A stretch of 64,000 nt of DNA, taken from positions 1-64,000 of IMG/VR virus record IMGVR_UViG_3300044611_001070; one strand, written 5' to 3'. Each line of letters begins with the position of its first letter. The stretch's first letter is position 1. A program made the position numbers and the translations under genes. Source of the DNA: a virus. Below, piece by piece: positions 1 to 64,000 of this stretch. The notes beneath the pieces were generated by a model. That model searched no databases. It was given only the letters and a program-made list of their open reading frames with translations, and was not told the DNA's origin.

Positions 1-293
1 TTGGAATTGCCGCACCTGAAAATAAATTCTTGGGTTCCACAAAAATGGATCAACTTGAACCTGGTAATATTACAATGTCGGTTTATTTAAAAACTTTAGA
101 AGATTTAGAAATTGATATTCAGTTTGGTGATTATGTTGGTTATTACGATACGGAAAGTTTTGTGAGGTACTATACTGTTGTTAACGATGGTCGTGTTACT
201 TCAGATATAAAACATACTTATAAAGGATATAAACCTTTTTATAGAACAATAATTGGATCACCTGTCGGACCAAACGAATTTAGAGGATTATGA
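1..293 (+). CDS. C-terminal part of an unidentified neck-region protein (5' end outside window)
   Basis: The frame is open from base 3 and stops with TGA at 291-293, leaving at least 96 residues; the true start lies upstream. A TTG at 30 and an ATG at 45 are in frame but nothing marks them as starts. The visible part is rich in Tyr, Gly and Asp and looks beta-rich; there is no membrane segment. It overlaps the next gene by ATGA, so the two are probably translationally coupled. Just upstream of a gp15-like tail terminator, T4-type phages carry the neck proteins gp13/gp14, so a gp14-like neck protein is a reasonable positional guess. I do not recognise the sequence itself. Confidence 0.75.
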   Translation, partial: GIAAPENKFLGSTKMDQLEPGNITMSVYLKTLEDLEIDIQFGDYVGYYDTESFVRYYTVVNDGRVTSDIKHTYKGYKPFYRTIIGSPVGPNEFRGL

Positions 294-715
294 AAATAAT
301 AGCTGATGAAAAAGAAGGGTTGTTAAAAAATAAAATTAACAATTTAATTGGTAAAAAAGTAATGTGTTATTATGACTTACATAGACACACATTTTCGGTG
401 ACTTATAATGGACTTGTTATGTTAAAGGCAGACTATTTAAAATTAAATGATGTTGAGTTTAGAGTAAGACAAGGTGGAAAACAAAAAGTAAGAGACAAAA
501 AAAGAAAAAATGTTCATGCATTTGTTATCGGTAATTTAGATGATTATTGTGAATTTCCTTGTGGGAATATTCCTGTACCTGAATCAAATGATGTGGTTAC
601 ATACAATCCTTACAAATATGATTCTTTTGTTAATAAAATAACGGAAGAACCAATTTATAAGTCAAATGAAATTGAAATGATTAACATTAAAGATAAAATA
701 TTTTTAATAAACTAA
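290..715 (+). CDS. Small conserved phage protein (KNVHAF-type), function unknown
   Basis: This 141-residue protein starts at an ATG overlapping the upstream stop (ATGA). Its first half carries a pattern I associate with a recurrent small phage/bacterial family: a YDLHRHTFSV segment near residues 29-38, a V-x-F-x-V-x-x-G-G strand, then a basic stretch followed by KRKNVHAFVIGN at about residues 72-83. The second half is less conserved-looking and has two cysteines (Y-C-E-F-P-C). There is no signal peptide or membrane segment. Its position between neck and tail-terminator genes suggests co-expression with virion assembly genes, but I know of no proven function for the family and do not infer one. 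Confidence 0.8.
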   Translation: MKIIADEKEGLLKNKINNLIGKKVMCYYDLHRHTFSVTYNGLVMLKADYLKLNDVEFRVRQGGKQKVRDKKRKNVHAFVIGNLDDYCEFPCGNIPVPESNDVVTYNPYKYDSFVNKITEEPIYKSNEIEMINIKDKIFLIN

Positions 716-716
716 T

Positions 717-1754
717 ATGGGGTTACCTAAAAAAATAAAAAAAGACATATCATTAATACCTAAGAAGACACTTCTTCCTAGACGACATGAGATTGCCGAT
801 ATGATTTCGGAAGATGGTACTTATTTACCTAAAAGTTTATTACACGCTGATTTAGATAGAGGGTTTTTAGATTTTGTTAAAGACGGACTTAAAACCGTAG
901 TTGAAGGAAAAACGGTACCAATGGTGGATGTTTTAATAACAACACAAAATTGGGCTCAATTTGTTGAGACATGGGATTTTGAAAATATTGATAAGAATGT
1001 TGAACCGCCATTCATTACGGTGATCAGAACACCTGAAGTTAAATATGGTAATAACCCTGCGGTTATGTATAATATTCCAAACAGAAAATTATATTACTAT
1101 GCTAAAGTACCAACTTGGGATGGACAACGTCATGGAATGGATATTTACAAGATACCACAACCTGTTCCTGTTGATATAAAATACACCGTTGTAATTGTTT
1201 GTAATAGAATGAGGGAGTTAAATAAATTCAATCAAATTGTATTAGAAAAATTTTCATCAAGACAATCATACCAAACTATTAAAGGACATTATATCCCAAT
1301 TATAAATGATGATGTTATTGATGAATCAATTTTGGATTTGGAAAAGAGAAAAGTATACATTCAAAAATATACTTTTACAATGATGGGATTCTTAATTGAT
1401 GAAGATCAATTTGAGGTACAACCCGCAGTTACAAGAATATTCCAAATATACGAAACTGAAAGTAAAATTAAAAAAAGAAAACCTAAAAAAGAAGTTCCTA
1501 TTTCACCCCAAACTGCAACCTTTACATATTCAGATGTTGACACAGAAAAGGAGGAAACTTTTTATTATACCGTGAATATGCGTTTTATGGATAGTAAAAA
1601 TGTGGATTCATATTCTGTTTTCATTAATGGTGATTACTATGGTGATGATGTATTAGTAATATTAGTTAATAATGGGGATGTAATTAAAATAACAATTATT
1701 AAAGATAATCCTTCTGAACAATCTTCAATAGTATTTACTGAAGAGTTACTTTAA
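717..1754 (+). CDS. Tail terminator / proximal sheath stabilizer, gp15-like
   Basis: The 345-residue product resembles T4 gp15, the ring that caps the tail and joins it to the head. Residues about 70-235 follow the gp15 layout: an N-terminal part with a predicted list of target epitopes of the form V-P-M-V-D-V-L-I-T-T, a central VDIKYTVVIVCNRMRELNKF segment (regular alternating strand then helix), and a final strand YTFTMMGFLIDED equivalent to the gp15 C-terminal strand before W-x-x-P-P. The region after residue 250 is an extra, roughly 90-residue domain absent from T4 gp15 (272 residues), joined by a Lys-rich linker. Its neighbours, neck-like genes before and the sheath gene after, fit this assignment. 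The gene starts two bases after the previous stop. Confidence 0.65.
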   Translation: MGLPKKIKKDISLIPKKTLLPRRHEIADMISEDGTYLPKSLLHADLDRGFLDFVKDGLKTVVEGKTVPMVDVLITTQNWAQFVETWDFENIDKNVEPPFITVIRTPEVKYGNNPAVMYNIPNRKLYYYAKVPTWDGQRHGMDIYKIPQPVPVDIKYTVVIVCNRMRELNKFNQIVLEKFSSRQSYQTIKGHYIPIINDDVIDESILDLEKRKVYIQKYTFTMMGFLIDEDQFEVQPAVTRIFQIYETESKIKKRKPKKEVPISPQTATFTYSDVDTEKEETFYYTVNMRFMDSKNVDSYSVFINGDYYGDDVLVILVNNGDVIKITIIKDNPSEQSSIVFTEELL

Positions 1755-1915
1755 TCCTCCCCGTATATATCTTTTTTTTCCTTACATTTTTCAAAAATAA
1801 GGTTTTCCAAAAACCTATACATTTTAATACCACGTTTATCGCAATACTTCTTTAGGGTCTCGTGTGATTCAACCGAAATCTTCAGGTTTTTTATCTTCTT
1901 AGTATCTTTATCCAT
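1751..1915 (-). CDS. Small ribbon-helix-helix-like DNA-binding protein
   Basis: Reading the minus strand from ATG at 1915 to TAA at 1751 gives a 54-residue protein. It begins with acidic/basic residues, then LKISVESHETLKKYCDKRG, a beta strand followed by a helix, a turn, and a second helix around KMYRFLENLIFEKC. This is the layout of Arc/MetJ/CopG-type ribbon-helix-helix repressors, and the length is typical. It lies antisense in the gap between the tail terminator and sheath genes and overlaps the terminator gene stop by four bases. A dimeric transcriptional regulator is the natural inference; its operator and target are unknown. It is almost the only minus-strand gene outside the fibre cassette. 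Confidence 0.7.
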   Translation of the reverse strand: MDKDTKKIKNLKISVESHETLKKYCDKRGIKMYRFLENLIFEKCKEKKDIYGED

Positions 1916-1995
1916 AGGGCAGAAAAAAGGCAGAATAAAATCTTACCAAAATATAAATACTTTCTAATAAGTAAAGTTTTTCCTCAAATTATCAA

Positions 1996-2003
1996 TATTT
2001 ATA
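1996..2003 (+). promoter_or_regulatory. TATTTATA motif, candidate late promoter of the sheath gene
   Basis: TATTTATA lies 36 bases before the sheath ATG, in the only non-coding gap of this region. The same 7-base core recurs before most virion transcription units in the window, in the orientation of the gene. Its role as a T4-style late promoter element is inference. Confidence 0.5.
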
Positions 2004-2039
2004 TAATAAATAAAATTAAAACCAAAAATAAACTAAATT

Positions 2040-5000
2040 ATGGCAACTAACGGTAAAGTATTCGTATCACCTGGTGTTTATACTTCTGAAGTGGATTTAA
2101 GTTTTGTGGCACAAAGTGTGGGAGTTACCACATTGGGTATTGCAGGTGAAACTTTAAAAGGTCCAGCTTTTGAACCGATATTCATCAAAAACTATGAGGA
2201 ATTTCAAACTTACTTCGGAGGAACATCCGCAGAAAAATTTATAAACACACAAATTCCTAAGTATGAGGCGGCTTACATAGCAAAATCATATTTACAACAA
2301 TCTAATCAATTATTCGTAACGAGAGTTTTAGGACTTTCTGGTTATGATGCAGGACCATCTTGGTCTATTATAACTCAAGCAAATGTTGATCCTACTACGA
2401 TTGACTTTTATTGTGAAGATCCACAAATAGTTGATTGTTTACCTTATTGTGATCCTGCAGATTATAAGGTTACACCTTATGTTGTAGAATTTACGGGGTG
2501 TTCAAACTCACAAGGAACAATTAGTTATATAACTGATTTCCCTGCTGAGATTGAAAATATATTAACTGATCAGTTTGAGCAATTCAATGGAGGTGTGTCA
2601 ACATTAGAAACAGAAATCAATAATATGGTTTTTGATGTACTTAGTGATGCTGACCCAATTAGCGCCCAAACTAATACAATAGCTTATTTCGGAACAATTT
2701 ATGGTCCTACTTATGATATATTATCACCTGAATTCACAAATGAAACTAATGTTTATGGTGTTCCTTCAGTATCAAGTACTGAAACTAATTATGAATCACC
2801 ATTTAACGATCCTTGGTATTATTCATTATTTACAAATAATGGTAATAATAGTTATTCAGGATTCTCATTCTTTGCTTATGTTGATAGTTTAACTCTAATA
2901 CCGGTAACAAATACAACAACAGCATTTCCATTTACACCGACACCAACACCGTCGGCAGTTAATCCATGTGCTACGGCAACGCCAGTATCATCACCAACAC
3001 CTACACCAACTGCAGTTAATGTTAATTGTTATACAGGTACAATTAATGGGTTGATTTATGAATACACAGGTACATCATATGTTAACTTTGATAATTTAGT
3101 TGTTGGTACATTAAGATCAAGAGGTATCGCAACATACGAAGATTCAACAAACCCTGTGTTTGAAGTAACAAATATTAATAATGTAAATTTAAATATGTCA
3201 GGACAATATTCAGGTGTTCTTAAAAACCCATATTTACCATTCGTTGTTAATGTAACAAATGATGACGGAACTGCATTCTCTTTTGAGACATCATTCTCAA
3301 CTTCAGATTCTCAGTACATTTCTAAAGTATTTGGATCAACTAACTTCCAAAAACCAAGAAAGAATGTTCCTTTATTCTTAGAGGAAAGATTCCAAGCTTT
3401 ATTAAATTATGGATGGAACAAAGGATTCATTAGAGGTTTGAGTTCAAACTTAATTGAATTAGATTCCGCACAAAGTGGACAACAAGATAGTATTGGATGG
3501 TACTTAGATAGATACCAATCACCAAGCACCCCTTGGATTGTATCTGAATTAAGAGGTACCAAAGTATTTAACTTGTTCAAGTTCTACTCAATTTCTGATG
3601 GTAACTCAGCAAACTCTGAAATTAAAGTTTCAATTATCAATATGTCATTCTCCAATGGAACGTTTGATGTAATTGTAAGAGATTTCTACGATTCAGATGC
3701 TAACCCTACAGTTTTAGAGAAATTTACAAATTGTAGTATGGATTTAAATCAAAATAATTTCATCGGTAAAAAAATAGGTTCATTAGACGGAGAATATGCG
3801 TTGAACTCTAAATTTATAATGGTTGAAATGAATGAGGATGCACCTGTTGATTCATTACCTTGTGGTTTTGATGGTTATACATTCAGAGAATATGCTGATG
3901 TAACACCTCCATTCCCTGTTTATAAAACTAAATATGATTTCCCTGGTGAAATTATTTATAATCCACCTTTTGGTTTTACAAGTGGTAACGATGATGCAAT
4001 CAGATCAAATGGAGATAACGTTAGAAGAACTTATTTAGGTTTCTCTAATAACATCGGATTTGATACAGACTTTTTCCAATACAAAGGAAAAAGAGCTCCA
4101 ATTGATTTATGTAATGTTGATGGAGTTGAGTGGTCATACCAAACAAAAGGATTCCACATGGATAAAGATGCTAGTGTTATTGTGATAGGACCAGCGTTTA
4201 CAACAAGTGGAACACCTAAATACTATGTTGGTGATGCAACATTCCAACAAGAACCTACAAACGAAACAAGTCCATACTACAGAATTTATTCAAGAAAATT
4301 CACAACAATGTTCTATGGTGGTTTTGACGGATGGGATATCTATAGAGAATACAGAACAAACGGAGACAGATATGTACTTGGTAGAAATGGATTCTTAAAC
4401 GGAGCTTGTCCTTCAGCAAGATATCCATTAGCAACAGGATGGGGAGCATTTAAACAAATCTCAATCGGTGATGGAACACAAAGTTTTGCAAATACTGACT
4501 ACTACGCTTACTTATTAGGAATCCAAACATTCTCTAATCCTGAGGCGGTTAACATCAATGTGTTTGTATCTCCAGGTATTGATTATGTAAACAATAGTGA
4601 CTTAGTTGAGGCTACAATTGATATGATTGAAAACGACAGAGCTGACTCATTGTATATTGCAACAACACCTGACTACAATATGTTCTTACCAACAACTACA
4701 GGTGGTGATGGATTAATCTACCCACAAGAAGCGGTTGACAACTTAGAACAAACAGGAATTGACTCTAACTACACAGCTACTTATTACCCTTGGGTATTAA
4801 CTCGTGATAGTGTGAACAATACTCAAATCTATATCCCAGCAACGGCTGAGGTAACAAGAAACTTGGCATTAACCGACAACATTGCATTCCCTTGGTTCGC
4901 AGCGGCAGGTTACACAAGAGGTATTGTAAACTCAATTAAAGCACGTAAGAAGTTGACTCAAGAAGATAGAGATACTCTTTATCAAGGAAGAATCAACCCA

Positions 5001-5384
5001 ATTGCAACCTTCTCTGATGTTGGTACCGTAATTTGGGGTAACAAAACTCTTCAAGTTAGAGAATCTGCTCTTGATAGAATTAACGTGAGAAGATTATTAT
5101 TACAAGCTCGTAAATTGATATCTGCAGTTTCTGTGAGATTGTTGTTTGATCAAAACGACGAACAAGTAAGACAAGACTTCTTAAATGCGGTTAATCCAAT
5201 CTTAGATGCAATCAGAAGAGATAGAGGTTTATATGACTTTAGAGTTACGGTTTCAAGTGACAGTGAAGACTTAGATAGAAATCAATTGGTAGGTAAAATA
5301 TATATCAAACCAACTCGTTCTTTAGAGTTCATAGATATAACATTCTACATCACTCCAACAGGAGCATCGTTTGACAATATCTAA
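2040..5384 (+). CDS. Contractile tail sheath protein, gp18-like, enlarged
   Basis: The 1114-residue product forms the contractile sheath. The N-terminus (VFVSPGVYTSEVDLS) and the C-terminal third, from about residue 880 (IAFPWFAAAGYTRG, then K-K-L-T-Q-E-D-R-D-T-L-Y, then N-P-I-A-T-F, then the RRLLLQARK helix and the final I-D-I-T-F-Y-I strand), are the conserved sheath core seen in T4 gp18. T4 gp18 has 659 residues, so about 450 are added, mainly between residues 120 and 650. The insertion contains a Pro-Thr linker (TPTPTPSAV and SPTPTPTAV) at about residues 299-325, probably exposed on the tail surface. Promoter-like TATTTATA precedes it and a strong terminator follows, so it may be a single-gene unit. 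Confidence 0.93.
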   Translation: MATNGKVFVSPGVYTSEVDLSFVAQSVGVTTLGIAGETLKGPAFEPIFIKNYEEFQTYFGGTSAEKFINTQIPKYEAAYIAKSYLQQSNQLFVTRVLGLSGYDAGPSWSIITQANVDPTTIDFYCEDPQIVDCLPYCDPADYKVTPYVVEFTGCSNSQGTISYITDFPAEIENILTDQFEQFNGGVSTLETEINNMVFDVLSDADPISAQTNTIAYFGTIYGPTYDILSPEFTNETNVYGVPSVSSTETNYESPFNDPWYYSLFTNNGNNSYSGFSFFAYVDSLTLIPVTNTTTAFPFTPTPTPSAVNPCATATPVSSPTPTPTAVNVNCYTGTINGLIYEYTGTSYVNFDNLVVGTLRSRGIATYEDSTNPVFEVTNINNVNLNMSGQYSGVLKNPYLPFVVNVTNDDGTAFSFETSFSTSDSQYISKVFGSTNFQKPRKNVPLFLEERFQALLNYGWNKGFIRGLSSNLIELDSAQSGQQDSIGWYLDRYQSPSTPWIVSELRGTKVFNLFKFYSISDGNSANSEIKVSIINMSFSNGTFDVIVRDFYDSDANPTVLEKFTNCSMDLNQNNFIGKKIGSLDGEYALNSKFIMVEMNEDAPVDSLPCGFDGYTFREYADVTPPFPVYKTKYDFPGEIIYNPPFGFTSGNDDAIRSNGDNVRRTYLGFSNNIGFDTDFFQYKGKRAPIDLCNVDGVEWSYQTKGFHMDKDASVIVIGPAFTTSGTPKYYVGDATFQQEPTNETSPYYRIYSRKFTTMFYGGFDGWDIYREYRTNGDRYVLGRNGFLNGACPSARYPLATGWGAFKQISIGDGTQSFANTDYYAYLLGIQTFSNPEAVNINVFVSPGIDYVNNSDLVEATIDMIENDRADSLYIATTPDYNMFLPTTTGGDGLIYPQEAVDNLEQTGIDSNYTATYYPWVLTRDSVNNTQIYIPATAEVTRNLALTDNIAFPWFAAAGYTRGIVNSIKARKKLTQEDRDTLYQGRINPIATFSDVGTVIWGNKTLQVRESALDRINVRRLLLQARKLISAVSVRLLFDQNDEQVRQDFLNAVNPILDAIRRDRGLYDFRVTVSSDSEDLDRNQLVGKIYIKPTRSLEFIDITFYITPTGASFDNI

Positions 5385-5404
5385 TCAAACAAATAATTTA
5401 AAGG

Positions 5405-5432
5405 AAAAGGGGAATTCGTTCCCCTTTTTTTA
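5405..5432 (+). terminator. Rho-independent terminator after the sheath gene
   Basis: A 10-bp stem (AAAAGGGGAA paired with TTCCCCTTTT) closes a TTCG tetraloop and runs into T residues. It begins 20 bases after the sheath stop and precedes the next promoter-like motif. Confidence 0.9.
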
Positions 5433-5441
5433 TTTTACTAA

Positions 5442-5449
5442 TATTTATT
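5442..5449 (+). promoter_or_regulatory. TATTTATT motif, candidate late promoter
   Basis: TATTTATT lies directly after the sheath terminator and only five bases before the ATG of the HAD-like gene. If it acts like a T4 late -10 element, the transcript would start at or very near the ATG and be leaderless. Confidence 0.5.
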
Positions 5450-5454
5450 AAGGT

Positions 5455-6294
5455 ATGAAAGATTACCATAAAGTTATTGTTAAAGAAATTATCAACGAAA
5501 TTATTCAGGAAAAACAAACACCCGTAATGAAATATTACGCTTTTGACTGGGATGATAATCTTATGTTTATGCCAACAAAAATACATCTTAAAGATGATAA
5601 AGGTAAAAGTGTTGGAATGTCAACTGAAGATTTTGCGGAATATAGAACTGATATTGGTGAAAAACCTTTTGAATATAAGGGACACACCATAGTATCTTTT
5701 GATGAAGAACCTTTCAGAGATTTCAGGGTATCAGGAGACAAACAATTTATAACGGATGCAATGTCAGCACCAACAGGACCGGCATGGGATGATTTTGTGG
5801 AGGCAATTAATAATGGTTCAATATTTGCTATTGTTACTGCAAGAGGACACACACCTTCTATATTAAAAGAGGGGGTTTATAGATTAATTAAACAGAATAA
5901 ACATGGTTTGGATTCAAATCAGTTGGCAAAAAATCTTTTAAAGTATAGAGATTTAGCGGATGAAGATAAATTATCTAAAGATCAACTAATACGATCTTAC
6001 TTAGATATGTGTCGTTTTCACCCTGTGTCTTTCGGAGATGGTTCTGCAACTAATCCCGAACAAGGAAAAATAGATGCAATGGAAGAATTTGTGGGTTATG
6101 TAAAAAACTTATCACATTCATTACAACAAAAGGCATTTATGAAGAACAAGATTAGTAACTACTTTACACCATTTATTGGTTTTTCAGATGACGATGTAAG
6201 AAATGTAGAAACTATGAAGAAACATTTTGATAAAAAAGAAGATAATATATTAAAGACTTATTTAACTGCAGGAGGACAAAAGAAATTATATTAA
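5455..6294 (+). CDS. HAD-superfamily phosphatase-like protein with possible capsid-targeting leader
   Basis: The 279-residue protein shows the haloacid dehalogenase motifs: FDWDDNL at residues 30-36 (motif I, nucleophile Asp31 and second Asp33), VTARGH near 127-132 (motif II Thr), and GFSDDDVRN near 242-250 (motif IV acidic pair). HAD enzymes are mostly phosphatases or nucleotidases in phages; the substrate here is unknown. The first 24 residues precede the catalytic domain, are helical and basic/acidic, and contain I-I-Q-E at 16-19, matching the T4 prohead protease site I/L-x-E. An alternative start is the ATG at 5527, just before the domain. It sits between sheath and tube genes, an odd position for an enzyme. 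Confidence 0.75.
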   Translation: MKDYHKVIVKEIINEIIQEKQTPVMKYYAFDWDDNLMFMPTKIHLKDDKGKSVGMSTEDFAEYRTDIGEKPFEYKGHTIVSFDEEPFRDFRVSGDKQFITDAMSAPTGPAWDDFVEAINNGSIFAIVTARGHTPSILKEGVYRLIKQNKHGLDSNQLAKNLLKYRDLADEDKLSKDQLIRSYLDMCRFHPVSFGDGSATNPEQGKIDAMEEFVGYVKNLSHSLQQKAFMKNKISNYFTPFIGFSDDDVRNVETMKKHFDKKEDNILKTYLTAGGQKKLY

Positions 6295-6367
6295 CTAGTT
6301 TGTCTGGTATAGTATAAGAATATGTTCAAAAAAAATGTAAGTAAATAGAAAAAATTCATTATCGTGA

Positions 6368-6375
6368 TATTTATA
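6368..6375 (+). promoter_or_regulatory. TATTTATA motif, candidate late promoter of the tube gene
   Basis: TATTTATA in the 121-base gap before the tube gene, 40 bases before its ATG. The rest of the gap is an A-rich leader with a repeated ACTAAAATAA segment and no Shine-Dalgarno sequence. Confidence 0.5.
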
Positions 6376-6415
6376 ATAAAAAACTAAAATAAACTAAAAA
6401 CTAAAATAAAAAATT

Positions 6416-6904
6416 ATGGCTGATTTGTTAATGAAAATGCCAATTCCTTACGAACCAAAAAGAGACAATCGTTGGATTTTAAGGTTTCCATCATCACTTG
6501 GAATTAATGAGTGGTATGTGGAGAGTACTTCGAGACCTAAATTAAAAATCGCTTCAGTTGCGATACCTTTCTTAAATACTGAAACATATGTTGCTGGTAG
6601 GTTTAACTGGGAAGAAATTTCAGTTAAGTTTAGAGATCCAATCGGACCTTCAGCGTCTCAAGCGGTTATGGAATGGATTCGTCTATGTGCGGAGTCTGTA
6701 ACGGGTCGTATGGGTTATGCTGCAGGATACAAGAAAAATGTTGATTTGGAAATGTTAGACCCAACAGGAGTTGTTGTTGAGAAATGGATTTTAGAAGGGG
6801 CTTGGTTAACAGGATATGATGGTGGTACGTTAGATTATTCAAGTGATAAGATTGTTGGAATCACTTCAAGTATTCGTATGGATCGTTGTATATTAGTATA
6901 CTAA
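6416..6904 (+). CDS. Tail tube protein, gp19-like
   Basis: At 162 residues it is almost the same size as T4 gp19 (163), the protein that stacks in hexameric rings inside the sheath. The typical pattern is present: a helix-poor start, NRWILRFPSSL, a P-x-L-K-I-A strand, VKFRDPIGPSASQAVMEW at about 69-86, then a central helix followed by DLEMLDPTGVVVEKWILEGA and a final strand ending in I-R-M-D-R-C-I-L. It is the third gene after the sheath and is flanked by its own promoter-like motif and a terminator, as expected for a highly expressed structural gene. Confidence 0.93.
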   Translation: MADLLMKMPIPYEPKRDNRWILRFPSSLGINEWYVESTSRPKLKIASVAIPFLNTETYVAGRFNWEEISVKFRDPIGPSASQAVMEWIRLCAESVTGRMGYAAGYKKNVDLEMLDPTGVVVEKWILEGAWLTGYDGGTLDYSSDKIVGITSSIRMDRCILVY

Positions 6905-6924
6905 AAAAATTTACTTTTAATATT

Positions 6925-6957
6925 AACCGTGTACATTTATGATGTATACGGTTTTTT
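6925..6957 (+). terminator. Rho-independent terminator after the tube gene
   Basis: An 11-bp stem (AACCGTGTACA with TGTATACGGTT, one G-U pair) and a 7-base loop, followed by a T-run. It starts 20 bases after the tube stop. Confidence 0.9.
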
Positions 6958-6990
6958 GTGCAATAATAAATTAAAAAAATATAAAAAAAA

Positions 6991-7755
6991 ATGGATCAAG
7001 ACACGGCCGCTAATGGGCAAATGGATTTTAACTTACCACATGACGTGGTAACACTACCTTCAGGTGGTTTATTCTACAAATCAAAAAAGAAAAGCGTTAA
7101 GGTTGGTTACTTAACCGCAAGTGATGAAAATATTTTAGTTAATATTGAATCAAGAAAATCTATTAATGAAGGTGTTGTTTTACCCTTATTAAGAAATAAA
7201 CTTTATGAAAAAGACTTAAGACCTGAAGAATTAATGGAAAGTGATATTGAAGCAATCCTTTTATTTTTACGTAATACATCTTTTGGTCCTGAATATAGAA
7301 TCACAACTGTTGACCCATCAAACGGTCAAACATTTGAAGCATCTATTATGTTGGATGAGTTAAATTTGACAAGACCAAAAGTACAACCTGATGAAGATGG
7401 TACATTTACGGTTAAATTACCAAAATCAAACGCGGATGTTAAACTTAAAATGTTAAGTTTATATGACACCATTGAAATTGCTAAAATAATTGACTCATAC
7501 CCTGTAGGGTATACCGCACCTACGATAACAACAAGATTAAATAAAACTATTTTGGAATTAAATGGTAATCCAGATAGAAATGAAATAAGCGTATTTTGTC
7601 AAAATATGCCAATTGGTGATTCTAAGTTCATAAGAAATTTCCTAAAAGAAAACGAACCGAGATTGGATTTAAGGAAAACAGTTTACGCCCCATCAGGAGA
7701 AAAAGTCGATGTCATCATCAACTTTGGGGTGGAGTTTTTTCGGCCTTTCTTCTAA
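6991..7755 (+). CDS. Baseplate hub/assembly protein, gp26-like (T4_baseplate family)
   Basis: The 254-residue product has the signature of T4 gp26-type baseplate proteins: V-T-L-P-S-G-G-L-F-Y near residues 20-29, VGYLTASDENILVN at about 38-51, a run of Leu-rich helices with D-I-E-A-I-L-L-F-L-R-N-T-S-F-G, then a beta part with DELNLTRPK. In myophages this family sits between tube and tape-measure genes and acts as an assembly chaperone or hub component. Its last 47 bases overlap the next small frame, and a possible +1 frameshift site lies in the overlap. There is no promoter-like TATTTAT in front; an A-rich leader follows the tube terminator. Confidence 0.75.
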   Translation: MDQDTAANGQMDFNLPHDVVTLPSGGLFYKSKKKSVKVGYLTASDENILVNIESRKSINEGVVLPLLRNKLYEKDLRPEELMESDIEAILLFLRNTSFGPEYRITTVDPSNGQTFEASIMLDELNLTRPKVQPDEDGTFTVKLPKSNADVKLKMLSLYDTIEIAKIIDSYPVGYTAPTITTRLNKTILELNGNPDRNEISVFCQNMPIGDSKFIRNFLKENEPRLDLRKTVYAPSGEKVDVIINFGVEFFRPFF

Positions 7756-7897
7756 TCACTCAAAATTTTTATTAGACGAATTTTATTATTTGGCAAAATT
7801 CTTGAGGATATCGTATAACGATTTCTTAAAACTTCCAACCTACATTAGAAGATATCTCTTAGATAAGATAGTTGAGGAAAATACGCCCAAAACTTAA
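7709..7897 (+). CDS. gp51-like hub assembly protein or frameshift extension of the gp26-like protein
   Basis: A 62-residue frame in the +1 phase relative to the gp26-like gene. Its distinctive part is DEFYYLAKFLRISYNDFLKLP followed by T-Y-I-R-R-Y-L-L-D-K-I, a helical pattern like the small second product of tail-assembly chaperone pairs and gp51-type hub assembly factors. Two routes of expression are visible. One is internal initiation at ATG 7709, with a GGAGA sequence 8 bases upstream. The other is +1 slippage at TTT-TTT-CGG (7735-7743) giving a fusion. The first eleven residues overlap the other frame. The assignment rests on position and pattern, not firm homology. Confidence 0.6.
   Translation: MSSSTLGWSFFGLSSNHSKFLLDEFYYLAKFLRISYNDFLKLPTYIRRYLLDKIVEENTPKT
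7735..7743 (+). promoter_or_regulatory. Candidate +1 ribosomal frameshift site
   Basis: The zero-frame codons are TTT TTT CGG. A Phe-tRNA on the second TTT can slip one base to TTC with perfect pairing, while CGG is an Arg codon that this AT-rich phage seems to use rarely. The zero frame ends 12 bases after the CGG codon, and the +1 frame continues for 52 codons. This is recognition by logic, not a proven site. Confidence 0.4.
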
Positions 7898-7905
7898 TAC
7901 TTAAA

Positions 7906-7913
7906 TATTTATT
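7906..7913 (+). promoter_or_regulatory. TATTTATT motif, candidate late promoter of the tape-measure gene
   Basis: TATTTATT in the 29-base gap before the tape-measure gene, ending 13 bases before the ATG. Confidence 0.5.
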
Positions 7914-7926
7914 GTAAAAATTAATT

Positions 7927-9879
7927 ATGCCTAGAACATTTGATTTTAAGAATGCAACCAACGAACAGATAGATGCGTATCTTCAAAAACTTGTTGATGC
8001 CGGTTATAACGAAGGTAAATCTGATGGTGAATCGGTTAAAGAAGAAAGAGAATATTTGAAGAGCCGAGGTGATACTGAAAACACAAACACACAATATATA
8101 ACTGATCTTTTTGAAGGTGAAAAGGTAACAAAAGGACTAGAATCTGCTATCGCAGATTATAAGTCCGCTGCAAATCCAGAAAATTTTAAAGGAGCCGATT
8201 ATTTAAGAGAATCCGCTCAAGAAATGGCAAATTCGTTGGGTCTTGGTAAGGCTAGAATGTCTGAAATGAAAACAACAATTGCCGATGCAATACCTGAAAT
8301 GCTCAGACTTGGAATTTCAGAAGGAAATGCATTAGATGCTATGACAGAGATACCAAAAACGTTGGGTATTAACACTTCTTTAGGTAAAGAGGCTCTTGTT
8401 GAGATGACGGTAGCGGCTCATGTAGCGGGGGTAAATGTAGGTAAATTAGCGACAGACTTTAAGGGTGTTGGTATTTCATTATATGATGTTGGTGATAAAA
8501 TGGCCGAAGTTGCAAATTACGCTAAAAGTGTTGGTACAAACGTAAAGGCGGTTTCACAAGAGGTTGTTACTAATTTAAAACAATTAAATTTATATAATTT
8601 TGACAATGGAGTCAAAGGGTTGGCCAAAATGGCGGCACAAGCGTCTATGTTAGGTATTGACATGGCGACCACATTTGAAATAGCGGAGGACCTTATGTCA
8701 CCTGAAAAGGCAATTGATTTAGCTGCATCATTACAACGTTTAGGTGTTTCAAGTAGTGCATTATTAGACCCATTAAAAGCTATGGATTTAGCTCAAAATG
8801 ATCCTGAGGCGTTACAAAAAGAAATAATTAATGTTTCTAAAGAATTTACTAAATTAAAGGCGGATGGTACAGGTTTTGAAATTTTACCTGGCGCAAAACG
8901 TAGGTTAAGAGAAGTTGCGGAAGCGATGGGTATGAGTGCATCTGAATTAGCAAATATGTCAATTAAGAGTGCTGATTTGGACATGAAGATGAGTAAAATT
9001 AAATTCCCAAGTTTAGCGTCATCTGAAGAGGATAAATTGTTAATTGCTAATATGGCCCAAATGAAAGGTGGTGAGGCTGTACTTCAAATTAAAAATGATA
9101 AAACAGGTGAACTGGAGGACATTAATGTTAAAGATTTAACGGCAGATCAAATTACAAAATTAAAAGAACAACAATCAAATGAAAATAAAACAATTGAACA
9201 AATTGCTTTAGATCAATTAACTACATTACAACAAATTAATACCTCTTTAAATGCGGGTAAACAGGCGGTAAATCTTGGTAAGGCATCAACACCAACAATG
9301 GATAGGTTTTATAATGTTATTAATAACGCCGGAGCAATAGCCGCAACAAATTTAACTAAAGATATTACAACTGAAAATGTTAGGGGAGCGGCAACTGAAG
9401 TCCTTACTCCTTTAGAAGAACAAGTAGTTAAATTCTTTCAAGGTAACGCTACTTGGGACTCAGTTACGGCAACTTTAGTTGGAGCTACAGACGCTCTTGT
9501 GAAAATTGGTGGTGATCTTACTAAAGGCGGGGCAAATGTTTTACTTAAAACAAGTACGGAGGTAATTAATATGTTTACTAAAGAATATTCTTCAGCTGGA
9601 GTAAACCCAACTCAAATAACATTTGATCCAAATAATTCAGTTTTAACATCTCTTACATCATTTATGGATCAACTTACAAAAGGTACACCTGTGGAAACAA
9701 AAACACAAGTTAGTGGTGAGGTTAAACATACAGTTGAATTTGGTGGAACTGGAATGAGCGCTCAAGAAGAAGCCGCTTGGAATAAATACATGGACAAGTT
9801 TTTACAAGACCCTAATAAGAAAGCAGCATATGAGAAATGGGTATCAAGTTCAAACGAAGGACTTCTTACAAAAAAATAA
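7927..9879 (+). CDS. Tail tape-measure protein candidate
   Basis: The 650-residue product is almost entirely helical and Ala/Lys/Asp/Leu-rich, as tape-measure proteins are, and it follows the tube and gp26/gp51-like genes, the usual place. A segment near residues 230-300 (LAKMAAQASMLGIDMATTF, then S-P-E-K-A-I-D-L-A-A-S-L-Q-R-L-G) resembles tape-measure central regions I know from other large phages. The length is close to T4 gp29 (590), consistent with a tail of T4-like length if 1.5 angstrom per residue applies. The Thr/Gly/Asn-rich C-terminal region after 560 may contact the hub. There is no clear transmembrane segment, unlike many tape measures. Confidence 0.65.
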   Translation: MPRTFDFKNATNEQIDAYLQKLVDAGYNEGKSDGESVKEEREYLKSRGDTENTNTQYITDLFEGEKVTKGLESAIADYKSAANPENFKGADYLRESAQEMANSLGLGKARMSEMKTTIADAIPEMLRLGISEGNALDAMTEIPKTLGINTSLGKEALVEMTVAAHVAGVNVGKLATDFKGVGISLYDVGDKMAEVANYAKSVGTNVKAVSQEVVTNLKQLNLYNFDNGVKGLAKMAAQASMLGIDMATTFEIAEDLMSPEKAIDLAASLQRLGVSSSALLDPLKAMDLAQNDPEALQKEIINVSKEFTKLKADGTGFEILPGAKRRLREVAEAMGMSASELANMSIKSADLDMKMSKIKFPSLASSEEDKLLIANMAQMKGGEAVLQIKNDKTGELEDINVKDLTADQITKLKEQQSNENKTIEQIALDQLTTLQQINTSLNAGKQAVNLGKASTPTMDRFYNVINNAGAIAATNLTKDITTENVRGAATEVLTPLEEQVVKFFQGNATWDSVTATLVGATDALVKIGGDLTKGGANVLLKTSTEVINMFTKEYSSAGVNPTQITFDPNNSVLTSLTSFMDQLTKGTPVETKTQVSGEVKHTVEFGGTGMSAQEEAAWNKYMDKFLQDPNKKAAYEKWVSSSNEGLLTKK

Positions 9880-9924
9880 TAGAAAATTCTTAAAATTATG
9901 TTTTCTATAAAAAAATTCTCAAGG

Positions 9925-9932
9925 TATTTATT
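9925..9932 (+). promoter_or_regulatory. TATTTATT motif, candidate late promoter
   Basis: TATTTATT ends 11 bases before the ATG of the 1674-residue baseplate gene. A weak AT-only hairpin (TAGAAAA / TTTTCTA at 9880-9907) lies just before it and could be a poor terminator. Confidence 0.5.
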
Positions 9933-9943
9933 AATAAAAAAGT

Positions 9944-12900
9944 ATGTCGGATAGTACATTATCGTTTGCGTCCTCGTCAAATTTTAGGGATATATTATTG
10001 GCCCGTAATTTACAACCATATTCTGTACCAGGGTCTTATTCTCCTAGTAGTAATAGTGTTAATTACGAGACTAATTTATCTGTTGCAAATGTTATTGACT
10101 CACCAAATGGTTTAATTTCTACAAACCAACTTGCAAATAGTTTATATTCACTCAATGAATATGGGCCTGAAGGTGGTTATGATGGAAAATATTCTGTACC
10201 TGGAGCACCACTACCTGTGGAATCAAATTCAGGACCATATGCACCTACTGATACAGTATTAGATTTAGTTAATGAGTTTTATATTGATGCGGCATACGTA
10301 CAAAACATTTATGGACCTGAAGGTGGTTATAAAGATTTAGTTATTATAACCGATGTAGTTGGTAATCCTAAAATGTATACACCATATTGGGATCCCACAA
10401 CATTTGTAACCTCATCCTATTCTCCATACGAGATAATTTTTAGTGATAATCCAAACGGAAGTAATGGTCCGTTATCTCAAGACACTTATTTGGCAAAAAT
10501 TGGTGCGGCACAACTTAAAAGTTTATTTGAAGAGAGAATTGCAAGTGAAATATTACAAGCAAGTGTTGGTAGTGTTAATTTGGACTCATTACAAGATCCG
10601 TTTAGTGCAAGTATGGTTGCCACAGGTCAACAACCATTCTTTACAAAAAATTGGAGAATTACCGTACCTGAAAACCCAATAACCGCAGCGGTTACATTAG
10701 CGAATAGATTAACGGGAACATATTTCCCTGTGTCATTTATTCCTGGTGATTATTTTGATGAATCGTTTATTGATAATCCACAAACTGAATCGGCATTAAA
10801 TGTTGCAAATAATTTAACGGGCGGATTTTTAGGTCCAATATTAAATAAGTTTAAAAATCCTTCTGAAATATTTGTTGCAAACACAGGTTTTGGACAAAGA
10901 TCGGTATTATTTTCAAGTTTAGATTATAATAAATATAGACCGGCTTATAGTAGAGGTATCATACAAGGTGCAACAACTGCAATTGATAGATTATTTGATA
11001 AAGATAAAGCACAAAGTGGTGGATATTATGTTGGTAGTCCAAATTCCGAACCTTCTCAGATTGACTCTCCCGCAAATCAAGTTCCAATTGGGAAAAATGG
11101 TAGACAAGTACAAACTATTGTTTATGGTCCACAAGAACTTGGTATTCTATATGAAGGTAATGAGGCTCAATTACAATTTGGTTTAAAAGGAAAATCATAC
11201 ACCGATGGTGGTGGTATTGATGGACAATTTATTTGGACATCACCAAAATATAAAGACAATGCAGGATTTAAAGTAGGTCCTGGTGGAGCCGTTACAAGAT
11301 TAGATAATGAATTTGAAACAATTAGAAGTGATTATGGTAGATACCAATCAACGGATATTGATTTCAAAGGTGATTCAATTTTAGATAAGACACAAAGACT
11401 TATTAATTCTGCGGATCAAGTACAAGGACAAGCAAGGTTAAAACACGTTGGTAATGCAATTAACCAAGTATCTAAGGTATTCAATGATGGATATAAAGAG
11501 ATGACAAAGGGTTCTATGGTATTATCTTATACTGATCAAGCCGATGGGTCTCAAGCGGGAATAGAGTACTGTAGAGTGTTCCAAAAGGACACACCTTACT
11601 TTACATATGCTGACTTACAAAAGAGCGATGGTATTACAACTGAAGGTAGAAAATTCTCGTATTCAGTTTTAGATAAGACATATAATCTTAACATTGCTCC
11701 ACTTAAGAATCCGGGATCAACAAATATTGTAGATAACAAAGTTAAAAAATATATGTTCTCTATTGAGAATTTAGCGTGGAGAACTTCAGATAGACCTGGA
11801 TTTACTTATGATGATTTACCTGTTTGTGAAAAAGGACCAAATGGGGGTAGAGTCATGTGGTTTCCACCATATGATATTTCATTTAGTGATGATAGTACAC
11901 CTGATTTTGCGCCAACCAATTTCTTGGGTAGACCCGAACCAATATACACTTATAAGAACACTTCAAGAAAAGGTAGTATAAGTTGGAAGATTGTTGTGGA
12001 TCATCCGGCAATCATGAATACTATTATTCAGAAACAATTAGCTGGTGTTGCAAAAGAAAGAGTGGATTCAATTGTTGAATCATTTTTTGCGGGATGTACA
12101 AAATATGATATGTATGAATTGGGCATTAAATTTAATACGATACCAACAAGAGATTTGTTCACATATCAACAAATATTAAATAACCCAAGATTAACCAATG
12201 AAGAGTTGGGTCAGGTTGCGTTTGAAATACCTGTTGATTCTAAGTTAGATACCACAGGTAATGCGGAAAATGCTACCAAACAAGGTGATGGTGTAGGAAG
12301 TACTAGTACGGTAAAAAATGCAACATCTTTAGTTGATGGTAGTGCTGAATTAAAAGAATTTTTAAATTACGCCTTTTATTTTCATAATGATTGTCCTGAG
12401 TGTAAAAGTTCATATGCTGTAACATCATCAAAACCATTTGATAGTTGGTATGAACAATATATTGCATTACAATCTACAAAATATGTGCAAAGAGCACCAA
12501 CAATAGTTTATCTTGGAGACGAGACGTATACAAGTGAAGGAGTACAAACATTTTTTAATAATGTTATTAAACCTAATTTTGAAAAATTAAAAGGTGATTT
12601 CTTAAAAAAATTAAAAGAAATTTTAATAGACAAAGAGGGTTCAGTTGAATTAACATTTGAAGGATCAGCATCCGCACCGGCAACTACAGGATATAATGTT
12701 AATTTATCAAAAAGAAGGGTTGATACCGTATTAAAATGGTTTAAAAATCAAACAATAGGAGACAAAAAACTAAGTGATTTTATTACTAGTAAAAAACTAG
12801 TGATAAATATGGTAACAAAGGGTGAAATTCAAGTTGTAACCGTTGATGCAAAAAATGGTGGTAATGGACTAACAATTAATTGTACTACTAATATAAAATT

Positions 12901-14968
12901 AAAAAAGGGTACAGTTACGGCTGGTGATGATGCTGGCGAAGCTAGCGACTCTTTTGCCCAAGTGTATTCTGTACCTGCAATGGCTTGTAGGAGAGTTTCA
13001 TTATCTGATGTTAAAGTGATGGTTCCACCTGAAAAACCATCTGAAACAACTACCACAACAACAACTAATAAAGGTGGTGGAGGTGACGGAACTAACACAT
13101 TTAAACCTGGTGATCCATCTAAAACAATCAAACCATCACCTAATTTAAGGATTGAACAAAAAATTAAAGAAGGTATATCTAAAAAAATATTAAGATTTTT
13201 ATTCTCAGAATGTGATTACTTTGAGGTTATTAAGGAAAGTGATCCTATGATATATGATAGTATCAAACAAAAGATTAAGTACTTTAATCCTGCGTTCCAC
13301 TCAACAACACCTGAGGGATTAAATGCAAGATTGACATTCTTAAATCAATGTGTGAGACCTGGTCAAACAATTCCTGTAATTGGGCCTGATGGTAGACCAA
13401 AATATAATGACGCATTAAACACATCGTTTGGATCACCTCCGATTTTGATTTTAAGAATGGGTGACTTTTATAATAGTAAGATTGTACCAACTAATTTAGG
13501 TATAGCATATGATCCTATTACATTTGATTTAAACCCTGAAGGTATTGGTGTACAACCAATGATTGCTAAAATAACATTAGGATTTAACTTTATTGGTGGT
13601 CATGGACTTAAGGAACCTGTTGAAGAATTACAAAATGCATTATCGTTTAACTATTATGCAAATACTGAAATATATGACGAAAGAGCAACGGCAACTGAAA
13701 GTACTGAAGCAAGAGACAAATACATGGTTGAAAAGATATTATCTAACCAACCAAAGGTAACAACCGCCAGTGTTGTAAATCAAATACCAAAAAGAGGTGG
13801 AGAAGCAATTGGAACAATATCGGGTGAAACGGATATTGATTACACTAAATTTGTAAATGACTATTGGAATAGTACTAAAGAATATTTTGACGCTTATATC
13901 AATACAAACGCAACAATTGGTAAAAACTATAACATAGGTATAGTTGATTTATTATTTACAGAAAGAAATTACTCTACAGGTACTGCAGAATTTACACCTG
14001 AAATTGAAGTTCCAATTTATGGTAAACCAAGTAATGTTGAAGACAAATTGGATAAATTATTTGATAAAGTTAATGGGGATATTTCAGGTAGAAATGATCC
14101 ATTTATGCAATCAGTTGTTATAGGTGGTCAAACTATTACTAATAGCGATAAAAGAGAAATTGAAAATAAATTAAAAGAGTATGTGTCAGGAATTAAAACG
14201 GATTTTATTACAAATGTTAGTAATAGTGTAAACGATTTAGTTTTATTACAACAGGACTATATTCAATATATAAGAAAGGCAAACTTGGTACTATCAAAAA
14301 CTGACGGAATAATGAATTCAAATAATGAACCTGATGTATATGATATTTCAGGAGATACGTTTACTCAATTACAGACATATTTGAAAAAAATAACGGATAA
14401 ACATAAGGAATTTTATCTTGTAAAGGAAGGAATAGTTGAGGCACAGGAATGTTTATATTTAAATGAGGAACATTATAAAAAATCATCTTCAACTTTTACA
14501 GATGATAGAGGTTGTGATTATTTTAGTTCTTGTAATGAGAAACAAAGTAACTCTCAAGATAATAGAGACTATCTAATGTTTAGTGACCCAAATAATAGAT
14601 TTTATCAAGTGATGGCAAATATATTTAATGATGATAATAGTAAAAACGAATTAAAAACATTTATCTTAAATGGTCAATATAGTAATATATTACTTGTTAC
14701 GGAAGTTGTTGATAAAGCAATTTTAAGTTGTTCAAATAATTTTAACGCATACACTAAACTTAATAAAGATAGTTATGATAAAATAAAGACGACGCCAGTG
14801 TATAAAACTTTAATGATTCCTCCAATAGAAGATACTGTTAAGTTTGGGTTAACGTATACAAAAGTTAGTGGTACATCACAACAAAAAAAGAATATAAAAG
14901 AATTGTATTCAAATGTTAATGTGGATAATAAAGAAAAAACCTTTGATGGTAAAATTAAATTTAATTAA
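9944..14968 (+). CDS. Giant baseplate/tail protein with an OmpA-like domain
   Basis: A 1674-residue virion protein by context, between the tape measure and a LysM/gp53-like gene. Residues about 600-770 carry a domain with F-L-G-R-P-E-P-I-Y-T-Y and RKGSISWKIVVDHPAIM, a pattern seen in structural proteins that frame LysM-type baseplate parts. Residues about 895-1010 look like an OmpA C-terminal peptidoglycan-binding domain: V-E-L-T-F-E-G-S-A-S, then NVNLSKRRVDTVLKWF. After this come a poly-Thr linker (about 1033-1043) with a Gly run and a second conserved block with TLGFNFIGGHGLKEPVEELQ near 1210. The C-terminus is Asn/Lys/Asp-rich and helical. It is much larger than any single T4 baseplate protein. 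The exact role is unknown. Confidence 0.7.
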   Translation: MSDSTLSFASSSNFRDILLARNLQPYSVPGSYSPSSNSVNYETNLSVANVIDSPNGLISTNQLANSLYSLNEYGPEGGYDGKYSVPGAPLPVESNSGPYAPTDTVLDLVNEFYIDAAYVQNIYGPEGGYKDLVIITDVVGNPKMYTPYWDPTTFVTSSYSPYEIIFSDNPNGSNGPLSQDTYLAKIGAAQLKSLFEERIASEILQASVGSVNLDSLQDPFSASMVATGQQPFFTKNWRITVPENPITAAVTLANRLTGTYFPVSFIPGDYFDESFIDNPQTESALNVANNLTGGFLGPILNKFKNPSEIFVANTGFGQRSVLFSSLDYNKYRPAYSRGIIQGATTAIDRLFDKDKAQSGGYYVGSPNSEPSQIDSPANQVPIGKNGRQVQTIVYGPQELGILYEGNEAQLQFGLKGKSYTDGGGIDGQFIWTSPKYKDNAGFKVGPGGAVTRLDNEFETIRSDYGRYQSTDIDFKGDSILDKTQRLINSADQVQGQARLKHVGNAINQVSKVFNDGYKEMTKGSMVLSYTDQADGSQAGIEYCRVFQKDTPYFTYADLQKSDGITTEGRKFSYSVLDKTYNLNIAPLKNPGSTNIVDNKVKKYMFSIENLAWRTSDRPGFTYDDLPVCEKGPNGGRVMWFPPYDISFSDDSTPDFAPTNFLGRPEPIYTYKNTSRKGSISWKIVVDHPAIMNTIIQKQLAGVAKERVDSIVESFFAGCTKYDMYELGIKFNTIPTRDLFTYQQILNNPRLTNEELGQVAFEIPVDSKLDTTGNAENATKQGDGVGSTSTVKNATSLVDGSAELKEFLNYAFYFHNDCPECKSSYAVTSSKPFDSWYEQYIALQSTKYVQRAPTIVYLGDETYTSEGVQTFFNNVIKPNFEKLKGDFLKKLKEILIDKEGSVELTFEGSASAPATTGYNVNLSKRRVDTVLKWFKNQTIGDKKLSDFITSKKLVINMVTKGEIQVVTVDAKNGGNGLTINCTTNIKLKKGTVTAGDDAGEASDSFAQVYSVPAMACRRVSLSDVKVMVPPEKPSETTTTTTTNKGGGGDGTNTFKPGDPSKTIKPSPNLRIEQKIKEGISKKILRFLFSECDYFEVIKESDPMIYDSIKQKIKYFNPAFHSTTPEGLNARLTFLNQCVRPGQTIPVIGPDGRPKYNDALNTSFGSPPILILRMGDFYNSKIVPTNLGIAYDPITFDLNPEGIGVQPMIAKITLGFNFIGGHGLKEPVEELQNALSFNYYANTEIYDERATATESTEARDKYMVEKILSNQPKVTTASVVNQIPKRGGEAIGTISGETDIDYTKFVNDYWNSTKEYFDAYINTNATIGKNYNIGIVDLLFTERNYSTGTAEFTPEIEVPIYGKPSNVEDKLDKLFDKVNGDISGRNDPFMQSVVIGGQTITNSDKREIENKLKEYVSGIKTDFITNVSNSVNDLVLLQQDYIQYIRKANLVLSKTDGIMNSNNEPDVYDISGDTFTQLQTYLKKITDKHKEFYLVKEGIVEAQECLYLNEEHYKKSSSTFTDDRGCDYFSSCNEKQSNSQDNRDYLMFSDPNNRFYQVMANIFNDDNSKNELKTFILNGQYSNILLVTEVVDKAILSCSNNFNAYTKLNKDSYDKIKTTPVYKTLMIPPIEDTVKFGLTYTKVSGTSQQKKNIKELYSNVNVDNKEKTFDGKIKFN

Positions 14969-14970
14969 AA

Positions 14971-15294
14971 ATGAATTTCCAATATTATAACAGATATAAT
15001 GAGTTTTTAATAAATGGACAACAAACCGTTGTACCATACATAAATTTACCTGCAAAAACATCAGATAAAAATTTCATATATAAAGTTGGTCAATCAAGGT
15101 TAGATAAGGTATCATTCCAATTTTATAATACACCATATTTTGGTTGGTTAGTACAAATGGCAAACCCCCAATATAGTGGTATGGAATCAAACATACCCGA
15201 TGGGGCAATTTTAACAATACCATATCCGCTTGTTAAGTCATTACAGGATTATAAAAACGAATTAGAAAATTATTACTTCTATTATGGTAGATAA
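14971..15294 (+). CDS. LysM-like / gp53-like baseplate protein
   Basis: This 107-residue protein contains a LysM-like fold pattern: FIYKVGQSRLDKVSFQFY (residues 35-52), F-G-W-L-V-Q-M-A-N-P-Q-Y, then IPDGAILTIPYPL. T4 gp53 has the equivalent segment (P-R-P-E-E-L-A followed by Y-W-V-L-L-M) and small tail proteins of the gpX type are LysM domains that clamp the baseplate centre. The gene lies two bases after the giant baseplate gene and overlaps the next gene by 11 bases, so the three are one translational unit. I cannot choose between gp53-like wedge and gpX-like role. Confidence 0.7.
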   Translation: MNFQYYNRYNEFLINGQQTVVPYINLPAKTSDKNFIYKVGQSRLDKVSFQFYNTPYFGWLVQMANPQYSGMESNIPDGAILTIPYPLVKSLQDYKNELENYYFYYGR

Positions 15295-18200
15295 AGGTGA
15301 AAATATATTAGTGGAATTTGATTACGATAACATTACCTTAATAGACCCAAATAAAATTGTAGATAGTGAAGGTAAAGTTAGTGATAGATTAGTTAAACAT
15401 GAAAACCTTGTGTTTTATGCAAATCTTGAATGTAATGTATTACCAAGAACTAAATTAGCCTTGGGGTCGGCATTGAATGATTCCATTAGAACTGTTTCGG
15501 TGGGTAAGATTAATTTCTTAAATCCTGGAAACAAAACGTTCATGGATAACAGATATACCGATGAGATTACGGGTAAAGGATCCGTACAGGGTCAAGGGGT
15601 AAACCAACCAAAATTAAATGCAGTTCAAAACCCAAACAAATCTGATGATTTTTACCTTACACAGAGTACGTATTCAAACGGAACTCCTGGTGCGGTTGAT
15701 AATGGTTTATTGGGTATTACTGATATACAGGTTGCAATTGACACAAGTTTCTTACCTACCGTAACGGTTTCCTTAGTAGATGTTAAAGGAAGGGCGTTAT
15801 TTGAAGGTGGAAACAATTCACCTTATTCTGCGTTTTTTCAATTACCATACCCAATGTTTTATTTAACATTAAAGGGATATTACGGTAAGGCAGTTAGATT
15901 ACCATTAATGTTACAATCTTTCACGTCAAACTTTGATAATTCATCAGGTAACTTTAAGATTACATTGAAGTTTTTTGGTTATAAGTATACTGTGATGTCT
16001 TATGTGAATTGGGGAGCTATGATGGCGGTACCACATATGTATAATAATTTTGTTTCAACCACACAGGCAAGTACGAATACTACCACAGGATCTAATCTTG
16101 AGGCGGTTACACAAAAACCTATTAGTAGAGGTTATCAAAAAATGAAAGAATTATATTCTGAATATAAATCAAAAGGTTTAATTGATGATGATTTTCCTGA
16201 GATAACAATTACACAATTAAAAGCTCGTTTAGATAGATTTATTAATAATATATTAGAAAAATTCACCAAAGAAAATTTGGGATCAATAACAGAATTAGAT
16301 AATTTTCAAACTCAGTTAACAGAATTTCAGAAAAAAGTATTTTTCTATGGTGATTCATGGTTTGAAACATACATGGATAAAAAAAATTCATATAGTTTAA
16401 AAGACACTAAGGAAGTTGTTTATACGTATAAGAAAGACTATTCGGATCCTAACAAACAAGCTGAGGCTGAAACTAAATTAGCTGGTATTTTTACTGAATA
16501 CCAAAAATTACTTGAAAGTAATAGTGTTGCAGGAAAAAATGGTAGTTATACTGTTGGTGGTAAAATCACAAAAAGTGAAGTACCTGTAAATGCAACTGTA
16601 GAAAAATGTTATGCAAAAATTAATCCACTTACGGATATTGATTTTGCAAAAACATATGAAGAAAGAACAGGTAAACCTTCAAAGACACAAACTGAATTAG
16701 ATACGTTCATTGCGACTAACTCAATTGCACCTGGAACTAAATTCTTTGTATTTGAGGGTACTGATCACTTTATTGATATAACAGAAAAGGCGGCCAAAGA
16801 ATCGTCAAAACTTAGAAGAGAAATTGAAGAAAAAATTACCGATAATCTTAATGAACAATTAAGTAAAGACACTGGTGTTGGGTTTAAACCATCTATTAGA
16901 AACGTATTAGCGGTTTTCTTTGCACAAGGCGAAGCGTTTATTCGTTTAATGGATGATGTCCATTCTAAAGCTTGGGATTTAAGAGAAAATAAATACAGAC
17001 GACAAGCAATTTTTGGTAGTAATAGTAGTGCATTGAGTGTGGATGTTAAATCCTCTACCCAAAATAATGAACCAATTTATCCGTGGCCTCAAGTTATTAA
17101 GGAAACTTTAGGTGATGATAAACAAGAAAAATTTGAAATTGTTTATCCGGGAGACAAATCAATTTCTACTATGACAAAGGCGTATATTCCTGAAATATGG
17201 CCTGAAGTTGAATTTGTTGAAGAATTTATTAAAGGTTATACTGATAGGGTACCTAAAAATCCTGATTATGGTGATGAGTCTAATGTGGTTACAAGACCAA
17301 ATAGATTAAGTTTAAATGCTCTTGATTTCCCTGTGACAAATGAGGTATTTCAGAACAAAGAAGAAATAAAATTCTTTTATGAAATTTATGAAAGAATTAT
17401 GGTTAACACTTATTATTCTAAATTAAATAGACAATCGGGGTATGACGCAAGTATTTTTATGGTTGAGGCGGAAGACGAAAAGATTAATATACTTAAGAGT
17501 TTAGGTGATGATAATCCATTTTTAACTCAAAAACTAAAACGATACTTAATTGATCAAAATAATTTCTTAACATTTTTAAGACACATTTCAAATCAAGGAC
17601 AAGGTGAAAGTTGGCAAAAATTCATAAGAGGAGAATTTACAATAAATTACCTTAAGAATAAAACTAACGTACCTTTTGAATTATTTAATCAACAAATTCT
17701 AACAAATGAAAGATCACAACCAAATGTTTCATTAACTGATGAATCAAAAATAATAGATTACATAGGAAATCAAACTTCTAGTAATGAATTTGATTTTTCT
17801 GATATGTATCCTATTACTAATTTTAATTGGTGTAAGAATTATCTTGCGGATGGGGAAGCACTTCAAAATGTTAATTTAGCATATAATACTAAAGACGTAT
17901 TATCGTACAATACAACACATAAAACAATTTGTAATTTTAATAACGACGATACTAACGATAAGAAAAGACCTATAACTAACTTTAATTATAAGGCCGACGT
18001 ATTTAGTCAAAATATTAATACTTCTAATTTCAAAACATTCTATAATAATAGAAAAATTGAAGAACAGTTTACAACTGAAGGGAATTTAAATTATTCTAAT
18101 TACGACGGGTTCTTAACGGAAACTCAAACCACTTCAATATTGAATACACCTTATTTTATAAATGCAATTCAAAATGGTGTATATAATTTTAGATATAAAC

Positions 18201-21200
18201 CAAATGATTTATCATCGTACAAACAAGCCGCATATCTATTCTTGAATAGTTTACCACTAGCAAGTCTTAGAGAAAAATATAGATCATATAACGAACCTAA
18301 TGATTTAAGTTATATATTATCAACCATTAAAAAATTTGGAGCGGTACATAAATTACCATACGCTTGGGTTGTTAAATATGGTTCCATATGGCATAGATAT
18401 AAAACTTGGAATGATACTGGTGTAGATATATTAGATGAGGTTTGGAAAGATTTTGATTATTTAGGTAATTATGATCCTGTAACCTCGGCATCAACAAAAG
18501 TTTATTCTTTGAATATTGAAGGATTCCAAAACAATATAGTTTTAGAAAATACGGTAAATTCAACACCAAACTTAGTTGCATATAATTCAACAACTATGAA
18601 TACAGGATTTTTTCCTAAGTTGTATGATGATATGAATGTATTCTTACAAGGATTACAATTATTTTCGGGGACAACACAATTAAATGGTACTTGTAGTATT
18701 GTTGGAACAACATTAGACGTTTATACTATTAATGATAATAACTTGGCTCCTGGCGAAGTATTAGCCGGACCAACAATAGATGCTAATACAACTATTGTAT
18801 CCCAAATAAATGGTACAACAGGAGGTGTTGGTAAATATACTGTTGATATATCTCAAAATACATCAATATTAAATGGTACTTGTAATGTTAATTTAACAAC
18901 AATGGACGTTTTAACGTTTAGTGGTGGTACATTATCTGCTGGACAAATTATTTCAGGACCAAATCTTGCTCTTGGAACTAAAATTGTTAGTCAAGTGAGT
19001 GGTACTACAGGAGGTGTTGGACAATATGTTGTTGATATATCTCAAACACTTACAGGAGAAAACTTTACTGTGGTTACACCAAACATTTTTTATGTTACTA
19101 ATTCATCAACAGGTGGATATTCACAAACTGAAATCCAAACATTAATTAATGATGGTAAAATGGTGATGACAACAAACGAAGGTGGTAAAATTATTGAAAC
19201 AAGTGGTTTTGATCCTAACGATAATGATAGATCATTAAAAATAACGCCTTGGTCAACAATTGTTAAAACAACTGAAGGTGATAAATATTTTATAATGCCG
19301 TCTTTTGGTTACACAAAAAATCAAACAAAAGAGGAGTGTTTTAAAAATAACAAAATGAAAATAGAGGCTTCTAGTAATCCTGCGGTCTTTAACGGATCTG
19401 TTAGATTATTTTGGGGATCACCAAACTATGGTTATTTTGATAATACTAAAATTACAAAACCAAATCCTGATTCATATTTGAAAGAAATATTGTCGGATAA
19501 AAAAACACAACAGAATTTTTCATTGAATGGTGATATTACAAAATACGATAAAATATCGGAAATGTTTACAACATTTGATACGGAAATATTAGATTACTTT
19601 GAACAAGAGTTTTTAAATTTTAGTAGATCAATTTACGATTTTAAGACATTGGTTCCAAGTGATAAAGATGTTGAAACTGAATCGGAAAGATCATACAAGA
19701 ACTTTCAATTATTAATGAGAGAATTATTAGTTGTTGAAAAACCATCAACTCTTAATTCTGAGGGGATGATTAATTCTGTTATTGAAAAACAAAAAACAAC
19801 ATTTCAAGGAATACTAACTAATTTTTTAGAATATAATGTTGTATTAAAAATGGGTAATCCATCTATGTTTGATAGAAGAACATTTTTAACATTCTCTACT
19901 AAATTCTTAATTGATCCTGTGTCATATCAAGGGTATAGTCAAGGAACATCAGGAAGTTTACCATCAAACGGTGGAACTATTACATTGGCTCAATCTAAAA
20001 TTGCAAACCCTGAAACATGGAAAACTTTAGAGAAATATGTTGGGTTTTCAGAAATACCTGAGTTAGTTTATTCCGATAATGGATCATATATAACAGATTT
20101 CTTTATTGATTTGAATGTACAATTTACTGAAAAAAATATTAAAGATTTTGCTCCGTTGATTATGTTATATGCAACACAAAAACTTAATAATTTTGAAGTC
20201 CCAACAAATAATGTTTTTATCCCAAATCCCGTTCCGACACCCGCACCAAGTCCTCAAACACCTGGTGATTTATTAATGGTTGTAACACTTAAAGATACTA
20301 AAACAATTTCTGTGTATAAATTTGGACCACAAAAATATGGTGTTTATAAAGATGCTTCAGGAACAATTTTATATACTGGTCCGTCACTTAGTGCGTTTCA
20401 ATATCCATTAAATATTACGGTGGTTAATGAAATTATTATAAGTCAATATTCTACGGGTTTAGCATCAACACCTAATGACCCACAATTTATTATTAGTATT
20501 GTTAATGTAACTCCTTCACAAGTAACAACAACTACCACCACACTTCCTATTGTTCAAAATTTAGGTAATAGTTTAGGTGGTGTTAAGTTTTATGGACTTA
20601 TGGATGAATACCTTGATAAATCTGAAATTTATTTAAAAAATGTTATTTCTAATTTAATGACAGGAGTGAGAGCTGGTTTACCAAATATTACAATAGAGGG
20701 TGATAAAGGTAATAAGTCACAACTTGAGGGAGAACAAACAAGAGTTGAGATATGGGAAACATTCAAAGCGTTTAATGATACTTGGGTTGCCGGTGGTGAT
20801 TTTAAATCAAAAACAATGTTTGAAGATGTTTTATTATTTGATAGGGCAAGTAGAGACGTTGGACAAAAAGTTTATGTTGATATCTTTAAAATTAAAGATT
20901 TAATTGAAGGTTCATTATATAAAAATAATATGTTGGATATTGTATCAACAATTTTAACTCAAAATAATTTTACTTATTTCCCATTACCTGCTTATGCTAA
21001 TTTCTATAACGCACAAGATGCTGAAAAAAATCCTGTACCAAGAAGTGAAGGATCAACTGAATTTGCTAACTCATTTTGGGGTACGTTCTTAAATGTGGAC
21101 TACAGAAACACATCACCTAAGTTTTTATGTTATTACGCAAACAAACCTAGCCAGTATGTGGATATGAAGGATAATGTTGATTATAGATTTAGAGATGACG

Positions 21201-22411
21201 CTTTTGATCTTAGAAGAGCAAGTGATAATCCATTAGTTGAAAATCAATCTAATAAAAAAAATTGGGATAAATCAAATAAAGTTGTTGGGTTTAATATAGA
21301 CATTAGTAATCAAAATCAACAAATATTTAAAAATTTTAGTGTTGGTCAAGATGTTGGTAAACCTACTGCAGAATCTTTGGAGATGTTAAATCAAATGGCA
21401 AACCAAAGTAGAAACAGAAGTACAGGATCTCAAAACGTATCTTTATATAACTTATATAGAAATAGAAGTTACGAATGTTCTGTTGATATGTTAGGTAACG
21501 CTCTTATACAACCCATGATGTACTTTAATGTAAGAAACATACCTATGTTCTCAGGGCCATATATGATTACTTCGGTAACTCATCAGATTAGTGAAGGTGA
21601 ATTTAGTACAACATTTAAAGGTACAAGACAACCTTTTTATAGTTTACCTAAAATTGATAGTTTTATACAATCTTTAAGTTTGGATATAATATCTAAATTA
21701 CAGGAACAAGTAAAAGCAAATGAAGAAAAGAAAAAAAACTCAAGTGAAAATGTGATATTCCAAAAAAATAATGTGGTTTCAAATGTAACCGGTACTGATA
21801 CAATAACTAAAAATCAAGATTGTTCTGATAAAATTAATAGTGGTTATGTTGGGTATACACCATTAGATAGTCCAACATCAACTCAAATATCATATAAGGA
21901 TTTTAAAAAATTACTTGGAGATAGAATTGTCGCAAGTGGGGTACCAAAAGAAACAACAAGTAATAGTGTAACAACTATTAATCCTACTTTTAGAGATTTA
22001 TCTTATTATTTATTCTCATTTATTTATTTAGATTCCGCATCATCAAGTGGAATGAAAACTTATGAGAATAATTATAGTACAATTAATTTAACTGAAACTT
22101 ATGGGGAGGTACTTGCCAAAACAACTAATAAAAAGTTCTATTGTCTTTCAAGAGGCACTAATTTGAACATACCAATTGTATCATTTATATCTGCTGAAAA
22201 ATTTGTAGATTTTGCGATTGCTAGATTCAAAGATAAATTATCTTTAATTAATACAAATCTTACTGCTCAAGAGGATATTGTTAAATTGTATGTTACAAAG
22301 TATCCAATTAATCAACCTGATAATGTTTATACTGAAATGACAGAACAAGATAAAAATACATTACAAAATAAAGTAAAACAGGCAATAGATATATATAACT
22401 CAATAAATTAA
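15284..22411 (+). CDS. Giant baseplate hub-like structural protein (2375 residues)
   Basis: One of the largest genes in the window. The N-terminal 240 residues contain a conserved block: LGITDIQVAIDTSFLPTVTV, then S-A-F-F-Q-L-P-Y-P-M-F-Y-L-T-L-K-G-Y-Y-G-K. Near residues 2060-2130 there is a hub/late-control-D-like block (YECSVDMLGNALIQPMMYF, N-I-P-M-F-S-G-P-Y, then V-T-H-Q-I-S-E-G-E-F and G-T-R-Q-P-F), a pattern of gp27-like proteins that form the central hub. Between them lie two 63-residue tandem repeats (about 1133-1258), a Pro/Ala linker and a poly-Thr stretch (about 1746-1752). A hub with large decorative insertions is the best reading; membrane segments are not evident. It overlaps the LysM-like gene by 11 bases. 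Confidence 0.7.
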   Translation: MVDKGENILVEFDYDNITLIDPNKIVDSEGKVSDRLVKHENLVFYANLECNVLPRTKLALGSALNDSIRTVSVGKINFLNPGNKTFMDNRYTDEITGKGSVQGQGVNQPKLNAVQNPNKSDDFYLTQSTYSNGTPGAVDNGLLGITDIQVAIDTSFLPTVTVSLVDVKGRALFEGGNNSPYSAFFQLPYPMFYLTLKGYYGKAVRLPLMLQSFTSNFDNSSGNFKITLKFFGYKYTVMSYVNWGAMMAVPHMYNNFVSTTQASTNTTTGSNLEAVTQKPISRGYQKMKELYSEYKSKGLIDDDFPEITITQLKARLDRFINNILEKFTKENLGSITELDNFQTQLTEFQKKVFFYGDSWFETYMDKKNSYSLKDTKEVVYTYKKDYSDPNKQAEAETKLAGIFTEYQKLLESNSVAGKNGSYTVGGKITKSEVPVNATVEKCYAKINPLTDIDFAKTYEERTGKPSKTQTELDTFIATNSIAPGTKFFVFEGTDHFIDITEKAAKESSKLRREIEEKITDNLNEQLSKDTGVGFKPSIRNVLAVFFAQGEAFIRLMDDVHSKAWDLRENKYRRQAIFGSNSSALSVDVKSSTQNNEPIYPWPQVIKETLGDDKQEKFEIVYPGDKSISTMTKAYIPEIWPEVEFVEEFIKGYTDRVPKNPDYGDESNVVTRPNRLSLNALDFPVTNEVFQNKEEIKFFYEIYERIMVNTYYSKLNRQSGYDASIFMVEAEDEKINILKSLGDDNPFLTQKLKRYLIDQNNFLTFLRHISNQGQGESWQKFIRGEFTINYLKNKTNVPFELFNQQILTNERSQPNVSLTDESKIIDYIGNQTSSNEFDFSDMYPITNFNWCKNYLADGEALQNVNLAYNTKDVLSYNTTHKTICNFNNDDTNDKKRPITNFNYKADVFSQNINTSNFKTFYNNRKIEEQFTTEGNLNYSNYDGFLTETQTTSILNTPYFINAIQNGVYNFRYKPNDLSSYKQAAYLFLNSLPLASLREKYRSYNEPNDLSYILSTIKKFGAVHKLPYAWVVKYGSIWHRYKTWNDTGVDILDEVWKDFDYLGNYDPVTSASTKVYSLNIEGFQNNIVLENTVNSTPNLVAYNSTTMNTGFFPKLYDDMNVFLQGLQLFSGTTQLNGTCSIVGTTLDVYTINDNNLAPGEVLAGPTIDANTTIVSQINGTTGGVGKYTVDISQNTSILNGTCNVNLTTMDVLTFSGGTLSAGQIISGPNLALGTKIVSQVSGTTGGVGQYVVDISQTLTGENFTVVTPNIFYVTNSSTGGYSQTEIQTLINDGKMVMTTNEGGKIIETSGFDPNDNDRSLKITPWSTIVKTTEGDKYFIMPSFGYTKNQTKEECFKNNKMKIEASSNPAVFNGSVRLFWGSPNYGYFDNTKITKPNPDSYLKEILSDKKTQQNFSLNGDITKYDKISEMFTTFDTEILDYFEQEFLNFSRSIYDFKTLVPSDKDVETESERSYKNFQLLMRELLVVEKPSTLNSEGMINSVIEKQKTTFQGILTNFLEYNVVLKMGNPSMFDRRTFLTFSTKFLIDPVSYQGYSQGTSGSLPSNGGTITLAQSKIANPETWKTLEKYVGFSEIPELVYSDNGSYITDFFIDLNVQFTEKNIKDFAPLIMLYATQKLNNFEVPTNNVFIPNPVPTPAPSPQTPGDLLMVVTLKDTKTISVYKFGPQKYGVYKDASGTILYTGPSLSAFQYPLNITVVNEIIISQYSTGLASTPNDPQFIISIVNVTPSQVTTTTTTLPIVQNLGNSLGGVKFYGLMDEYLDKSEIYLKNVISNLMTGVRAGLPNITIEGDKGNKSQLEGEQTRVEIWETFKAFNDTWVAGGDFKSKTMFEDVLLFDRASRDVGQKVYVDIFKIKDLIEGSLYKNNMLDIVSTILTQNNFTYFPLPAYANFYNAQDAEKNPVPRSEGSTEFANSFWGTFLNVDYRNTSPKFLCYYANKPSQYVDMKDNVDYRFRDDAFDLRRASDNPLVENQSNKKNWDKSNKVVGFNIDISNQNQQIFKNFSVGQDVGKPTAESLEMLNQMANQSRNRSTGSQNVSLYNLYRNRSYECSVDMLGNALIQPMMYFNVRNIPMFSGPYMITSVTHQISEGEFSTTFKGTRQPFYSLPKIDSFIQSLSLDIISKLQEQVKANEEKKKNSSENVIFQKNNVVSNVTGTDTITKNQDCSDKINSGYVGYTPLDSPTSTQISYKDFKKLLGDRIVASGVPKETTSNSVTTINPTFRDLSYYLFSFIYLDSASSSGMKTYENNYSTINLTETYGEVLAKTTNKKFYCLSRGTNLNIPIVSFISAEKFVDFAIARFKDKLSLINTNLTAQEDIVKLYVTKYPINQPDNVYTEMTEQDKNTLQNKVKQAIDIYNSIN
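18680..19057 (+). repeat. Two tandem 189-bp coding repeats
   Basis: The unit starts TTAAATGGTACTTGTA at 18680 and again at 18869. GTTGATATATCTCAAA recurs at the same offset (162) in each, at 18842 and 19031. Each unit encodes 63 residues with T-I-V-S-Q or K-I-V-S-Q, then GTTGGVG and Y-x-V-D-I-S-Q, a beta-rich module common in phage and environmental tail proteins. Confidence 0.9.
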
Positions 22412-22429
22412 TTTTATTGAATAACTAGA

Positions 22430-22437
22430 TATTTATA
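22430..22437 (+). promoter_or_regulatory. TATTTATA motif, candidate late promoter
   Basis: TATTTATA in the 39-base gap after the hub gene, ending 13 bases before the next ATG. Confidence 0.5.
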
Positions 22438-22450
22438 AATAAAAACAATT

Positions 22451-22675
22451 ATGGATACAAAATTAATTTTAGACAACTACTTGGGTAAAAACACAAGAGT
22501 GTCAGAGAAAGATAAAGGTAATGGGTACAAAGAAGTTTGTGACTTAGACACTGGAGATTGTTATACGCTTAGAATAAAAGACGGATTAATTGAAAGAGTT
22601 GATAATACTATGAACACATTCAAAAAAATACAAGTAGAAACTAAAACAGGAATTAAACAATTATTAAACGGATAA
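22451..22675 (+). CDS. Small protein of unknown function
   Basis: A 74-residue protein, Lys/Asp-rich, with a short beta-like stretch C-D-L-D-T-G-D-C-Y-T-L-R-I-K-D-G-L-I. I do not recognise it. It has its own TATTTATA motif and lies two bases before the Ala/Pro-rich gene, so both are probably late and co-transcribed. The two cysteines four residues apart are the only notable motif; there is no signal peptide. Confidence 0.7.
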   Translation: MDTKLILDNYLGKNTRVSEKDKGNGYKEVCDLDTGDCYTLRIKDGLIERVDNTMNTFKKIQVETKTGIKQLLNG

Positions 22676-22677
22676 CC

Positions 22678-23370
22678 ATGGCAATAGATAAAAAAATATT
22701 AAAAGAAATAAGTAGATTTAATTCTATTAACAAATACATAACTGAACAAGTTGATCCTGCATTAGACGCTGCGTTGGCACCACCTGCGGATCCTGCATTA
22801 GCGGGCGGAGCTCCACCTGTTGATCCTGCTGCTCCTGCTGCTCCTGCTGCTCCTGTTGATCCTGCGGCTCCTGCGGATCCTAATGCAGTTGCTCCAATTC
22901 CACCGGCAGCACCTATTGATATTGCAACCGATCCTGAGGTAGAAGAACTTGGATCTGAGGGAGAAGAAGAAGAAAACAAAGAAGAATTAGATGTTACAGA
23001 TTTAGTTGCAAGTCAAAAAAATATGGAACAAAAACAAGAAGAATATTTTGATAACTTATTTGCTCAACTAAAAACTCTTGAGGAAAAATTAGGTGAAATG
23101 GATGGTTTGGTAACAACCATAAATAACTTAGAAACTAAGTTTGATAAATTTAGACCAAAAACTCCACAAGAGAAATTAGAACTAAGAAGTTTAGATTCAG
23201 GTCCTTTTAATCAAAAATTATCTGATTTCTTTGAAGACAAAGAACCTGATATGGAAAAATCGGGTAAAAATGAATATGTTTTAACAACTGATGATGCTAA
23301 TAATTACTCTACAAATGATGTTGAAACTTCATTTAATAATTACGACGACGAAGACACAAATATGATGTAA
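22678..23370 (+). CDS. Ala/Pro-rich, acidic coiled-coil protein; possible prohead core or internal protein
   Basis: The 230-residue protein has four zones. There is a basic helical leader (residues 1-23) ending in I-T-E, and an Ala/Pro/Asp repeat (about 25-85, units such as DPAAPAAPAAPVDP). A strongly acidic stretch with a coiled coil follows (about 86-160), then an acidic tail. A T4 prohead core protein would be helical, acidic and delivered by a leader cut at I/L-x-E, so a scaffold or internal protein is plausible; the sequence is otherwise not recognised. A strong terminator follows, closing the late unit before the gp32 gene. The high GC of the Ala/Pro section contrasts with its surroundings because of the codons required. 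Confidence 0.7.
   Translation: MAIDKKILKEISRFNSINKYITEQVDPALDAALAPPADPALAGGAPPVDPAAPAAPAAPVDPAAPADPNAVAPIPPAAPIDIATDPEVEELGSEGEEEENKEELDVTDLVASQKNMEQKQEEYFDNLFAQLKTLEEKLGEMDGLVTTINNLETKFDKFRPKTPQEKLELRSLDSGPFNQKLSDFFEDKEPDMEKSGKNEYVLTTDDANNYSTNDVETSFNNYDDEDTNMM
22825..22851 (+). repeat. Short CCTGCTGCT tandem repeat
   Basis: Three near-perfect 9-base units coding Pro-Ala-Ala inside the Ala/Pro-rich gene. Such a repeat can change length by slippage without breaking the frame. Confidence 0.8.
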
Positions 23371-23377
23371 TACTTTA

Positions 23378-23412
23378 GAGAGGGACATCAATGTCCCTCT
23401 CAAGTTTTTTTT
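23378..23412 (+). terminator. Rho-independent terminator before gp32
   Basis: GAGAGGGACAT pairs perfectly with ATGTCCCTCTC around a CA centre, followed by a run of eight T. It starts 7 bases after the preceding stop codon. Confidence 0.93.
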
Positions 23413-23422
23413 AAATATTTTA

Positions 23423-23453
23423 TTGACTACCCTACTTTTTATAACTATATTTT
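23423..23453 (+). promoter_or_regulatory. Candidate host-type promoter for the gp32 gene
   Basis: TTGACT at 23423 is followed 17 bases later by TATATT at 23446, which would suit sigma70. It also fits the Bacteroidota pattern TTG, about 20 bases, then TAnnTTT (TATATTTT). It lies between the terminator and the gp32 ATG, in a gap that has no upstream TATTTAT motif in gene orientation. Confidence 0.45.
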
Positions 23454-23483
23454 CTACGTAAACCTTTAATAAATATATACAAA

Positions 23484-24347
23484 ATGGCGACAAACAATGT
23501 TTTAGATGCAGTTTTGGCTCAGTATGAGAGTTCAAAACAAAGTGGTTCTTCTTCCACTTCAAAATTCACACAAGAAGAAAGAATGAAAAAGTATTTCGCG
23601 GCAATCCTTAAAGATAGCGAAAAACAAGGTCAACGAACAATCCGTATTTTACCTACAACTGATGGATCATCTCCTTTTAAGGAAGTTTGGTTTCACGAAA
23701 TCAATGTTGATGGTAAATGGCAGAAGTTCTATGATCCAGGAAAAAATGACAACGAACGTTCACCTTTGAATGAGGTATATGACGAGTTAATGTCAACAGG
23801 TCGTGAATCCGACAAACAATTAGCTATACAATACAAAGCACGTAAGTTTTATATTGTTAAAGTAATTGACCGTGATCACGAAGAAGATGGTGTTAAATTT
23901 TGGAGATTTAAACACAATTACAAACAAGAAGGAATCCTTGACAAAATTATTCCGATTTGGAAAGCAAAAGGTGATGTTACTGACTCTGATAATGGACGTG
24001 ACTTAATCCTTGAACTTACAAAGGCAAAGACACCAAAAGGTGCAACATATACGGTTATCCAAACCGTTATGTATGACGATCCAACACCAACACATGAAGA
24101 CGCTGAACAAGCATCAACATGGATCAACAATGAGTTGACTTGGGAGGACGTATACTCTAAGAAACCTGTTGAATATCTTGAATCAATTGCAAGAGGTGAA
24201 ACTCCACGTTGGGACACTGACGCAGGAAAATACATCTACTCAAATAATCAAGAAGAAGAGATTTCTATGGGTGGAAGTGTAAAGTCTGAAGTTAAAAAGG
24301 CTGATCCTCAGTCTAATCAAGAAGTTGACGAAGATTTACCATTCTAA
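23484..24347 (+). CDS. Single-stranded DNA-binding protein, gp32-like
   Basis: The 287-residue product matches T4 gp32 in size and layout: an N-terminal basic region for self-association, a core OB-fold with TIRILPTTDGSSPF, then K-E-V-W-F-H-E-I-N and FYIVKVIDRDHEEDGVKFWRF, and an acidic C-terminal tail. It coats single-stranded DNA and organises replication and recombination with UvsX, helicase and primase, all in the window. Two oddities are visible. There is no cysteine anywhere, so the zinc site of T4 gp32 (His plus three Cys) is lost. The last residues are DEDLPF, like the DIPF tip of bacterial SSB that recruits partners. It stands alone between a promoter candidate and a terminator. Confidence 0.88.
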   Translation: MATNNVLDAVLAQYESSKQSGSSSTSKFTQEERMKKYFAAILKDSEKQGQRTIRILPTTDGSSPFKEVWFHEINVDGKWQKFYDPGKNDNERSPLNEVYDELMSTGRESDKQLAIQYKARKFYIVKVIDRDHEEDGVKFWRFKHNYKQEGILDKIIPIWKAKGDVTDSDNGRDLILELTKAKTPKGATYTVIQTVMYDDPTPTHEDAEQASTWINNELTWEDVYSKKPVEYLESIARGETPRWDTDAGKYIYSNNQEEEISMGGSVKSEVKKADPQSNQEVDEDLPF

Positions 24348-24359
24348 TTAAACTTTAAC

Positions 24360-24395
24360 ATGGACACTTGGAAATACTGAGTGTCCATATTTTTT
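24360..24395 (+). terminator. Rho-independent terminator after gp32
   Basis: A perfect 9-bp stem, ATGGACACT with AGTGTCCAT, and an 11-base loop, followed by an AT then a T-run. It begins 12 bases after the gp32 stop, as in T4 where gene 32 is also tightly bounded. Confidence 0.9.
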
Positions 24396-24408
24396 AAAAT
24401 CAAAAAAA

Positions 24409-24639
24409 ATGAGCAAAATAGCAGAAAAAATGTATGAGGCATTGTCCTTAAAATATCGTAGTGAAATGGCAGAAGCGGAAGCAACATTATTAGTTTATTT
24501 AACTTCGCCTGTTGGTATTGGTGAACATCCACAACATCTTGAAGAAATGGATAAATTGGTTGAAAAATTCGCTAATGCACAAGATAAACTTGAGTCATTG
24601 GAAAAAATTCGTAAATATAATTCAGTAATTACAGAATAA
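24409..24639 (+). CDS. Small helical protein between gp32 and UvsX
   Basis: A 76-residue, almost wholly helical, acidic protein with GEHPQHLEEMDKLVEKFANA at about 37-56, a heptad-like pattern. Small helical proteins of this kind sit near recombination genes in other T4-type phages, but I cannot name it. It lies right after the gp32 terminator, and its stop is one base from the UvsX start, so it is probably the first gene of the UvsX operon. The promoter is not obvious; an A-rich leader precedes it. Confidence 0.7.
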   Translation: MSKIAEKMYEALSLKYRSEMAEAEATLLVYLTSPVGIGEHPQHLEEMDKLVEKFANAQDKLESLEKIRKYNSVITE

Positions 24640-24640
24640 C

Positions 24641-25624
24641 ATGGCAATAAGAAAAAGAGAAATATCTTTAGAGTCAATCAAAGATAAGTACTCAACAAAA
24701 ACAAAATACAAACCAGAAAGTTTTTATAATCTTGGGGAGGCTTTTTTGGGGTCATCTGGATTACCGGGACCTATTATGGGTGGTATAAATATGTTTTTAG
24801 GTCATTCAAATACTTCAAAAACAACGGCAATGATCCTTGCGGCAGCAGATGCTCAGAAAAAAGGACACTTACCTATTCTTATTATTACTGAGAAAAAGTG
24901 GTCTTGGGAACACGCTATTGAATTAGGGTTACAGGCTGAAAAAAATGAACTTGGTGAGTATGACGGTATGTTTATATTTAATGATTCGTTTGATGTAATT
25001 GAACAAGCAACTGAATTTATTAATAATATTCTTGACGCTCAAGAAAAGGGAGAGATTCCTTATAGTTTATTATTTTTGTGGGACAGTATTGGAAGTATAC
25101 CTTGTCAGATGACTTTTGACGGTAAAGGTGGTGGAATGCACAACGCAAAAGTATTGGCGGATAAAATTGGTATGGGAATTCATTCAAGAATATCAAAATC
25201 TAAAAAAGAAGACTACCCATATTACAATACTTTAGTGATCTTAAATCAGCCTTGGGTGTTACTACCTGATAATCCATTTGGACAACCTGAAATTAAGGCT
25301 AAAGGTGGTGAGGCGGTATGGTTGGCATCATCATTAGTGTTCTTATTTGGTAATCAGAAAAAGGCAGGTATTAGTCATATTGATGCGACTAAGAATGGTA
25401 GAAAAGTATCATTTGCAATTAGAACAAAAATTTCTATATTAAAGAATCACGTTAATGGTCTTGGGTATAAAGATGGTAAGATCATCGCAGTACCACAAGG
25501 TTATATTACAGACACAAAAGAATCTTTGGATAACTATAAGAAAGAATATTCTGATTATTGGGAAACAAAATTAGGGTATTCAGATTATTCTTTGGATGAA
25601 TCTGATGATGACTCTGACGAGTAA
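24641..25624 (+). CDS. uvsX: UvsX-type RecA recombinase
   Basis: A 327-residue RecA-fold ATPase that would load on gp32-covered DNA and drive strand exchange. Walker A is GHSNTSKT at residues 54-61; as in T4 UvsX (GPSKSFKS) the usual second Gly is replaced. Walker B is LLFLWDSIGS near 143-152. A C-terminal region with ILNQPWVLLP, then KAKGGEAVWLASS, corresponds to the RecA DNA-binding loops. The tail is very acidic (S-D-D-D-S-D-E), as in UvsX/RecA. It is part of a run UvsX, RNase H, unknown, helicase, which mirrors recombination-dependent replication. The start follows the previous stop by one base. Confidence 0.88.
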   Translation: MAIRKREISLESIKDKYSTKTKYKPESFYNLGEAFLGSSGLPGPIMGGINMFLGHSNTSKTTAMILAAADAQKKGHLPILIITEKKWSWEHAIELGLQAEKNELGEYDGMFIFNDSFDVIEQATEFINNILDAQEKGEIPYSLLFLWDSIGSIPCQMTFDGKGGGMHNAKVLADKIGMGIHSRISKSKKEDYPYYNTLVILNQPWVLLPDNPFGQPEIKAKGGEAVWLASSLVFLFGNQKKAGISHIDATKNGRKVSFAIRTKISILKNHVNGLGYKDGKIIAVPQGYITDTKESLDNYKKEYSDYWETKLGYSDYSLDESDDDSDE

Positions 25625-25654
25625 AAAGTATTTCAAACGACTTAAAAAATTTAA

Positions 25655-26665
25655 ATGGTCAAAACATTAATTGTTGATGGTAACAATTTATTAAAAATAG
25701 GATTTCACGGAGTTAAGGATTTTTATAATAATGGGGAACACATTGGTGGGACTTGGCATTTTCTTAACACAATTCGTAAATTTTTAGAAGAAACCAATTT
25801 TAATAAAGTTATGGTCTTTTGGGATAGTGATACAAACTCATCACAAAGAAAATTAATATATCCAAAATATAAGATGAATCGTAAGTCTTCTCCTAATGAT
25901 GAGGAGAAGACAGATTCATTTAACAAACAAAAAACAAGGGTTAAACAATATCTTGAAGATATGTTTATAAGGCAATTAGAGGTTGAAAATTCGGAAGCGG
26001 ATGATCTTATTGCCTACTATTGTCAAATCTCTTTAGATGAAGAGAAAACGATATTCTCAAGCGATAAAGACTTAACTCAATTAATTTCAGAAAAGGTATT
26101 AATCTATTCACCAAACTTAAAGTCGTATTATAGATTTGGGGACAACATTAAATTTAAAGATTGTTCTATTCCTCATTATAATGTTATGACATTTAAGATC
26201 CTTGCTGGTGATACTTCGGATAATATTGACGGAATAAGTTTAATGGGTGAGAAAACTTTAATTAAATTTTTCCCTGAAATACTTGATTTGAAGACATCTT
26301 TAACCGATATTTTAACAAAGGGTGAGTTATTGTTAAAAGAACAAAAAACAAATGTTGTTTTAGGAAATCTACTCAGTGGAAAAACCAAAGAAGGTATTAT
26401 GGGTGATGATTTTTTTAAAATCAATAAAAAACTTGTAGATCTGTCAGAACCTTTAATTGATGAAAAGGGTAAAGAAATGGTTAGGGAATATTACTCTGAA
26501 TCGATGGATCCCGATGGGAGAGGACATAGAAACCTAATTAGAATGATGATGGACGACGGATTCTTCAAATACCTACCAAAAGGTGATGACTCTTGGGTTA
26601 ATTTTTTAAAACCATTTTTAAAATTATCAAGAAAAGAAAAAACAAAATTTAGAAACAAAAAGTAA
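25655..26665 (+). CDS. rnh: RNase H / 5'-3' exonuclease (FEN-like), T4 Rnh-type
   Basis: A 336-residue 5' nuclease that would remove RNA primers and trim flaps during lagging-strand synthesis. The acidic metal-binding residues are visible in order: VDGNN (Asp8), FWDSD near 57-61, ENSEADDLIAYY near 111-122, IFSSDKDLTQL near 133-143, then AGDTSDNIDGISLMGEKT at about 182-199 (helix-hairpin-helix region). It is slightly longer than T4 RNase H (305 residues). It lies between UvsX and the conserved unknown gene before the helicase. A phage 5' exonuclease of DNA-polymerase-I type is the main alternative, but the T4 context favours Rnh. Confidence 0.88.
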   Translation: MVKTLIVDGNNLLKIGFHGVKDFYNNGEHIGGTWHFLNTIRKFLEETNFNKVMVFWDSDTNSSQRKLIYPKYKMNRKSSPNDEEKTDSFNKQKTRVKQYLEDMFIRQLEVENSEADDLIAYYCQISLDEEKTIFSSDKDLTQLISEKVLIYSPNLKSYYRFGDNIKFKDCSIPHYNVMTFKILAGDTSDNIDGISLMGEKTLIKFFPEILDLKTSLTDILTKGELLLKEQKTNVVLGNLLSGKTKEGIMGDDFFKINKKLVDLSEPLIDEKGKEMVREYYSESMDPDGRGHRNLIRMMMDDGFFKYLPKGDDSWVNFLKPFLKLSRKEKTKFRNKK

Positions 26666-26679
26666 AAACAAAAAAAAAG

Positions 26680-27129
26680 ATGAGAGATCAAGATGTAACA
26701 AAAGTTGAATTCCTATTAATGTGTAATGATAACATTGTAGTACAACGTTTTTTTAATGTTAAAGGGTTTAACAAAACTGCTCACAAATCTGAGGACTTTT
26801 ATGATCATATGAGTATGGTATGTCGTAAATTACAATATGATTTAAAAATGAGATCAGTGGTCTATATGTTAGACAACAAATATGAAATTTCTGAGAACCC
26901 AGAGATTTTAAATACGTCAATTACTGACGGTGATGAAAATTTTAACCTTTATATTAAGGTTGGAGACCTGACAATTTGTCAGAGAAGGTTTGACGCTAAA
27001 GTGTACCCCCCAAAGGTAAGATATACCGTAGACCTACGACCAAAGCTAAAAGGTATACTAAACGACCTGACTGACATTTTTTCAGGCAAAAATTTTAATT
27101 ATTTTTACCCTGAATTTATCCAAAACTAA
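26680..27129 (+). CDS. Conserved protein of unknown function before the helicase
   Basis: A 149-residue soluble protein beginning MRDQDVTKVEFLLMCNDNIVV, with alternating strands and helices and a C-terminal F-D-A-K-V-Y-P-P-K-V-R-Y-T-V-D-L-R-P-K-L block. The Cys residues are scattered and do not suggest a metal site. I do not recognise it. Its position between RNase H and the replicative helicase suggests a replication accessory role, such as the T4 helicase loader gp59, which is 217 residues. But the sequence gives no direct support for gp59, and it is too short for a safe call. Confidence 0.75.
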   Translation: MRDQDVTKVEFLLMCNDNIVVQRFFNVKGFNKTAHKSEDFYDHMSMVCRKLQYDLKMRSVVYMLDNKYEISENPEILNTSITDGDENFNLYIKVGDLTICQRRFDAKVYPPKVRYTVDLRPKLKGILNDLTDIFSGKNFNYFYPEFIQN

Positions 27130-27132
27130 TAG

Positions 27133-27157
27133 TATTTATCTTTACTGACAGAAGGAG
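27133..27157 (+). promoter_or_regulatory. TATTTATC motif plus a strong Shine-Dalgarno site for the helicase gene
   Basis: TATTTATC (27133-27140) is followed by GAAGGAG at 27151-27157, 4 bases before the helicase ATG at 27162. This is the clearest ribosome binding site in a window whose genes mostly have A/T-rich leaders. Confidence 0.6.
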
Positions 27158-27161
27158 AATT

Positions 27162-28541
27162 ATGGCGACAAACAAAAATTTTGAGTATCTAGGAAACACA
27201 TTCCAATTACAATTACTTAATCAAATTATTTTAGATAAAGATTTTTCACATTCAATTATTGATGTGATTGAAAACAATTATTTTGAAAATAAATACTTTA
27301 AAATAATTACCCAAATGATCAGAGAGTATTATACAAAATATGATCACACACCATCATTTGAGACACTAGAACAGATTACTAAATCTGAATTACAACAAGA
27401 GATTGCATCCAAGATAGTATTGGATACAATTAAAAAAATTAAGGATGCACCTATTGATGGTGTAGCTTTTGTACAGGAAAAGGCGTTAAAGTTCTGTAAA
27501 CAACAGGAACTTCAAAAGGTTATGACCAAAGCTCAAAAAATCATTGATGGTGGTGAATTTGAGAACTATGATGCCCTTGAGGAAATGGTTAGAGGAGCTT
27601 TACAAGTAGGAGCTAAAGACACAAGTTCAATGGATGTCTTCTCCAATATTGATCAGGTCCTTGATGAAGACTACAGACACCCAATTCCAATGGGAATACC
27701 TGGAATTGATAGACTATTGAAAGGTGGTTTAGCTAAAGGTGAGATTGGGGTTATATTAGCACCAACAGGTGTGGGTAAATCTACCGTTTTAACTAAAATT
27801 GCAAACCACGCATTTAACTTAGGAAACAACGTACTTCAAATCTTTTTTGAAGATAATCCAAAGGTAATTCAAAGAAAACACTACACACTTTGGACTAAGA
27901 TTCATCCTGATGAATTATCAGAAAAAAGAGACGAAGTTATCAAAAAGGTTAAAGATATTGAGGAATCTATGTCAAATAAGTTAATTATGACTAAGTTACC
28001 ATCTGATACGGTAACTATGTCACAAATTAAGAATCAAATCAGAAAGATGGTTGCTGATGGTAATAAGATTGATATGGTATTACTTGATTACATTGACTGT
28101 GTTGTTCCTGATAAGAATTTAGGTGATGAATGGAAGAGTGAGGGGTCTGTAATGAGAGCATTTGAAGCAATGTGTCACGAAATGGATTTAGTTGGATGGA
28201 CTGCAACACAAGGTAATAGAAGTTCTATTTCTTCTGAGGTTGTAACAACTGATCAAATGGGTGGATCAATTAAAAAGGCACAAGTTGGTCACGTTATTAT
28301 TACGGTTGCAAAAACACTTCAACAGAAAGAAATGAAATTAGCAACAATAGCAATTACAAAATCAAGGGTTGGTGATGACGGAGTTGTATTTGAGAATTGT
28401 AAATTTGATAATGCAATGTTAGACATTGATACCGAGAGTTCTATGACTTTCTTAGGTTTGGAAGAACAAAAAGAAGAAAGACAAAGATTAAGAGTTAAAG
28501 AGTTGTTAGAAAAAAGACAACAAAGAGAACAAAAAAATTAA
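27162..28541 (+). CDS. Replicative DNA helicase, gp41/DnaB-type
   Basis: The 459-residue product fits the hexameric helicase at the fork (T4 gp41: 475). An N-terminal helical domain (about 1-150) precedes the RecA-fold domain, which starts with GIPGIDRLLKGGLAKGEIG. Walker A is APTGVGKST at about 201-209, followed by the DnaB-type acidic residue in FFEDNPK, Walker B at MVLLDYIDCV near 306-315, then an arginine-finger region GGSIKKAQVGHV and I-T-K-S-R. The C-terminus ends in a Lys/Arg/Gln-rich tail. It pairs naturally with the primase at 57-58 kb. Its start is unambiguous because of the adjacent GAAGGAG. Confidence 0.88.
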   Translation: MATNKNFEYLGNTFQLQLLNQIILDKDFSHSIIDVIENNYFENKYFKIITQMIREYYTKYDHTPSFETLEQITKSELQQEIASKIVLDTIKKIKDAPIDGVAFVQEKALKFCKQQELQKVMTKAQKIIDGGEFENYDALEEMVRGALQVGAKDTSSMDVFSNIDQVLDEDYRHPIPMGIPGIDRLLKGGLAKGEIGVILAPTGVGKSTVLTKIANHAFNLGNNVLQIFFEDNPKVIQRKHYTLWTKIHPDELSEKRDEVIKKVKDIEESMSNKLIMTKLPSDTVTMSQIKNQIRKMVADGNKIDMVLLDYIDCVVPDKNLGDEWKSEGSVMRAFEAMCHEMDLVGWTATQGNRSSISSEVVTTDQMGGSIKKAQVGHVIITVAKTLQQKEMKLATIAITKSRVGDDGVVFENCKFDNAMLDIDTESSMTFLGLEEQKEERQRLRVKELLEKRQQREQKN

Positions 28542-28572
28542 ATAAACAAACAAACAAATAATTAATTAAAAA

Positions 28573-30432
28573 ATGGATATTTCACAAAAAATTTTAAGTG
28601 ATATTACAGTGTATATGAAATATGCTAAATTTATTCCCGAATTAAATAGAAGGGAAACATGGGAAGAATTGGTAACAAGAAATAAGGAGATGCACCAAAA
28701 GAGATACCCCCAAATTAAAGAAGAAATTGAAAACGTATATAAAATGGTATATGGTAAAAAAATTCTTCCATCAATGAGATCATTGCAATTTGGTGGGAAA
28801 CCTATTGAAATTTCACCAAACAGAGTTTACAATTGTGCTTACATGCCGATTGACCATCCAGATGCGTTCTCTGAGACTATGTTCTTACTGTTAGGTGGAA
28901 CAGGTGTTGGATTTTCAGTACAAAAACACCACGTTGATAAATTACCTGAGATTAAAAAACCAAACCCAACAAGAACAAGACGTTACCTTATTGGTGATAG
29001 TATTGAGGGATGGGCAGACGCAATTAAAGTATTAGTTGAATCCTATTTGGGTGTTAAATCATCAACACCTATATTTGATTTCTCCGATATCCGACATAAA
29101 GGAGCATTATTGGTAACTTCAGGAGGTAAAGCCCCTGGACCTCAACCACTTAAAGATTGTGTTCATAATATTACAAAAGTGTTTGAAAACAAAAAAGATG
29201 GTGAAAAATTATCAGCTATTGAAACTCACGATATTGTATGTCATATTGCAGACGCGGTATTAGCAGGTGGAATCAGAAGAGCGGCATTAATTTCATTATT
29301 CTCCGCTGACGATGAGGAAATGATTTCTTGTAAGTCAGGAAATTGGTGGGAACAAAACGCACAAAGAGGTAGAGCTAACAACTCGGCAGTACTTCTTCGT
29401 CACAAAATCACTAAAGAATTTTTCATGGATCTTTGGAAAAGAATTGAGTTATCAGGAGCAGGTGAACCTGGTATCTACTTGTCAAACGACAAAGATTGGG
29501 GAACCAATCCATGTTGTGAGATTGCACTTAGACCTAATCAATTCTGTAACTTATGTGAAGTAAATGCGTCTGACATTGAATCACAAGAAGATTTTGAGGA
29601 AAGAGTTAAAGGGGCAGCGTTCATCGGAACATTACAAGCGGGATACACTGACTTCCATTACTTAAGAGATGTATGGAAAAGAACAACTGAGAAAGACGCA
29701 CTTATTGGTGTTGGAATGACAGGAATTGGTTCAGGTGTTGTTTTAGGTTATGATATGAAATCAGCTGCTGAAATGGTTAAACTTGAAAACGAAAGAGTTG
29801 CAAAACTTATAGGTATTAACAAATCGGCAAGGTCAACAACCGTTAAACCATCAGGAACATCATCATTGGTTTTGGGAACTTCTTCAGGTATCCACGCATG
29901 GCACAATGACTTTTATTTAAGAAGAATTCGTGTTGGTAAAAACGAAGCAATCTATTCTTATTTGGCAATTAACCATCCTGAGTTAGTAGAAGATGAGTTC
30001 TTCCGTCCTCACGATACGGCAGTTATCTCAATTCCACAAAAATCACCATTAGGATCAATCCTTAGACACGAATCCGTATTTCAAATGTTGGAACGTGTTA
30101 AGAAAGTATCACAAGAGTGGGTTAGAAATGGACACAGAACGGGTCAAAACACACATAACGTATCTGCAACGGTTTCGATTAAAGAAGACGAGTGGGACTT
30201 GGTAGGTGATTGGATGTGGAACAATAGAAAATTCTATAATGGTTTATCAGTGTTACCATATAACGGAGGAACTTACACTCAAGCACCATTTGAGGATTGT
30301 ACTGAAGAAGATTTTAACAAATTGTTAAGTGCATTGGAAGATGTGGATCTTACAAAAGTAATTGAATTACAGGACAATACAGACTTAAGAGGTGAAGTTG
30401 CGTGTGGGGCTAATGGATGTGAAATTTCTTAA
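28573..30432 (+). CDS. Adenosylcobalamin-dependent (class II) ribonucleoside reductase
   Basis: The 619-residue enzyme reduces ribonucleotides to deoxyribonucleotides to feed phage DNA synthesis. Class II features are visible. Cys88 sits in RVYNCAYMP, one half of the redox pair. A GGTGVGFSV loop is present, then N-P-C-C-E-I-A-L and FCNLCEVNA near 313-330, containing the thiyl-radical and partner residues. KPSGTSSLVLGTSSGIH lies near 416-432, and a C-terminal C-G-A-N-G-C pair shuttles electrons. No small (diiron) subunit or activase is seen nearby, in agreement with B12 dependence. There is no intein, though phage reductases often have one. It follows the helicase by 31 bases with an A-rich leader. 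Confidence 0.9.
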   Translation: MDISQKILSDITVYMKYAKFIPELNRRETWEELVTRNKEMHQKRYPQIKEEIENVYKMVYGKKILPSMRSLQFGGKPIEISPNRVYNCAYMPIDHPDAFSETMFLLLGGTGVGFSVQKHHVDKLPEIKKPNPTRTRRYLIGDSIEGWADAIKVLVESYLGVKSSTPIFDFSDIRHKGALLVTSGGKAPGPQPLKDCVHNITKVFENKKDGEKLSAIETHDIVCHIADAVLAGGIRRAALISLFSADDEEMISCKSGNWWEQNAQRGRANNSAVLLRHKITKEFFMDLWKRIELSGAGEPGIYLSNDKDWGTNPCCEIALRPNQFCNLCEVNASDIESQEDFEERVKGAAFIGTLQAGYTDFHYLRDVWKRTTEKDALIGVGMTGIGSGVVLGYDMKSAAEMVKLENERVAKLIGINKSARSTTVKPSGTSSLVLGTSSGIHAWHNDFYLRRIRVGKNEAIYSYLAINHPELVEDEFFRPHDTAVISIPQKSPLGSILRHESVFQMLERVKKVSQEWVRNGHRTGQNTHNVSATVSIKEDEWDLVGDWMWNNRKFYNGLSVLPYNGGTYTQAPFEDCTEEDFNKLLSALEDVDLTKVIELQDNTDLRGEVACGANGCEIS

Positions 30433-30437
30433 ATAAA

Positions 30438-30668
30438 ATGAACATAGGAGCATCTAAAGATTGGGTACAACAGTTGTATGTTAGAGAATTTGGTCCAAAA
30501 TTACAACCAAACGATTTCTACTATAATAATCAAGGTAGGATTGTTATGACCGAAGACTATCATAAACGTAGGGGTAGTTGTTGCGGAAGCAAATGTTTAC
30601 ATTGTCCATATGAACCCAATTGGGAAAAAGGGAGTAAAACGTTAAAGGAATCACGACTTAGGTCGTGA
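30438..30668 (+). CDS. DUF5522-like cysteine-rich small protein
   Basis: A 76-residue protein with the pattern NDFYYNNQGRIVMTEDYH followed by R-R-G-S-C-C-G-S-K-C-L-H-C-P-Y (about 46-58). This matches DUF5522, a small bacterial family whose core is R-G-x-C-C-G-x-x-C-x-H-C-P-Y. The Cys/His cluster suggests metal binding or redox chemistry; no function is established that I know of. It sits five bases after the class II reductase and ends in a terminator whose left arm overlaps its last codons, so the two genes form one transcript. A reductant-like partner is speculation. DUF5522 genes are typical of Bacteroidota, which hints at host origin. Confidence 0.75.
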   Translation: MNIGASKDWVQQLYVREFGPKLQPNDFYYNNQGRIVMTEDYHKRRGSCCGSKCLHCPYEPNWEKGSKTLKESRLRS

Positions 30669-30676
30669 TTTTTTAT
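30649..30676 (+). terminator. Rho-independent terminator after the reductase operon
   Basis: AATCACGAC pairs with GTCGTGATT around a TTAG loop, followed by TTTTTATTTTA-type sequence. The left arm includes the last codons of the DUF5522-like gene. Confidence 0.88.
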
Positions 30677-30684
30677 TTTATATG

Positions 30685-30718
30685 TATTTATTCAAAACAC
30701 ATAGATACTATATTTATA
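30685..30718 (+). promoter_or_regulatory. Two TATTTAT motifs before the gp25 gene
   Basis: TATTTATT at 30685-30692 and TATTTATA at 30711-30718 both lie in the 54-base gap before the gp25-like ATG at 30723. The downstream one is 4 bases from the ATG, the upstream one 30 bases. Only one may be used. Confidence 0.5.
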
Positions 30719-30722
30719 AGAT

Positions 30723-31181
30723 ATGGCAAATGGAATAACATACGGGATAAATTTTCCTTTTAGAGAATCTTACGTTGGTAAATATTTAGATATTTCTGAT
30801 ACAACTGAAGAAGAAGTAAGAAGTAATTTAATTCATTTATTGTTAACTAGAAAAGGGTATAGATATTATCTTCCTGATTTTGGAACAAGATTGTATGAAT
30901 ATATTTTTGAACCTCTTGATGGACCTACATTTAGTGAAATTGAAGGTGAAATTAGGGATTCTGTTGAAAGATATATGCCTGGTGTACAGATAACAAATAT
31001 CTCAATAACCGACGCTTCTTTAGGTGAGGAAAATAAGGGTACTTTTATTAATCCTGATGGAGAAAGAGAATTTAAAGTACAAGGTATAAGCGACAAAGAA
31101 CATACCGCAAAAATTAAAATAGATTATAAAGTCACAAATCAAGCTTTTGAAAGTAGTGATTTTGTTATTATCAATATTTAA
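30723..31181 (+). CDS. Baseplate wedge protein, gp25/GPW-like
   Basis: The 152-residue product carries the gp25 lysozyme-like wedge fold: an N-terminal G-I-N-F-P-F segment, EEEVRSNLIHLLLTRKGYR (about 29-47), then Y-L-P-D-F-G-T-R-L-Y-E-Y-I-F-E-P-L, and I-R-D-S-V-E-R-Y-M-P-G-V with a beta tail. In T4-type phages gp25 joins sheath and wedge. It starts the second tail block and lies 6 bases before the gp6-like gene. A charged insertion (about 100-125) distinguishes it from T4 gp25 (132 residues). Confidence 0.9.
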   Translation: MANGITYGINFPFRESYVGKYLDISDTTEEEVRSNLIHLLLTRKGYRYYLPDFGTRLYEYIFEPLDGPTFSEIEGEIRDSVERYMPGVQITNISITDASLGEENKGTFINPDGEREFKVQGISDKEHTAKIKIDYKVTNQAFESSDFVIINI

Positions 31182-31187
31182 TAGTAT

Positions 31188-33026
31188 ATGGCTGAGAAAA
31201 AAATATCATACACAACTAGAGATTTCCAAGGAATAAGAACTGAGTTAATTAACTTTACCCGTACTTATTATCCTGATTTAGTACAGAACTTTAACGACGC
31301 TGGTGTTTTCTCAGTAATGTTAGATTTAAATGCTGCCGTTACAGATAACCTACAATTTAATATTGATAGAAGTATTCAAGAAACGGTATTACAATTTGCA
31401 CAACAAAAATCTTCAGTATATAATATCGCTAAGACTTACGGGTTAAAAATTCCGGGTCAAAGACCTTCGGTGGCATTAGTAGATTTCTCAATAACGGTTC
31501 CCGCATTTGGTGATAGAGAAGATTTAAGATATTGTGGTATTCTAAGGAGAGGATCCCAAGTAAGTGGTGCTGGTCAACCATTTGAAACCGTTTACGATAT
31601 TGATTTTGCCTCGGCAATAAATTCTGAAGGAACATTAAATAGATTAAAGATACCTAACTTTGATGCTAATGGTAAAATATTAAATTACAACATTGTAAAA
31701 AGGGAAGTTGTTGTAAACGGGTTTACAAAAGTATTCAAACGAGTTATTACACCAAACGATGTAAAACCATTCTTTGAATTATTCTTACCTGAAAAAAATG
31801 TTTTAGGTATAACAAGTGTCCTTTTAAAAGATGGGACTCAATTTAATACAATTCCAAATCCACAGGACTTTTTAGGGTTAAGCGATAGATGGTATGAAGT
31901 TAAGGCACTTGCTGAAGACAGAGTATTCATTGAAGATCCAACTAAAGTTTCTGATCAACCTGGCACTAAGGTTGGTAAATATATTTTAACTAACACTAAA
32001 TTTACATCTGAGTATACACCTGAAGGTTATTTAAAAATGACATTTGGTGGTGGTAATGTTTCTGCTGAAGAACAACTTAGAGATTTTGCAAGATCAGGTA
32101 AAGGATTTGATTTAAATAAATATTCTAACAATTTAGCTTTAGGTGCGGCTCTTAAGTCAAACTCAACATTGTTTATACAATATAGAGTTGGTGGTGGACA
32201 AGCAACTAATTTAGGTGTTAATGTAATCAATCAAATTGGTACTGTTTCATTCTTTGTTAATGGTCCATCGGAAAGTATTAACAGATCTGTTATTAATACA
32301 TTGAAATGTAATAACGTTACTGCGGCGATTGGAGGGGCAAACGCACCAACACTTGAAGAAGTAAGAAATATGGTATCATATAACTTCTCAGCACAAAACA
32401 GAGCGGTTACAATAAATGATTACGAATCAATTATTAGAACAATGCCATCTCAGTTCGGAGCACCAGCAAAAGTTGCAATTACTGAAGAGAATAATATGAT
32501 AAAGATAAAAATGTTATCTTACGACACAAGTGGTAATTTAACTGATACGGTTTCTAATACATTAAAAACTAATGTTGCAAACTACCTATCAAATTATAGG
32601 ATGATTAATGATTACATTTCAATAGAAAGTGCAAACCCAATTGATTTGGCGGTTAATGTTGATGTTGTGTTAGACGCTAGTCAAAATCAAGGTGCGGTTG
32701 TATCTAAAATCATTGATATTATCACAACATACTTTAGTCCTACAACAAGACAATTAGGTCAAAATGTTGTGGTATCTGAATTAAGAAGATTAATCCAAGC
32801 GGAAAATGGAATAATAAGTATTTCTGATATGGAATTTTTTAATAAAGTTGGGGGGCAATACTCGTCAAATCAAACATCTCAAAAATATTCAGATCCGGCA
32901 ACTAAACAAATTCAATTAATTGCAGATACAATTTTTGCTGAACCTACTCAAATATATCAAATTAGATTTCCTAACAAAGACATCAATGTTAGGGTCATCA
33001 ATTTAAGTACGGTTAATTTTTCCTAA
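31188..33026 (+). CDS. Baseplate wedge protein, gp6/baseplate-J-like
   Basis: The 612-residue product matches gp6-type wedge proteins (T4: 660), which form the inner ring. The N-terminus KISYTTRDFQGIRTELINF, then F-N-D-A-G-V-F-S-V-M-L-D-L-N-A-A-V-T-D (about 37-55), and the J-like region TINDYESIIRTMPSQFGAP near 405-423 with PIDLAVNVDVVLD further on are the conserved blocks. The order gp25, gp6 is the T4 order. Transcription probably continues from the gp25 promoter. Confidence 0.9.
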   Translation: MAEKKISYTTRDFQGIRTELINFTRTYYPDLVQNFNDAGVFSVMLDLNAAVTDNLQFNIDRSIQETVLQFAQQKSSVYNIAKTYGLKIPGQRPSVALVDFSITVPAFGDREDLRYCGILRRGSQVSGAGQPFETVYDIDFASAINSEGTLNRLKIPNFDANGKILNYNIVKREVVVNGFTKVFKRVITPNDVKPFFELFLPEKNVLGITSVLLKDGTQFNTIPNPQDFLGLSDRWYEVKALAEDRVFIEDPTKVSDQPGTKVGKYILTNTKFTSEYTPEGYLKMTFGGGNVSAEEQLRDFARSGKGFDLNKYSNNLALGAALKSNSTLFIQYRVGGGQATNLGVNVINQIGTVSFFVNGPSESINRSVINTLKCNNVTAAIGGANAPTLEEVRNMVSYNFSAQNRAVTINDYESIIRTMPSQFGAPAKVAITEENNMIKIKMLSYDTSGNLTDTVSNTLKTNVANYLSNYRMINDYISIESANPIDLAVNVDVVLDASQNQGAVVSKIIDIITTYFSPTTRQLGQNVVVSELRRLIQAENGIISISDMEFFNKVGGQYSSNQTSQKYSDPATKQIQLIADTIFAEPTQIYQIRFPNKDINVRVINLSTVNFS

Positions 33027-33076
33027 TAATTTATTTTTTTTTAATTAGAACTATTTTTTGAAAATAGGAAATAAAC

Positions 33077-33084
33077 TATTTATC
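33077..33084 (+). promoter_or_regulatory. TATTTATC motif, candidate late promoter
   Basis: TATTTATC in the 71-base gap after the gp6-like gene, ending 13 bases before the next ATG. The gap also holds a long T-run and a short AT hairpin but no convincing terminator. Confidence 0.5.
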
Positions 33085-33097
33085 AAAAAAGACTTTA

Positions 33098-36000
33098 ATG
33101 CCAAAATCATATAGAATAAGGACTCAAGTAGGGGTTGACAAATACATCAATGTAAAATTAGACCAAGATTTTGATTTTTTAGAGATCCTATCTTTAAAAA
33201 TAAATCAATCAGATCTTTATACAAAGGTGTGTTCTGACTATGGGGTTGTAGTTGGTAGAGTTCTTGTAAATGGTGGTTTTGGGTTACCAAACGCTAAAGT
33301 TTCTATATTCATACCTCTTGATCCTGAAGATGAATTAAATCCCATAATATCTGAATTATACCCATATAAAACATTATCAGATAATAATGAGTTAGGGTAT
33401 AGATACAATTTATTACCTCATGACCCATCATATAGTGTTCATGCCGCAACAGGGACATTTCCAAATAGGGAAGAAGTTTTAATAGATCAAACATATATTG
33501 AGGTTTATGACAAATATTACAAATATACCGTAAAAACAAATGATAGTGGTGATTATATGATTTTTGGAGTCCCAATTGGGGCTCAAACCGTTTTTATGGA
33601 TGTTGATTTATCGGATATTGGATGTTTTTCATTAACACCACAAGATTTAATTAATGCGGGTCAAGCAACTCAAACACAAGTTAATGGATCAACATTTAAA
33701 TCCTCATCAAATTTAAGTGAATTACCACAGATAAAAACAGTAAATAAAAACGTTGATATATCACCTCTTTGGGGTCAAGAAGACATTTGTCAAATAGGTA
33801 TTACAAGAGTTGATTTTGATTTAACTAATGAAGCAAACGTAACAATTAATCCTACCGCTATTTTTATTGGGTCTCTTATTTCTACAACTAATGAAGATTC
33901 ACTTAAAACAAATTGTAAACCAAAAAATAATACAGGAAATTTATGTGAATTAATTGCAGGACCTGGACAAATATTATCTATAAGACAAACAATATATCCT
34001 GATAAAAATAATTTACCAATTCTTGAACAATATAAATTTGAGCAAGATGGAAAAATTATAGATGGTGACGGATCATTTTTAGCAAATGTACCAATGAATT
34101 TGGATTACATTATTACAAATGAATTTGGAGAACAAGTAATTTCAAATGACCCAACAAAAGGTATCCCAACAAAGGGAAAATATAGATTTAAATTTAAATG
34201 GAATAATGAAGGTGGGATACAAAATGATTTTCAAAGGGCAAATTTTTTAGTTCCAAATATTAAAGAACATGGTTGGAATACGAGTGGTACAGACCCGTTT
34301 GATCCAACCTCCGCAGTTTCGACAATATTTAATACAACTGCTGGTAATATTACAAGTGATCCCTTACCTCCATTTACTGAAGGTGGGTTACTATTTAATG
34401 GGAAGACTAATTCCGATACTTTTACCGTTTATGTTAACGGACTACCATATTATGGAGATACTATGGTTATACCTGTTAATGTTGGTGATCTAATATCAAT
34501 AGATTCAAATCCTGTTGATAATACACAACCACAACAATTTGACTTCACATTCTTTCCACAAGGTTATTTTGATTTATTAAGATCATATAGTTTTAGTTTA
34601 GATTGGGATGATTACGTTGATCCTATATCCGCAATCAATTGTGAGGATACATTCTATGAAATGAACTATAATAAAGTTTATACTACGGCAATGTTCCTTG
34701 ATAGATACAAAAATGGGGTTGGAAGAGCAAAACATTTAGGGATTAAAGAAATTGATAACAGAAGTTGTAAATCAACGGTAAATACATTTCCATCTAACGA
34801 CATTATTAAAAATTTTGACGCCATATTTTTTATTTTTAATGTCTTTATGAGTATTTTGGCATATCCATTAATAGTATTATTATTTGTTGCTCACTTTATA
34901 GCATGGATGTGGCCCGTATTAAAGTACATATTAATCGTTTTGGGAATATATTTCCTTTATGATGCAATATCGGAAATGATTGATTGGATTAACTCAACAT
35001 TAGAGAATTTTGCGTTTTCAGTTCCAGGTGGACCTATAGTTAATATAGGTTTGATTTTAAGAATTGTGGCAAAGTTTGTATCGTTTTTATTTAGAATAGG
35101 TTTATCAATAGCATTTATTGCTTTTACAGTAAAATACCTTCTTAAGATAAAAAATTTCCCAAGAATAGGTTTACCTATGATGTCTTATCCTGAATGTACA
35201 AGTTGTGATTGTGATTGCGGTCCAGCAACTTTAGAGGATGATATTGATCAAAATACAGTTAATGACGCAATTACCTCAGCACAATCAAATACTAACCAAC
35301 AACAACTTGCTCAAAATAAAGGATTTTTAGCTCCGGTTAATATGCCAAGTGCGTATGATGTTCAACATCCTAATGCCCAAAACAATCCTATTGAGGATCA
35401 AGAAGACTCAAATGATGGTCCGTTTTCGGCGGGAGATTGTCTTCCTGGTGCAACCGCCGCATGCATAAATTGTGATTTACCATCGTTAACTACTTCGGCA
35501 ATGAAACAAGATATTACTGCTCAGGTTGCTGCAAGAGGGATTGCCGACTACAATAGACTTTTTTCTGGTTATGATATATTATCATCATCTACAGAACCTA
35601 ATGACGTTAATAAAACAACAATATATAATCCTGAATTTGCGTTGTATCATGCACCACAACCATTTCTATTTGCGGCTTGGGATAATAGTGGTAAAGACCC
35701 AAGAAGTTGGGCGTTTCCTATAACCGCAACTTTTCCTCAAAAATTAAATGAATTTAACACAAGAGATAAATATTTTGATTCTTATGGTGGTGCAAATAGA
35801 ATAAAAAGTTTTGTTAACCCATCTTTAAATGGTAATACTTTTTTTGAAGATCAAATAATAGTTCTTTTAGCTAATCCAGGAACTAAAGATCAAATGCAAG
35901 TTGGTAAACCAATTAGTTTTAATGACCCAACACAATCCAATGGAAATGTTAATATTACGGGAGCTACATTAAATGAATTAGGTAATAACTCAATTACGGG

Positions 36001-38539
36001 TACAACAACAACAGGTCAAACATCAATATCCGTTACTTATGCGAACCCTTTAAATATTAATGATACGTCTGGAAATACAATACCTTTTATAATTACCCAA
36101 ACACCAATTTCAAACATTCCGTCATCAATTAGTGGTGATGAAGTTGTGGATCTTCAATACCCTACCGATGTGGAATATTATCAGATGATAACAGGTATGA
36201 CCGTTTCTGAATTTCAGGCAATCTGTGGTAATAGTAGTAACTCTGGTACATTTCCTACAAGTTCATTTTTAAAACATAGAATCCAATTTATATATTGTTG
36301 TGAGGGTACTTATAATACTTATGATGCGGGACAAGCTTTAGATCAAATGACTAACTATGCTGATTTTGAAATTATAATTTTAAATAGGGGTGTTGATGTT
36401 CATACCGCAACACAAAAAATAAAATACGATTTATCAAGAATATTTGGTAAATCGTATGGTAATGTTATAACACCTGAGGGAGATTATTTTTTAAATGTCC
36501 CCATACAACCAACAGGATTAAAACCTGCTAGTCATAACACCACAACAAACTCAACCACTAATCTTTATTTCCCATCATATAATTTTGATATAGGACCTGC
36601 GGATGGATCTAACCCTAATTATACTGCTTTTACCTCAAACTATCCTTATTATTATTTATCTACGGATGATCTTAGTGTTGCTGATTACCAACCAGTTAGT
36701 GTATGGCAATTTATTGGATCTTCTTCATTAACTAATACTCCAAGAACGATATTACAATCAAGTAACTATACGATACCGGCTTTTTTACCATCGTACATTG
36801 GGGGTGGTACATTTTTAGGGAAAAAAAGTAATGCTGGTTACCTTAGTTGTGGTAGTGAAAGTCAAAATGCAAACACTCCTAATGATGGAAAAGAAGCTAA
36901 GGGTCAATTAGGTGATGTACCATCAAACCAATTATCTGTGTTATATTCACCGGCATATTATAGATATACTACATTATCTGGTGTTAATTTTAATGATAAA
37001 ACTAAAATGGTAATGAGAAGTGACCGATTACCAACATCTACAAAAACTGAAGATGGACTTACCGACTCAAAAACAGGTTATGCGGTACACCAAAATAATA
37101 ATTTTACATTTTATACTTCCGATGGCACTCCAGGCACATCAGGGTCAGGTATGTCACTTGAGATATCGGGAGAACAATATGATAGTCCTACACAAACTTT
37201 TGATTGTGATACTATGGTATCATTACAATGTTATCAGGGATCTGGTAATGATGTGTCTATTATACCTGCAGATCAATGTATTGTTCCAGAAGGTAGAGTT
37301 AAAAATGGGTGTTATTGTCTACTAAATAAAAAATATTTAGTTGAATATGGTGAAGATGTGACATTATTTTTAGAGTGGAAAACAAGATTTACAATTACCT
37401 TTGCCGCTTGTCGTGGTGTATTTGCTCAAACATTTCAAAACAATTGGATAAATGGAGTTTTATATATGTTCTCATTTAATAAAACCACAACATATGCGGC
37501 CTTGTCTACTATACCAACATATAATTTTTGTGATGATGTTATTGTTTTTAATGAATTAACTAATGGTTTCTATTATAGATCTTCACCATGGAAACAAAGT
37601 ACACAAGAATTCATCGGGAAAAACAAACCTTTGGTTAATCCAAACTGGCCATCATCAATAGTTGATGGATATCCTGGATTAGGTTATAATGAAAAACAAA
37701 TTCAATTTCCAACAACAATTGCTGATTTAGGACCTAGAGATGAGTTTATTACTGAGATATGTAATAGTTCAAATTTTAATGGTTATATGGTTGATCAAGT
37801 TAAATCTACTTCTTATCAAGACACATCAGATATAATCCAAATTGGATTTTTATCTAGATTGTTAAATGATACATTTAGACAATCAATCTTACCTATTGCG
37901 GTAGGTGGTGGTAGTACCGAAGGTAAGGGTATTATCCAATTCTTTAATAGCACTAGAGAGGCGGATAGAATAGATGGTGATTTTGCTCAAGCATTATCAA
38001 TAAATTCTGAATGGAAAATTAACCCATTTATTTTTGAAAATTACCCTAATCCAAGCTCAATATATTTTGGTAATGATAACTCAGTGCCACCAAGACCTGT
38101 ATTTGGAATATTCTTTGAAACCCCAACTGATGAATATAAATATAGAAGAAGGTTTACTCCTGGTATTGAAACATATAGTCAATCACCATTAATAGAAGAT
38201 TACTATGGTTTTCCAAAAACACAAGATGTTCCTCATTATAAATGGATGATAAATCCATCACCAAATATATTTGGGTCTGAAAATAATAATTGGAATACGT
38301 ATTCACCTTTCTTTCATAAAGGGTATCAAAATTTAGATTTTAATATTGACCCATATTTTGGATCTTCAACCACTAAATTAGGTATCATAACTAATTTTGA
38401 TAATGGTCAACCATTACCAACACCACAAGTCACAAATAAAGTTTTAGTTGGAGCTCCATTCCATTTTTATTTTGGGTTAAATAATGGTAAAACTGCAATT
38501 GATAAGTTTGTTAAATTATACGTAAATGCCGAAGGATAA
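33098..38539 (+). CDS. Giant wedge-region protein (gp7 position) with internal membrane-like segment
   Basis: The 1813-residue protein sits where T4 has gp7 and is surely structural. Residues about 48-170 look like a carboxypeptidase-regulatory/Ig-like domain: VVVGRVLVNGGFGLPNAKV, then VKTNDSGDYMIFGVPIGAQ. A small beta motif FTVYVNGLPYYGD lies near 442-454. Residues 576-624 and 647-682 are strongly hydrophobic (for example IVLLFVAHFIAWMW and GLSIAFIAFTVKYLL), enough for three or four membrane helices. They are followed by a Cys cluster CTSCDCDC at 700-707. The rest is Asn/Ser/Thr-rich and beta-like. T4 gp7 has 1032 residues and no such block. It overlaps the next gene by 14 bases. Confidence 0.75.
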   Translation: MPKSYRIRTQVGVDKYINVKLDQDFDFLEILSLKINQSDLYTKVCSDYGVVVGRVLVNGGFGLPNAKVSIFIPLDPEDELNPIISELYPYKTLSDNNELGYRYNLLPHDPSYSVHAATGTFPNREEVLIDQTYIEVYDKYYKYTVKTNDSGDYMIFGVPIGAQTVFMDVDLSDIGCFSLTPQDLINAGQATQTQVNGSTFKSSSNLSELPQIKTVNKNVDISPLWGQEDICQIGITRVDFDLTNEANVTINPTAIFIGSLISTTNEDSLKTNCKPKNNTGNLCELIAGPGQILSIRQTIYPDKNNLPILEQYKFEQDGKIIDGDGSFLANVPMNLDYIITNEFGEQVISNDPTKGIPTKGKYRFKFKWNNEGGIQNDFQRANFLVPNIKEHGWNTSGTDPFDPTSAVSTIFNTTAGNITSDPLPPFTEGGLLFNGKTNSDTFTVYVNGLPYYGDTMVIPVNVGDLISIDSNPVDNTQPQQFDFTFFPQGYFDLLRSYSFSLDWDDYVDPISAINCEDTFYEMNYNKVYTTAMFLDRYKNGVGRAKHLGIKEIDNRSCKSTVNTFPSNDIIKNFDAIFFIFNVFMSILAYPLIVLLFVAHFIAWMWPVLKYILIVLGIYFLYDAISEMIDWINSTLENFAFSVPGGPIVNIGLILRIVAKFVSFLFRIGLSIAFIAFTVKYLLKIKNFPRIGLPMMSYPECTSCDCDCGPATLEDDIDQNTVNDAITSAQSNTNQQQLAQNKGFLAPVNMPSAYDVQHPNAQNNPIEDQEDSNDGPFSAGDCLPGATAACINCDLPSLTTSAMKQDITAQVAARGIADYNRLFSGYDILSSSTEPNDVNKTTIYNPEFALYHAPQPFLFAAWDNSGKDPRSWAFPITATFPQKLNEFNTRDKYFDSYGGANRIKSFVNPSLNGNTFFEDQIIVLLANPGTKDQMQVGKPISFNDPTQSNGNVNITGATLNELGNNSITGTTTTGQTSISVTYANPLNINDTSGNTIPFIITQTPISNIPSSISGDEVVDLQYPTDVEYYQMITGMTVSEFQAICGNSSNSGTFPTSSFLKHRIQFIYCCEGTYNTYDAGQALDQMTNYADFEIIILNRGVDVHTATQKIKYDLSRIFGKSYGNVITPEGDYFLNVPIQPTGLKPASHNTTTNSTTNLYFPSYNFDIGPADGSNPNYTAFTSNYPYYYLSTDDLSVADYQPVSVWQFIGSSSLTNTPRTILQSSNYTIPAFLPSYIGGGTFLGKKSNAGYLSCGSESQNANTPNDGKEAKGQLGDVPSNQLSVLYSPAYYRYTTLSGVNFNDKTKMVMRSDRLPTSTKTEDGLTDSKTGYAVHQNNNFTFYTSDGTPGTSGSGMSLEISGEQYDSPTQTFDCDTMVSLQCYQGSGNDVSIIPADQCIVPEGRVKNGCYCLLNKKYLVEYGEDVTLFLEWKTRFTITFAACRGVFAQTFQNNWINGVLYMFSFNKTTTYAALSTIPTYNFCDDVIVFNELTNGFYYRSSPWKQSTQEFIGKNKPLVNPNWPSSIVDGYPGLGYNEKQIQFPTTIADLGPRDEFITEICNSSNFNGYMVDQVKSTSYQDTSDIIQIGFLSRLLNDTFRQSILPIAVGGGSTEGKGIIQFFNSTREADRIDGDFAQALSINSEWKINPFIFENYPNPSSIYFGNDNSVPPRPVFGIFFETPTDEYKYRRRFTPGIETYSQSPLIEDYYGFPKTQDVPHYKWMINPSPNIFGSENNNWNTYSPFFHKGYQNLDFNIDPYFGSSTTKLGIITNFDNGQPLPTPQVTNKVLVGAPFHFYFGLNNGKTAIDKFVKLYVNAEG

Positions 38540-40274
38540 AATGATAGACAACCCAACAAATATTGTATTAGGTAGTTTAAGATATAAAGGATCAAGTAAT
38601 ACCAATCTTTTTATTGATCTTCCATTGGAACAAACTGAAAAAGAAATAGTTGAATTTGATAGAAACGTTGATTTAAGTTTACAACAGGTTTTTGATGATG
38701 AAAGACAATCATCAACAATTTTTAGACCTGTAACTAAATACACTTTTATATTTAAAAATGAATACACTGGATCAACAACCTATGTTCCATATAGAGATAA
38801 TTTGTATTACACAAATGCGCTTAATAACGCAATATTTTACGCCACAAATCCTAACACCCCTTGGGAAGGTTACCCCCAATATTCTGAATTTGATTTTATT
38901 AGAGTTGACAATAATGTGGTAGGATATACTCAACCACCAAATAACCATGTAACATTTATAAATAAAAGTGCATCAACTTATAATTGGACTCATTATATGA
39001 GTTATGCGTATGGTAACGATTATACAAAACCATTATTTGCAATTGATAGTGAAACTACCGCATCTTGGTTTTGGGCGGCATCTGATGGAATACCATTTAC
39101 AATAACATCAGGTAGTGATGACAATGCTAATTATATTACATTTAAATGTCCTATGAAACATGGGTTATTAACAGGAGAATTTGTTGAATTGCCATTTAAT
39201 TATAATGGTGAAACTATTTTTCAAGTTAATGGACTTGGTGATGATGGGTTTGGTAGTGAAGAATATATTTTTAAAATTTATAATGTTGGTTTTACTGGTA
39301 CCACGTTCCAAAATGGAACCTCAAGTACATTTAAACGTATAATTAATAAAAGTAATAGTGGAGAAACAATGTCAGAATATTATGTTAGAAAACATAAAAT
39401 TTTAACTAATTCAGAATGTGCTTTATTAATAAAGGCGGGATTTGAACAAAATATATTTGAATCAAAATCAAAATTTGAAAAAGATATTATAACTCCAAAT
39501 AACACAAATAGGGTTTCAGTAAAAGAAGGTAATCAATCATATACTTTATCGTTTAATTGTGATATTGATATTAAACCACTACGTGATAATCAAAATAGAC
39601 CCATATCTGAATTGTATTTCACTACATTATGGAAAGGTTATTTTGGATGGACTAAAGGTATGAAACAAGGGTGGGAGTTTAATCAACCATTAGATAATAG
39701 TTTACCAAATTCTTGGTGGGATCAAGGTAATTTTCTTTCAAATACAAACATAACTCAAGGACAATATGATTCAAATACATTCCCACCTGTTGGCCCGTTT
39801 TATTATAATGAAGATTTAGTGACGGGAGATACAATTGATGGGGATTTTTGTGAATGGAATGATTACGAACAAACGGAGAGGGTAATTTCAAAATATAATC
39901 ATAAAATAATTTTTAATAATTTAAAATTTAATATTGAAACTGACGCTCAACCATCTAATCAATTTGGGTATTATTATTACCCCCATAGTCCAATTGTTAT
40001 AAGTGAATATTCCGACTATATTGAAGAGGCCGACTCTAATTTAATATTAGATATTCCTGATTATGCATTTTATTCTAATTTATCAAATAGTTTCAGATGG
40101 AGAGACTTATATACTTATGGTTATATAGATAGTAATGGTATTGGCGTTAACTATCCATTTATGAATGGTAAACATTATCCATATGTTAATACTATTTTTA
40201 GATTAACACCAGAAGGAATAGGAGTACAAAACATAAACGTTATTGCAGAACCTATAGTTGATGAGTGTGAATAA
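38526..40274 (+). CDS. Tail/baseplate structural protein (gp8 position)
   Basis: A 582-residue, aromatic- and Asn-rich beta protein with no membrane segment. The N-terminus MPKDKMIDNPTNIVLGSL is followed by an acidic/Gln stretch and a region with YRDNLYYTNALNNAIFYA. It begins inside the last 14 bases of the giant wedge gene and overlaps the following gene by 14 bases, which indicates tight translational coupling with its partners. T4 has gp8 here, but I see no sequence match to gp8, so only the structural role is inferred from context. Confidence 0.7.
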   Translation: MPKDKMIDNPTNIVLGSLRYKGSSNTNLFIDLPLEQTEKEIVEFDRNVDLSLQQVFDDERQSSTIFRPVTKYTFIFKNEYTGSTTYVPYRDNLYYTNALNNAIFYATNPNTPWEGYPQYSEFDFIRVDNNVVGYTQPPNNHVTFINKSASTYNWTHYMSYAYGNDYTKPLFAIDSETTASWFWAASDGIPFTITSGSDDNANYITFKCPMKHGLLTGEFVELPFNYNGETIFQVNGLGDDGFGSEEYIFKIYNVGFTGTTFQNGTSSTFKRIINKSNSGETMSEYYVRKHKILTNSECALLIKAGFEQNIFESKSKFEKDIITPNNTNRVSVKEGNQSYTLSFNCDIDIKPLRDNQNRPISELYFTTLWKGYFGWTKGMKQGWEFNQPLDNSLPNSWWDQGNFLSNTNITQGQYDSNTFPPVGPFYYNEDLVTGDTIDGDFCEWNDYEQTERVISKYNHKIIFNNLKFNIETDAQPSNQFGYYYYPHSPIVISEYSDYIEEADSNLILDIPDYAFYSNLSNSFRWRDLYTYGYIDSNGIGVNYPFMNGKHYPYVNTIFRLTPEGIGVQNINVIAEPIVDECE

Positions 40275-41070
40275 AATTAAAATAATAAGACCAACCACAA
40301 ATAATTATGTGGATATTCCCATTGAAATGAAATGGGATTTTGCGGGTCATGATGATAGTATTTTGGAATACCAAAAAGAGATGGTTAAGGAAATTATTGG
40401 ATCACCAAATGACTTTGAGATTAGTCGTTTTTCACATAATTCTGATATTGATAGTAACACAGATATAAATTATGAATTTTATTTTTATGATAATGTATCA
40501 CCAATAACTGCAACTACAGTTAATCAAACAAATTGGGGAATATCTTATATAAATGAAGGTTTTACAAATGAGGAGGTATACTATTATGGTAAACCTTTTA
40601 CTAAATCATTCTTTAAAATGGATTTTTATGATACAACAGATGAAAAAACCCAACAAATTTATTTCACAATAATATTGCCTGTACAACAAGGTGAATTTAT
40701 GAGTGTAAGTTTAAACGCATTATTACCAAACGTAGATATTAGAAAACCTAAATTCAAATTGGATTATATTGGAGATAAAGAAGGGTTTTTTATTTATTGG
40801 TTAAGGGAAAGAAACTTTTACGATATAAATAAATTTTATATGTCATCTAAATTTTTTGATGCAAAATTAGGCGTGTATGTTGTAATGACTAATACACCAC
40901 AACCATTAATAACCCCAAATAAGTTTAATTTTTTACCCCAAGACTATTTTTATTACAAAGTAAACTTAGATTATAATAACAAGACATATGAAGTGTCATC
41001 TACCTCAACAACATTAAGAGTTGGTGAGGCATTGACACCAATAAAATGGTATGAATACGTAAACCCATAA
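40261..41070 (+). CDS. Tail structural protein of unknown type
   Basis: I take the ATG at 40261; a TTG one codon earlier (40258) is less likely. The product is 269 residues, with alternating beta strands and a charged helix near the start (EYQKEMVKEIIGSP). It has no recognised domain, signal or membrane segment. It lies between the gp8-position gene and a PKD-domain gene with overlaps on both sides (14 bases and one base), part of a four-gene coupled run from 33 to 42 kb. A baseplate or fibre-attachment role is the reasonable inference. Confidence 0.7.
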   Translation: MSVNKIKIIRPTTNNYVDIPIEMKWDFAGHDDSILEYQKEMVKEIIGSPNDFEISRFSHNSDIDSNTDINYEFYFYDNVSPITATTVNQTNWGISYINEGFTNEEVYYYGKPFTKSFFKMDFYDTTDEKTQQIYFTIILPVQQGEFMSVSLNALLPNVDIRKPKFKLDYIGDKEGFFIYWLRERNFYDINKFYMSSKFFDAKLGVYVVMTNTPQPLITPNKFNFLPQDYFYYKVNLDYNNKTYEVSSTSTTLRVGEALTPIKWYEYVNP

Positions 41071-42248
41071 TGGAAGAACAAAAATATTACTTTAAAATAT
41101 CTCCTGAAAACATTTACGGGGATCTTAGATTGGTTCAGTACACCGGTGGTACCGATGTATATGATACTACAGATCCTTGTTGCCCTATATTAACGGGGGA
41201 AACAAGTGTAACTGGTGTTGATAACATTGGAGTTTATACAGGTATGACTTATGTGTTGTCGGGTGGTACAAACGGTGATTCACTTTTAACGGGATTAACT
41301 ATATCATTATTATTTACTGAAACCGCAGTTGATATGGGGTATTATTCGGTTTTTGATGGTGCGGTTTTACAAAAAGATGTTATTAATAATTTCTTGTTTT
41401 CTGGAACAACAGGTAGTCCTTATACGTATTCTTTTTATAATACTTCGGACACCGAATTTATAAAATTCTTATCGTTAGTAACTTATGTTATTGATTGGGG
41501 TGATGGTTCACCACTAGCAACGATTACAAATACTTTACCAATTTCACATAACTACCCAACTTCAAATAGTGAATATACTGTAACTATGACGGCTAATTCA
41601 CCATGGGGGATTTCAAAAATAACAAAAACAATTACCACACCATTTGATAATGTGACCATCTCAAACCCTAATGGTACTGCAACATTTACACCGGCTGGTG
41701 GTAATTGGACAGGAACATCATTCAATTATGATTACATTTTTAGTGGAGATTCAAATACAGACATAAATGATTTCTTCAGTTACAATTATACAACCATACC
41801 ATTTTTAATATCGGGATATACGGAATCAACTATAAATGATTTAGCTCAATATGGACCAAAGGATAATCTTTATGGTGGTAAATTTAAGTTAGGTATTCAA
41901 ATAACTGGAACTACAGGTAGTGTTGGTACTGTATGGGGGCCTGATCCAAATGGATTATATACCGCATATACAATAAATCAAATTGATTATTTTGATTATG
42001 AAGATTTTACACTTTTTATGGTGTATTCATCGGGATTTACTCAAAATGATTTAATAATGACTGGATTAACTAAAAACGAAGCATTAATAAATGTTATTGA
42101 TCAACCTGAAGTTCAAAGTAATGTTTTTATTGAAAGAGGTAAAAACTCTGCCTTAGAATATATTGAAAGGATAGGTGAGGTTGATAATGTTGGGGACTTA
42201 GAAAAATACGGGTATGGATTTTTTAATGTTAAAAAAGACCTTAGTTAA
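41070..42248 (+). CDS. Tail protein with PKD-like domain
   Basis: A 392-residue protein. The central part YVIDWGDGSP (about 139-148), then H-N-Y-P-T-S-N-S-E-Y-T-V-T-M-T-A, is a PKD-type beta domain, common in surface and adhesive proteins. The N-terminal 60 residues include a double Cys (T-D-P-C-C-P) and the C-terminus is helical and charged. The ATG overlaps the upstream stop by one base (TAATG). It is probably an exposed tail component, since PKD domains bind or space binding modules. No enzyme motif is seen. Confidence 0.75.
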   Translation: MEEQKYYFKISPENIYGDLRLVQYTGGTDVYDTTDPCCPILTGETSVTGVDNIGVYTGMTYVLSGGTNGDSLLTGLTISLLFTETAVDMGYYSVFDGAVLQKDVINNFLFSGTTGSPYTYSFYNTSDTEFIKFLSLVTYVIDWGDGSPLATITNTLPISHNYPTSNSEYTVTMTANSPWGISKITKTITTPFDNVTISNPNGTATFTPAGGNWTGTSFNYDYIFSGDSNTDINDFFSYNYTTIPFLISGYTESTINDLAQYGPKDNLYGGKFKLGIQITGTTGSVGTVWGPDPNGLYTAYTINQIDYFDYEDFTLFMVYSSGFTQNDLIMTGLTKNEALINVIDQPEVQSNVFIERGKNSALEYIERIGEVDNVGDLEKYGYGFFNVKKDLS

Positions 42249-42249
42249 G

Positions 42250-42257
42250 TATTTATT
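42250..42257 (+). promoter_or_regulatory. TATTTATT motif, candidate late promoter
   Basis: TATTTATT two bases after the PKD-protein stop and 38 bases before the GTG start of the next gene. Confidence 0.5.
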
Positions 42258-42295
42258 AGGTAAGGAAAAATAAACTAAATATAAATTAAATTCTT

Positions 42296-43201
42296 GTGGC
42301 TACAGGTAATTACGGAACAATAAGAAGTGCGGACGTTAGTCCTGATGACGTAGAGATCATCTTGAATTATACGCCATCAAGGGATGAAACAGATAACTTT
42401 GTTTTAACTAAATTAGATGCAAAATCTATTTTAAGACCATATTTTCACAATGCAACAACTGGTGGTAATTCAGGTGTTGAAATTTTAGGTGGTTTATATA
42501 ACTTAAAATTACCAGCTGATCAATTTAATAAATTGGGTATATATACATTGTATATTAGACCGGCAGAAATTAGAACTAAAATAACGGATTGTGGTGTTCT
42601 ATCTTCATTACCTAATGTTAAAGGTATTGTTATTGACTTAAATAATGTTCCATCACAATATAGAAATAAATTTGTTAATCAAGGTTTAATTGGTTTTAGA
42701 GTTGAATACTTAAATTCTGATGGAACTAAAATTCCTAATTTTTTTAGAATTATAACTTCATCATTTTATTGTGAACCTGTTATACAAAATTTAACAAATA
42801 CATCACAAAAGGCTATTAGATATAGATATGTGGAAAGTACATCAAACTTACTTTTCTGTACACTTTCACCATCATCTTCTCCAACTAATAAACCAAGTGC
42901 CACACCATTTATTGGACAACCTGATCAGAATATTATTATAACTAATACATTTTTTAATCCTATAACTACAGAAGTTGAAATCGTAGAACACGATATATCA
43001 ACATTGGCAATTGCCCTTTATGGTAATCAAACCAAATCTATTGATGATGGTATTTACACAATCTATGATAGCGCTAATAACATTTACAAACAATACAACT
43101 TATTTGAGGTACGTGATCAGTTTAATGAATTATTATATGAGGTTAGACAAGATAGAAATAACAATATTGATTTTAGTAAAAGTTTTAACAACATAGTATA
43201 A
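42296..43201 (+). CDS. Tail structural protein starting with GTG
   Basis: The 301-residue protein begins at GTG; no ATG is near the conserved-looking start A-T-G-N-Y-G-T-I-R-S. The N-terminal 180 residues are a beta protein with a V-K-G-I-V-I-D-L-N-N-V motif. A Ser/Pro/Thr linker (LSPSSSPTNKPSATPFIG, about 198-215) leads to a C-terminal small beta domain. Linkers of this type recur in the fibre genes of this phage. It is followed one base later by the next tail gene. There is no recognised family; role inferred from neighbours. Confidence 0.7.
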   Translation: MATGNYGTIRSADVSPDDVEIILNYTPSRDETDNFVLTKLDAKSILRPYFHNATTGGNSGVEILGGLYNLKLPADQFNKLGIYTLYIRPAEIRTKITDCGVLSSLPNVKGIVIDLNNVPSQYRNKFVNQGLIGFRVEYLNSDGTKIPNFFRIITSSFYCEPVIQNLTNTSQKAIRYRYVESTSNLLFCTLSPSSSPTNKPSATPFIGQPDQNIIITNTFFNPITTEVEIVEHDISTLAIALYGNQTKSIDDGIYTIYDSANNIYKQYNLFEVRDQFNELLYEVRQDRNNNIDFSKSFNNIV

Positions 43202-43202
43202 A

Positions 43203-46200
43203 ATGGCGGTAAAAAAATATACGTGTCCACCTCAGTCTCCAAGCGGTCAAGGGACATTTTCTGACAACTTAGTTGGTTTACAACTTGTTGATGGGGGAGG
43301 GTTTACACAAGCAAATTTTGAATTTACCACATCAATTACCGAAAAACAAAATAGAAACTTTTCAATAGGGTCATTTTCAGAACCTATATCTTTAGATACG
43401 TTAAATATTGAAAGTGTTACCGAATCAAGAGTAATACAAGCGAATAACTTTAAAGTTTATCCTAATTTTGATTTATCTCAAGTTACTAACTTTACATTAT
43501 ATGGTTCTTTAGTTAAAAGAATCTCTACTTCTATTTTACATATTATTAATTTCTTTCCTGGTGCATTAGAAATTACATCAGTTTTACCAAATTATAGTAC
43601 AAGTGAAACTGCAACAAACATTCTGTATGATTCGGTTGAGGATGAAACAACATTTGATGTCTATATAAGTTCTTTAAGAAACCCATTTGATATTGATTAT
43701 AGTTCAAATGCCAATAGAAACTTTGAACTACTTGAAATTGAAGTTTCATCTTTAAGGAATTTTACGGTAAATTACCCAAAATATTCATTGTTTATAAATG
43801 GAGGTGAATATCCTTTTATATTCTATAGTCCTTCTAATAATACATCCACTACATTAAGTTTTGTTGTTAAAGGTAACCCATTCTCAGGTAATTCTATATC
43901 TTATGATTCGTTAGTTATTAGACCTAACGATATATACGTCAATAAAACATTCAATGAGGCAATGGATGAGGTTGAACAATTTTTGTTAAACAGGTCTATT
44001 ACTCCGATATATACATCAACATTTACAGTTCCAAAAGAAAATGAAGATGGAACAATTTATTTAACAACCCAAGCAATCACATTTCCTAAAAATGGTCAAT
44101 GGAATTTAGATATATCATCATTAGCGTTTGATAACTATCTTACTACTTTAAATGAATTTGCCGCTAACTTAGATTTATATCGTACTAATTTAATATCACG
44201 TTTTTTAACAACAGGTGCTATTAAAGAATTTGATACTCCTGATCAAAAAATAGAGAAAGTATTACAGATATATGGTAGGAGTTTTGATGAAACAAAAAAG
44301 TTTATATCGGCATTATCAAACATGAATAATGTTAATTACAATATCAAAAATGATATACCGTCTCAGTTGTTAAAAAATTTAGCGATGACATTAGGGTGGG
44401 ATCCAAATATCTCACCAATTACAAATGATCAATTGTTAGATTCTGTATTTAGCCCTGGAAGTAATAATTTTAGTGGTTTGTCGGTTGGTATGACACCTGA
44501 GGAACTTAACTACCAATATTATAGAAACTTAGTTTTAAATTCGGCATACCTTTTTAAATCTAAAGGTACAAGAAAATCTATTGAAATATTATTAAGATTA
44601 ATTGGAGCTCCAGAAGCTTTAATTGAATTTAATGAATATATCTACATTGCGGATCAAAAAATAAATATTGAGGAGTTTAATGGTCAATACGCTCAATTAT
44701 CAGGGGGAACATATACTCAACAATTACCTGTTTTAGATACAACGGATGTATACTCAATACATGGGCAACAATTTACAGGATTTACAACAACAAGTATTAT
44801 AAGTGATGTAAATGTTTACCCTGAAGATTATCCAATAGATGAGTTTGGTTATCCAATGATGCCAACAACAAGTGATTCTTACTACTTCCAAATTGGAGGA
44901 GGTTGGTTTGAATCTACACCACAACATAGGATGCCGGAACAAGTAGATACTACGAATAGTGTTTTTACAGGTGCTAACCCTAATTACCAAACGACATTAT
45001 TACCATTTAACTATGGTGAAGAATATCTACAAAGATATAGAACTTTCCCTTATATGAATTTGGGTTATAAATTACGTAGAATAGTTGATAATAAGAAAAG
45101 TTGGACAGATACTCAAACTGGTTTAAGAACTAATTTTGATGGAAACTTCAACGCATATTATCCTGTTAATAGTGATAAATTAGTTATAAATGTTAAGAAT
45201 GTTGACATATTTATGAATCCGGCTCAAGGGTTGGTTTATGATGTGTGGACTATGTCAAGACAATATAATTACCCAATACCTAATCAAGGGTTAAACTATG
45301 TTGAACCAACACGTTGTAATCCAACACCAAATACTCCATACCCGCAAAGGGGTGGAATTGATTGGACGGTAATCAGCCCAAAACCAAAAGAAAAAACATT
45401 TTTTGAATTTGCTCAAACTTTTTGGCATAATACAATTAATGTTAGAAATAGACAATTTATTACCGATGGTAAGACAGGTGGGTACCCAACCCTTCAATCT
45501 ATCTATTGGAAATACTTAGAATCAGGTCAGGCAATTAATGTCCCTAACGATAATTTTACATATCAAACAATGATTGATTATGTTAATGGTTTGGGTACTT
45601 ATTGGATAAAATTAATTGAACAAATGGTTCCTGCAACCACAATATGGAATACAGGTACCAAATTAGAAAACTCAATTTTCCATAGACAAAAGTTTGTATG
45701 GAGAAGACAAATGGGTTGTCAACTTGTTCTTGTTCCATGTAAACCTTGTTATGCTATCGGACAATTAATACCTGTTGATTGCCCAAGACAAGCTATTGAA
45801 TGTCCTATTTATCCTTGGGGATCTAGTCCAAATGTTAATTCATTTGGGGTTGTTTTAGGGGATGTTTTAACAACATATTTAAATGATAATGGTTATGATT
45901 TAAATAATGATTGTTTAATTAATAGTATAGCATCTGAATGGTATGTTGATGTAAGATTAAATGGTATTCAAATTGTGGATTACAAGTTCTTTGATGGTAA
46001 TGGATATGCCGTTAGTGGAACAAGTTTCCCAACTCAAGTGAATTGGTTAAACGCCCTTTATGATTCACTACCACAAATGATTAATGAAGGTTTATCATAT
46101 AATATTGACGAAACAACAAATATCGTTACTATATATAATAATACTTGTAATACTTGTGAATTATTTAGTAACCAAAGTAATTTGGAATTAAATGTTGGGA

Positions 46201-46229
46201 TAAATTTTCAAATAATATGTAATCAATAA
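43203..46229 (+). CDS. Tail/baseplate protein with gpI-like helical segment
   Basis: The 1008-residue protein has a beta-rich N-terminal region (about 1-260). A helical middle (about 300-480) contains [20 protein letters not shown] followed by [11 protein letters not shown]. This resembles the tail protein I / wedge family, where the helix anchors the fibre network to the baseplate. The C-terminal part is aromatic-rich and contains a Cys-rich stretch (C-K-P-C and C-P-R-Q-A-I-E-C-P near 853-871) that may bind metal or form disulfides after release. It starts one base after the previous stop, and its own stop overlaps the adhesin gene (TAATG). Confidence 0.7.
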
Positions 46230-49200
46230 TGGGTATTATAAATATAAATCAATTTAATATAACAGGAGATTGTACAAATCAAGGGTTAGGTGTTGTAACT
46301 TTTACTGTAACTGGTGATAGTCCTGATTGGTTAGTTATTGAAAGTCCTACCGCTAACCTTAATTTACCCACATCTGGATTAACAACAACAATAATTGATG
46401 TAGGGCCACCAATAATATATAATAATGTCTATTATTATTCAGGTTTAAGTGCGGGTAGTTATTTTTTACAAGTATATGACTCAACATATAGTAATTATGA
46501 GGTTGTAAATTTTAATATATCACCAGGAACCTGCGTATCAATTGAAACTACAAACACTACTTGTGGTTTTGATAACGGAGGCATAACCGCAACAACAGAA
46601 TATTATTATGGTGGTGGTATGGGATCTACTTTTGCTTTATATGATATTGATAATAATTTTATTTCAAGTGGAAGTTCAACAAATACTGAATATGTTTTTC
46701 CTCCTGTTTCTGCTGGAACTTATTATGTTGTTGCGGATGATGGGGGTGGTTGTACAGGTAAATCCGCGTCTTGTATTGTAACAAACTCAATACCTTTTGA
46801 TTATGGTTATTATGTTGTAAATGATGGAAGTTGTATAAATAATGATGGTAGTGGTAAAATATTTTTAACAGGTTTATCTGATCCAAGTTTATACACAGTT
46901 AATTGGTTAACAAGTGTTAATGGACAAACTGGGACAACGGTAACAGGTTTAACTGCAGGTTTATATAACGTACAAGTCACAAATAATGATGGTTGTACTC
47001 TAAGTAAAATAATAACTGTTACTGGTGTAGACCCATTGGGTATTGGTGGTTTTATGACATATCCACCAAGTTGTTTCACTAATGATGGTGAAATAAACAT
47101 AATTGTAACAGGTGGAACCGCGCCATATTATATTGGATGTTCTAATGGTGATAGCGCAATAATATTTAATAATGAGTATACTTTTACAGGTTTATTTTCG
47201 GGGACATACAATTTTAACATAATAGATGCCGGAGTATGTACTGTATCGGGAACAACGTCTATCAACACGGCTAATAGTTTTCAAGTATTAAGTATTAATA
47301 CCACAAATTCAATTTGTAATAATAATTCGGGATCGGTAAATATTACTTTAATTGGGTCAGGATATTACACATATATTTTAACAGATTCATTAAATGATAC
47401 AACAACTTTTGGACCTACTAATAATATAGTACAAGATTTTGATACATTATCTTCAGGTGATTATGATTTGGTAATAACTGATGGTGTATGTACATATGAA
47501 ACTACAATTACAATTGATAATACTGAACTATTTACAATTTCGGCTATTACTCAAAATACTACTTGTGGGTTAAGTAATGGGTCAATACAATTATTAGCAA
47601 GTAGTGGTGGGACATTACCTTATAGTTATCAGATTACAGGATTTCCACCATCCCCAATGTCAACATTTAATAATCTATCTCCTGGAAATTATACTGCCAC
47701 AGTTACAGATCTTGCAGGTTGTAGTCAGACATTAGATTTATATATTAACGATTCATATGGTGTATTATTTGACTTAGTTGTGACTCAACCAACATGCGGG
47801 AATAATGGTGAAATATCAACCTTAATATATGAGGGCAACCCAACATTTACCTATAATTGGAGTCCAAATGTTAATGGTCAAACTGGAACAACTGTAACAT
47901 CATTAAGTGGTGGAACATATAGTTTGGAAATAATTGATTCAAGTGGATGTACAAGTACTGAAACCGTTGTTTTAAATGGGACTAATGTACAAGTAAGTTA
48001 TCAAACATATAATATATGTAATGATAATTTCCAAAATACAGGAATACTTGGTAAAAGAAGTATACAACAAATGTTTGCTGAAGGTTTTAGTGATTTAACA
48101 TATGATGATACTGGATGTATTATTGTTAGTGCAAATTTTATTGCCGACATTACTGTTGATGGAGAAAATACTCAACAATCATTCTACGTTTCTTCAGGAT
48201 TAACTGATTATCCATCTGACTATGAGTGGGGTCAAGCAATTACTGAAACTTTAGAAAGTTATAGTGGTATAAGTAAAGTTGAAATTAATTACTCACTTAA
48301 TCAAATTAAAATATATAATAAATGTGTTGAAATAGATGGGTGTTTACCTGAAACCATTTATTATCTATCTGATGCAAATATTGTGATCAATTTAAAATTG
48401 GAATATAATATTTCTTGTTATCAATGTATTGTAACACCAACACCAACGCCAACACAAACTACAACACAAACATTAACGCCAACACAAACGCCAACACAAA
48501 CGGTAACACAAACATTAACGCCAACACAAACATTAACGCCAACACAAACATTAACACCAACACCAGGATTATCGCCAACACCAACTCCTACTCAAACATT
48601 AACTCAAACGTTAACACCAACTGAGACTCCAACTAATACACCTACTCAAACACCAACAGAAACTCCTACATTAACACCAACTAATACCCCTACGTTAACT
48701 GTAACTAATACTCCTACTCAAACATTAACTCAAACTTTAACTTCTACGCCAACTGAAACCCCTACTCAAACGCCAACTGAAACCCCTACTTCAACACCTA
48801 CATTAACGCCAACTGAGACCCCTACATTAACGCCAACTGAGACGCCAACTAATACTCCTACATTAACTCAAACATTAACACCGACACCTACTCAAACATT
48901 AACTCAAACTGAGACCCCTACTTCAACACCTACTCAAACGCCAACAGAAACACCTACATTAACGCCAACAGAGACGCCAACTAATACTCCTACATTAACT
49001 CAAACATTAACACCAACTGAAAGTCCAACAAATACTCCTACTCAAACACCAACTCCAACACCAACACCAACACAATTTAGTCAAATTAAATGTAATGAAG
49101 GAACTATACCAAAGGACGTCGTATACTCATATTACTCATGTTGTTACCCTTACGGACAAATAAGTGGAACAACTGGAGGAAGTCCGATAACTGTATGTTA

Positions 49201-49516
49201 TAACTCTTATTCTGCTACTACAAATGTTACCATAGTTTCACCTGAAGTAATATGTGATACATCAGGATTAACTAGTTGTTGTGAAATTCAATTGGGTTAC
49301 AGTCTACTTATTCCATCCCCACCTTGTAATGTAGGTTCTTTAACGACATACTATATAAGTAGCTCTTGTCTTGCAACTAGTTGTGATTTGAGTGGTGCGT
49401 TTGCAATATACACAGATGAATATTGTACTATACTCGCAGATGACGGGACTTATTCAGATAATAGTAACTATGGTTCACAAAATAGTGGAGTTTTTACTTT
49501 TAATGGACCATGTTAA
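46229..49516 (+). CDS. Tail fibre/adhesin with SprB-type repeats and Pro-Thr stalk
   Basis: A 1095-residue exposed fibre. Residues about 10-590 contain about seven SprB-like units (T-x-C-x-x-x-x-G-x-I, then [13 protein letters not shown]-type endings such as [16 protein letters not shown]), a repeat named after the Flavobacterium gliding adhesin. A joining domain (about 590-730) precedes a 215-residue Pro-Thr-Gln-Leu repeat (about 735-949, e.g. TPTQTLTPT). This leads to a Cys-rich C-terminal domain (about 950-1095, with Y-S-C-C-Y-P and S-C-C-E), probably the receptor-binding tip. Disulfides are possible after release. The stalk repeat is inverted relative to a similar one at 55.4-55.8 kb. Confidence 0.85.
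48433..49074 (+). repeat. Pro-Thr-Gln-Leu coding repeat (fibre stalk)
   Basis: Degenerate short tandem repeat built of units like ACA CCA ACT CAA ACA TTA. The 19-mer CTCCTACTCAAACATTAAC occurs exactly at 48585-48603 and 48711-48729. The same 19-mer occurs in inverse orientation at 55521-55539 and 55557-55575. Confidence 0.92.
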
Positions 49517-49529
49517 AAATATAATTAAA

Positions 49530-49537
49530 TATTTATA
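49530..49537 (+). promoter_or_regulatory. TATTTATA motif, candidate late promoter
   Basis: TATTTATA 13 bases after the adhesin stop and 74 bases before the glycosyltransferase-like ATG. The remaining gap is very AT-rich and has no other gene. Confidence 0.45.
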
Positions 49538-49611
49538 ATGGAGTAATTTCATTATCAAAACCTTATTAAAATAAAATTCACTTTTATATATTATATAATA
49601 TATTTTAATAT

Positions 49612-50586
49612 ATGGAAAATATTCTTTTTGTAACCGCACAACCTGACGTACCTTATTTTCATTGGCAAGTAAAATTATATACACATAATTTTATTGAGAA
49701 AGGAATTAAACCTTGTCAGATCCATGTTATTTTTGGTTTACAAAAAAAACAACAACCATCAAAAGGAGCATTAGAATTATGTGATTATGGGTATAATGTT
49801 CATTTCTACGATGACGACAGAGATAAAAAATCTTATATACCAAGTATTAAACCATATTTAATTTACCAATGGCTAAAAGAATATCCCGAAAACGGGAAGT
49901 TATTTTTTTTACACGATTCTGATATTATATTCAATAGATTACCTGATTTTGATAAATTATTAAATGATAATATTTCTTATTTATCTGATACAATAGGGTA
50001 TATTGGTTACAACTACATTAAAGATTGTTGTGATAGATATGAGAAACAACACCCATCATCAAACAAAGAACAATTATTTCAAGAAATGGCCGACATAATT
50101 GGAATTGATGTTGATTTAATTAAACAAAACCAAGAAAATTCGGGTGGAGGTCAATACCTAATCAAAAATACGGATCCACTATTATGGGCTAAGATTTATG
50201 ATGATTGTACACCATTATATAACCAAATGTTAGATTATCAAAAAAGATTTCCAATTAACCCTGGTCAAATACAATTTTGGACTGCAGAAATGTGGTCATT
50301 ATTATGGAATATGTGGAATTCTGGATATAAGACAAAAATAACAAATGAATTTGATTTTTCTTGGGCAACTGATGATATTGATATTTATAATGAAAAACCA
50401 ATATTACATATGGCAGGTGTAACTGATAATTTAAAAACTACAAAATTTTATAAGGGAGATTTTATAAACAGGAATCCGATTGAGGATTTAATAAATGATA
50501 ATAATTTCTTTAATTATGTGGATAAAAATAGTTCCACAATTAAATATATTGAAGTAATGAAGTCATTTTTGGAAAAAAATAAATAA
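49612..50586 (+). CDS. Glycosyltransferase-like protein (HPAT/SGT-type GT-A fold)
   Basis: A 324-residue soluble protein. It starts with a Rossmann-like strand NILFVTAQPDVPYFHWQ, then a K-P-Y-L-I-Y-Q-W segment. FFLHDSDIIF at about 97-106 holds a D-x-D motif as in GT-A sugar-nucleotide transferases. Further blocks are NSGGGQYLIKN, then TAEMWSLLWNMWNSGYKTK and P-I-L-H-M-A-G-V. This arrangement recalls plant-type hydroxyproline/serine O-glycosyltransferases (HPAT, SGT), as remembered, not searched. Such enzymes add sugars to Hyp or Ser/Thr of Pro-rich proteins. The gene lies between two fibre genes rich in Thr and Pro, so fibre glycosylation is a natural hypothesis; a capsule-modifying role is the alternative. 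Confidence 0.65.
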   Translation: MENILFVTAQPDVPYFHWQVKLYTHNFIEKGIKPCQIHVIFGLQKKQQPSKGALELCDYGYNVHFYDDDRDKKSYIPSIKPYLIYQWLKEYPENGKLFFLHDSDIIFNRLPDFDKLLNDNISYLSDTIGYIGYNYIKDCCDRYEKQHPSSNKEQLFQEMADIIGIDVDLIKQNQENSGGGQYLIKNTDPLLWAKIYDDCTPLYNQMLDYQKRFPINPGQIQFWTAEMWSLLWNMWNSGYKTKITNEFDFSWATDDIDIYNEKPILHMAGVTDNLKTTKFYKGDFINRNPIEDLINDNNFFNYVDKNSSTIKYIEVMKSFLEKNK

Positions 50587-50591
50587 CTGAT

Positions 50592-50599
50592 TATTTATT
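50592..50599 (+). promoter_or_regulatory. TATTTATT motif, candidate late promoter
   Basis: TATTTATT only 4 bases before the ATG at 50604, in a 17-base gap. A leaderless mRNA would result if it is a -10 type element. Confidence 0.45.
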
Positions 50600-50603
50600 A
50601 GTA

Positions 50604-51923
50604 ATGGCAACTAAACCGATATCAATTAAACCTGCAAATGAATGTGAAGTATTAACTCTATTTCCAATGGTGTTAATATGTAATAATACAAATCCAAGTA
50701 CATTAGAATCGTGTGATGGGTCAATTAGCCTTATGGTTAGTGGTGGTACACCACCATATGAAATTAATTGGGAACAAGGTGGATATGGACAAACAATAGA
50801 TAATCTTACTTATGGTGATTATCCCGTAACTGTGGTTGATTCTTATGGTGATTTTACGGCAACTACAATATGTAGTTTAATTCCTGAGACAACAACAACT
50901 TCTACAAGTACCACAACAACAACTACTTTACCTGCTTATAGTGGTTTATGTATGAATATTATTGATACAATTGGAGCTAATTCTGAAATACATCAATTTT
51001 TATTTAATGGATATTTAAATGGTATGCCTACTTGGATATCTGATGATAATTTATATAACATATATTGGAGTACAGGAACAACAAGCCAATGGTTAGTTGA
51101 TGGATGGACTAATGGTATTATATATAATTCAAATACATCTACACCTCCATTAACGGGATGGCAATTTTTAGGTGGGGATTGTTTAGGGTCATATATAATT
51201 ACTGTATTGGAAGGAGATTGTGTAAATAATGTTATAATAAATTTATCTATAAATGTTAATTCCCCAACCTGTGGTAATAATGGTAGTATTATTGTTACGG
51301 CAAATGGAGGATCACCAGCTTACCAATATTCAATTAATGGTGGAACAACTTATCAGTCTAGTCCAGTATTTACTAATCTATTACAAGGTATATATGTTGT
51401 TAAGGTTAAAGATTCAAATAATATAACAACAACACAAACTGTTACATTATTAGCTCCACCTCCTAATCAAACATATCAATTAAAATTAACTTTAACTGGA
51501 CCTAATTCATTTGATATAACTGTAAACCCAACATTACCTAGTGGAGCTTATATTACTTTTGATTTAAAACATAATAGTGTATTTAAAGTGGCACCTTCAC
51601 CAACCGCCGCTTTATATGATAATATAGTTACTGTTAATGTTAATGGTTCTCCAATAGCAACACCATCGCCTATGTTAAGTACAAGTACTACGTTTAATCC
51701 TTGTAATTCTGGATCAATATATAATAATACAAATGTCACTACTTGGAATACCTTATTATTTAATTCAACAACAATAATAAATGGTAGTTTTACAAATACT
51801 ATAAACCCAATAACACCTTTAGTTACCTGTTATTCAGTTAACGGGACAACTAAATTATTTATGACAAATGTTATATTAAATAATTGTAATTGTTGTAATG
51901 TTACAATTATAAATCCATCATAA
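50604..51923 (+). CDS. Tail fibre protein with SprB-type repeats and Thr linker
   Basis: The 439-residue protein begins with one SprB-like unit (CDGSISLMVSGGTPPYEINW, about 36-55, then G-D-Y-P-V-T-V-V-D). A poly-Thr/Ser linker TTTTSTSTTTTTTLP follows near 95-109. A middle domain precedes a second unit (PTCGNNGSIIVTANGGSPAY, about 219-238) with the ending Y-V-V-K-V-K-D. The C-terminal domain is beta-like and ends in a small Cys cluster C-N-C-C. It is exposed fibre material like the 46-kb adhesin. There is no membrane segment. Confidence 0.8.
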   Translation: MATKPISIKPANECEVLTLFPMVLICNNTNPSTLESCDGSISLMVSGGTPPYEINWEQGGYGQTIDNLTYGDYPVTVVDSYGDFTATTICSLIPETTTTSTSTTTTTTLPAYSGLCMNIIDTIGANSEIHQFLFNGYLNGMPTWISDDNLYNIYWSTGTTSQWLVDGWTNGIIYNSNTSTPPLTGWQFLGGDCLGSYIITVLEGDCVNNVIINLSINVNSPTCGNNGSIIVTANGGSPAYQYSINGGTTYQSSPVFTNLLQGIYVVKVKDSNNITTTQTVTLLAPPPNQTYQLKLTLTGPNSFDITVNPTLPSGAYITFDLKHNSVFKVAPSPTAALYDNIVTVNVNGSPIATPSPMLSTSTTFNPCNSGSIYNNTNVTTWNTLLFNSTTIINGSFTNTINPITPLVTCYSVNGTTKLFMTNVILNNCNCCNVTIINPS

Positions 51924-51941
51924 TAAAATTGAGTAATAAAC

Positions 51942-51949
51942 TATTTATT
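51942..51949 (+). promoter_or_regulatory. TATTTATT motif, candidate late promoter
   Basis: TATTTATT ends 6 bases before the ATG at 51956, in a 32-base gap. Confidence 0.45.
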
Positions 51950-51955
51950 GATTAA

Positions 51956-54469
51956 ATGAGTTATATATTAAAAAATACATCAGGGTTGGTTAGTACTAGA
52001 ATTACTGACACCGGAAGGTTAAAATTATCACAAGGTAATTTTAATATATCCTATTTCCAAATTGGAGATAGTGAAGTGTCATATAATGAATTACCAAACA
52101 CTTATAATCAATCAAATAGTGTTGTTTTAGAACCAAGTTTTAATAGTCAAAATAATGCTGGATCTCCTGAATCAAACAAACAAAATATTAAATACCCATA
52201 TTATGTTGATGACAATAATATTAATACATATGGTATACCATTTATGGATTCTGTTATTGAACCTGTTTATAATAGAGCCCCACTAAGAGGATTTTTCACA
52301 GGTAATACAACTGCATCAACAATTAATTATAGTGCATTTACTGGGTCAAAATATGTTGTCACATCCAATTATATTGTTGATATGTCAACATTAGATGGGT
52401 CAAATCAAATAACAATTATTCAAGACATATGTGACCCAACAAATACCAATAAACCTGGTGTTGGAGATTTTATTACAATATATTATGATGGTTTAGCAAA
52501 GTATGATTGTTCTTGTGTTAATTTACCGACACCAACACCAACGGCAACAATAGGTACTACACCAACATTAACTAATACTCCCACTGTGTCAAATACTAAT
52601 CTTGACCCGTGTGCGTCACCAACACCAACTCCAACTCCATCGGCAACACCTTGTTTGACACCATCAAACAAACCTGTTTGTCCTATACCACCTGATCCAT
52701 CATGTGTTAAACCTGTTCACTCATGTTTTCCTATCTTAACTTATAGAATTATTGATATTTGTGAGAACAATGTGACTTTGGATAGACCAACACCAAATTA
52801 TATTGGTTTAAGTACGTATTGTTTTGGTAGAGTATTGGTATATCCACCGAATATGACAACAATATATGATAGTATCACACCTAGACCACATTGGAATGAT
52901 GATGTTATTAATTTTGAGTCAATTTGTGATATTGATCAGTTTGATGTGAAAGTATGGAATATGAATATTCCGTGGACTGAAAGTCCTGCAGGATTAAGAT
53001 CTACTGAGTATGAAGATTATACGTATTTTGGTTCTATTGATTATATTGGTAGTAAAGAATATTTTGGATATAATTCTACATCAGGACAGACTGATACAAG
53101 TTATGTGTATTATTATAACTCATTTGATGAAATTGTTCAGGTTAAACCTGAGGAACAGAAGGCAATTGCAATTATACATTATACAAATCAAACTATAGAT
53201 TTCTTCTATGGTGAGAAATTTGCGTTAGAACCGTATAACAATTCAAACCCTGATGATACAACAGGACAAGCAAGAAACTTTAAATTACATATGCCAACAT
53301 TAATGTGGCATAAAAATCCTGAGTGTTGTTATGGTCAAACATTTTGGGTTGATCCTCCGGGATTTGATGGAAAAGATTTATTCCAAGTTCAATATATTAA
53401 GTCAACTAAGAATACTGATATGAATCAACCTGGTATTCGTTATTATCACTTGTGGGACACTAATGCAAATGCAGATGGATTACCAAGTAGAGTTGGTAAA
53501 GTATTCCCTGATAGTAAATTAATTATTATTGATGATGAGGAAATTATTGCGGCGTTATCATACAAGTCAAATAGAAACTGGACGTTAACGGCACCACAGG
53601 TGTCTTTAATAACTCCTAACACTTGTGGTTTAACTACCGCAACTACTGAAGGTATTTTAACAGGTAGTAGTGAAACTATGTTTGTTACTTATAGATTAAG
53701 TAATCCTTACAATTTTACTAATTCACTACATTCTAACTATTATTCTAAAATAACTGGTAATAATAATGATTGTAATCCTGACACATCTAAAAATGTGGCG
53801 GTTAGATTTGGTGCCGAGTTTAAATGTTTAACACAACCTGGATATAGTCCGATAACAACAACTACCACATATCCTTTATTAACAACGACTACAACTTATT
53901 TACCATTAACAACTACCACAACAACACATTGTCCAATTACTTGTGATACACCTAATGGATTCTTTGCAACTAACTTCCAAGTAATAGCACAAAAAGTGGT
54001 AACAGGACAAAGACCTGATCCATCTAAATGGAAAGTTATTGACTACACTAGTTCGTTATCAACAACAACAATAAATGGGTATATAACTGAAGAAGGTTTA
54101 ACTGGAACAACATTTGTTATTACTCCTGATCTTTATAATAATGCACCATATTATAATCTTAATAATTTCATTCCATTAACACCACTTGGTACTACCACAC
54201 CTAATCTTAATTTTGGTGATGAGTACTTTTTCTACGGAGCATTTGAAAGTGATATACAGGCAACAATTTATGAGATGAGGTATAAAGTAAATTTAAGTTT
54301 TGCTGAATTTCAAACCACAACAAATCCTACATGGAAAAAAGGATCTAATTCTTATGTCACTGAGATTGCGTTACTTGATAGTAATAAAGATGTTATGGTT
54401 GTTTCTAAGATGCAATCACCTGTGTTAAGACAAGGTATACAACAGTTCGTAGTTAAGTTAGATTTGTAA
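51956..54469 (+). CDS. Tail fibre/connector protein with Pro-Thr and Thr linkers
   Basis: The 837-residue protein has an N-terminal module STRITDTGRLKLSQGNFNIS (about 13-32), followed by Y-F-Q-I-G-D-S-E. I know this type from the start of tail proteins in large Bacteroidota phages. A Pro-Thr linker (about 195-240, with TPTPTPSATPC) and Cys-rich stretch lead to a large beta domain (about 250-620). Poly-Thr linkers (ITTTTTYPLLTTTTTYLP) lie near 635-655, and a C-terminal domain ends in a strand-rich R-Q-G-I-Q-Q-F-V-V-K. It follows the SprB-type fibre gene and precedes the resolvase, so it is the last plus-strand fibre gene. Confidence 0.7.
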   Translation: MSYILKNTSGLVSTRITDTGRLKLSQGNFNISYFQIGDSEVSYNELPNTYNQSNSVVLEPSFNSQNNAGSPESNKQNIKYPYYVDDNNINTYGIPFMDSVIEPVYNRAPLRGFFTGNTTASTINYSAFTGSKYVVTSNYIVDMSTLDGSNQITIIQDICDPTNTNKPGVGDFITIYYDGLAKYDCSCVNLPTPTPTATIGTTPTLTNTPTVSNTNLDPCASPTPTPTPSATPCLTPSNKPVCPIPPDPSCVKPVHSCFPILTYRIIDICENNVTLDRPTPNYIGLSTYCFGRVLVYPPNMTTIYDSITPRPHWNDDVINFESICDIDQFDVKVWNMNIPWTESPAGLRSTEYEDYTYFGSIDYIGSKEYFGYNSTSGQTDTSYVYYYNSFDEIVQVKPEEQKAIAIIHYTNQTIDFFYGEKFALEPYNNSNPDDTTGQARNFKLHMPTLMWHKNPECCYGQTFWVDPPGFDGKDLFQVQYIKSTKNTDMNQPGIRYYHLWDTNANADGLPSRVGKVFPDSKLIIIDDEEIIAALSYKSNRNWTLTAPQVSLITPNTCGLTTATTEGILTGSSETMFVTYRLSNPYNFTNSLHSNYYSKITGNNNDCNPDTSKNVAVRFGAEFKCLTQPGYSPITTTTTYPLLTTTTTYLPLTTTTTTHCPITCDTPNGFFATNFQVIAQKVVTGQRPDPSKWKVIDYTSSLSTTTINGYITEEGLTGTTFVITPDLYNNAPYYNLNNFIPLTPLGTTTPNLNFGDEYFFYGAFESDIQATIYEMRYKVNLSFAEFQTTTNPTWKKGSNSYVTEIALLDSNKDVMVVSKMQSPVLRQGIQQFVVKLDL

Positions 54470-54521
54470 AAAACTTTAGTTTTAACATCTTACTATTATA
54501 TTATAATAAAACAATCTTTTT

Positions 54522-55130
54522 ATGAGAACACCAATGAAAAACTCACCTAAAGTATTGGGATTAGACATCTCAACTAAAACAATAGGGTGGGCACTTTTTG
54601 ATATTAAAACACAAGATTTATTAGAATTAACTCACGTATCTCCAAGACCTAAAAATAAAGATACTGATGAAAATAAGATGTTAGAATTAATATTAAAATC
54701 TGAAGTATTTAAAACTAAATTAGAGGATTATAAAAAATTAGGGATTGTAAGTGTTATTATTGAAGAACCATTATTAAACTCTAATAATGTTTATACAATC
54801 CAAACTTTATTAAGATTTAATACGTTAATATGTAAAACAATTTATGATGTTTTAGGTATCGTTCCTGAATTTATATCAACTTATAACTCAAGAAAATTTG
54901 CATTCCCTGAATTAGTTCAAGAAAACGATAAAAAGAAACACGTTTTATTTGGCGGACTTCCTAAGGACATTGATAAGAAAATGATCATATGGGAGTTGGT
55001 TGCAAAAAAAGAACCTCAGATCCAATGGCAATACACAAGAAACAATACTTTAAAGAAAGAAAACTTTGACCAAACAGATGCTTATGCTTGTGTGTTAGGT
55101 TATATGAGAAGTAAGGAAATTTGGAATTAA
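54522..55130 (+). CDS. RuvC-like Holliday-junction resolvase
   Basis: A 202-residue RNase H-fold nuclease that would cut branched recombination intermediates before packaging. Acidic residues typical of the family are in place: GLDISTKTIGWALFD (Asp15), IIEEPL near 81-86, and QTDAYACVLGY near 184-194. Two ATGs (residues 1 and 5) are possible starts. It stands alone between the fibre genes and a minus-strand fibre cassette, with a strong terminator after it. Unlike T4, which uses endonuclease VII (gp49), this phage appears to use a RuvC-type enzyme. A transposase or Cas-like RNase H protein is much less likely at this size. Confidence 0.85.
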   Translation: MRTPMKNSPKVLGLDISTKTIGWALFDIKTQDLLELTHVSPRPKNKDTDENKMLELILKSEVFKTKLEDYKKLGIVSVIIEEPLLNSNNVYTIQTLLRFNTLICKTIYDVLGIVPEFISTYNSRKFAFPELVQENDKKKHVLFGGLPKDIDKKMIIWELVAKKEPQIQWQYTRNNTLKKENFDQTDAYACVLGYMRSKEIWN

Positions 55131-55156
55131 TATCGTTTAATTTACCGATAATTTAG

Positions 55157-55188
55157 AATATCGTCTTTTTAGACGATATTTTTTTTGT
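55157..55188 (+). terminator. Rho-independent terminator after the resolvase
   Basis: AATATCGTCT pairs perfectly with AGACGATATT around a TTTT loop, followed by a run of eight T. It starts 27 bases after the resolvase stop, in the converging gap before the minus-strand fibre gene. Confidence 0.92.
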
Positions 55189-55210
55189 CTTATATTTTTA
55201 ACCACAAATA

Positions 55211-56911
55211 CTATCCACTACATGGATATACTGCAATACATGCCGCACAACTATTTGTACCTACAAAAATAACTCCGGCACCAACGGGTGATCCAACAGA
55301 TGTAGAAACTGTAGTCCAACAATTATTATTGTAAACTACTCTTTGACCCGCAATAGTTCCTGAAGGTAATATTAAAATAATATCCGGACTAGCCAAACAA
55401 CAATCAGAAACTAACCATTTATCTCCACCTGTTTGAGTTAATGTTTGGGTAGGAGTAGGAGTTAAAGTTTTTGTTGGGGTTGGTGTTAATGTTTTTGTTG
55501 GGGTTGGTGTTAATGTTTGTGTTAATGTTTGAGTAGGAGTTTGTGTTAATGTTTGTGTTAATGTTTGAGTAGGAGTTTGTGTTAATGTTTGTGTGGGGGT
55601 AGATGTTAATGTTTGAGTAGGGGTAGGAGTTAATGTTTGCGTAGGGGTAGATGTTAATGTTTGTGTTAACGTTGGAGTTGGAGTTAACGTTGGTGTTGGT
55701 GTTGACGTTTTTGTTGGTGTAAGTGTTGGTGTGGACGTTAGTGTTGGTGTAGGAGTTAATGTTTGAGTAGGGGTAAGTGTTGGTGTCGGTGTAGGAATAA
55801 TACATTCAGAACACGAACCTTCTGATTCAAGACCTAAAATATCTGTTAAAACTATAGTAGAAATTCCGGCAATATTATCAACAAAACCATCATAAATTAT
55901 ACAAGTTGATATACCATCAACAAATGATTGGTATACATATCCTTCATCTGGTGTATTACCTAAAGGATCTAAAACAACATCTGTTGTGTAATATAAAAAT
56001 CCTGTGTAACATTCTTTAAATCTTTTACTACCTGAACATTTAATATATTCATCAAATGTGTTAAACACAACAGATCCATCAAAATTACAATTATATTGTG
56101 GTGATATAGTCGGTGTTGGTGTTGGTGTTTTTGTTGGTGTTGGTGTTGGTGTTAAAAAACTTACAACTACTGAAATTCCTACACCTCCACAAATTTCAGT
56201 TGCGGTTGGTGTTGGAGTTGGTGTTGGATCTGGTGTATTTGTAAGTGTTGGAGTAGGAGTTAAAGGTAACTCACAATCAAACGCAACCTCAAAAGATATT
56301 GGTTGACAATATTGTGTTGTTGTTGGTGTTGGAGTGGGACAAGCCCCATAGTTAAAAAAACTATTACATAAATTAGGGCAATGGTCAAAACAAGGAGACG
56401 CTCCAAATAATAAACAATCACCACCTAACGAATTTGATAAACACCAAGAATTTTCCGATGAAGAAAAAAATATGTAATATCCGTTATTTCCTGACCAATA
56501 ATTATTAGAATTATATGTCCCCCCACTATAATAGTTATCATAATATGGTTCAACATCTACACAATAAGATATTGAGCATGATGAAGGTGTCAATGTTGGT
56601 GTTGACGTTAATGTTGGTGTTGGTGTTAATGTTGGAGTTGCCGTTGGTGTACATTCAGGACAATCACAACATACAATTTCCACGATACCACCTTTACTTG
56701 CATCATAATAATAGATATTATTACCATCACTAAAATATATATCCGCTGGAAAAGTGGTACCAGTACAAAATGGATCATAATATAGATCCCCACTTAATAG
56801 GTCTAAACTATCGCCATAAATTGCGGTGGGGTACGGGACAGGATGTGATGGTTCACATATATCATCTATACTATTACTTAACTTAAAAGAACCTAAAAGA
56901 TTACACGCCAT
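55211..56911 (-). CDS. Minus-strand tail fibre with Cys-rich modules and Pro-Thr stalk
   Basis: The 566-residue protein alternates small Cys-rich beta modules with Pro-Thr linkers. An N-terminal module ends in CCDCPEC near 80-86, followed by [19 protein letters not shown], and a second module (about 108-195) is rich in Tyr/Ser/Asn. Shorter linkers, then a third module (about 275-370), lead to a long stalk TPTQTLTPT (about 373-494). A C-terminal tip domain follows, beginning DKWLVSDCC (about 497-566). It is fibre material encoded opposite to all other structural genes. It overlaps the upstream small gene by one base (TAATG), so it is translated with it. Confidence 0.85.
   Translation of the reverse strand: MACNLLGSFKLSNSIDDICEPSHPVPYPTAIYGDSLDLLSGDLYYDPFCTGTTFPADIYFSDGNNIYYYDASKGGIVEIVCCDCPECTPTATPTLTPTPTLTSTPTLTPSSCSISYCVDVEPYYDNYYSGGTYNSNNYWSGNNGYYIFFSSSENSWCLSNSLGGDCLLFGASPCFDHCPNLCNSFFNYGACPTPTPTTTQYCQPISFEVAFDCELPLTPTPTLTNTPDPTPTPTPTATEICGGVGISVVVSFLTPTPTPTKTPTPTPTISPQYNCNFDGSVVFNTFDEYIKCSGSKRFKECYTGFLYYTTDVVLDPLGNTPDEGYVYQSFVDGISTCIIYDGFVDNIAGISTIVLTDILGLESEGSCSECIIPTPTPTLTPTQTLTPTPTLTSTPTLTPTKTSTPTPTLTPTPTLTQTLTSTPTQTLTPTPTQTLTSTPTQTLTQTPTQTLTQTLTQTPTQTLTQTLTPTPTKTLTPTPTKTLTPTPTQTLTQTGGDKWLVSDCCLASPDIILILPSGTIAGQRVVYNNNCWTTVSTSVGSPVGAGVIFVGTNSCAACIAVYPCSG
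55431..55796 (-). repeat. Pro-Thr coding repeat, inverse copy of the 48.4-kb repeat
   Basis: Same unit type as 48433-49074, on the opposite strand. The 19-mer CTCCTACTCAAACATTAAC (minus strand) lies at 55521-55539 and 55557-55575, and its codon phase matches that in the plus-strand adhesin (ACT-CCT-ACT-CAA). It lies near the end of its fibre gene, like its partner. Confidence 0.92.
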
Positions 56912-57132
56912 TATATATTAATATTTTCTATTATCACACAATCGTTATCATCAATTACTTTAACCACAAAATTTGTTAATGAGGAAAAAATTGATGGAAT
57001 TATAAAAGAATACGGTAAATTACCACTATTGATGGTTGATACATATATACAAGTTGTGTATCCTGTATCACATACGTAAACATCATATGATGGTATTCCG
57101 GTTATTGAAGTAATTGTAATTTGCGTACTCAT
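56911..57132 (-). CDS. Small beta-rich protein upstream of the minus-strand fibre
   Basis: A 73-residue protein starting MSTQITITSITGIPSYDVYV, with two Cys eight residues apart and I-P-S-Y-D-V-Y-V-C-D-T-G-Y-T-T-C. The C-terminal half (FVVKVIDDNDCVIIENINI) resembles a single SprB-like half-unit, V-x-V-x-D-x-x-x-C. It may be a fibre-attachment cap or the short first part of the fibre. It begins 17 bases after a minus-strand TATTTATA motif and is coupled to the fibre gene. I know of no function. Confidence 0.7.
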   Translation of the reverse strand: MSTQITITSITGIPSYDVYVCDTGYTTCIYVSTINSGNLPYSFIIPSIFSSLTNFVVKVIDDNDCVIIENINI

Positions 57133-57149
57133 ATATTTTTATTCTATTG

Positions 57150-57157
57150 TATAAATA
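57150..57157 (-). promoter_or_regulatory. TATTTATA motif on the minus strand, candidate late promoter of the fibre cassette
   Basis: Plus strand TATAAATA, so TATTTATA reads toward the minus-strand fibre genes, 17 bases before their first ATG. The motif follows the orientation of the gene, which argues that it is functional. The plus-strand reading also equals the T4 late-promoter consensus, an ambiguity to keep in mind. Confidence 0.5.
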
Positions 57158-57218
57158 TAGTGGGAATGAAAAACTTGTGAAGTTGATTAACCGAATTAAT
57201 TTACCTATATTACTAAAG

Positions 57219-58118
57219 ATGGAAGAAAATGATGCGATTGTTGAATTATTGGAGGACCTTTTGGGTGACCACGGACTTCACTACCCCAATAAGGGTCAGA
57301 TATCTTTCAATTGCCCTGTCTGTGATGATGATAGGAATAAACATAATTTAGAAATAAATTACGTAAATAATGTGTACAAATGTTGGTCTTGTGGTGATGT
57401 GGATGGAACTCACGGATCTTTGGGAAAACTTTTTGATAAGTACGGAAACAAGAAATTAAAGAAACTATATAATGTCTTAAAACCTGAGACGGTACAACCA
57501 AGACAAAAAAGAACAAAAAAATTAACACTTCCTGAAGGGTTCACGTTATTTACGGAGTCAAGTCCGGTATATCCAGTAAGAAGACAAGCATATAATTATT
57601 TAAAAAGTAGGGGAATAACAGATGAAATCATTAAGAAATATAATATTGGCTTTTGTGATCGTGGTAGTCATACAGGTCGTATTGTTGTACCATCATATGA
57701 TGGTAAAGGAGAGTTAAATTATTATGTTGCCCGTAGTTGGGACACAAAAAGTAAATTTAAATATAAGAACCCTGAGGCAGAGAAAGACATAATAATCTTC
57801 AATGAAAGATTAATAGATTGGGATAAAGACATTTATTTAGTTGAGGGAGTATTTGATGGATTCTTCTTGGATAATTCAATTCCAATGTTAGGTAAACATA
57901 TGTCGGAACTTTTATTTGAAAAAATATATATGAAATCTAAGGGGAATGTGATAATTGCTCTCGACGGTGATGCTTGGGATAACTCAATAAAACTATATCG
58001 TGAACTTAATGGTGGTGAGTTATATGAACGAATTAAGATTGTTCATTTACCTATGGACCAAGATGTATGTGATTTAAGAGGAAATATAAACGAATACTTC
58101 GTAAAATTAAAAGATTAA
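57219..58118 (+). CDS. DNA primase, gp61/DnaG-type
   Basis: I choose ATG 57219 (299 residues); a TTG at 57147 would add 24 residues but reads through the fibre-cassette promoter motif. A zinc-binding site is formed by CPVC (32-35) and CWSC (55-58). A TOPRIM catalytic domain follows: IYLVEGVFDGFF (about 208-219, catalytic Glu), then VIIALDGDAWDNS near 245-257 with the D-x-D pair. It would make RNA primers with the gp41-type helicase. It stands divergently from the minus-strand fibre cassette. T4 gp61 has 342 residues, so it is slightly short but complete. Confidence 0.87.
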   Translation: MEENDAIVELLEDLLGDHGLHYPNKGQISFNCPVCDDDRNKHNLEINYVNNVYKCWSCGDVDGTHGSLGKLFDKYGNKKLKKLYNVLKPETVQPRQKRTKKLTLPEGFTLFTESSPVYPVRRQAYNYLKSRGITDEIIKKYNIGFCDRGSHTGRIVVPSYDGKGELNYYVARSWDTKSKFKYKNPEAEKDIIIFNERLIDWDKDIYLVEGVFDGFFLDNSIPMLGKHMSELLFEKIYMKSKGNVIIALDGDAWDNSIKLYRELNGGELYERIKIVHLPMDQDVCDLRGNINEYFVKLKD

Positions 58119-58972
58119 TGGATTTAAAAAAAATATCTGAAGAGATCAGAGAAATCATATCAGAAAAACAAAAAGAGTTTCAATTAACATTTGAAGAGGA
58201 CGCTCATAAATATACCATGTTAGACATAAATGGTAAATTAAGAGATGATTTTCCTTCTGTTTCTAAATTGATGAAATATTTCTATACGGAATTTGATTCT
58301 GAAGGAATTTCATTTAGAAAGGCGAATGGTGATCCTTATGAGCAACAACGATTGTTGGAGGAATGGGCTGCCGCTGGAACATATTCCACAAATATGGGTT
58401 CTCGTGTTCACTTCATATTAGAAAAACATACATTAGAAGAATTTGGTATTGGTAAAGAAGTAAGACAACCAATTTATGAATGTGATGCAGAACAGATAGT
58501 AAAAGGAGATACTATGGTTGTTGCTGGTAAACGATACATTGATTTACTTAAAGAACGTAATTGTATTTTACTTGATACGGAGATGGTTTTAGGTCACCCT
58601 GAATTAGGGTACACAGGACAACCCGATAAGGTATGGTTGATTATTGGTGTTAATGGTGATCTTGGTATTTTGATTACGGATTGGAAGACAAACAAACCTA
58701 AAAACTTTGAAAAGAATAATTACACAAAACCAATGAAAAGACCATTTGAGGATTTACCTGATAACGCTCTTGGTCACTATAACACACAATTACCATTCTA
58801 TGGTAAACTATTATTAAAAATGTTGGAAGGGACAAAATATGAGAACATTAAATTGATGGGATGTATTGTTGTGTTATTAACTGAAGAAAGAGAATTTGTT
58901 GAACATAGAGTTGCAAAGAAAACAATTAACACAATTCTTGAAATGGATATGAAAAAGTATTTGACAAAATAA
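58118..58972 (+). CDS. PD-(D/E)XK nuclease, RecB/Cas4-like
   Basis: The 284-residue protein shows the RecB-family nuclease motifs: GSRVHFILEKH (about 90-100; motif with His), then an acidic residue in LDTEMVLGHPELGYTGQPDK (G-x-x-D), ILITDWKTNKPKNF (the D-x-K pair, about 188-201), and Y-N-T-Q-L-P-F-Y-G-K-L (Q-x-x-x-Y). Such phage exonucleases act in recombination or DNA processing. It starts one base inside the primase stop (TAATG), so both are made together. No iron-sulfur Cys set of Cas4 is seen, so the role in a CRISPR system is not supported. Confidence 0.82.
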   Translation: MDLKKISEEIREIISEKQKEFQLTFEEDAHKYTMLDINGKLRDDFPSVSKLMKYFYTEFDSEGISFRKANGDPYEQQRLLEEWAAAGTYSTNMGSRVHFILEKHTLEEFGIGKEVRQPIYECDAEQIVKGDTMVVAGKRYIDLLKERNCILLDTEMVLGHPELGYTGQPDKVWLIIGVNGDLGILITDWKTNKPKNFEKNNYTKPMKRPFEDLPDNALGHYNTQLPFYGKLLLKMLEGTKYENIKLMGCIVVLLTEEREFVEHRVAKKTINTILEMDMKKYLTK

Positions 58973-58994
58973 ATAAATTAAACTATATTATAGT

Positions 58995-59084
58995 ATGGAA
59001 TCTACAATAACACCAATTTGGTACACCAACACTAGTTGGGACACCGAAACAATTAAAATAAACGTAAATTATATTATAAAATGA
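58995..59084 (+). CDS. Very small ORF coupled to the zinc-ribbon gene
   Basis: A 29-residue frame starting ATG 58995 after an A-rich leader, with a stop that overlaps the next start as ATGA. The product is Thr/Ile/Trp-rich and not recognised. The exact overlap with the following gene, together with the same arrangement further on, argues for a translated small gene or leader peptide. Confidence 0.4.
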   Translation: MESTITPIWYTNTSWDTETIKINVNYIIK

Positions 59085-59299
59085 TTGATGATAATATCAT
59101 AAGACCCAAGATTAATCTTAGGGAACAACCAACTATCCTTTGCGAGGAGTGTGGATCAAAATTCTTCAAAGAAGTAACTATGTTGAAGAAAGTACCTAAA
59201 TTGTTAACAGGAAGCCCGGAAGATACAATTGTACCATTCCCAACTTATATGTGTAATAGTTGTGGATTTGTGAATGAAGAATTCTTAATTTTTGAATAA
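59081..59299 (+). CDS. Small zinc-ribbon protein
   Basis: The 72-residue protein has two Cys pairs: C-E-E-C at 21-24 and C-N-S-C at 58-61, with the typical spacing of a zinc ribbon and G after each pair. Such phage proteins may bind nucleic acid or the host RNA polymerase; nothing here tells which. It overlaps a 29-residue frame before it (ATGA) and a 48-residue gene after it (TAATG). Confidence 0.8.
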   Translation: MIDDNIIRPKINLREQPTILCEECGSKFFKEVTMLKKVPKLLTGSPEDTIVPFPTYMCNSCGFVNEEFLIFE

Positions 59300-59445
59300 T
59301 GGATATTGGTAAAATGACAATAACTGAAGCTTACCCACATCTTAATAGTGTGGCATTATCATATGGTTTAAAATTAAACAGAGCAAAAGATTTTAAATTT
59401 GCAAGAATTATTTTAGTAAATCTTTATAATAGAGAATTGATATGA
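59299..59445 (+). CDS. Small helical protein, unknown
   Basis: A 48-residue frame beginning MDIGKMTITEAYPHLNSVAL, mostly helical and basic at the end (AKDFKFARIILVNLYNREL). It overlaps the upstream zinc-ribbon stop by one base and the downstream start by four bases (ATGA). Such precise tiling on both sides makes it very likely a real gene, though it is short. There is no recognised family. Confidence 0.65.
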   Translation: MDIGKMTITEAYPHLNSVALSYGLKLNRAKDFKFARIILVNLYNRELI

Positions 59446-59657
59446 CACATAAAGAATTTTATATTTGGTTAGAAGGTTACTTGTATGGTAAACTTGAAAA
59501 TAAACACATAGAAATTACGCCTATTGTAGAAAAAATGGGTCAAGTAAAAGATAATGAATTTAAAAGTAATATGTTACCTTTTCAAAATATACCTATTCCT
59601 GTAAATCCATTCCCAATAGAAGATGATTTGGGATATCCACCAAAAATAGTAATGTAA
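59442..59657 (+). CDS. Small conserved phage protein (FYIWLEG-type)
   Basis: A 71-residue protein starting MTHKEFYIWLEGYLYGKLEN. The K-E-F-Y-x-W-L-x-G opening is, as I remember it, a recurrent theme in small phage proteins of unknown function. The rest is Pro-rich at the C-terminus (I-P-I-P-V-N-P-F-P-I). It overlaps the previous gene by ATGA and is followed two bases later by the acetyltransferase-like gene. Confidence 0.7.
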   Translation: MTHKEFYIWLEGYLYGKLENKHIEITPIVEKMGQVKDNEFKSNMLPFQNIPIPVNPFPIEDDLGYPPKIVM

Positions 59658-59659
59658 TT

Positions 59660-59992
59660 ATGATTGAAGATATTAAAGTTATACACCTTAAGAGTAACGC
59701 ACAACAACTTGAAACATGGATTGCCATGTTAAATGGTGAAATTATAGGTCACATATATATGGAACGAGAAGAGAGTAATAAAATAAAATTCTTAGATGCT
59801 TGGGTACATGAGGAACATAGACTAAAAGGTGTTTTTAGAATGTTGTGGGATACTAGGTGGGAATATGTTAAAACTCGTTATAGTGGATATACAGTATATG
59901 CTTGGTGTAAACCAAGTTCATTACCATTATTAATTGAAAAAGGATTCACTGAAGGTGAGACATCAACTTATGTTGAAAAAACAATAACATAA
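59660..59992 (+). CDS. GNAT-type acetyltransferase-like protein
   Basis: The 110-residue protein fits a short GNAT fold: beta strand I-I-G-H-I-Y-M-E, then KFLDAWVHEEHRLKGVFRML (about 42-61, with H-R-L-K-G in the acetyl-CoA loop region), a helix, then YTVYAWCKPSSLPLLIEKGF (about 77-96), the classic last strand and helix. GNAT enzymes transfer acyl groups; the target here is unknown. It is shorter than typical GNATs (about 140-170), so N-terminal elements may be reduced. It lies in the small-gene cluster. Confidence 0.7.
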   Translation: MIEDIKVIHLKSNAQQLETWIAMLNGEIIGHIYMEREESNKIKFLDAWVHEEHRLKGVFRMLWDTRWEYVKTRYSGYTVYAWCKPSSLPLLIEKGFTEGETSTYVEKTIT

Positions 59993-60005
59993 ATAAATTA
60001 AAACT

Positions 60006-60341
60006 ATGAAAAACTTATTAACCATCATTATTAGTACATCAATTCTTATTGGTATATTTGCATCCATTATTAATAATAGAGCGAATACCAAATTCAGTGG
60101 AGTAATAAAAGATAAAGAAAGAATAATTGACAGTCTTAAAAAAAATCCTCATATAGACACTCTATGGTTATCATTACCTGAAGACTCCATCAAGGTTCAA
60201 ATAGAAAAACAATTAAAAAAAATTCAATCTCAAAGGGATAGAAATCGGGCGTTGAAAGAATATATTATTTTATTAGAAAATGAAAACCAATTTTTAGGTA
60301 GTGTTCTTGCAGAAAAAGAATTAAAAGACGGTATCAAATAA
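60006..60341 (+). CDS. Membrane-anchored coiled-coil protein, possible inner spanin
   Basis: The 111-residue protein opens with MKNLLTIIISTSILIGIFAS, one hydrophobic helix with a short basic start. A long charged coiled coil follows (about 60-105, LKKIQSQRDRNRALKEY). This is the layout of an Rz-like inner-membrane spanin: an N-terminal anchor and a periplasmic helix. No holin, endolysin or outer spanin was identified in the window, so this is a weak call; many small phage membrane proteins look alike. It is preceded by an A-rich leader with the recurring AATAAATTA. Confidence 0.6.
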   Translation: MKNLLTIIISTSILIGIFASIINNRANTKFSGVIKDKERIIDSLKKNPHIDTLWLSLPEDSIKVQIEKQLKKIQSQRDRNRALKEYIILLENENQFLGSVLAEKELKDGIK

Positions 60342-60367
60342 TAAATAAATTACTAAAAACATAAAAA

Positions 60368-60583
60368 ATGAAAAGATATCCCGCATTATTCATTAAATGG
60401 TTGGCTAACCGTTTTGGATACAAAATAGGAATGATTAAAATTGATGGTAATAAGAAACGTGGTAAAAGAGAAACTTTCGTACCTCACACAAGAATTGAGG
60501 GTGATTTAGAGATATTGAGATATTTGGATATCTCAGGATACCTCTTTAAAAAAGAACCATTTAATAGAAGTAAAAATGATTGA
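60368..60583 (+). CDS. Small basic protein, unknown
   Basis: A 71-residue, Lys/Arg-rich soluble protein (KIDGNKKRGKRETFVPHTRI near 24-43) that could bind nucleic acid. It is not recognised. It overlaps the next small frame by a few bases and belongs to the 59-60.7 kb cluster of short genes on one transcript. Confidence 0.65.
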   Translation: MKRYPALFIKWLANRFGYKIGMIKIDGNKKRGKRETFVPHTRIEGDLEILRYLDISGYLFKKEPFNRSKND

Positions 60584-60677
60584 TATGTTATATAGATTAA
60601 GATACAAATTATTAAAATATGTGTTGTATAATCAACGTAAGATTAATAAAACAACAAAGATTACCCTAAACGATTAA
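60576..60677 (+). CDS. Very small basic ORF before the cysteine synthase
   Basis: A 33-residue frame (MIDMLYRLRYKLLKYVLYNQ, then basic) overlapping the upstream gene by 8 bases and ending 12 bases before the cysteine-synthase start. It has an amphipathic helix with Arg/Lys and Tyr. It may be a real microprotein or a leader; the case rests only on position and lack of other coding use. Confidence 0.35.
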   Translation: MIDMLYRLRYKLLKYVLYNQRKINKTTKITLND

Positions 60678-60689
60678 ACTTAATTTAAA

Positions 60690-61571
60690 TTGGAAAATTA
60701 TTTAGAGGTGGGACAAACACCACTTATCCCTATTGATATTGATGGAGTTATTATTTGGGGTAAGGCAGAATTTATGAACCCATCAGGATCTGTTAAAGAC
60801 AGACCAATCAAAAACATTTTAACACGAGCGGTAGAGAATGGTTTATTATCCAAAGGAGGTACCGTTGTTGAAGCAACTAGTGGAAACGCAGGTATTTCAT
60901 TTGCTATGTATTGTGCCGAAATGGGGTTTAAATGTGTTATTGTAATGCCATCTAACATGAGTGAAGAACGTAAAAAAATGTTACGTCTATATGGTGCGGA
61001 ACTTATTGAAGTTGGACCTGGTGATTTTGATTCTGCAATTAAATTAAGAGATGAGTTGGCAGAAAAAAATGGATGGTTTAATGGAAATCAATTTGCATCG
61101 CCTTGGAATATAGAGGCTCATAAAGAAGGGACAGGTGTTGAACTAATGTATCAGGCAATTAGTAATAAAATTAGACCATCTGCATTTGTATTAGGAACTG
61201 GTACTGGTGGAACACTAATGGGAGCGGGAGAAACACTTAAAAATTTTTATTATGATATGGAAATTGTTGCGGTTGAACCTTCAGAGTCACCAGTAATGAG
61301 TGGAGGAGAATCAGGATTACATGGGATTCAGGGGATCGGAGACGGTTCTAAGTTTATGGTTGATTTAGATTTTGTTGACCACATTATTACAATATCAACA
61401 GAAGAGGCGACTCAAATGAGTCGTAGATTATCTAAAGATTATGGAATTTTTGTTGGAATTTCTGCGGGAGCAAATGTTTTGGCTTCAGTTAAATACGGAC
61501 AAAAGTTTGATAAGACAAACATTTTCACTATACTTTGTGATAGAGGAGACCGATACCTTTCAATATTATGA
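60690..61571 (+). CDS. Cysteine-synthase-like PLP enzyme (CysK/CysM family)
   Basis: The 293-residue protein has the fold-type II motifs of O-acetylserine sulfhydrylase. NPSGSVKDRP at 30-39 contains the PLP-binding Lys36, EATSGNAGIS at 61-70 binds the substrate carboxylate, GTGTGGTLMG near 168-177 binds the phosphate, then G-I-S-A-G-A-N, and C-D-R-G-D-R-Y-L-S near the end. The TTG start at 60690 is chosen because it places the E-V-G-Q-T-P-L segment, equivalent to I-G-N-T-P-L in the family, at the N-terminus, and no ATG precedes it. It would make cysteine from O-acetylserine and sulfide in the cell. A related beta-replacement function is possible. It overlaps the next gene by ATGA. Confidence 0.87.
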   Translation: MENYLEVGQTPLIPIDIDGVIIWGKAEFMNPSGSVKDRPIKNILTRAVENGLLSKGGTVVEATSGNAGISFAMYCAEMGFKCVIVMPSNMSEERKKMLRLYGAELIEVGPGDFDSAIKLRDELAEKNGWFNGNQFASPWNIEAHKEGTGVELMYQAISNKIRPSAFVLGTGTGGTLMGAGETLKNFYYDMEIVAVEPSESPVMSGGESGLHGIQGIGDGSKFMVDLDFVDHIITISTEEATQMSRRLSKDYGIFVGISAGANVLASVKYGQKFDKTNIFTILCDRGDRYLSIL

Positions 61572-62347
61572 TTAAAACTTTAATACACTTTTCTGATTTA
61601 CACATCCGTCTATTTAAAGACCACGATTTATACCGTTCAATATTGGAAACGGCAATTGAACAATGGAAAGAATTGTCTCCTGACCGTATTATATTTACGG
61701 GAGATTTAGTTCACTCTAAAAATCAAATGACACCTGAACTTATTGAATTCGTTGCTTGGATTTTAACTGAATGTTCATTAATTGCTAAAACAATTATTAT
61801 ACCAGGTAACCACGACTTTTTGGTAAACAACACCGAAAGAATGGATGCTCTTACTCCTATCATTAACTCTTTGAATAATGATAATATTGTATACTACAGA
61901 GATAGAGGTGTGTATGAGGATGATAACATTAGTTGGTGTGTTTATTCGCAGTATCAAGGAAATATTCCTCCTGATATTATTGAAGGTAAGGGTAGAAAAA
62001 TTGGGTTATTTCACGGACCTATTTCAGGTTTAAAAACAGATCTTGGATTTGAGTTTGGTGAAGAGGCGTATGATATTGAAAAGTTTGATGGGTTGGAAAC
62101 CGTTTTATGTGGTGACATTCACAAACGAGCTGAGTTCCAAATTAAAGGGGGTAAAGGTTATATGATTGGATCAACCATTCAAAACAACATTGGTGAAAGT
62201 ATAGGTAGACATGGATATGGTATATATGATGTTGAGACAAAGGAGTATAATTATACTGATTTACCTAATCCAAAACCATTTTTGAAGTTCTCCATTAAAT
62301 CATTTGAAGATATTGAGAATGGAACAGAAAGACTCCAAAATATTTAA
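61568..62347 (+). CDS. Recombination nuclease subunit gp47/Mre11-like (SbcD)
   Basis: A 259-residue calcineurin-like phosphoesterase with all five motifs: H-F-S-D-L-H-I-R (Asp10, His12), TGDLVHS near 44-50, PGNHDF near 79-84, FHGP near 149-152, and CGDIHKR near 180-186. With gp46 (SbcC/Rad50) it forms the end-resection nuclease that feeds UvsX. The gp46 gene is not in the window; the next gene is a coiled-coil protein but without an ATPase head. It overlaps the cysteine synthase by ATGA. T4 gp47 has 339 residues, so this is slightly short at the C-terminus. Confidence 0.87.
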   Translation: MIKTLIHFSDLHIRLFKDHDLYRSILETAIEQWKELSPDRIIFTGDLVHSKNQMTPELIEFVAWILTECSLIAKTIIIPGNHDFLVNNTERMDALTPIINSLNNDNIVYYRDRGVYEDDNISWCVYSQYQGNIPPDIIEGKGRKIGLFHGPISGLKTDLGFEFGEEAYDIEKFDGLETVLCGDIHKRAEFQIKGGKGYMIGSTIQNNIGESIGRHGYGIYDVETKEYNYTDLPNPKPFLKFSIKSFEDIENGTERLQNI

Positions 62348-63017
62348 TAAAGAAACTCTCGGCAGCGTCGAGAGTTTTTGTAAACTCAATAATATTGAGG
62401 ATAAGGAAGATTTCATCTACCTTTGTTTTAAACAAGGTTTTGACATTAAGAAGTTTGGTCTTTTGGGAGAAACACTTAATGAAAGTGAAAAACACTTAAA
62501 AACGGGTGGGATTGAAGAAAAACGGGTGGAAATTGAGGTAATCCGAGAAATACGGGTGGAAATACCGGTTGAAGTTATCAAAGAGGTTGAGAAAATAGTT
62601 GAGGTCATTAAAGAAGTGACTGTAGAAAAAGTGGTAATTAAAGAGGTTCCTGTGGATAGAGTGGTTGAGAAAATAATCTATACCACTGACAATATTCAAA
62701 TAAACGAACTTGGCGGAAAAATTGCCAAGTTGGAACAAGAACTTTCCACTAAAACCTCAGAAATGGAAAATATTTTCCAAAATAAAATGTCTAAAAAGGA
62801 TGAAGAGTTAGACGAACTTAGACGAAAATTAGACGACCCTGTAACAAATAATAAGTTAAATATGTTACAAAATACTTTACAGAATTTAAGAAATGACTTA
62901 TCATTGAAGAACGATAAAATAAATGAATTAGAAAAAATAAACCAGGAACTACAAAAAACGGCAAATTTACAAAACGCCACTTATATGAAAGGTTCCAATT
63001 TAAATAGTAGAATATGA
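62319..63017 (+). CDS. VPV-repeat / coiled-coil protein, unknown
   Basis: I choose ATG 62319 (232 residues), which overlaps gp47 by 29 bases; a TTG at 62304 would add five. Residues about 1-60 form a compact domain (TLGSVESFCKLNNIEDKEDF). Residues about 70-120 are a repeat of Val/Glu/Lys: VEVIKEVEKIVEVIKEV, then K-E-V-P-V-D-R-V-V-E-K. This resembles alveolin-type EKIVEVP repeats. The rest is a long coiled coil (about 130-215, K-L-E-Q-E-L-S-T-K). It may form filaments or a scaffold; no enzyme motif is present. It ends overlapping the membrane-protein gene by ATGA. Confidence 0.7.
   Translation: MEQKDSKIFNKETLGSVESFCKLNNIEDKEDFIYLCFKQGFDIKKFGLLGETLNESEKHLKTGGIEEKRVEIEVIREIRVEIPVEVIKEVEKIVEVIKEVTVEKVVIKEVPVDRVVEKIIYTTDNIQINELGGKIAKLEQELSTKTSEMENIFQNKMSKKDEELDELRRKLDDPVTNNKLNMLQNTLQNLRNDLSLKNDKINELEKINQELQKTANLQNATYMKGSNLNSRI
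62353..62380 (+). terminator. Hairpin with T-run inside the start of the coiled-coil gene
   Basis: AAACTCTCG pairs perfectly with CGAGAGTTT around a 7-base loop, followed by TTG, starting six bases after the gp47 stop. It looks like a terminator but lies in the first codons of the next gene. The codons there (CTC, GGC, AGC, GTC) are GC-richer than their surroundings, so the hairpin seems selected. It may partly terminate or act as a translational brake. Confidence 0.55.
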
Positions 63018-63367
63018 TACAATTAGTAATGTTTATGATCGCGGCATATGGAATGACGACGATCTTAGTGTATGGATCCATTTTCAATGGATTAAGAGAT
63101 AAAATTAAAATTGCAGGTGGAGATAAAGGTTATTTTTTAACTAGACCTACATTTAAATTTATATCAGATTTGATATCTTGTATATTATGTACGGGTACTT
63201 GGGTTGGATTTGTCTTATCCTTATTTTATTTTTCACCGGCTCATGAATTTATTGGACTTAATAAGTTTTTATCCGTATTTTTTGATGGAATGTTGTCCGC
63301 AGGATCGGTATGGGCAATCAATAGTATAATTGAATGGTTTGAAGAAAATAGACCAAGTAATAAATAA
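63014..63367 (+). CDS. Membrane protein with C-x-x-C-x-x-x-W motif (DUF1360-like)
   Basis: The 117-residue protein has an N-terminal helix (about 1-24), a second near 50-75 with S-C-I-L-C-T-G-T-W-V-G-F (56-66), and a third near 85-105. Cys pairs just before a Trp in membrane proteins recall DUF1360, whose function is unknown. The charged loop between helices (about 28-45) faces one side. It overlaps the coiled-coil gene by ATGA, which suggests a shared job at the membrane, but no experiment is implied. A holin is possible but the length and Cys motif are unusual. Confidence 0.7.
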   Translation: MIQLVMFMIAAYGMTTILVYGSIFNGLRDKIKIAGGDKGYFLTRPTFKFISDLISCILCTGTWVGFVLSLFYFSPAHEFIGLNKFLSVFFDGMLSAGSVWAINSIIEWFEENRPSNK

Positions 63368-63382
63368 AAACAAATATAAAAA

Positions 63383-63721
63383 ATGGGAAAAGCGGCAAAA
63401 ACACACAGAGCAAAAGTGGCAAAAAGAAACAACAAATTGGATCAAAAAAAATCAGGAATGCAAAAAGCGTTTGATAAGTTAATGGAAGAACAAATTCAAA
63501 AATTAAAAACCAACGAAGGTTTAAATGTAGGTTTATCTGGTAGTACACTACCATTTGAAGTATTTGATAAAGATCATTTAGATTCAATTGTGGATTTCAA
63601 AGGAAGACATCCCGAATTAATCATGGGTAATGACGAGGTATTAAGAGAAGAATTCCCACTTAACATTGAAGGAGATGATATGCCTTTAGATGTTGACACA
63701 ACAGAAGAAGAACAAAAATAA
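63383..63721 (+). CDS. Small protein with basic start and acidic end, unknown
   Basis: A 112-residue soluble protein. The start MGKAAKTHRAKVAKRNNKLD is strongly basic; the middle has SGSTLPFEVFDKDHLDSIVD; the tail is very acidic (DTTEEEQ). The charge asymmetry may suit a nucleic-acid-binding or assembly protein. No family recognised. It follows the membrane gene by 15 bases. Confidence 0.7.
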   Translation: MGKAAKTHRAKVAKRNNKLDQKKSGMQKAFDKLMEEQIQKLKTNEGLNVGLSGSTLPFEVFDKDHLDSIVDFKGRHPELIMGNDEVLREEFPLNIEGDDMPLDVDTTEEEQK

Positions 63722-63724
63722 TGA

Positions 63725-64000
63725 ATGGACTTGTTCAACCCACCAAGATTATTTAATTACAACATAATGATAAAAGATTTAGACTTTTCAAAGTACGAAA
63801 ATCCAACAATACAAGTTGTATGGGAAGACCTACAAGAAAATTTTACACAAGATAAGATTAAGAGTGTTAAACATTATTTCCAAAAGAAGTATAACACTAC
63901 CAATGTGAATGTGTTAACAAAGGTTAAGAACGTTGAGTCAGATACAATGCAAAGTATTGATGTGTCTGTTAATGTAACTGATGTTAATTATCAACTTGAT
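63725..64000 (+). CDS. N-terminal part of an unknown protein, 3' end outside window
   Basis: ATG at 63725 opens a frame that runs to the window end (92 codons). It begins MDLFNPPRLFNYN and continues with a mixed helix/strand pattern (NPTIQVVWEDLQENF, then DKIKSVKHYFQKKY). A second in-frame ATG at 63767 is an alternative start. The upstream stop of the previous gene is 4 bases away. I do not recognise the protein. Confidence 0.65.
   Translation, partial: MDLFNPPRLFNYNIMIKDLDFSKYENPTIQVVWEDLQENFTQDKIKSVKHYFQKKYNTTNVNVLTKVKNVESDTMQSIDVSVNVTDVNYQLD

What the first reader, a model, noticed from the sequence alone, without database searches (positions are those of the whole stretch)
49612..50586. 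Glycosyltransferase-like gene between Thr/Pro-rich fibre genes
The protein has a D-x-D motif (HDSDIIF) and a layout that reminds me of HPAT/SGT-type transferases, which add sugar to Hyp or Ser/Thr in Pro-rich proteins. It lies between fibre genes with hundreds of Thr and Pro residues in linkers. A phage that glycosylates its own fibre stalks is a testable idea; it would alter stiffness, protease resistance and host range. The family likeness is from memory and the substrate is inferred only from neighbourhood.
Basis: partly seen in the sequence, partly recalled or inferred. Interest (0 to 1): 0.65.

Follow-up and report, generated by a model that had tools for sequence, protein, structure and literature searches.

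The report
Phage enzyme paired with polythreonine glycotags
This phage gene encodes a sugar-transferring enzyme of an unnamed family whose members, in phages of very different bacteria, almost always sit beside capsid, tail or fibre proteins carrying runs of threonine, runs that vanish from related phages lacking the enzyme; so these phages very probably sugar-coat their own particles through a detachable threonine tag.

Summary
The ORF at 49612-50586 is real, conserved and almost certainly a GT-A glycosyltransferase: invariant D102xD104 and HxxG motifs, AlphaFold2 pLDDT 94, Foldseek matches to GT8, GT24 and GT6-type enzymes. It belongs to PHROG 4417 ('unknown function') and has no Pfam or NCBIfam match, including the Pfam HPAT model. 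The coupled partner is not the Thr/Pro stalks but runs of five or more Thr. In 35 of 43 non-redundant family loci a gene within two positions carries such a run (51/166 near genes, 17/279 far ones, 5/765 in loci without the enzyme). Casei-type phage capsid proteins with near-identical cores end in ...TTTTTTSHG or similar when the enzyme is present (28/28) and ...IPKP when it is absent (15/15). Tail proteins behave alike with two exceptions. In fibre relatives of the window, poly-T is 48/53 versus 0/5, while TPT linkers persist without the enzyme. In casei-group phages tag and enzyme replace a putative -1-frameshift Ig-like (Big_2) extension. Most likely the enzyme O-glycosylates poly-Thr tags on the phage's own virion proteins. 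Virion glycosylation is known in mycobacteriophages, but through unrelated enzymes and, in Che8, without such tags. No chemistry has been shown.

The parts
49612..50586 (+). GT-A glycosyltransferase, PHROG 4417 family (324 aa). Invariant F16, W18, Y75, P81, D102xD104, S125, G179xQ181, Q221xW223, H266xxG269, K281
50862..50948 (+). poly-Thr segment (ETTTTSTSTTTTTTLP) in the 439-aa SprB-repeat protein 50604-51923 directly downstream: predicted acceptor
53828..53953 (+). three poly-Thr runs (PITTTTTYPLLTTTTTYLPLTTTTTTHCP) in the 837-aa fibre-type protein 51956-54469: predicted acceptor; such runs are present in 48/53 enzyme-positive and 0/5 enzyme-negative relatives
50604..51923 (+). 439-aa virion/fibre-type protein with SprB repeats, carrier of a poly-Thr segment
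51956..54469 (+). 837-aa fibre-type protein, carrier of poly-Thr runs and of one TPT linker
46229..49516 (+). 1095-aa SprB-repeat fibre-type protein with a ~220-aa TPT-type linker (about 48422-49081) but no run of five Thr; possible but unsupported substrate
13022..13078 (+). poly-Thr run (ETTTTTTTNKGG) in the 1674-aa protein 9944-14968; possible remote acceptor
20501..20554 (+). poly-Thr run (VTTTTTTLP) in the 2375-aa protein 15284-22411; possible remote acceptor

Best explanation
The gene encodes a soluble, probably metal- and nucleotide-sugar-dependent GT-A glycosyltransferase encoded with the structural genes. It O-glycosylates Thr in poly-Thr blocks (about T5 or longer, often followed by SHA/SHG/SK or spaced by KP/VKP/AP) that phages append to the C-termini of capsid and major tail proteins, to small mucin-like proteins or, in the window phage, insert into fibre-type proteins (50604-51923, 51956-54469). 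Tag and enzyme travel together as an exchangeable surface-decoration module. Shown here: predicted GT-A fold, conserved motifs, enzyme/tag co-occurrence, concordant gain and loss, replacement of an Ig-like reading frame. Inferred: that sugar is transferred to these Thr residues, which sugar, retaining chemistry (from GT8/GT24/GT6 likeness), and the benefit (altered virion surface, protease shielding, or adhesion to glycans or mucus).
For: Confident GT-A model with 261 PDB matches at E<=0.001; the 50 listed are all glycosyltransferases or the related sugar-phosphate transferase GNPT. Invariant DxD and HxxG. 35/43 non-redundant loci have a T5+ run within two genes; 51/166 near, 17/279 far, 5/765 in enzyme-free loci (four of those five lie on contigs cut before the enzyme could appear); runs of other residues about 1 each. 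Casei-type MCP tag 28/28 with enzyme, 0/15 without, on nearly identical cores; state changes at least 2-3 times on the MCP tree. MTP of the same phages: tag tracks the enzyme with one clear exception each way. Enterococcal-type MTP: tagged 4/4 with the enzyme, 0/8 without. Isolates fetched afterwards behaved as predicted: R3.3 and R9.1 (enzyme) tagged on both MCP and MTP; Bassarid, phiJL-1, ATCC8014, Javan47, phiLpTT2 (no enzyme) untagged. Fibre family of the window: T5 48/53 versus 0/5, Fisher p 5e-5. Whole enzyme-free contigs hold no copy elsewhere. Thr codons in tags are mixed, so selection is on protein, not a DNA repeat.
Against: No biochemistry or mass spectrometry exists. Fold likeness (TM about 0.4-0.5) does not fix donor, acceptor or stereochemistry. 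Eight of 43 loci lack a T5 run within two genes (some carry one further off, e.g. VPE25 MTP; L095-L097 none seen; L108/L110 carry TTVKPTT repeats instead). L244 has a tagged MTP without the enzyme, L146 the enzyme with an untagged MTP. In Planchet the MTP tail is only TTT-type. Contigs share ancestry, so counts are not independent, and only five enzyme-free fibre relatives had enough flank.
Confidence: 0.8

Rival explanations
1. One reading: an HPAT/SGT-like enzyme that glycosylates the long Thr/Pro stalks of the fibres.
For: Long TPT linkers lie in the gene just upstream and in 55211-56911; TP-rich stretches also occur beside some Bacteroidota relatives.
Against: No match to Pfam HPAT (model present). 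TPT linkers persist in relatives lacking the enzyme: 36/53 with, 4/5 without. Firmicutes relatives have poly-T tags, not TPT stalks.
Confidence: 0.08
2. The enzyme modifies a host surface glycan or teichoic acid (seroconversion, superinfection exclusion).
For: Phage GTs with this role are common (established knowledge of gtr-type systems).
Against: No GtrA/GtrB-like partner is annotated beside the gene; it sits among head/tail genes in most isolates examined; the tag co-occurrence would be unexplained.
Confidence: 0.05
3. The enzyme glycosylates modified bases of phage DNA.
For: Phage DNA glucosyltransferases exist (established knowledge).
Against: Position among virion genes rather than DNA-modification genes; strong linkage to protein tags.
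Confidence: 0.02
4. Poly-Thr tags are themselves the functional element (flexible, sticky tails) and the GT modifies something else in the same module.
For: A tag occurs once without the enzyme (L244 MTP).
Against: Repeated concordant gain and loss in unrelated structural proteins.
Confidence: 0.05

Closest known systems
Mycobacteriophage virion glycosylation (Che8, Corndog, Myrna; Freeman et al. 2023, as cited in PMC12619734 and PMC12363180)
   Same: Phage-encoded GTs decorate the phage's own capsid and tail-tube proteins, at their C-termini.
   Different: Che8 GTs gp108-110 match Glycos_transf_2 and Glyco_transf_25 models and not this family; in Che8 the genes lie far from the structural genes and its MCP and MTP bear no poly-Thr tag.
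GT8 / GT24 / GT6 GT-A enzymes (XXYLT1, glycogenin, UGGT, blood-group GTA/GTB)
   Same: GT-A fold, DxD, C-terminal HxxG.
   Different: TM-score about 0.4-0.5 and about 10% identity; no sequence-level match.
HPAT (GT95), plant hydroxyproline arabinosyltransferases
   Same: DxD-type GT, proposed action on low-complexity protein.
   Different: Pfam HPAT not matched; no hydroxyproline involved.
PHROG 4417
   Same: Full-length family match, E 1.6e-70.
   Different: Only catalogued as unknown function; no link to glycosylation or poly-Thr given there.
Ig-like domains added to phage structural proteins by frameshift
   Same: Enzyme-free casei-group phages have a Big_2 domain in the -1 frame after a CCCAAAA heptamer at the MCP end; it occupies the place of the tag.
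   Different: A protein decoration rather than a sugar acceptor.
Mucin-like glycoproteins (Pfam PF01456)
   Same: KPTTTTTTT-like repeats in the tagged small protein of iLp84 (E 8.5e-5, below the curated cut-off).
   Different: Similarity of composition only.

Membership tests
GT-A glycosyltransferases | Rossmann-like GT-A fold | tested here: met
   AF2 pLDDT 94, pTM 0.92; top Foldseek hits are GT-A enzymes
GT-A glycosyltransferases | D-x-D metal/nucleotide motif | tested here: met
   D102 and D104 invariant in 41 sequences
GT-A glycosyltransferases | sugar transfer activity | not testable with these tools
   needs an assay
HPAT / GT95 | match to the family profile | tested here: not met
   no PF23452 match listed at E<=1 for 41 members; model exists
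GT8 | match to a Pfam GT8 profile | tested here: not met
   no Pfam match reached E<=1 for P0001 and no GT8 family is listed for its 40 relatives
GT8 | HxxG metal/phosphate motif near the C-terminus | tested here: met
   H266 and G269 invariant; function by analogy, from general knowledge
PHROG 4417 | full-length profile match | tested here: met
   E 1.6e-70, profile 3-290/293
phage virion self-glycosylation system | GT genetically linked to a candidate acceptor in virion proteins | tested here: met
phage virion self-glycosylation system | glycan found on virion proteins and lost without the GT | not testable with these tools
   mass spectrometry needed
Che8-type mycobacteriophage GTs | homology to gp108-110 | tested here: not met
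   hmmsearch and hhalign find nothing significant

The most novel reading that the evidence does not exclude
A portable two-part glycosylation module, one GT-A enzyme plus a short poly-Thr tag that can be added to unrelated capsid, tail and fibre proteins, has spread across Firmicutes and Bacteroidota phages and, in casei-group phages, swaps with Ig-like domains as an alternative particle coat.
Probability: 0.7. Interest if true: 0.85.

Novelty: new variant of a known kind. Interest (0 to 1): 0.76.

Why it matters
It gives a function and a testable substrate to a widespread phage family of unknown function, and would extend virion self-glycosylation beyond mycobacteriophages to phages of lactic acid bacteria, enterococci, staphylococci and Bacteroidota. 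Cultured, closely related phages with and without the module (iLp84 and R9.1 versus CL2) make the role of particle glycosylation directly testable. A one-enzyme O-glycosylation of a short Thr tag would also be useful in glycoengineering.

Tried and rejected
Sequence search of the PDB, Pfam and NCBIfam with the protein and its profile gave nothing. A genome-contig scan found no relatives, but its exact-peptide patterns reach only close relatives, so chromosomal prophage copies are not excluded. HPAT membership was considered and rejected. TPT stalks as the primary substrate were rejected because they do not track the enzyme. A DNA-repeat artefact behind poly-Thr was rejected because Thr codons are mixed. 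Homology to the Che8 GTs was rejected; the Corndog record was not held and the original mycobacteriophage paper was not held. Paper searches for poly-threonine tags or this family in phages found no prior description; the library is open-access only, so earlier work may exist.

Full report
OBSERVATION. The ORF is at the stated coordinates, 324 aa, with HDSDIIF at residues 101-107. It matches PHROG 4417, unknown function, over its whole length (E 1.6e-70), and nothing in Pfam, NCBIfam or, by sequence, the PDB. tblastn finds relatives in 74 phage records, of Lactobacillus, Enterococcus, Staphylococcus, Lactococcus, Chryseobacterium and others, and scans of viral contigs give hundreds more. In 41 aligned members D102, D104, S125, G179, Q181, Q221, W223, H266, G269, F279 and K281 are invariant.

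FOLD. AlphaFold2 on that alignment gives pLDDT 94.1 and pTM 0.92. Foldseek against the PDB returns GT-A enzymes: WbbM, xyloside xylosyltransferase XXYLT1, the UGGT catalytic domain, blood-group GTA/GTB and glycogenin, with E from 5e-7 but TM only about 0.4-0.5. BFVD returns family members such as LP65 Orf49 and then viral GTs. So the fold and likely metal/NDP-sugar chemistry are well supported; donor, acceptor and stereochemistry are not. DxD plus a late HxxG resembles retaining GT8-type enzymes (general knowledge).

NEIGHBOURHOOD. In isolates the gene lies among head and tail genes: after the major tail protein (phiFL1A, PMBT8), after the capsid gene (iLp84, R3.3, R9.1, VPE25, Planchet), or beside small Thr-rich proteins (Semele) (the R3.3 and R9.1 gene identities are from homology). 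The neighbouring structural proteins often end in poly-Thr, for instance iLp84 MCP ...VLVPTTTTTTTSK and MTP ...GETTTTTTTSK, phiFL1A MTP ...TTTTTSTTTTTTSSTTTTTTTQASSK, VPE25 MTP ...TTTDTTTTTTTTTTAGK. In the window the two genes just downstream hold such runs inside fibre-type proteins.

IS IT MORE THAN CHANCE? Over 43 family loci at most 80% identical, 35 have a run of five or more Thr in a gene within two positions; 51 of 166 near genes have one, 17 of 279 farther genes, and 5 of 765 genes in comparison loci without the enzyme. Of those five, one MCP (L212) is cut at the contig end, two genes (L291) and a third (L338) lie on contigs cut before the enzyme could appear; that leaves a single true exception, the L244 MTP. 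Runs of other residues occur about once each.

MATCHED TESTS. (a) Casei-type capsid proteins: 28 of 28 contigs with the enzyme are tagged, 15 of 15 without it end ...VLIPKP, with cores nearly identical; 14 more distant enzyme-free relatives are also untagged. The state changes at least two to three times on the capsid tree. (b) The major tail protein of the same phages follows suit, with one clear exception each way: L244 tagged without enzyme, L146 untagged with it. Two further loci (L134, L233) matched an uninformative reading frame, and these counts include some contigs twice. (c) Enterococcal-type tail protein: tagged in 4 of 4 with the enzyme, 0 of 8 without. (d) Isolates fetched afterwards as a prediction: R3.3 and R9.1 tagged on both proteins; Bassarid, phiJL-1, ATCC8014, Javan47 and phiLpTT2 without enzyme and without runs of four or more Thr in the stretches fetched. 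(e) The fibre family of the window: poly-T 48 of 53 with the enzyme, 0 of 5 without (p 5e-5), whereas TPT linkers are 36 of 53 and 4 of 5. Four of the five enzyme-positive exceptions carry poly-T in another gene next to the enzyme. Whole enzyme-free contigs hold no copy elsewhere.

A SWAP WITH IG-LIKE DOMAINS. In enzyme-free casei-group phages the MCP stop is preceded by CCCAAAA, a typical -1 slippery heptamer, and the -1 frame continues into a Big_2 Ig-like domain (E 6e-14). Frameshifting itself is inferred. In enzyme-bearing phages that stretch is replaced by the tag, with the enzyme downstream. Both look like alternative ways to decorate the capsid.

MECHANISM. The best reading is a GT-A enzyme, encoded with the structural genes, that O-glycosylates poly-Thr blocks on the phage's own particle proteins. 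Mixed Thr codons show selection at the protein level. The window phage is a contractile-tailed virus (sheath domain) whose fibre-type genes carry SprB repeats, so it probably infects Bacteroidota. Its predicted acceptors are in 50604-51923 and 51956-54469, perhaps also 9944-14968 and 15284-22411. The long TPT stalks are not excluded but do not track the enzyme.

KNOWN OR NEW. Mycobacteriophages glycosylate capsid and tail-tube C-termini with their own GTs (PMC12619734, PMC12363180). Che8's three GTs are of other families and its MCP and MTP carry no poly-T. HPAT membership is not met. No paper found describes this family or the tag. I file it as a new variant of a known kind: virion self-glycosylation by a distinct enzyme family with a modular Thr tag.

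LIMITS. Everything is comparative. Related contigs inflate the counts, enzyme-free fibre relatives are few, and no glycan has been seen.

Noticed in passing
L216 (CL2) 7640-7950 and other enzyme-free casei-group loci: The MCP stop is preceded by CCCAAAA, and the -1 frame runs into a Big_2 Ig-like domain, a likely programmed-frameshift capsid extension; the GenBank record only annotates a short separate ORF there.
   Followed up: partly
L244 10816-11415: Enzyme-free contig whose MTP still carries TTTTTTTSK while its MCP does not: apparent mosaic.
   Followed up: partly
L108, L110: The most divergent enzymes lie beside proteins ending in PTTVAPTTVKPTT repeats rather than poly-Thr: possible variant acceptor.
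   Followed up: no
L095-L097: Enzyme homologues (about 42% identity) with no Thr-rich neighbour seen.
   Followed up: no
window 60690-61571: Phage-borne PLP-dependent enzyme resembling cysteine synthase (PALP, E 7e-67).
   Followed up: partly
window 46229-49516 and 50604-51923: SprB repeats, known from Flavobacterium gliding adhesins, in phage fibre-type genes.
   Followed up: partly
window 55211-56911 (-): Opposite-strand 566-aa protein with long TPT linkers; shares PHROG 15511 with the 1095-aa protein.
   Followed up: no
window 28573-30432: Weak match to B12-dependent ribonucleotide reductase.
   Followed up: no
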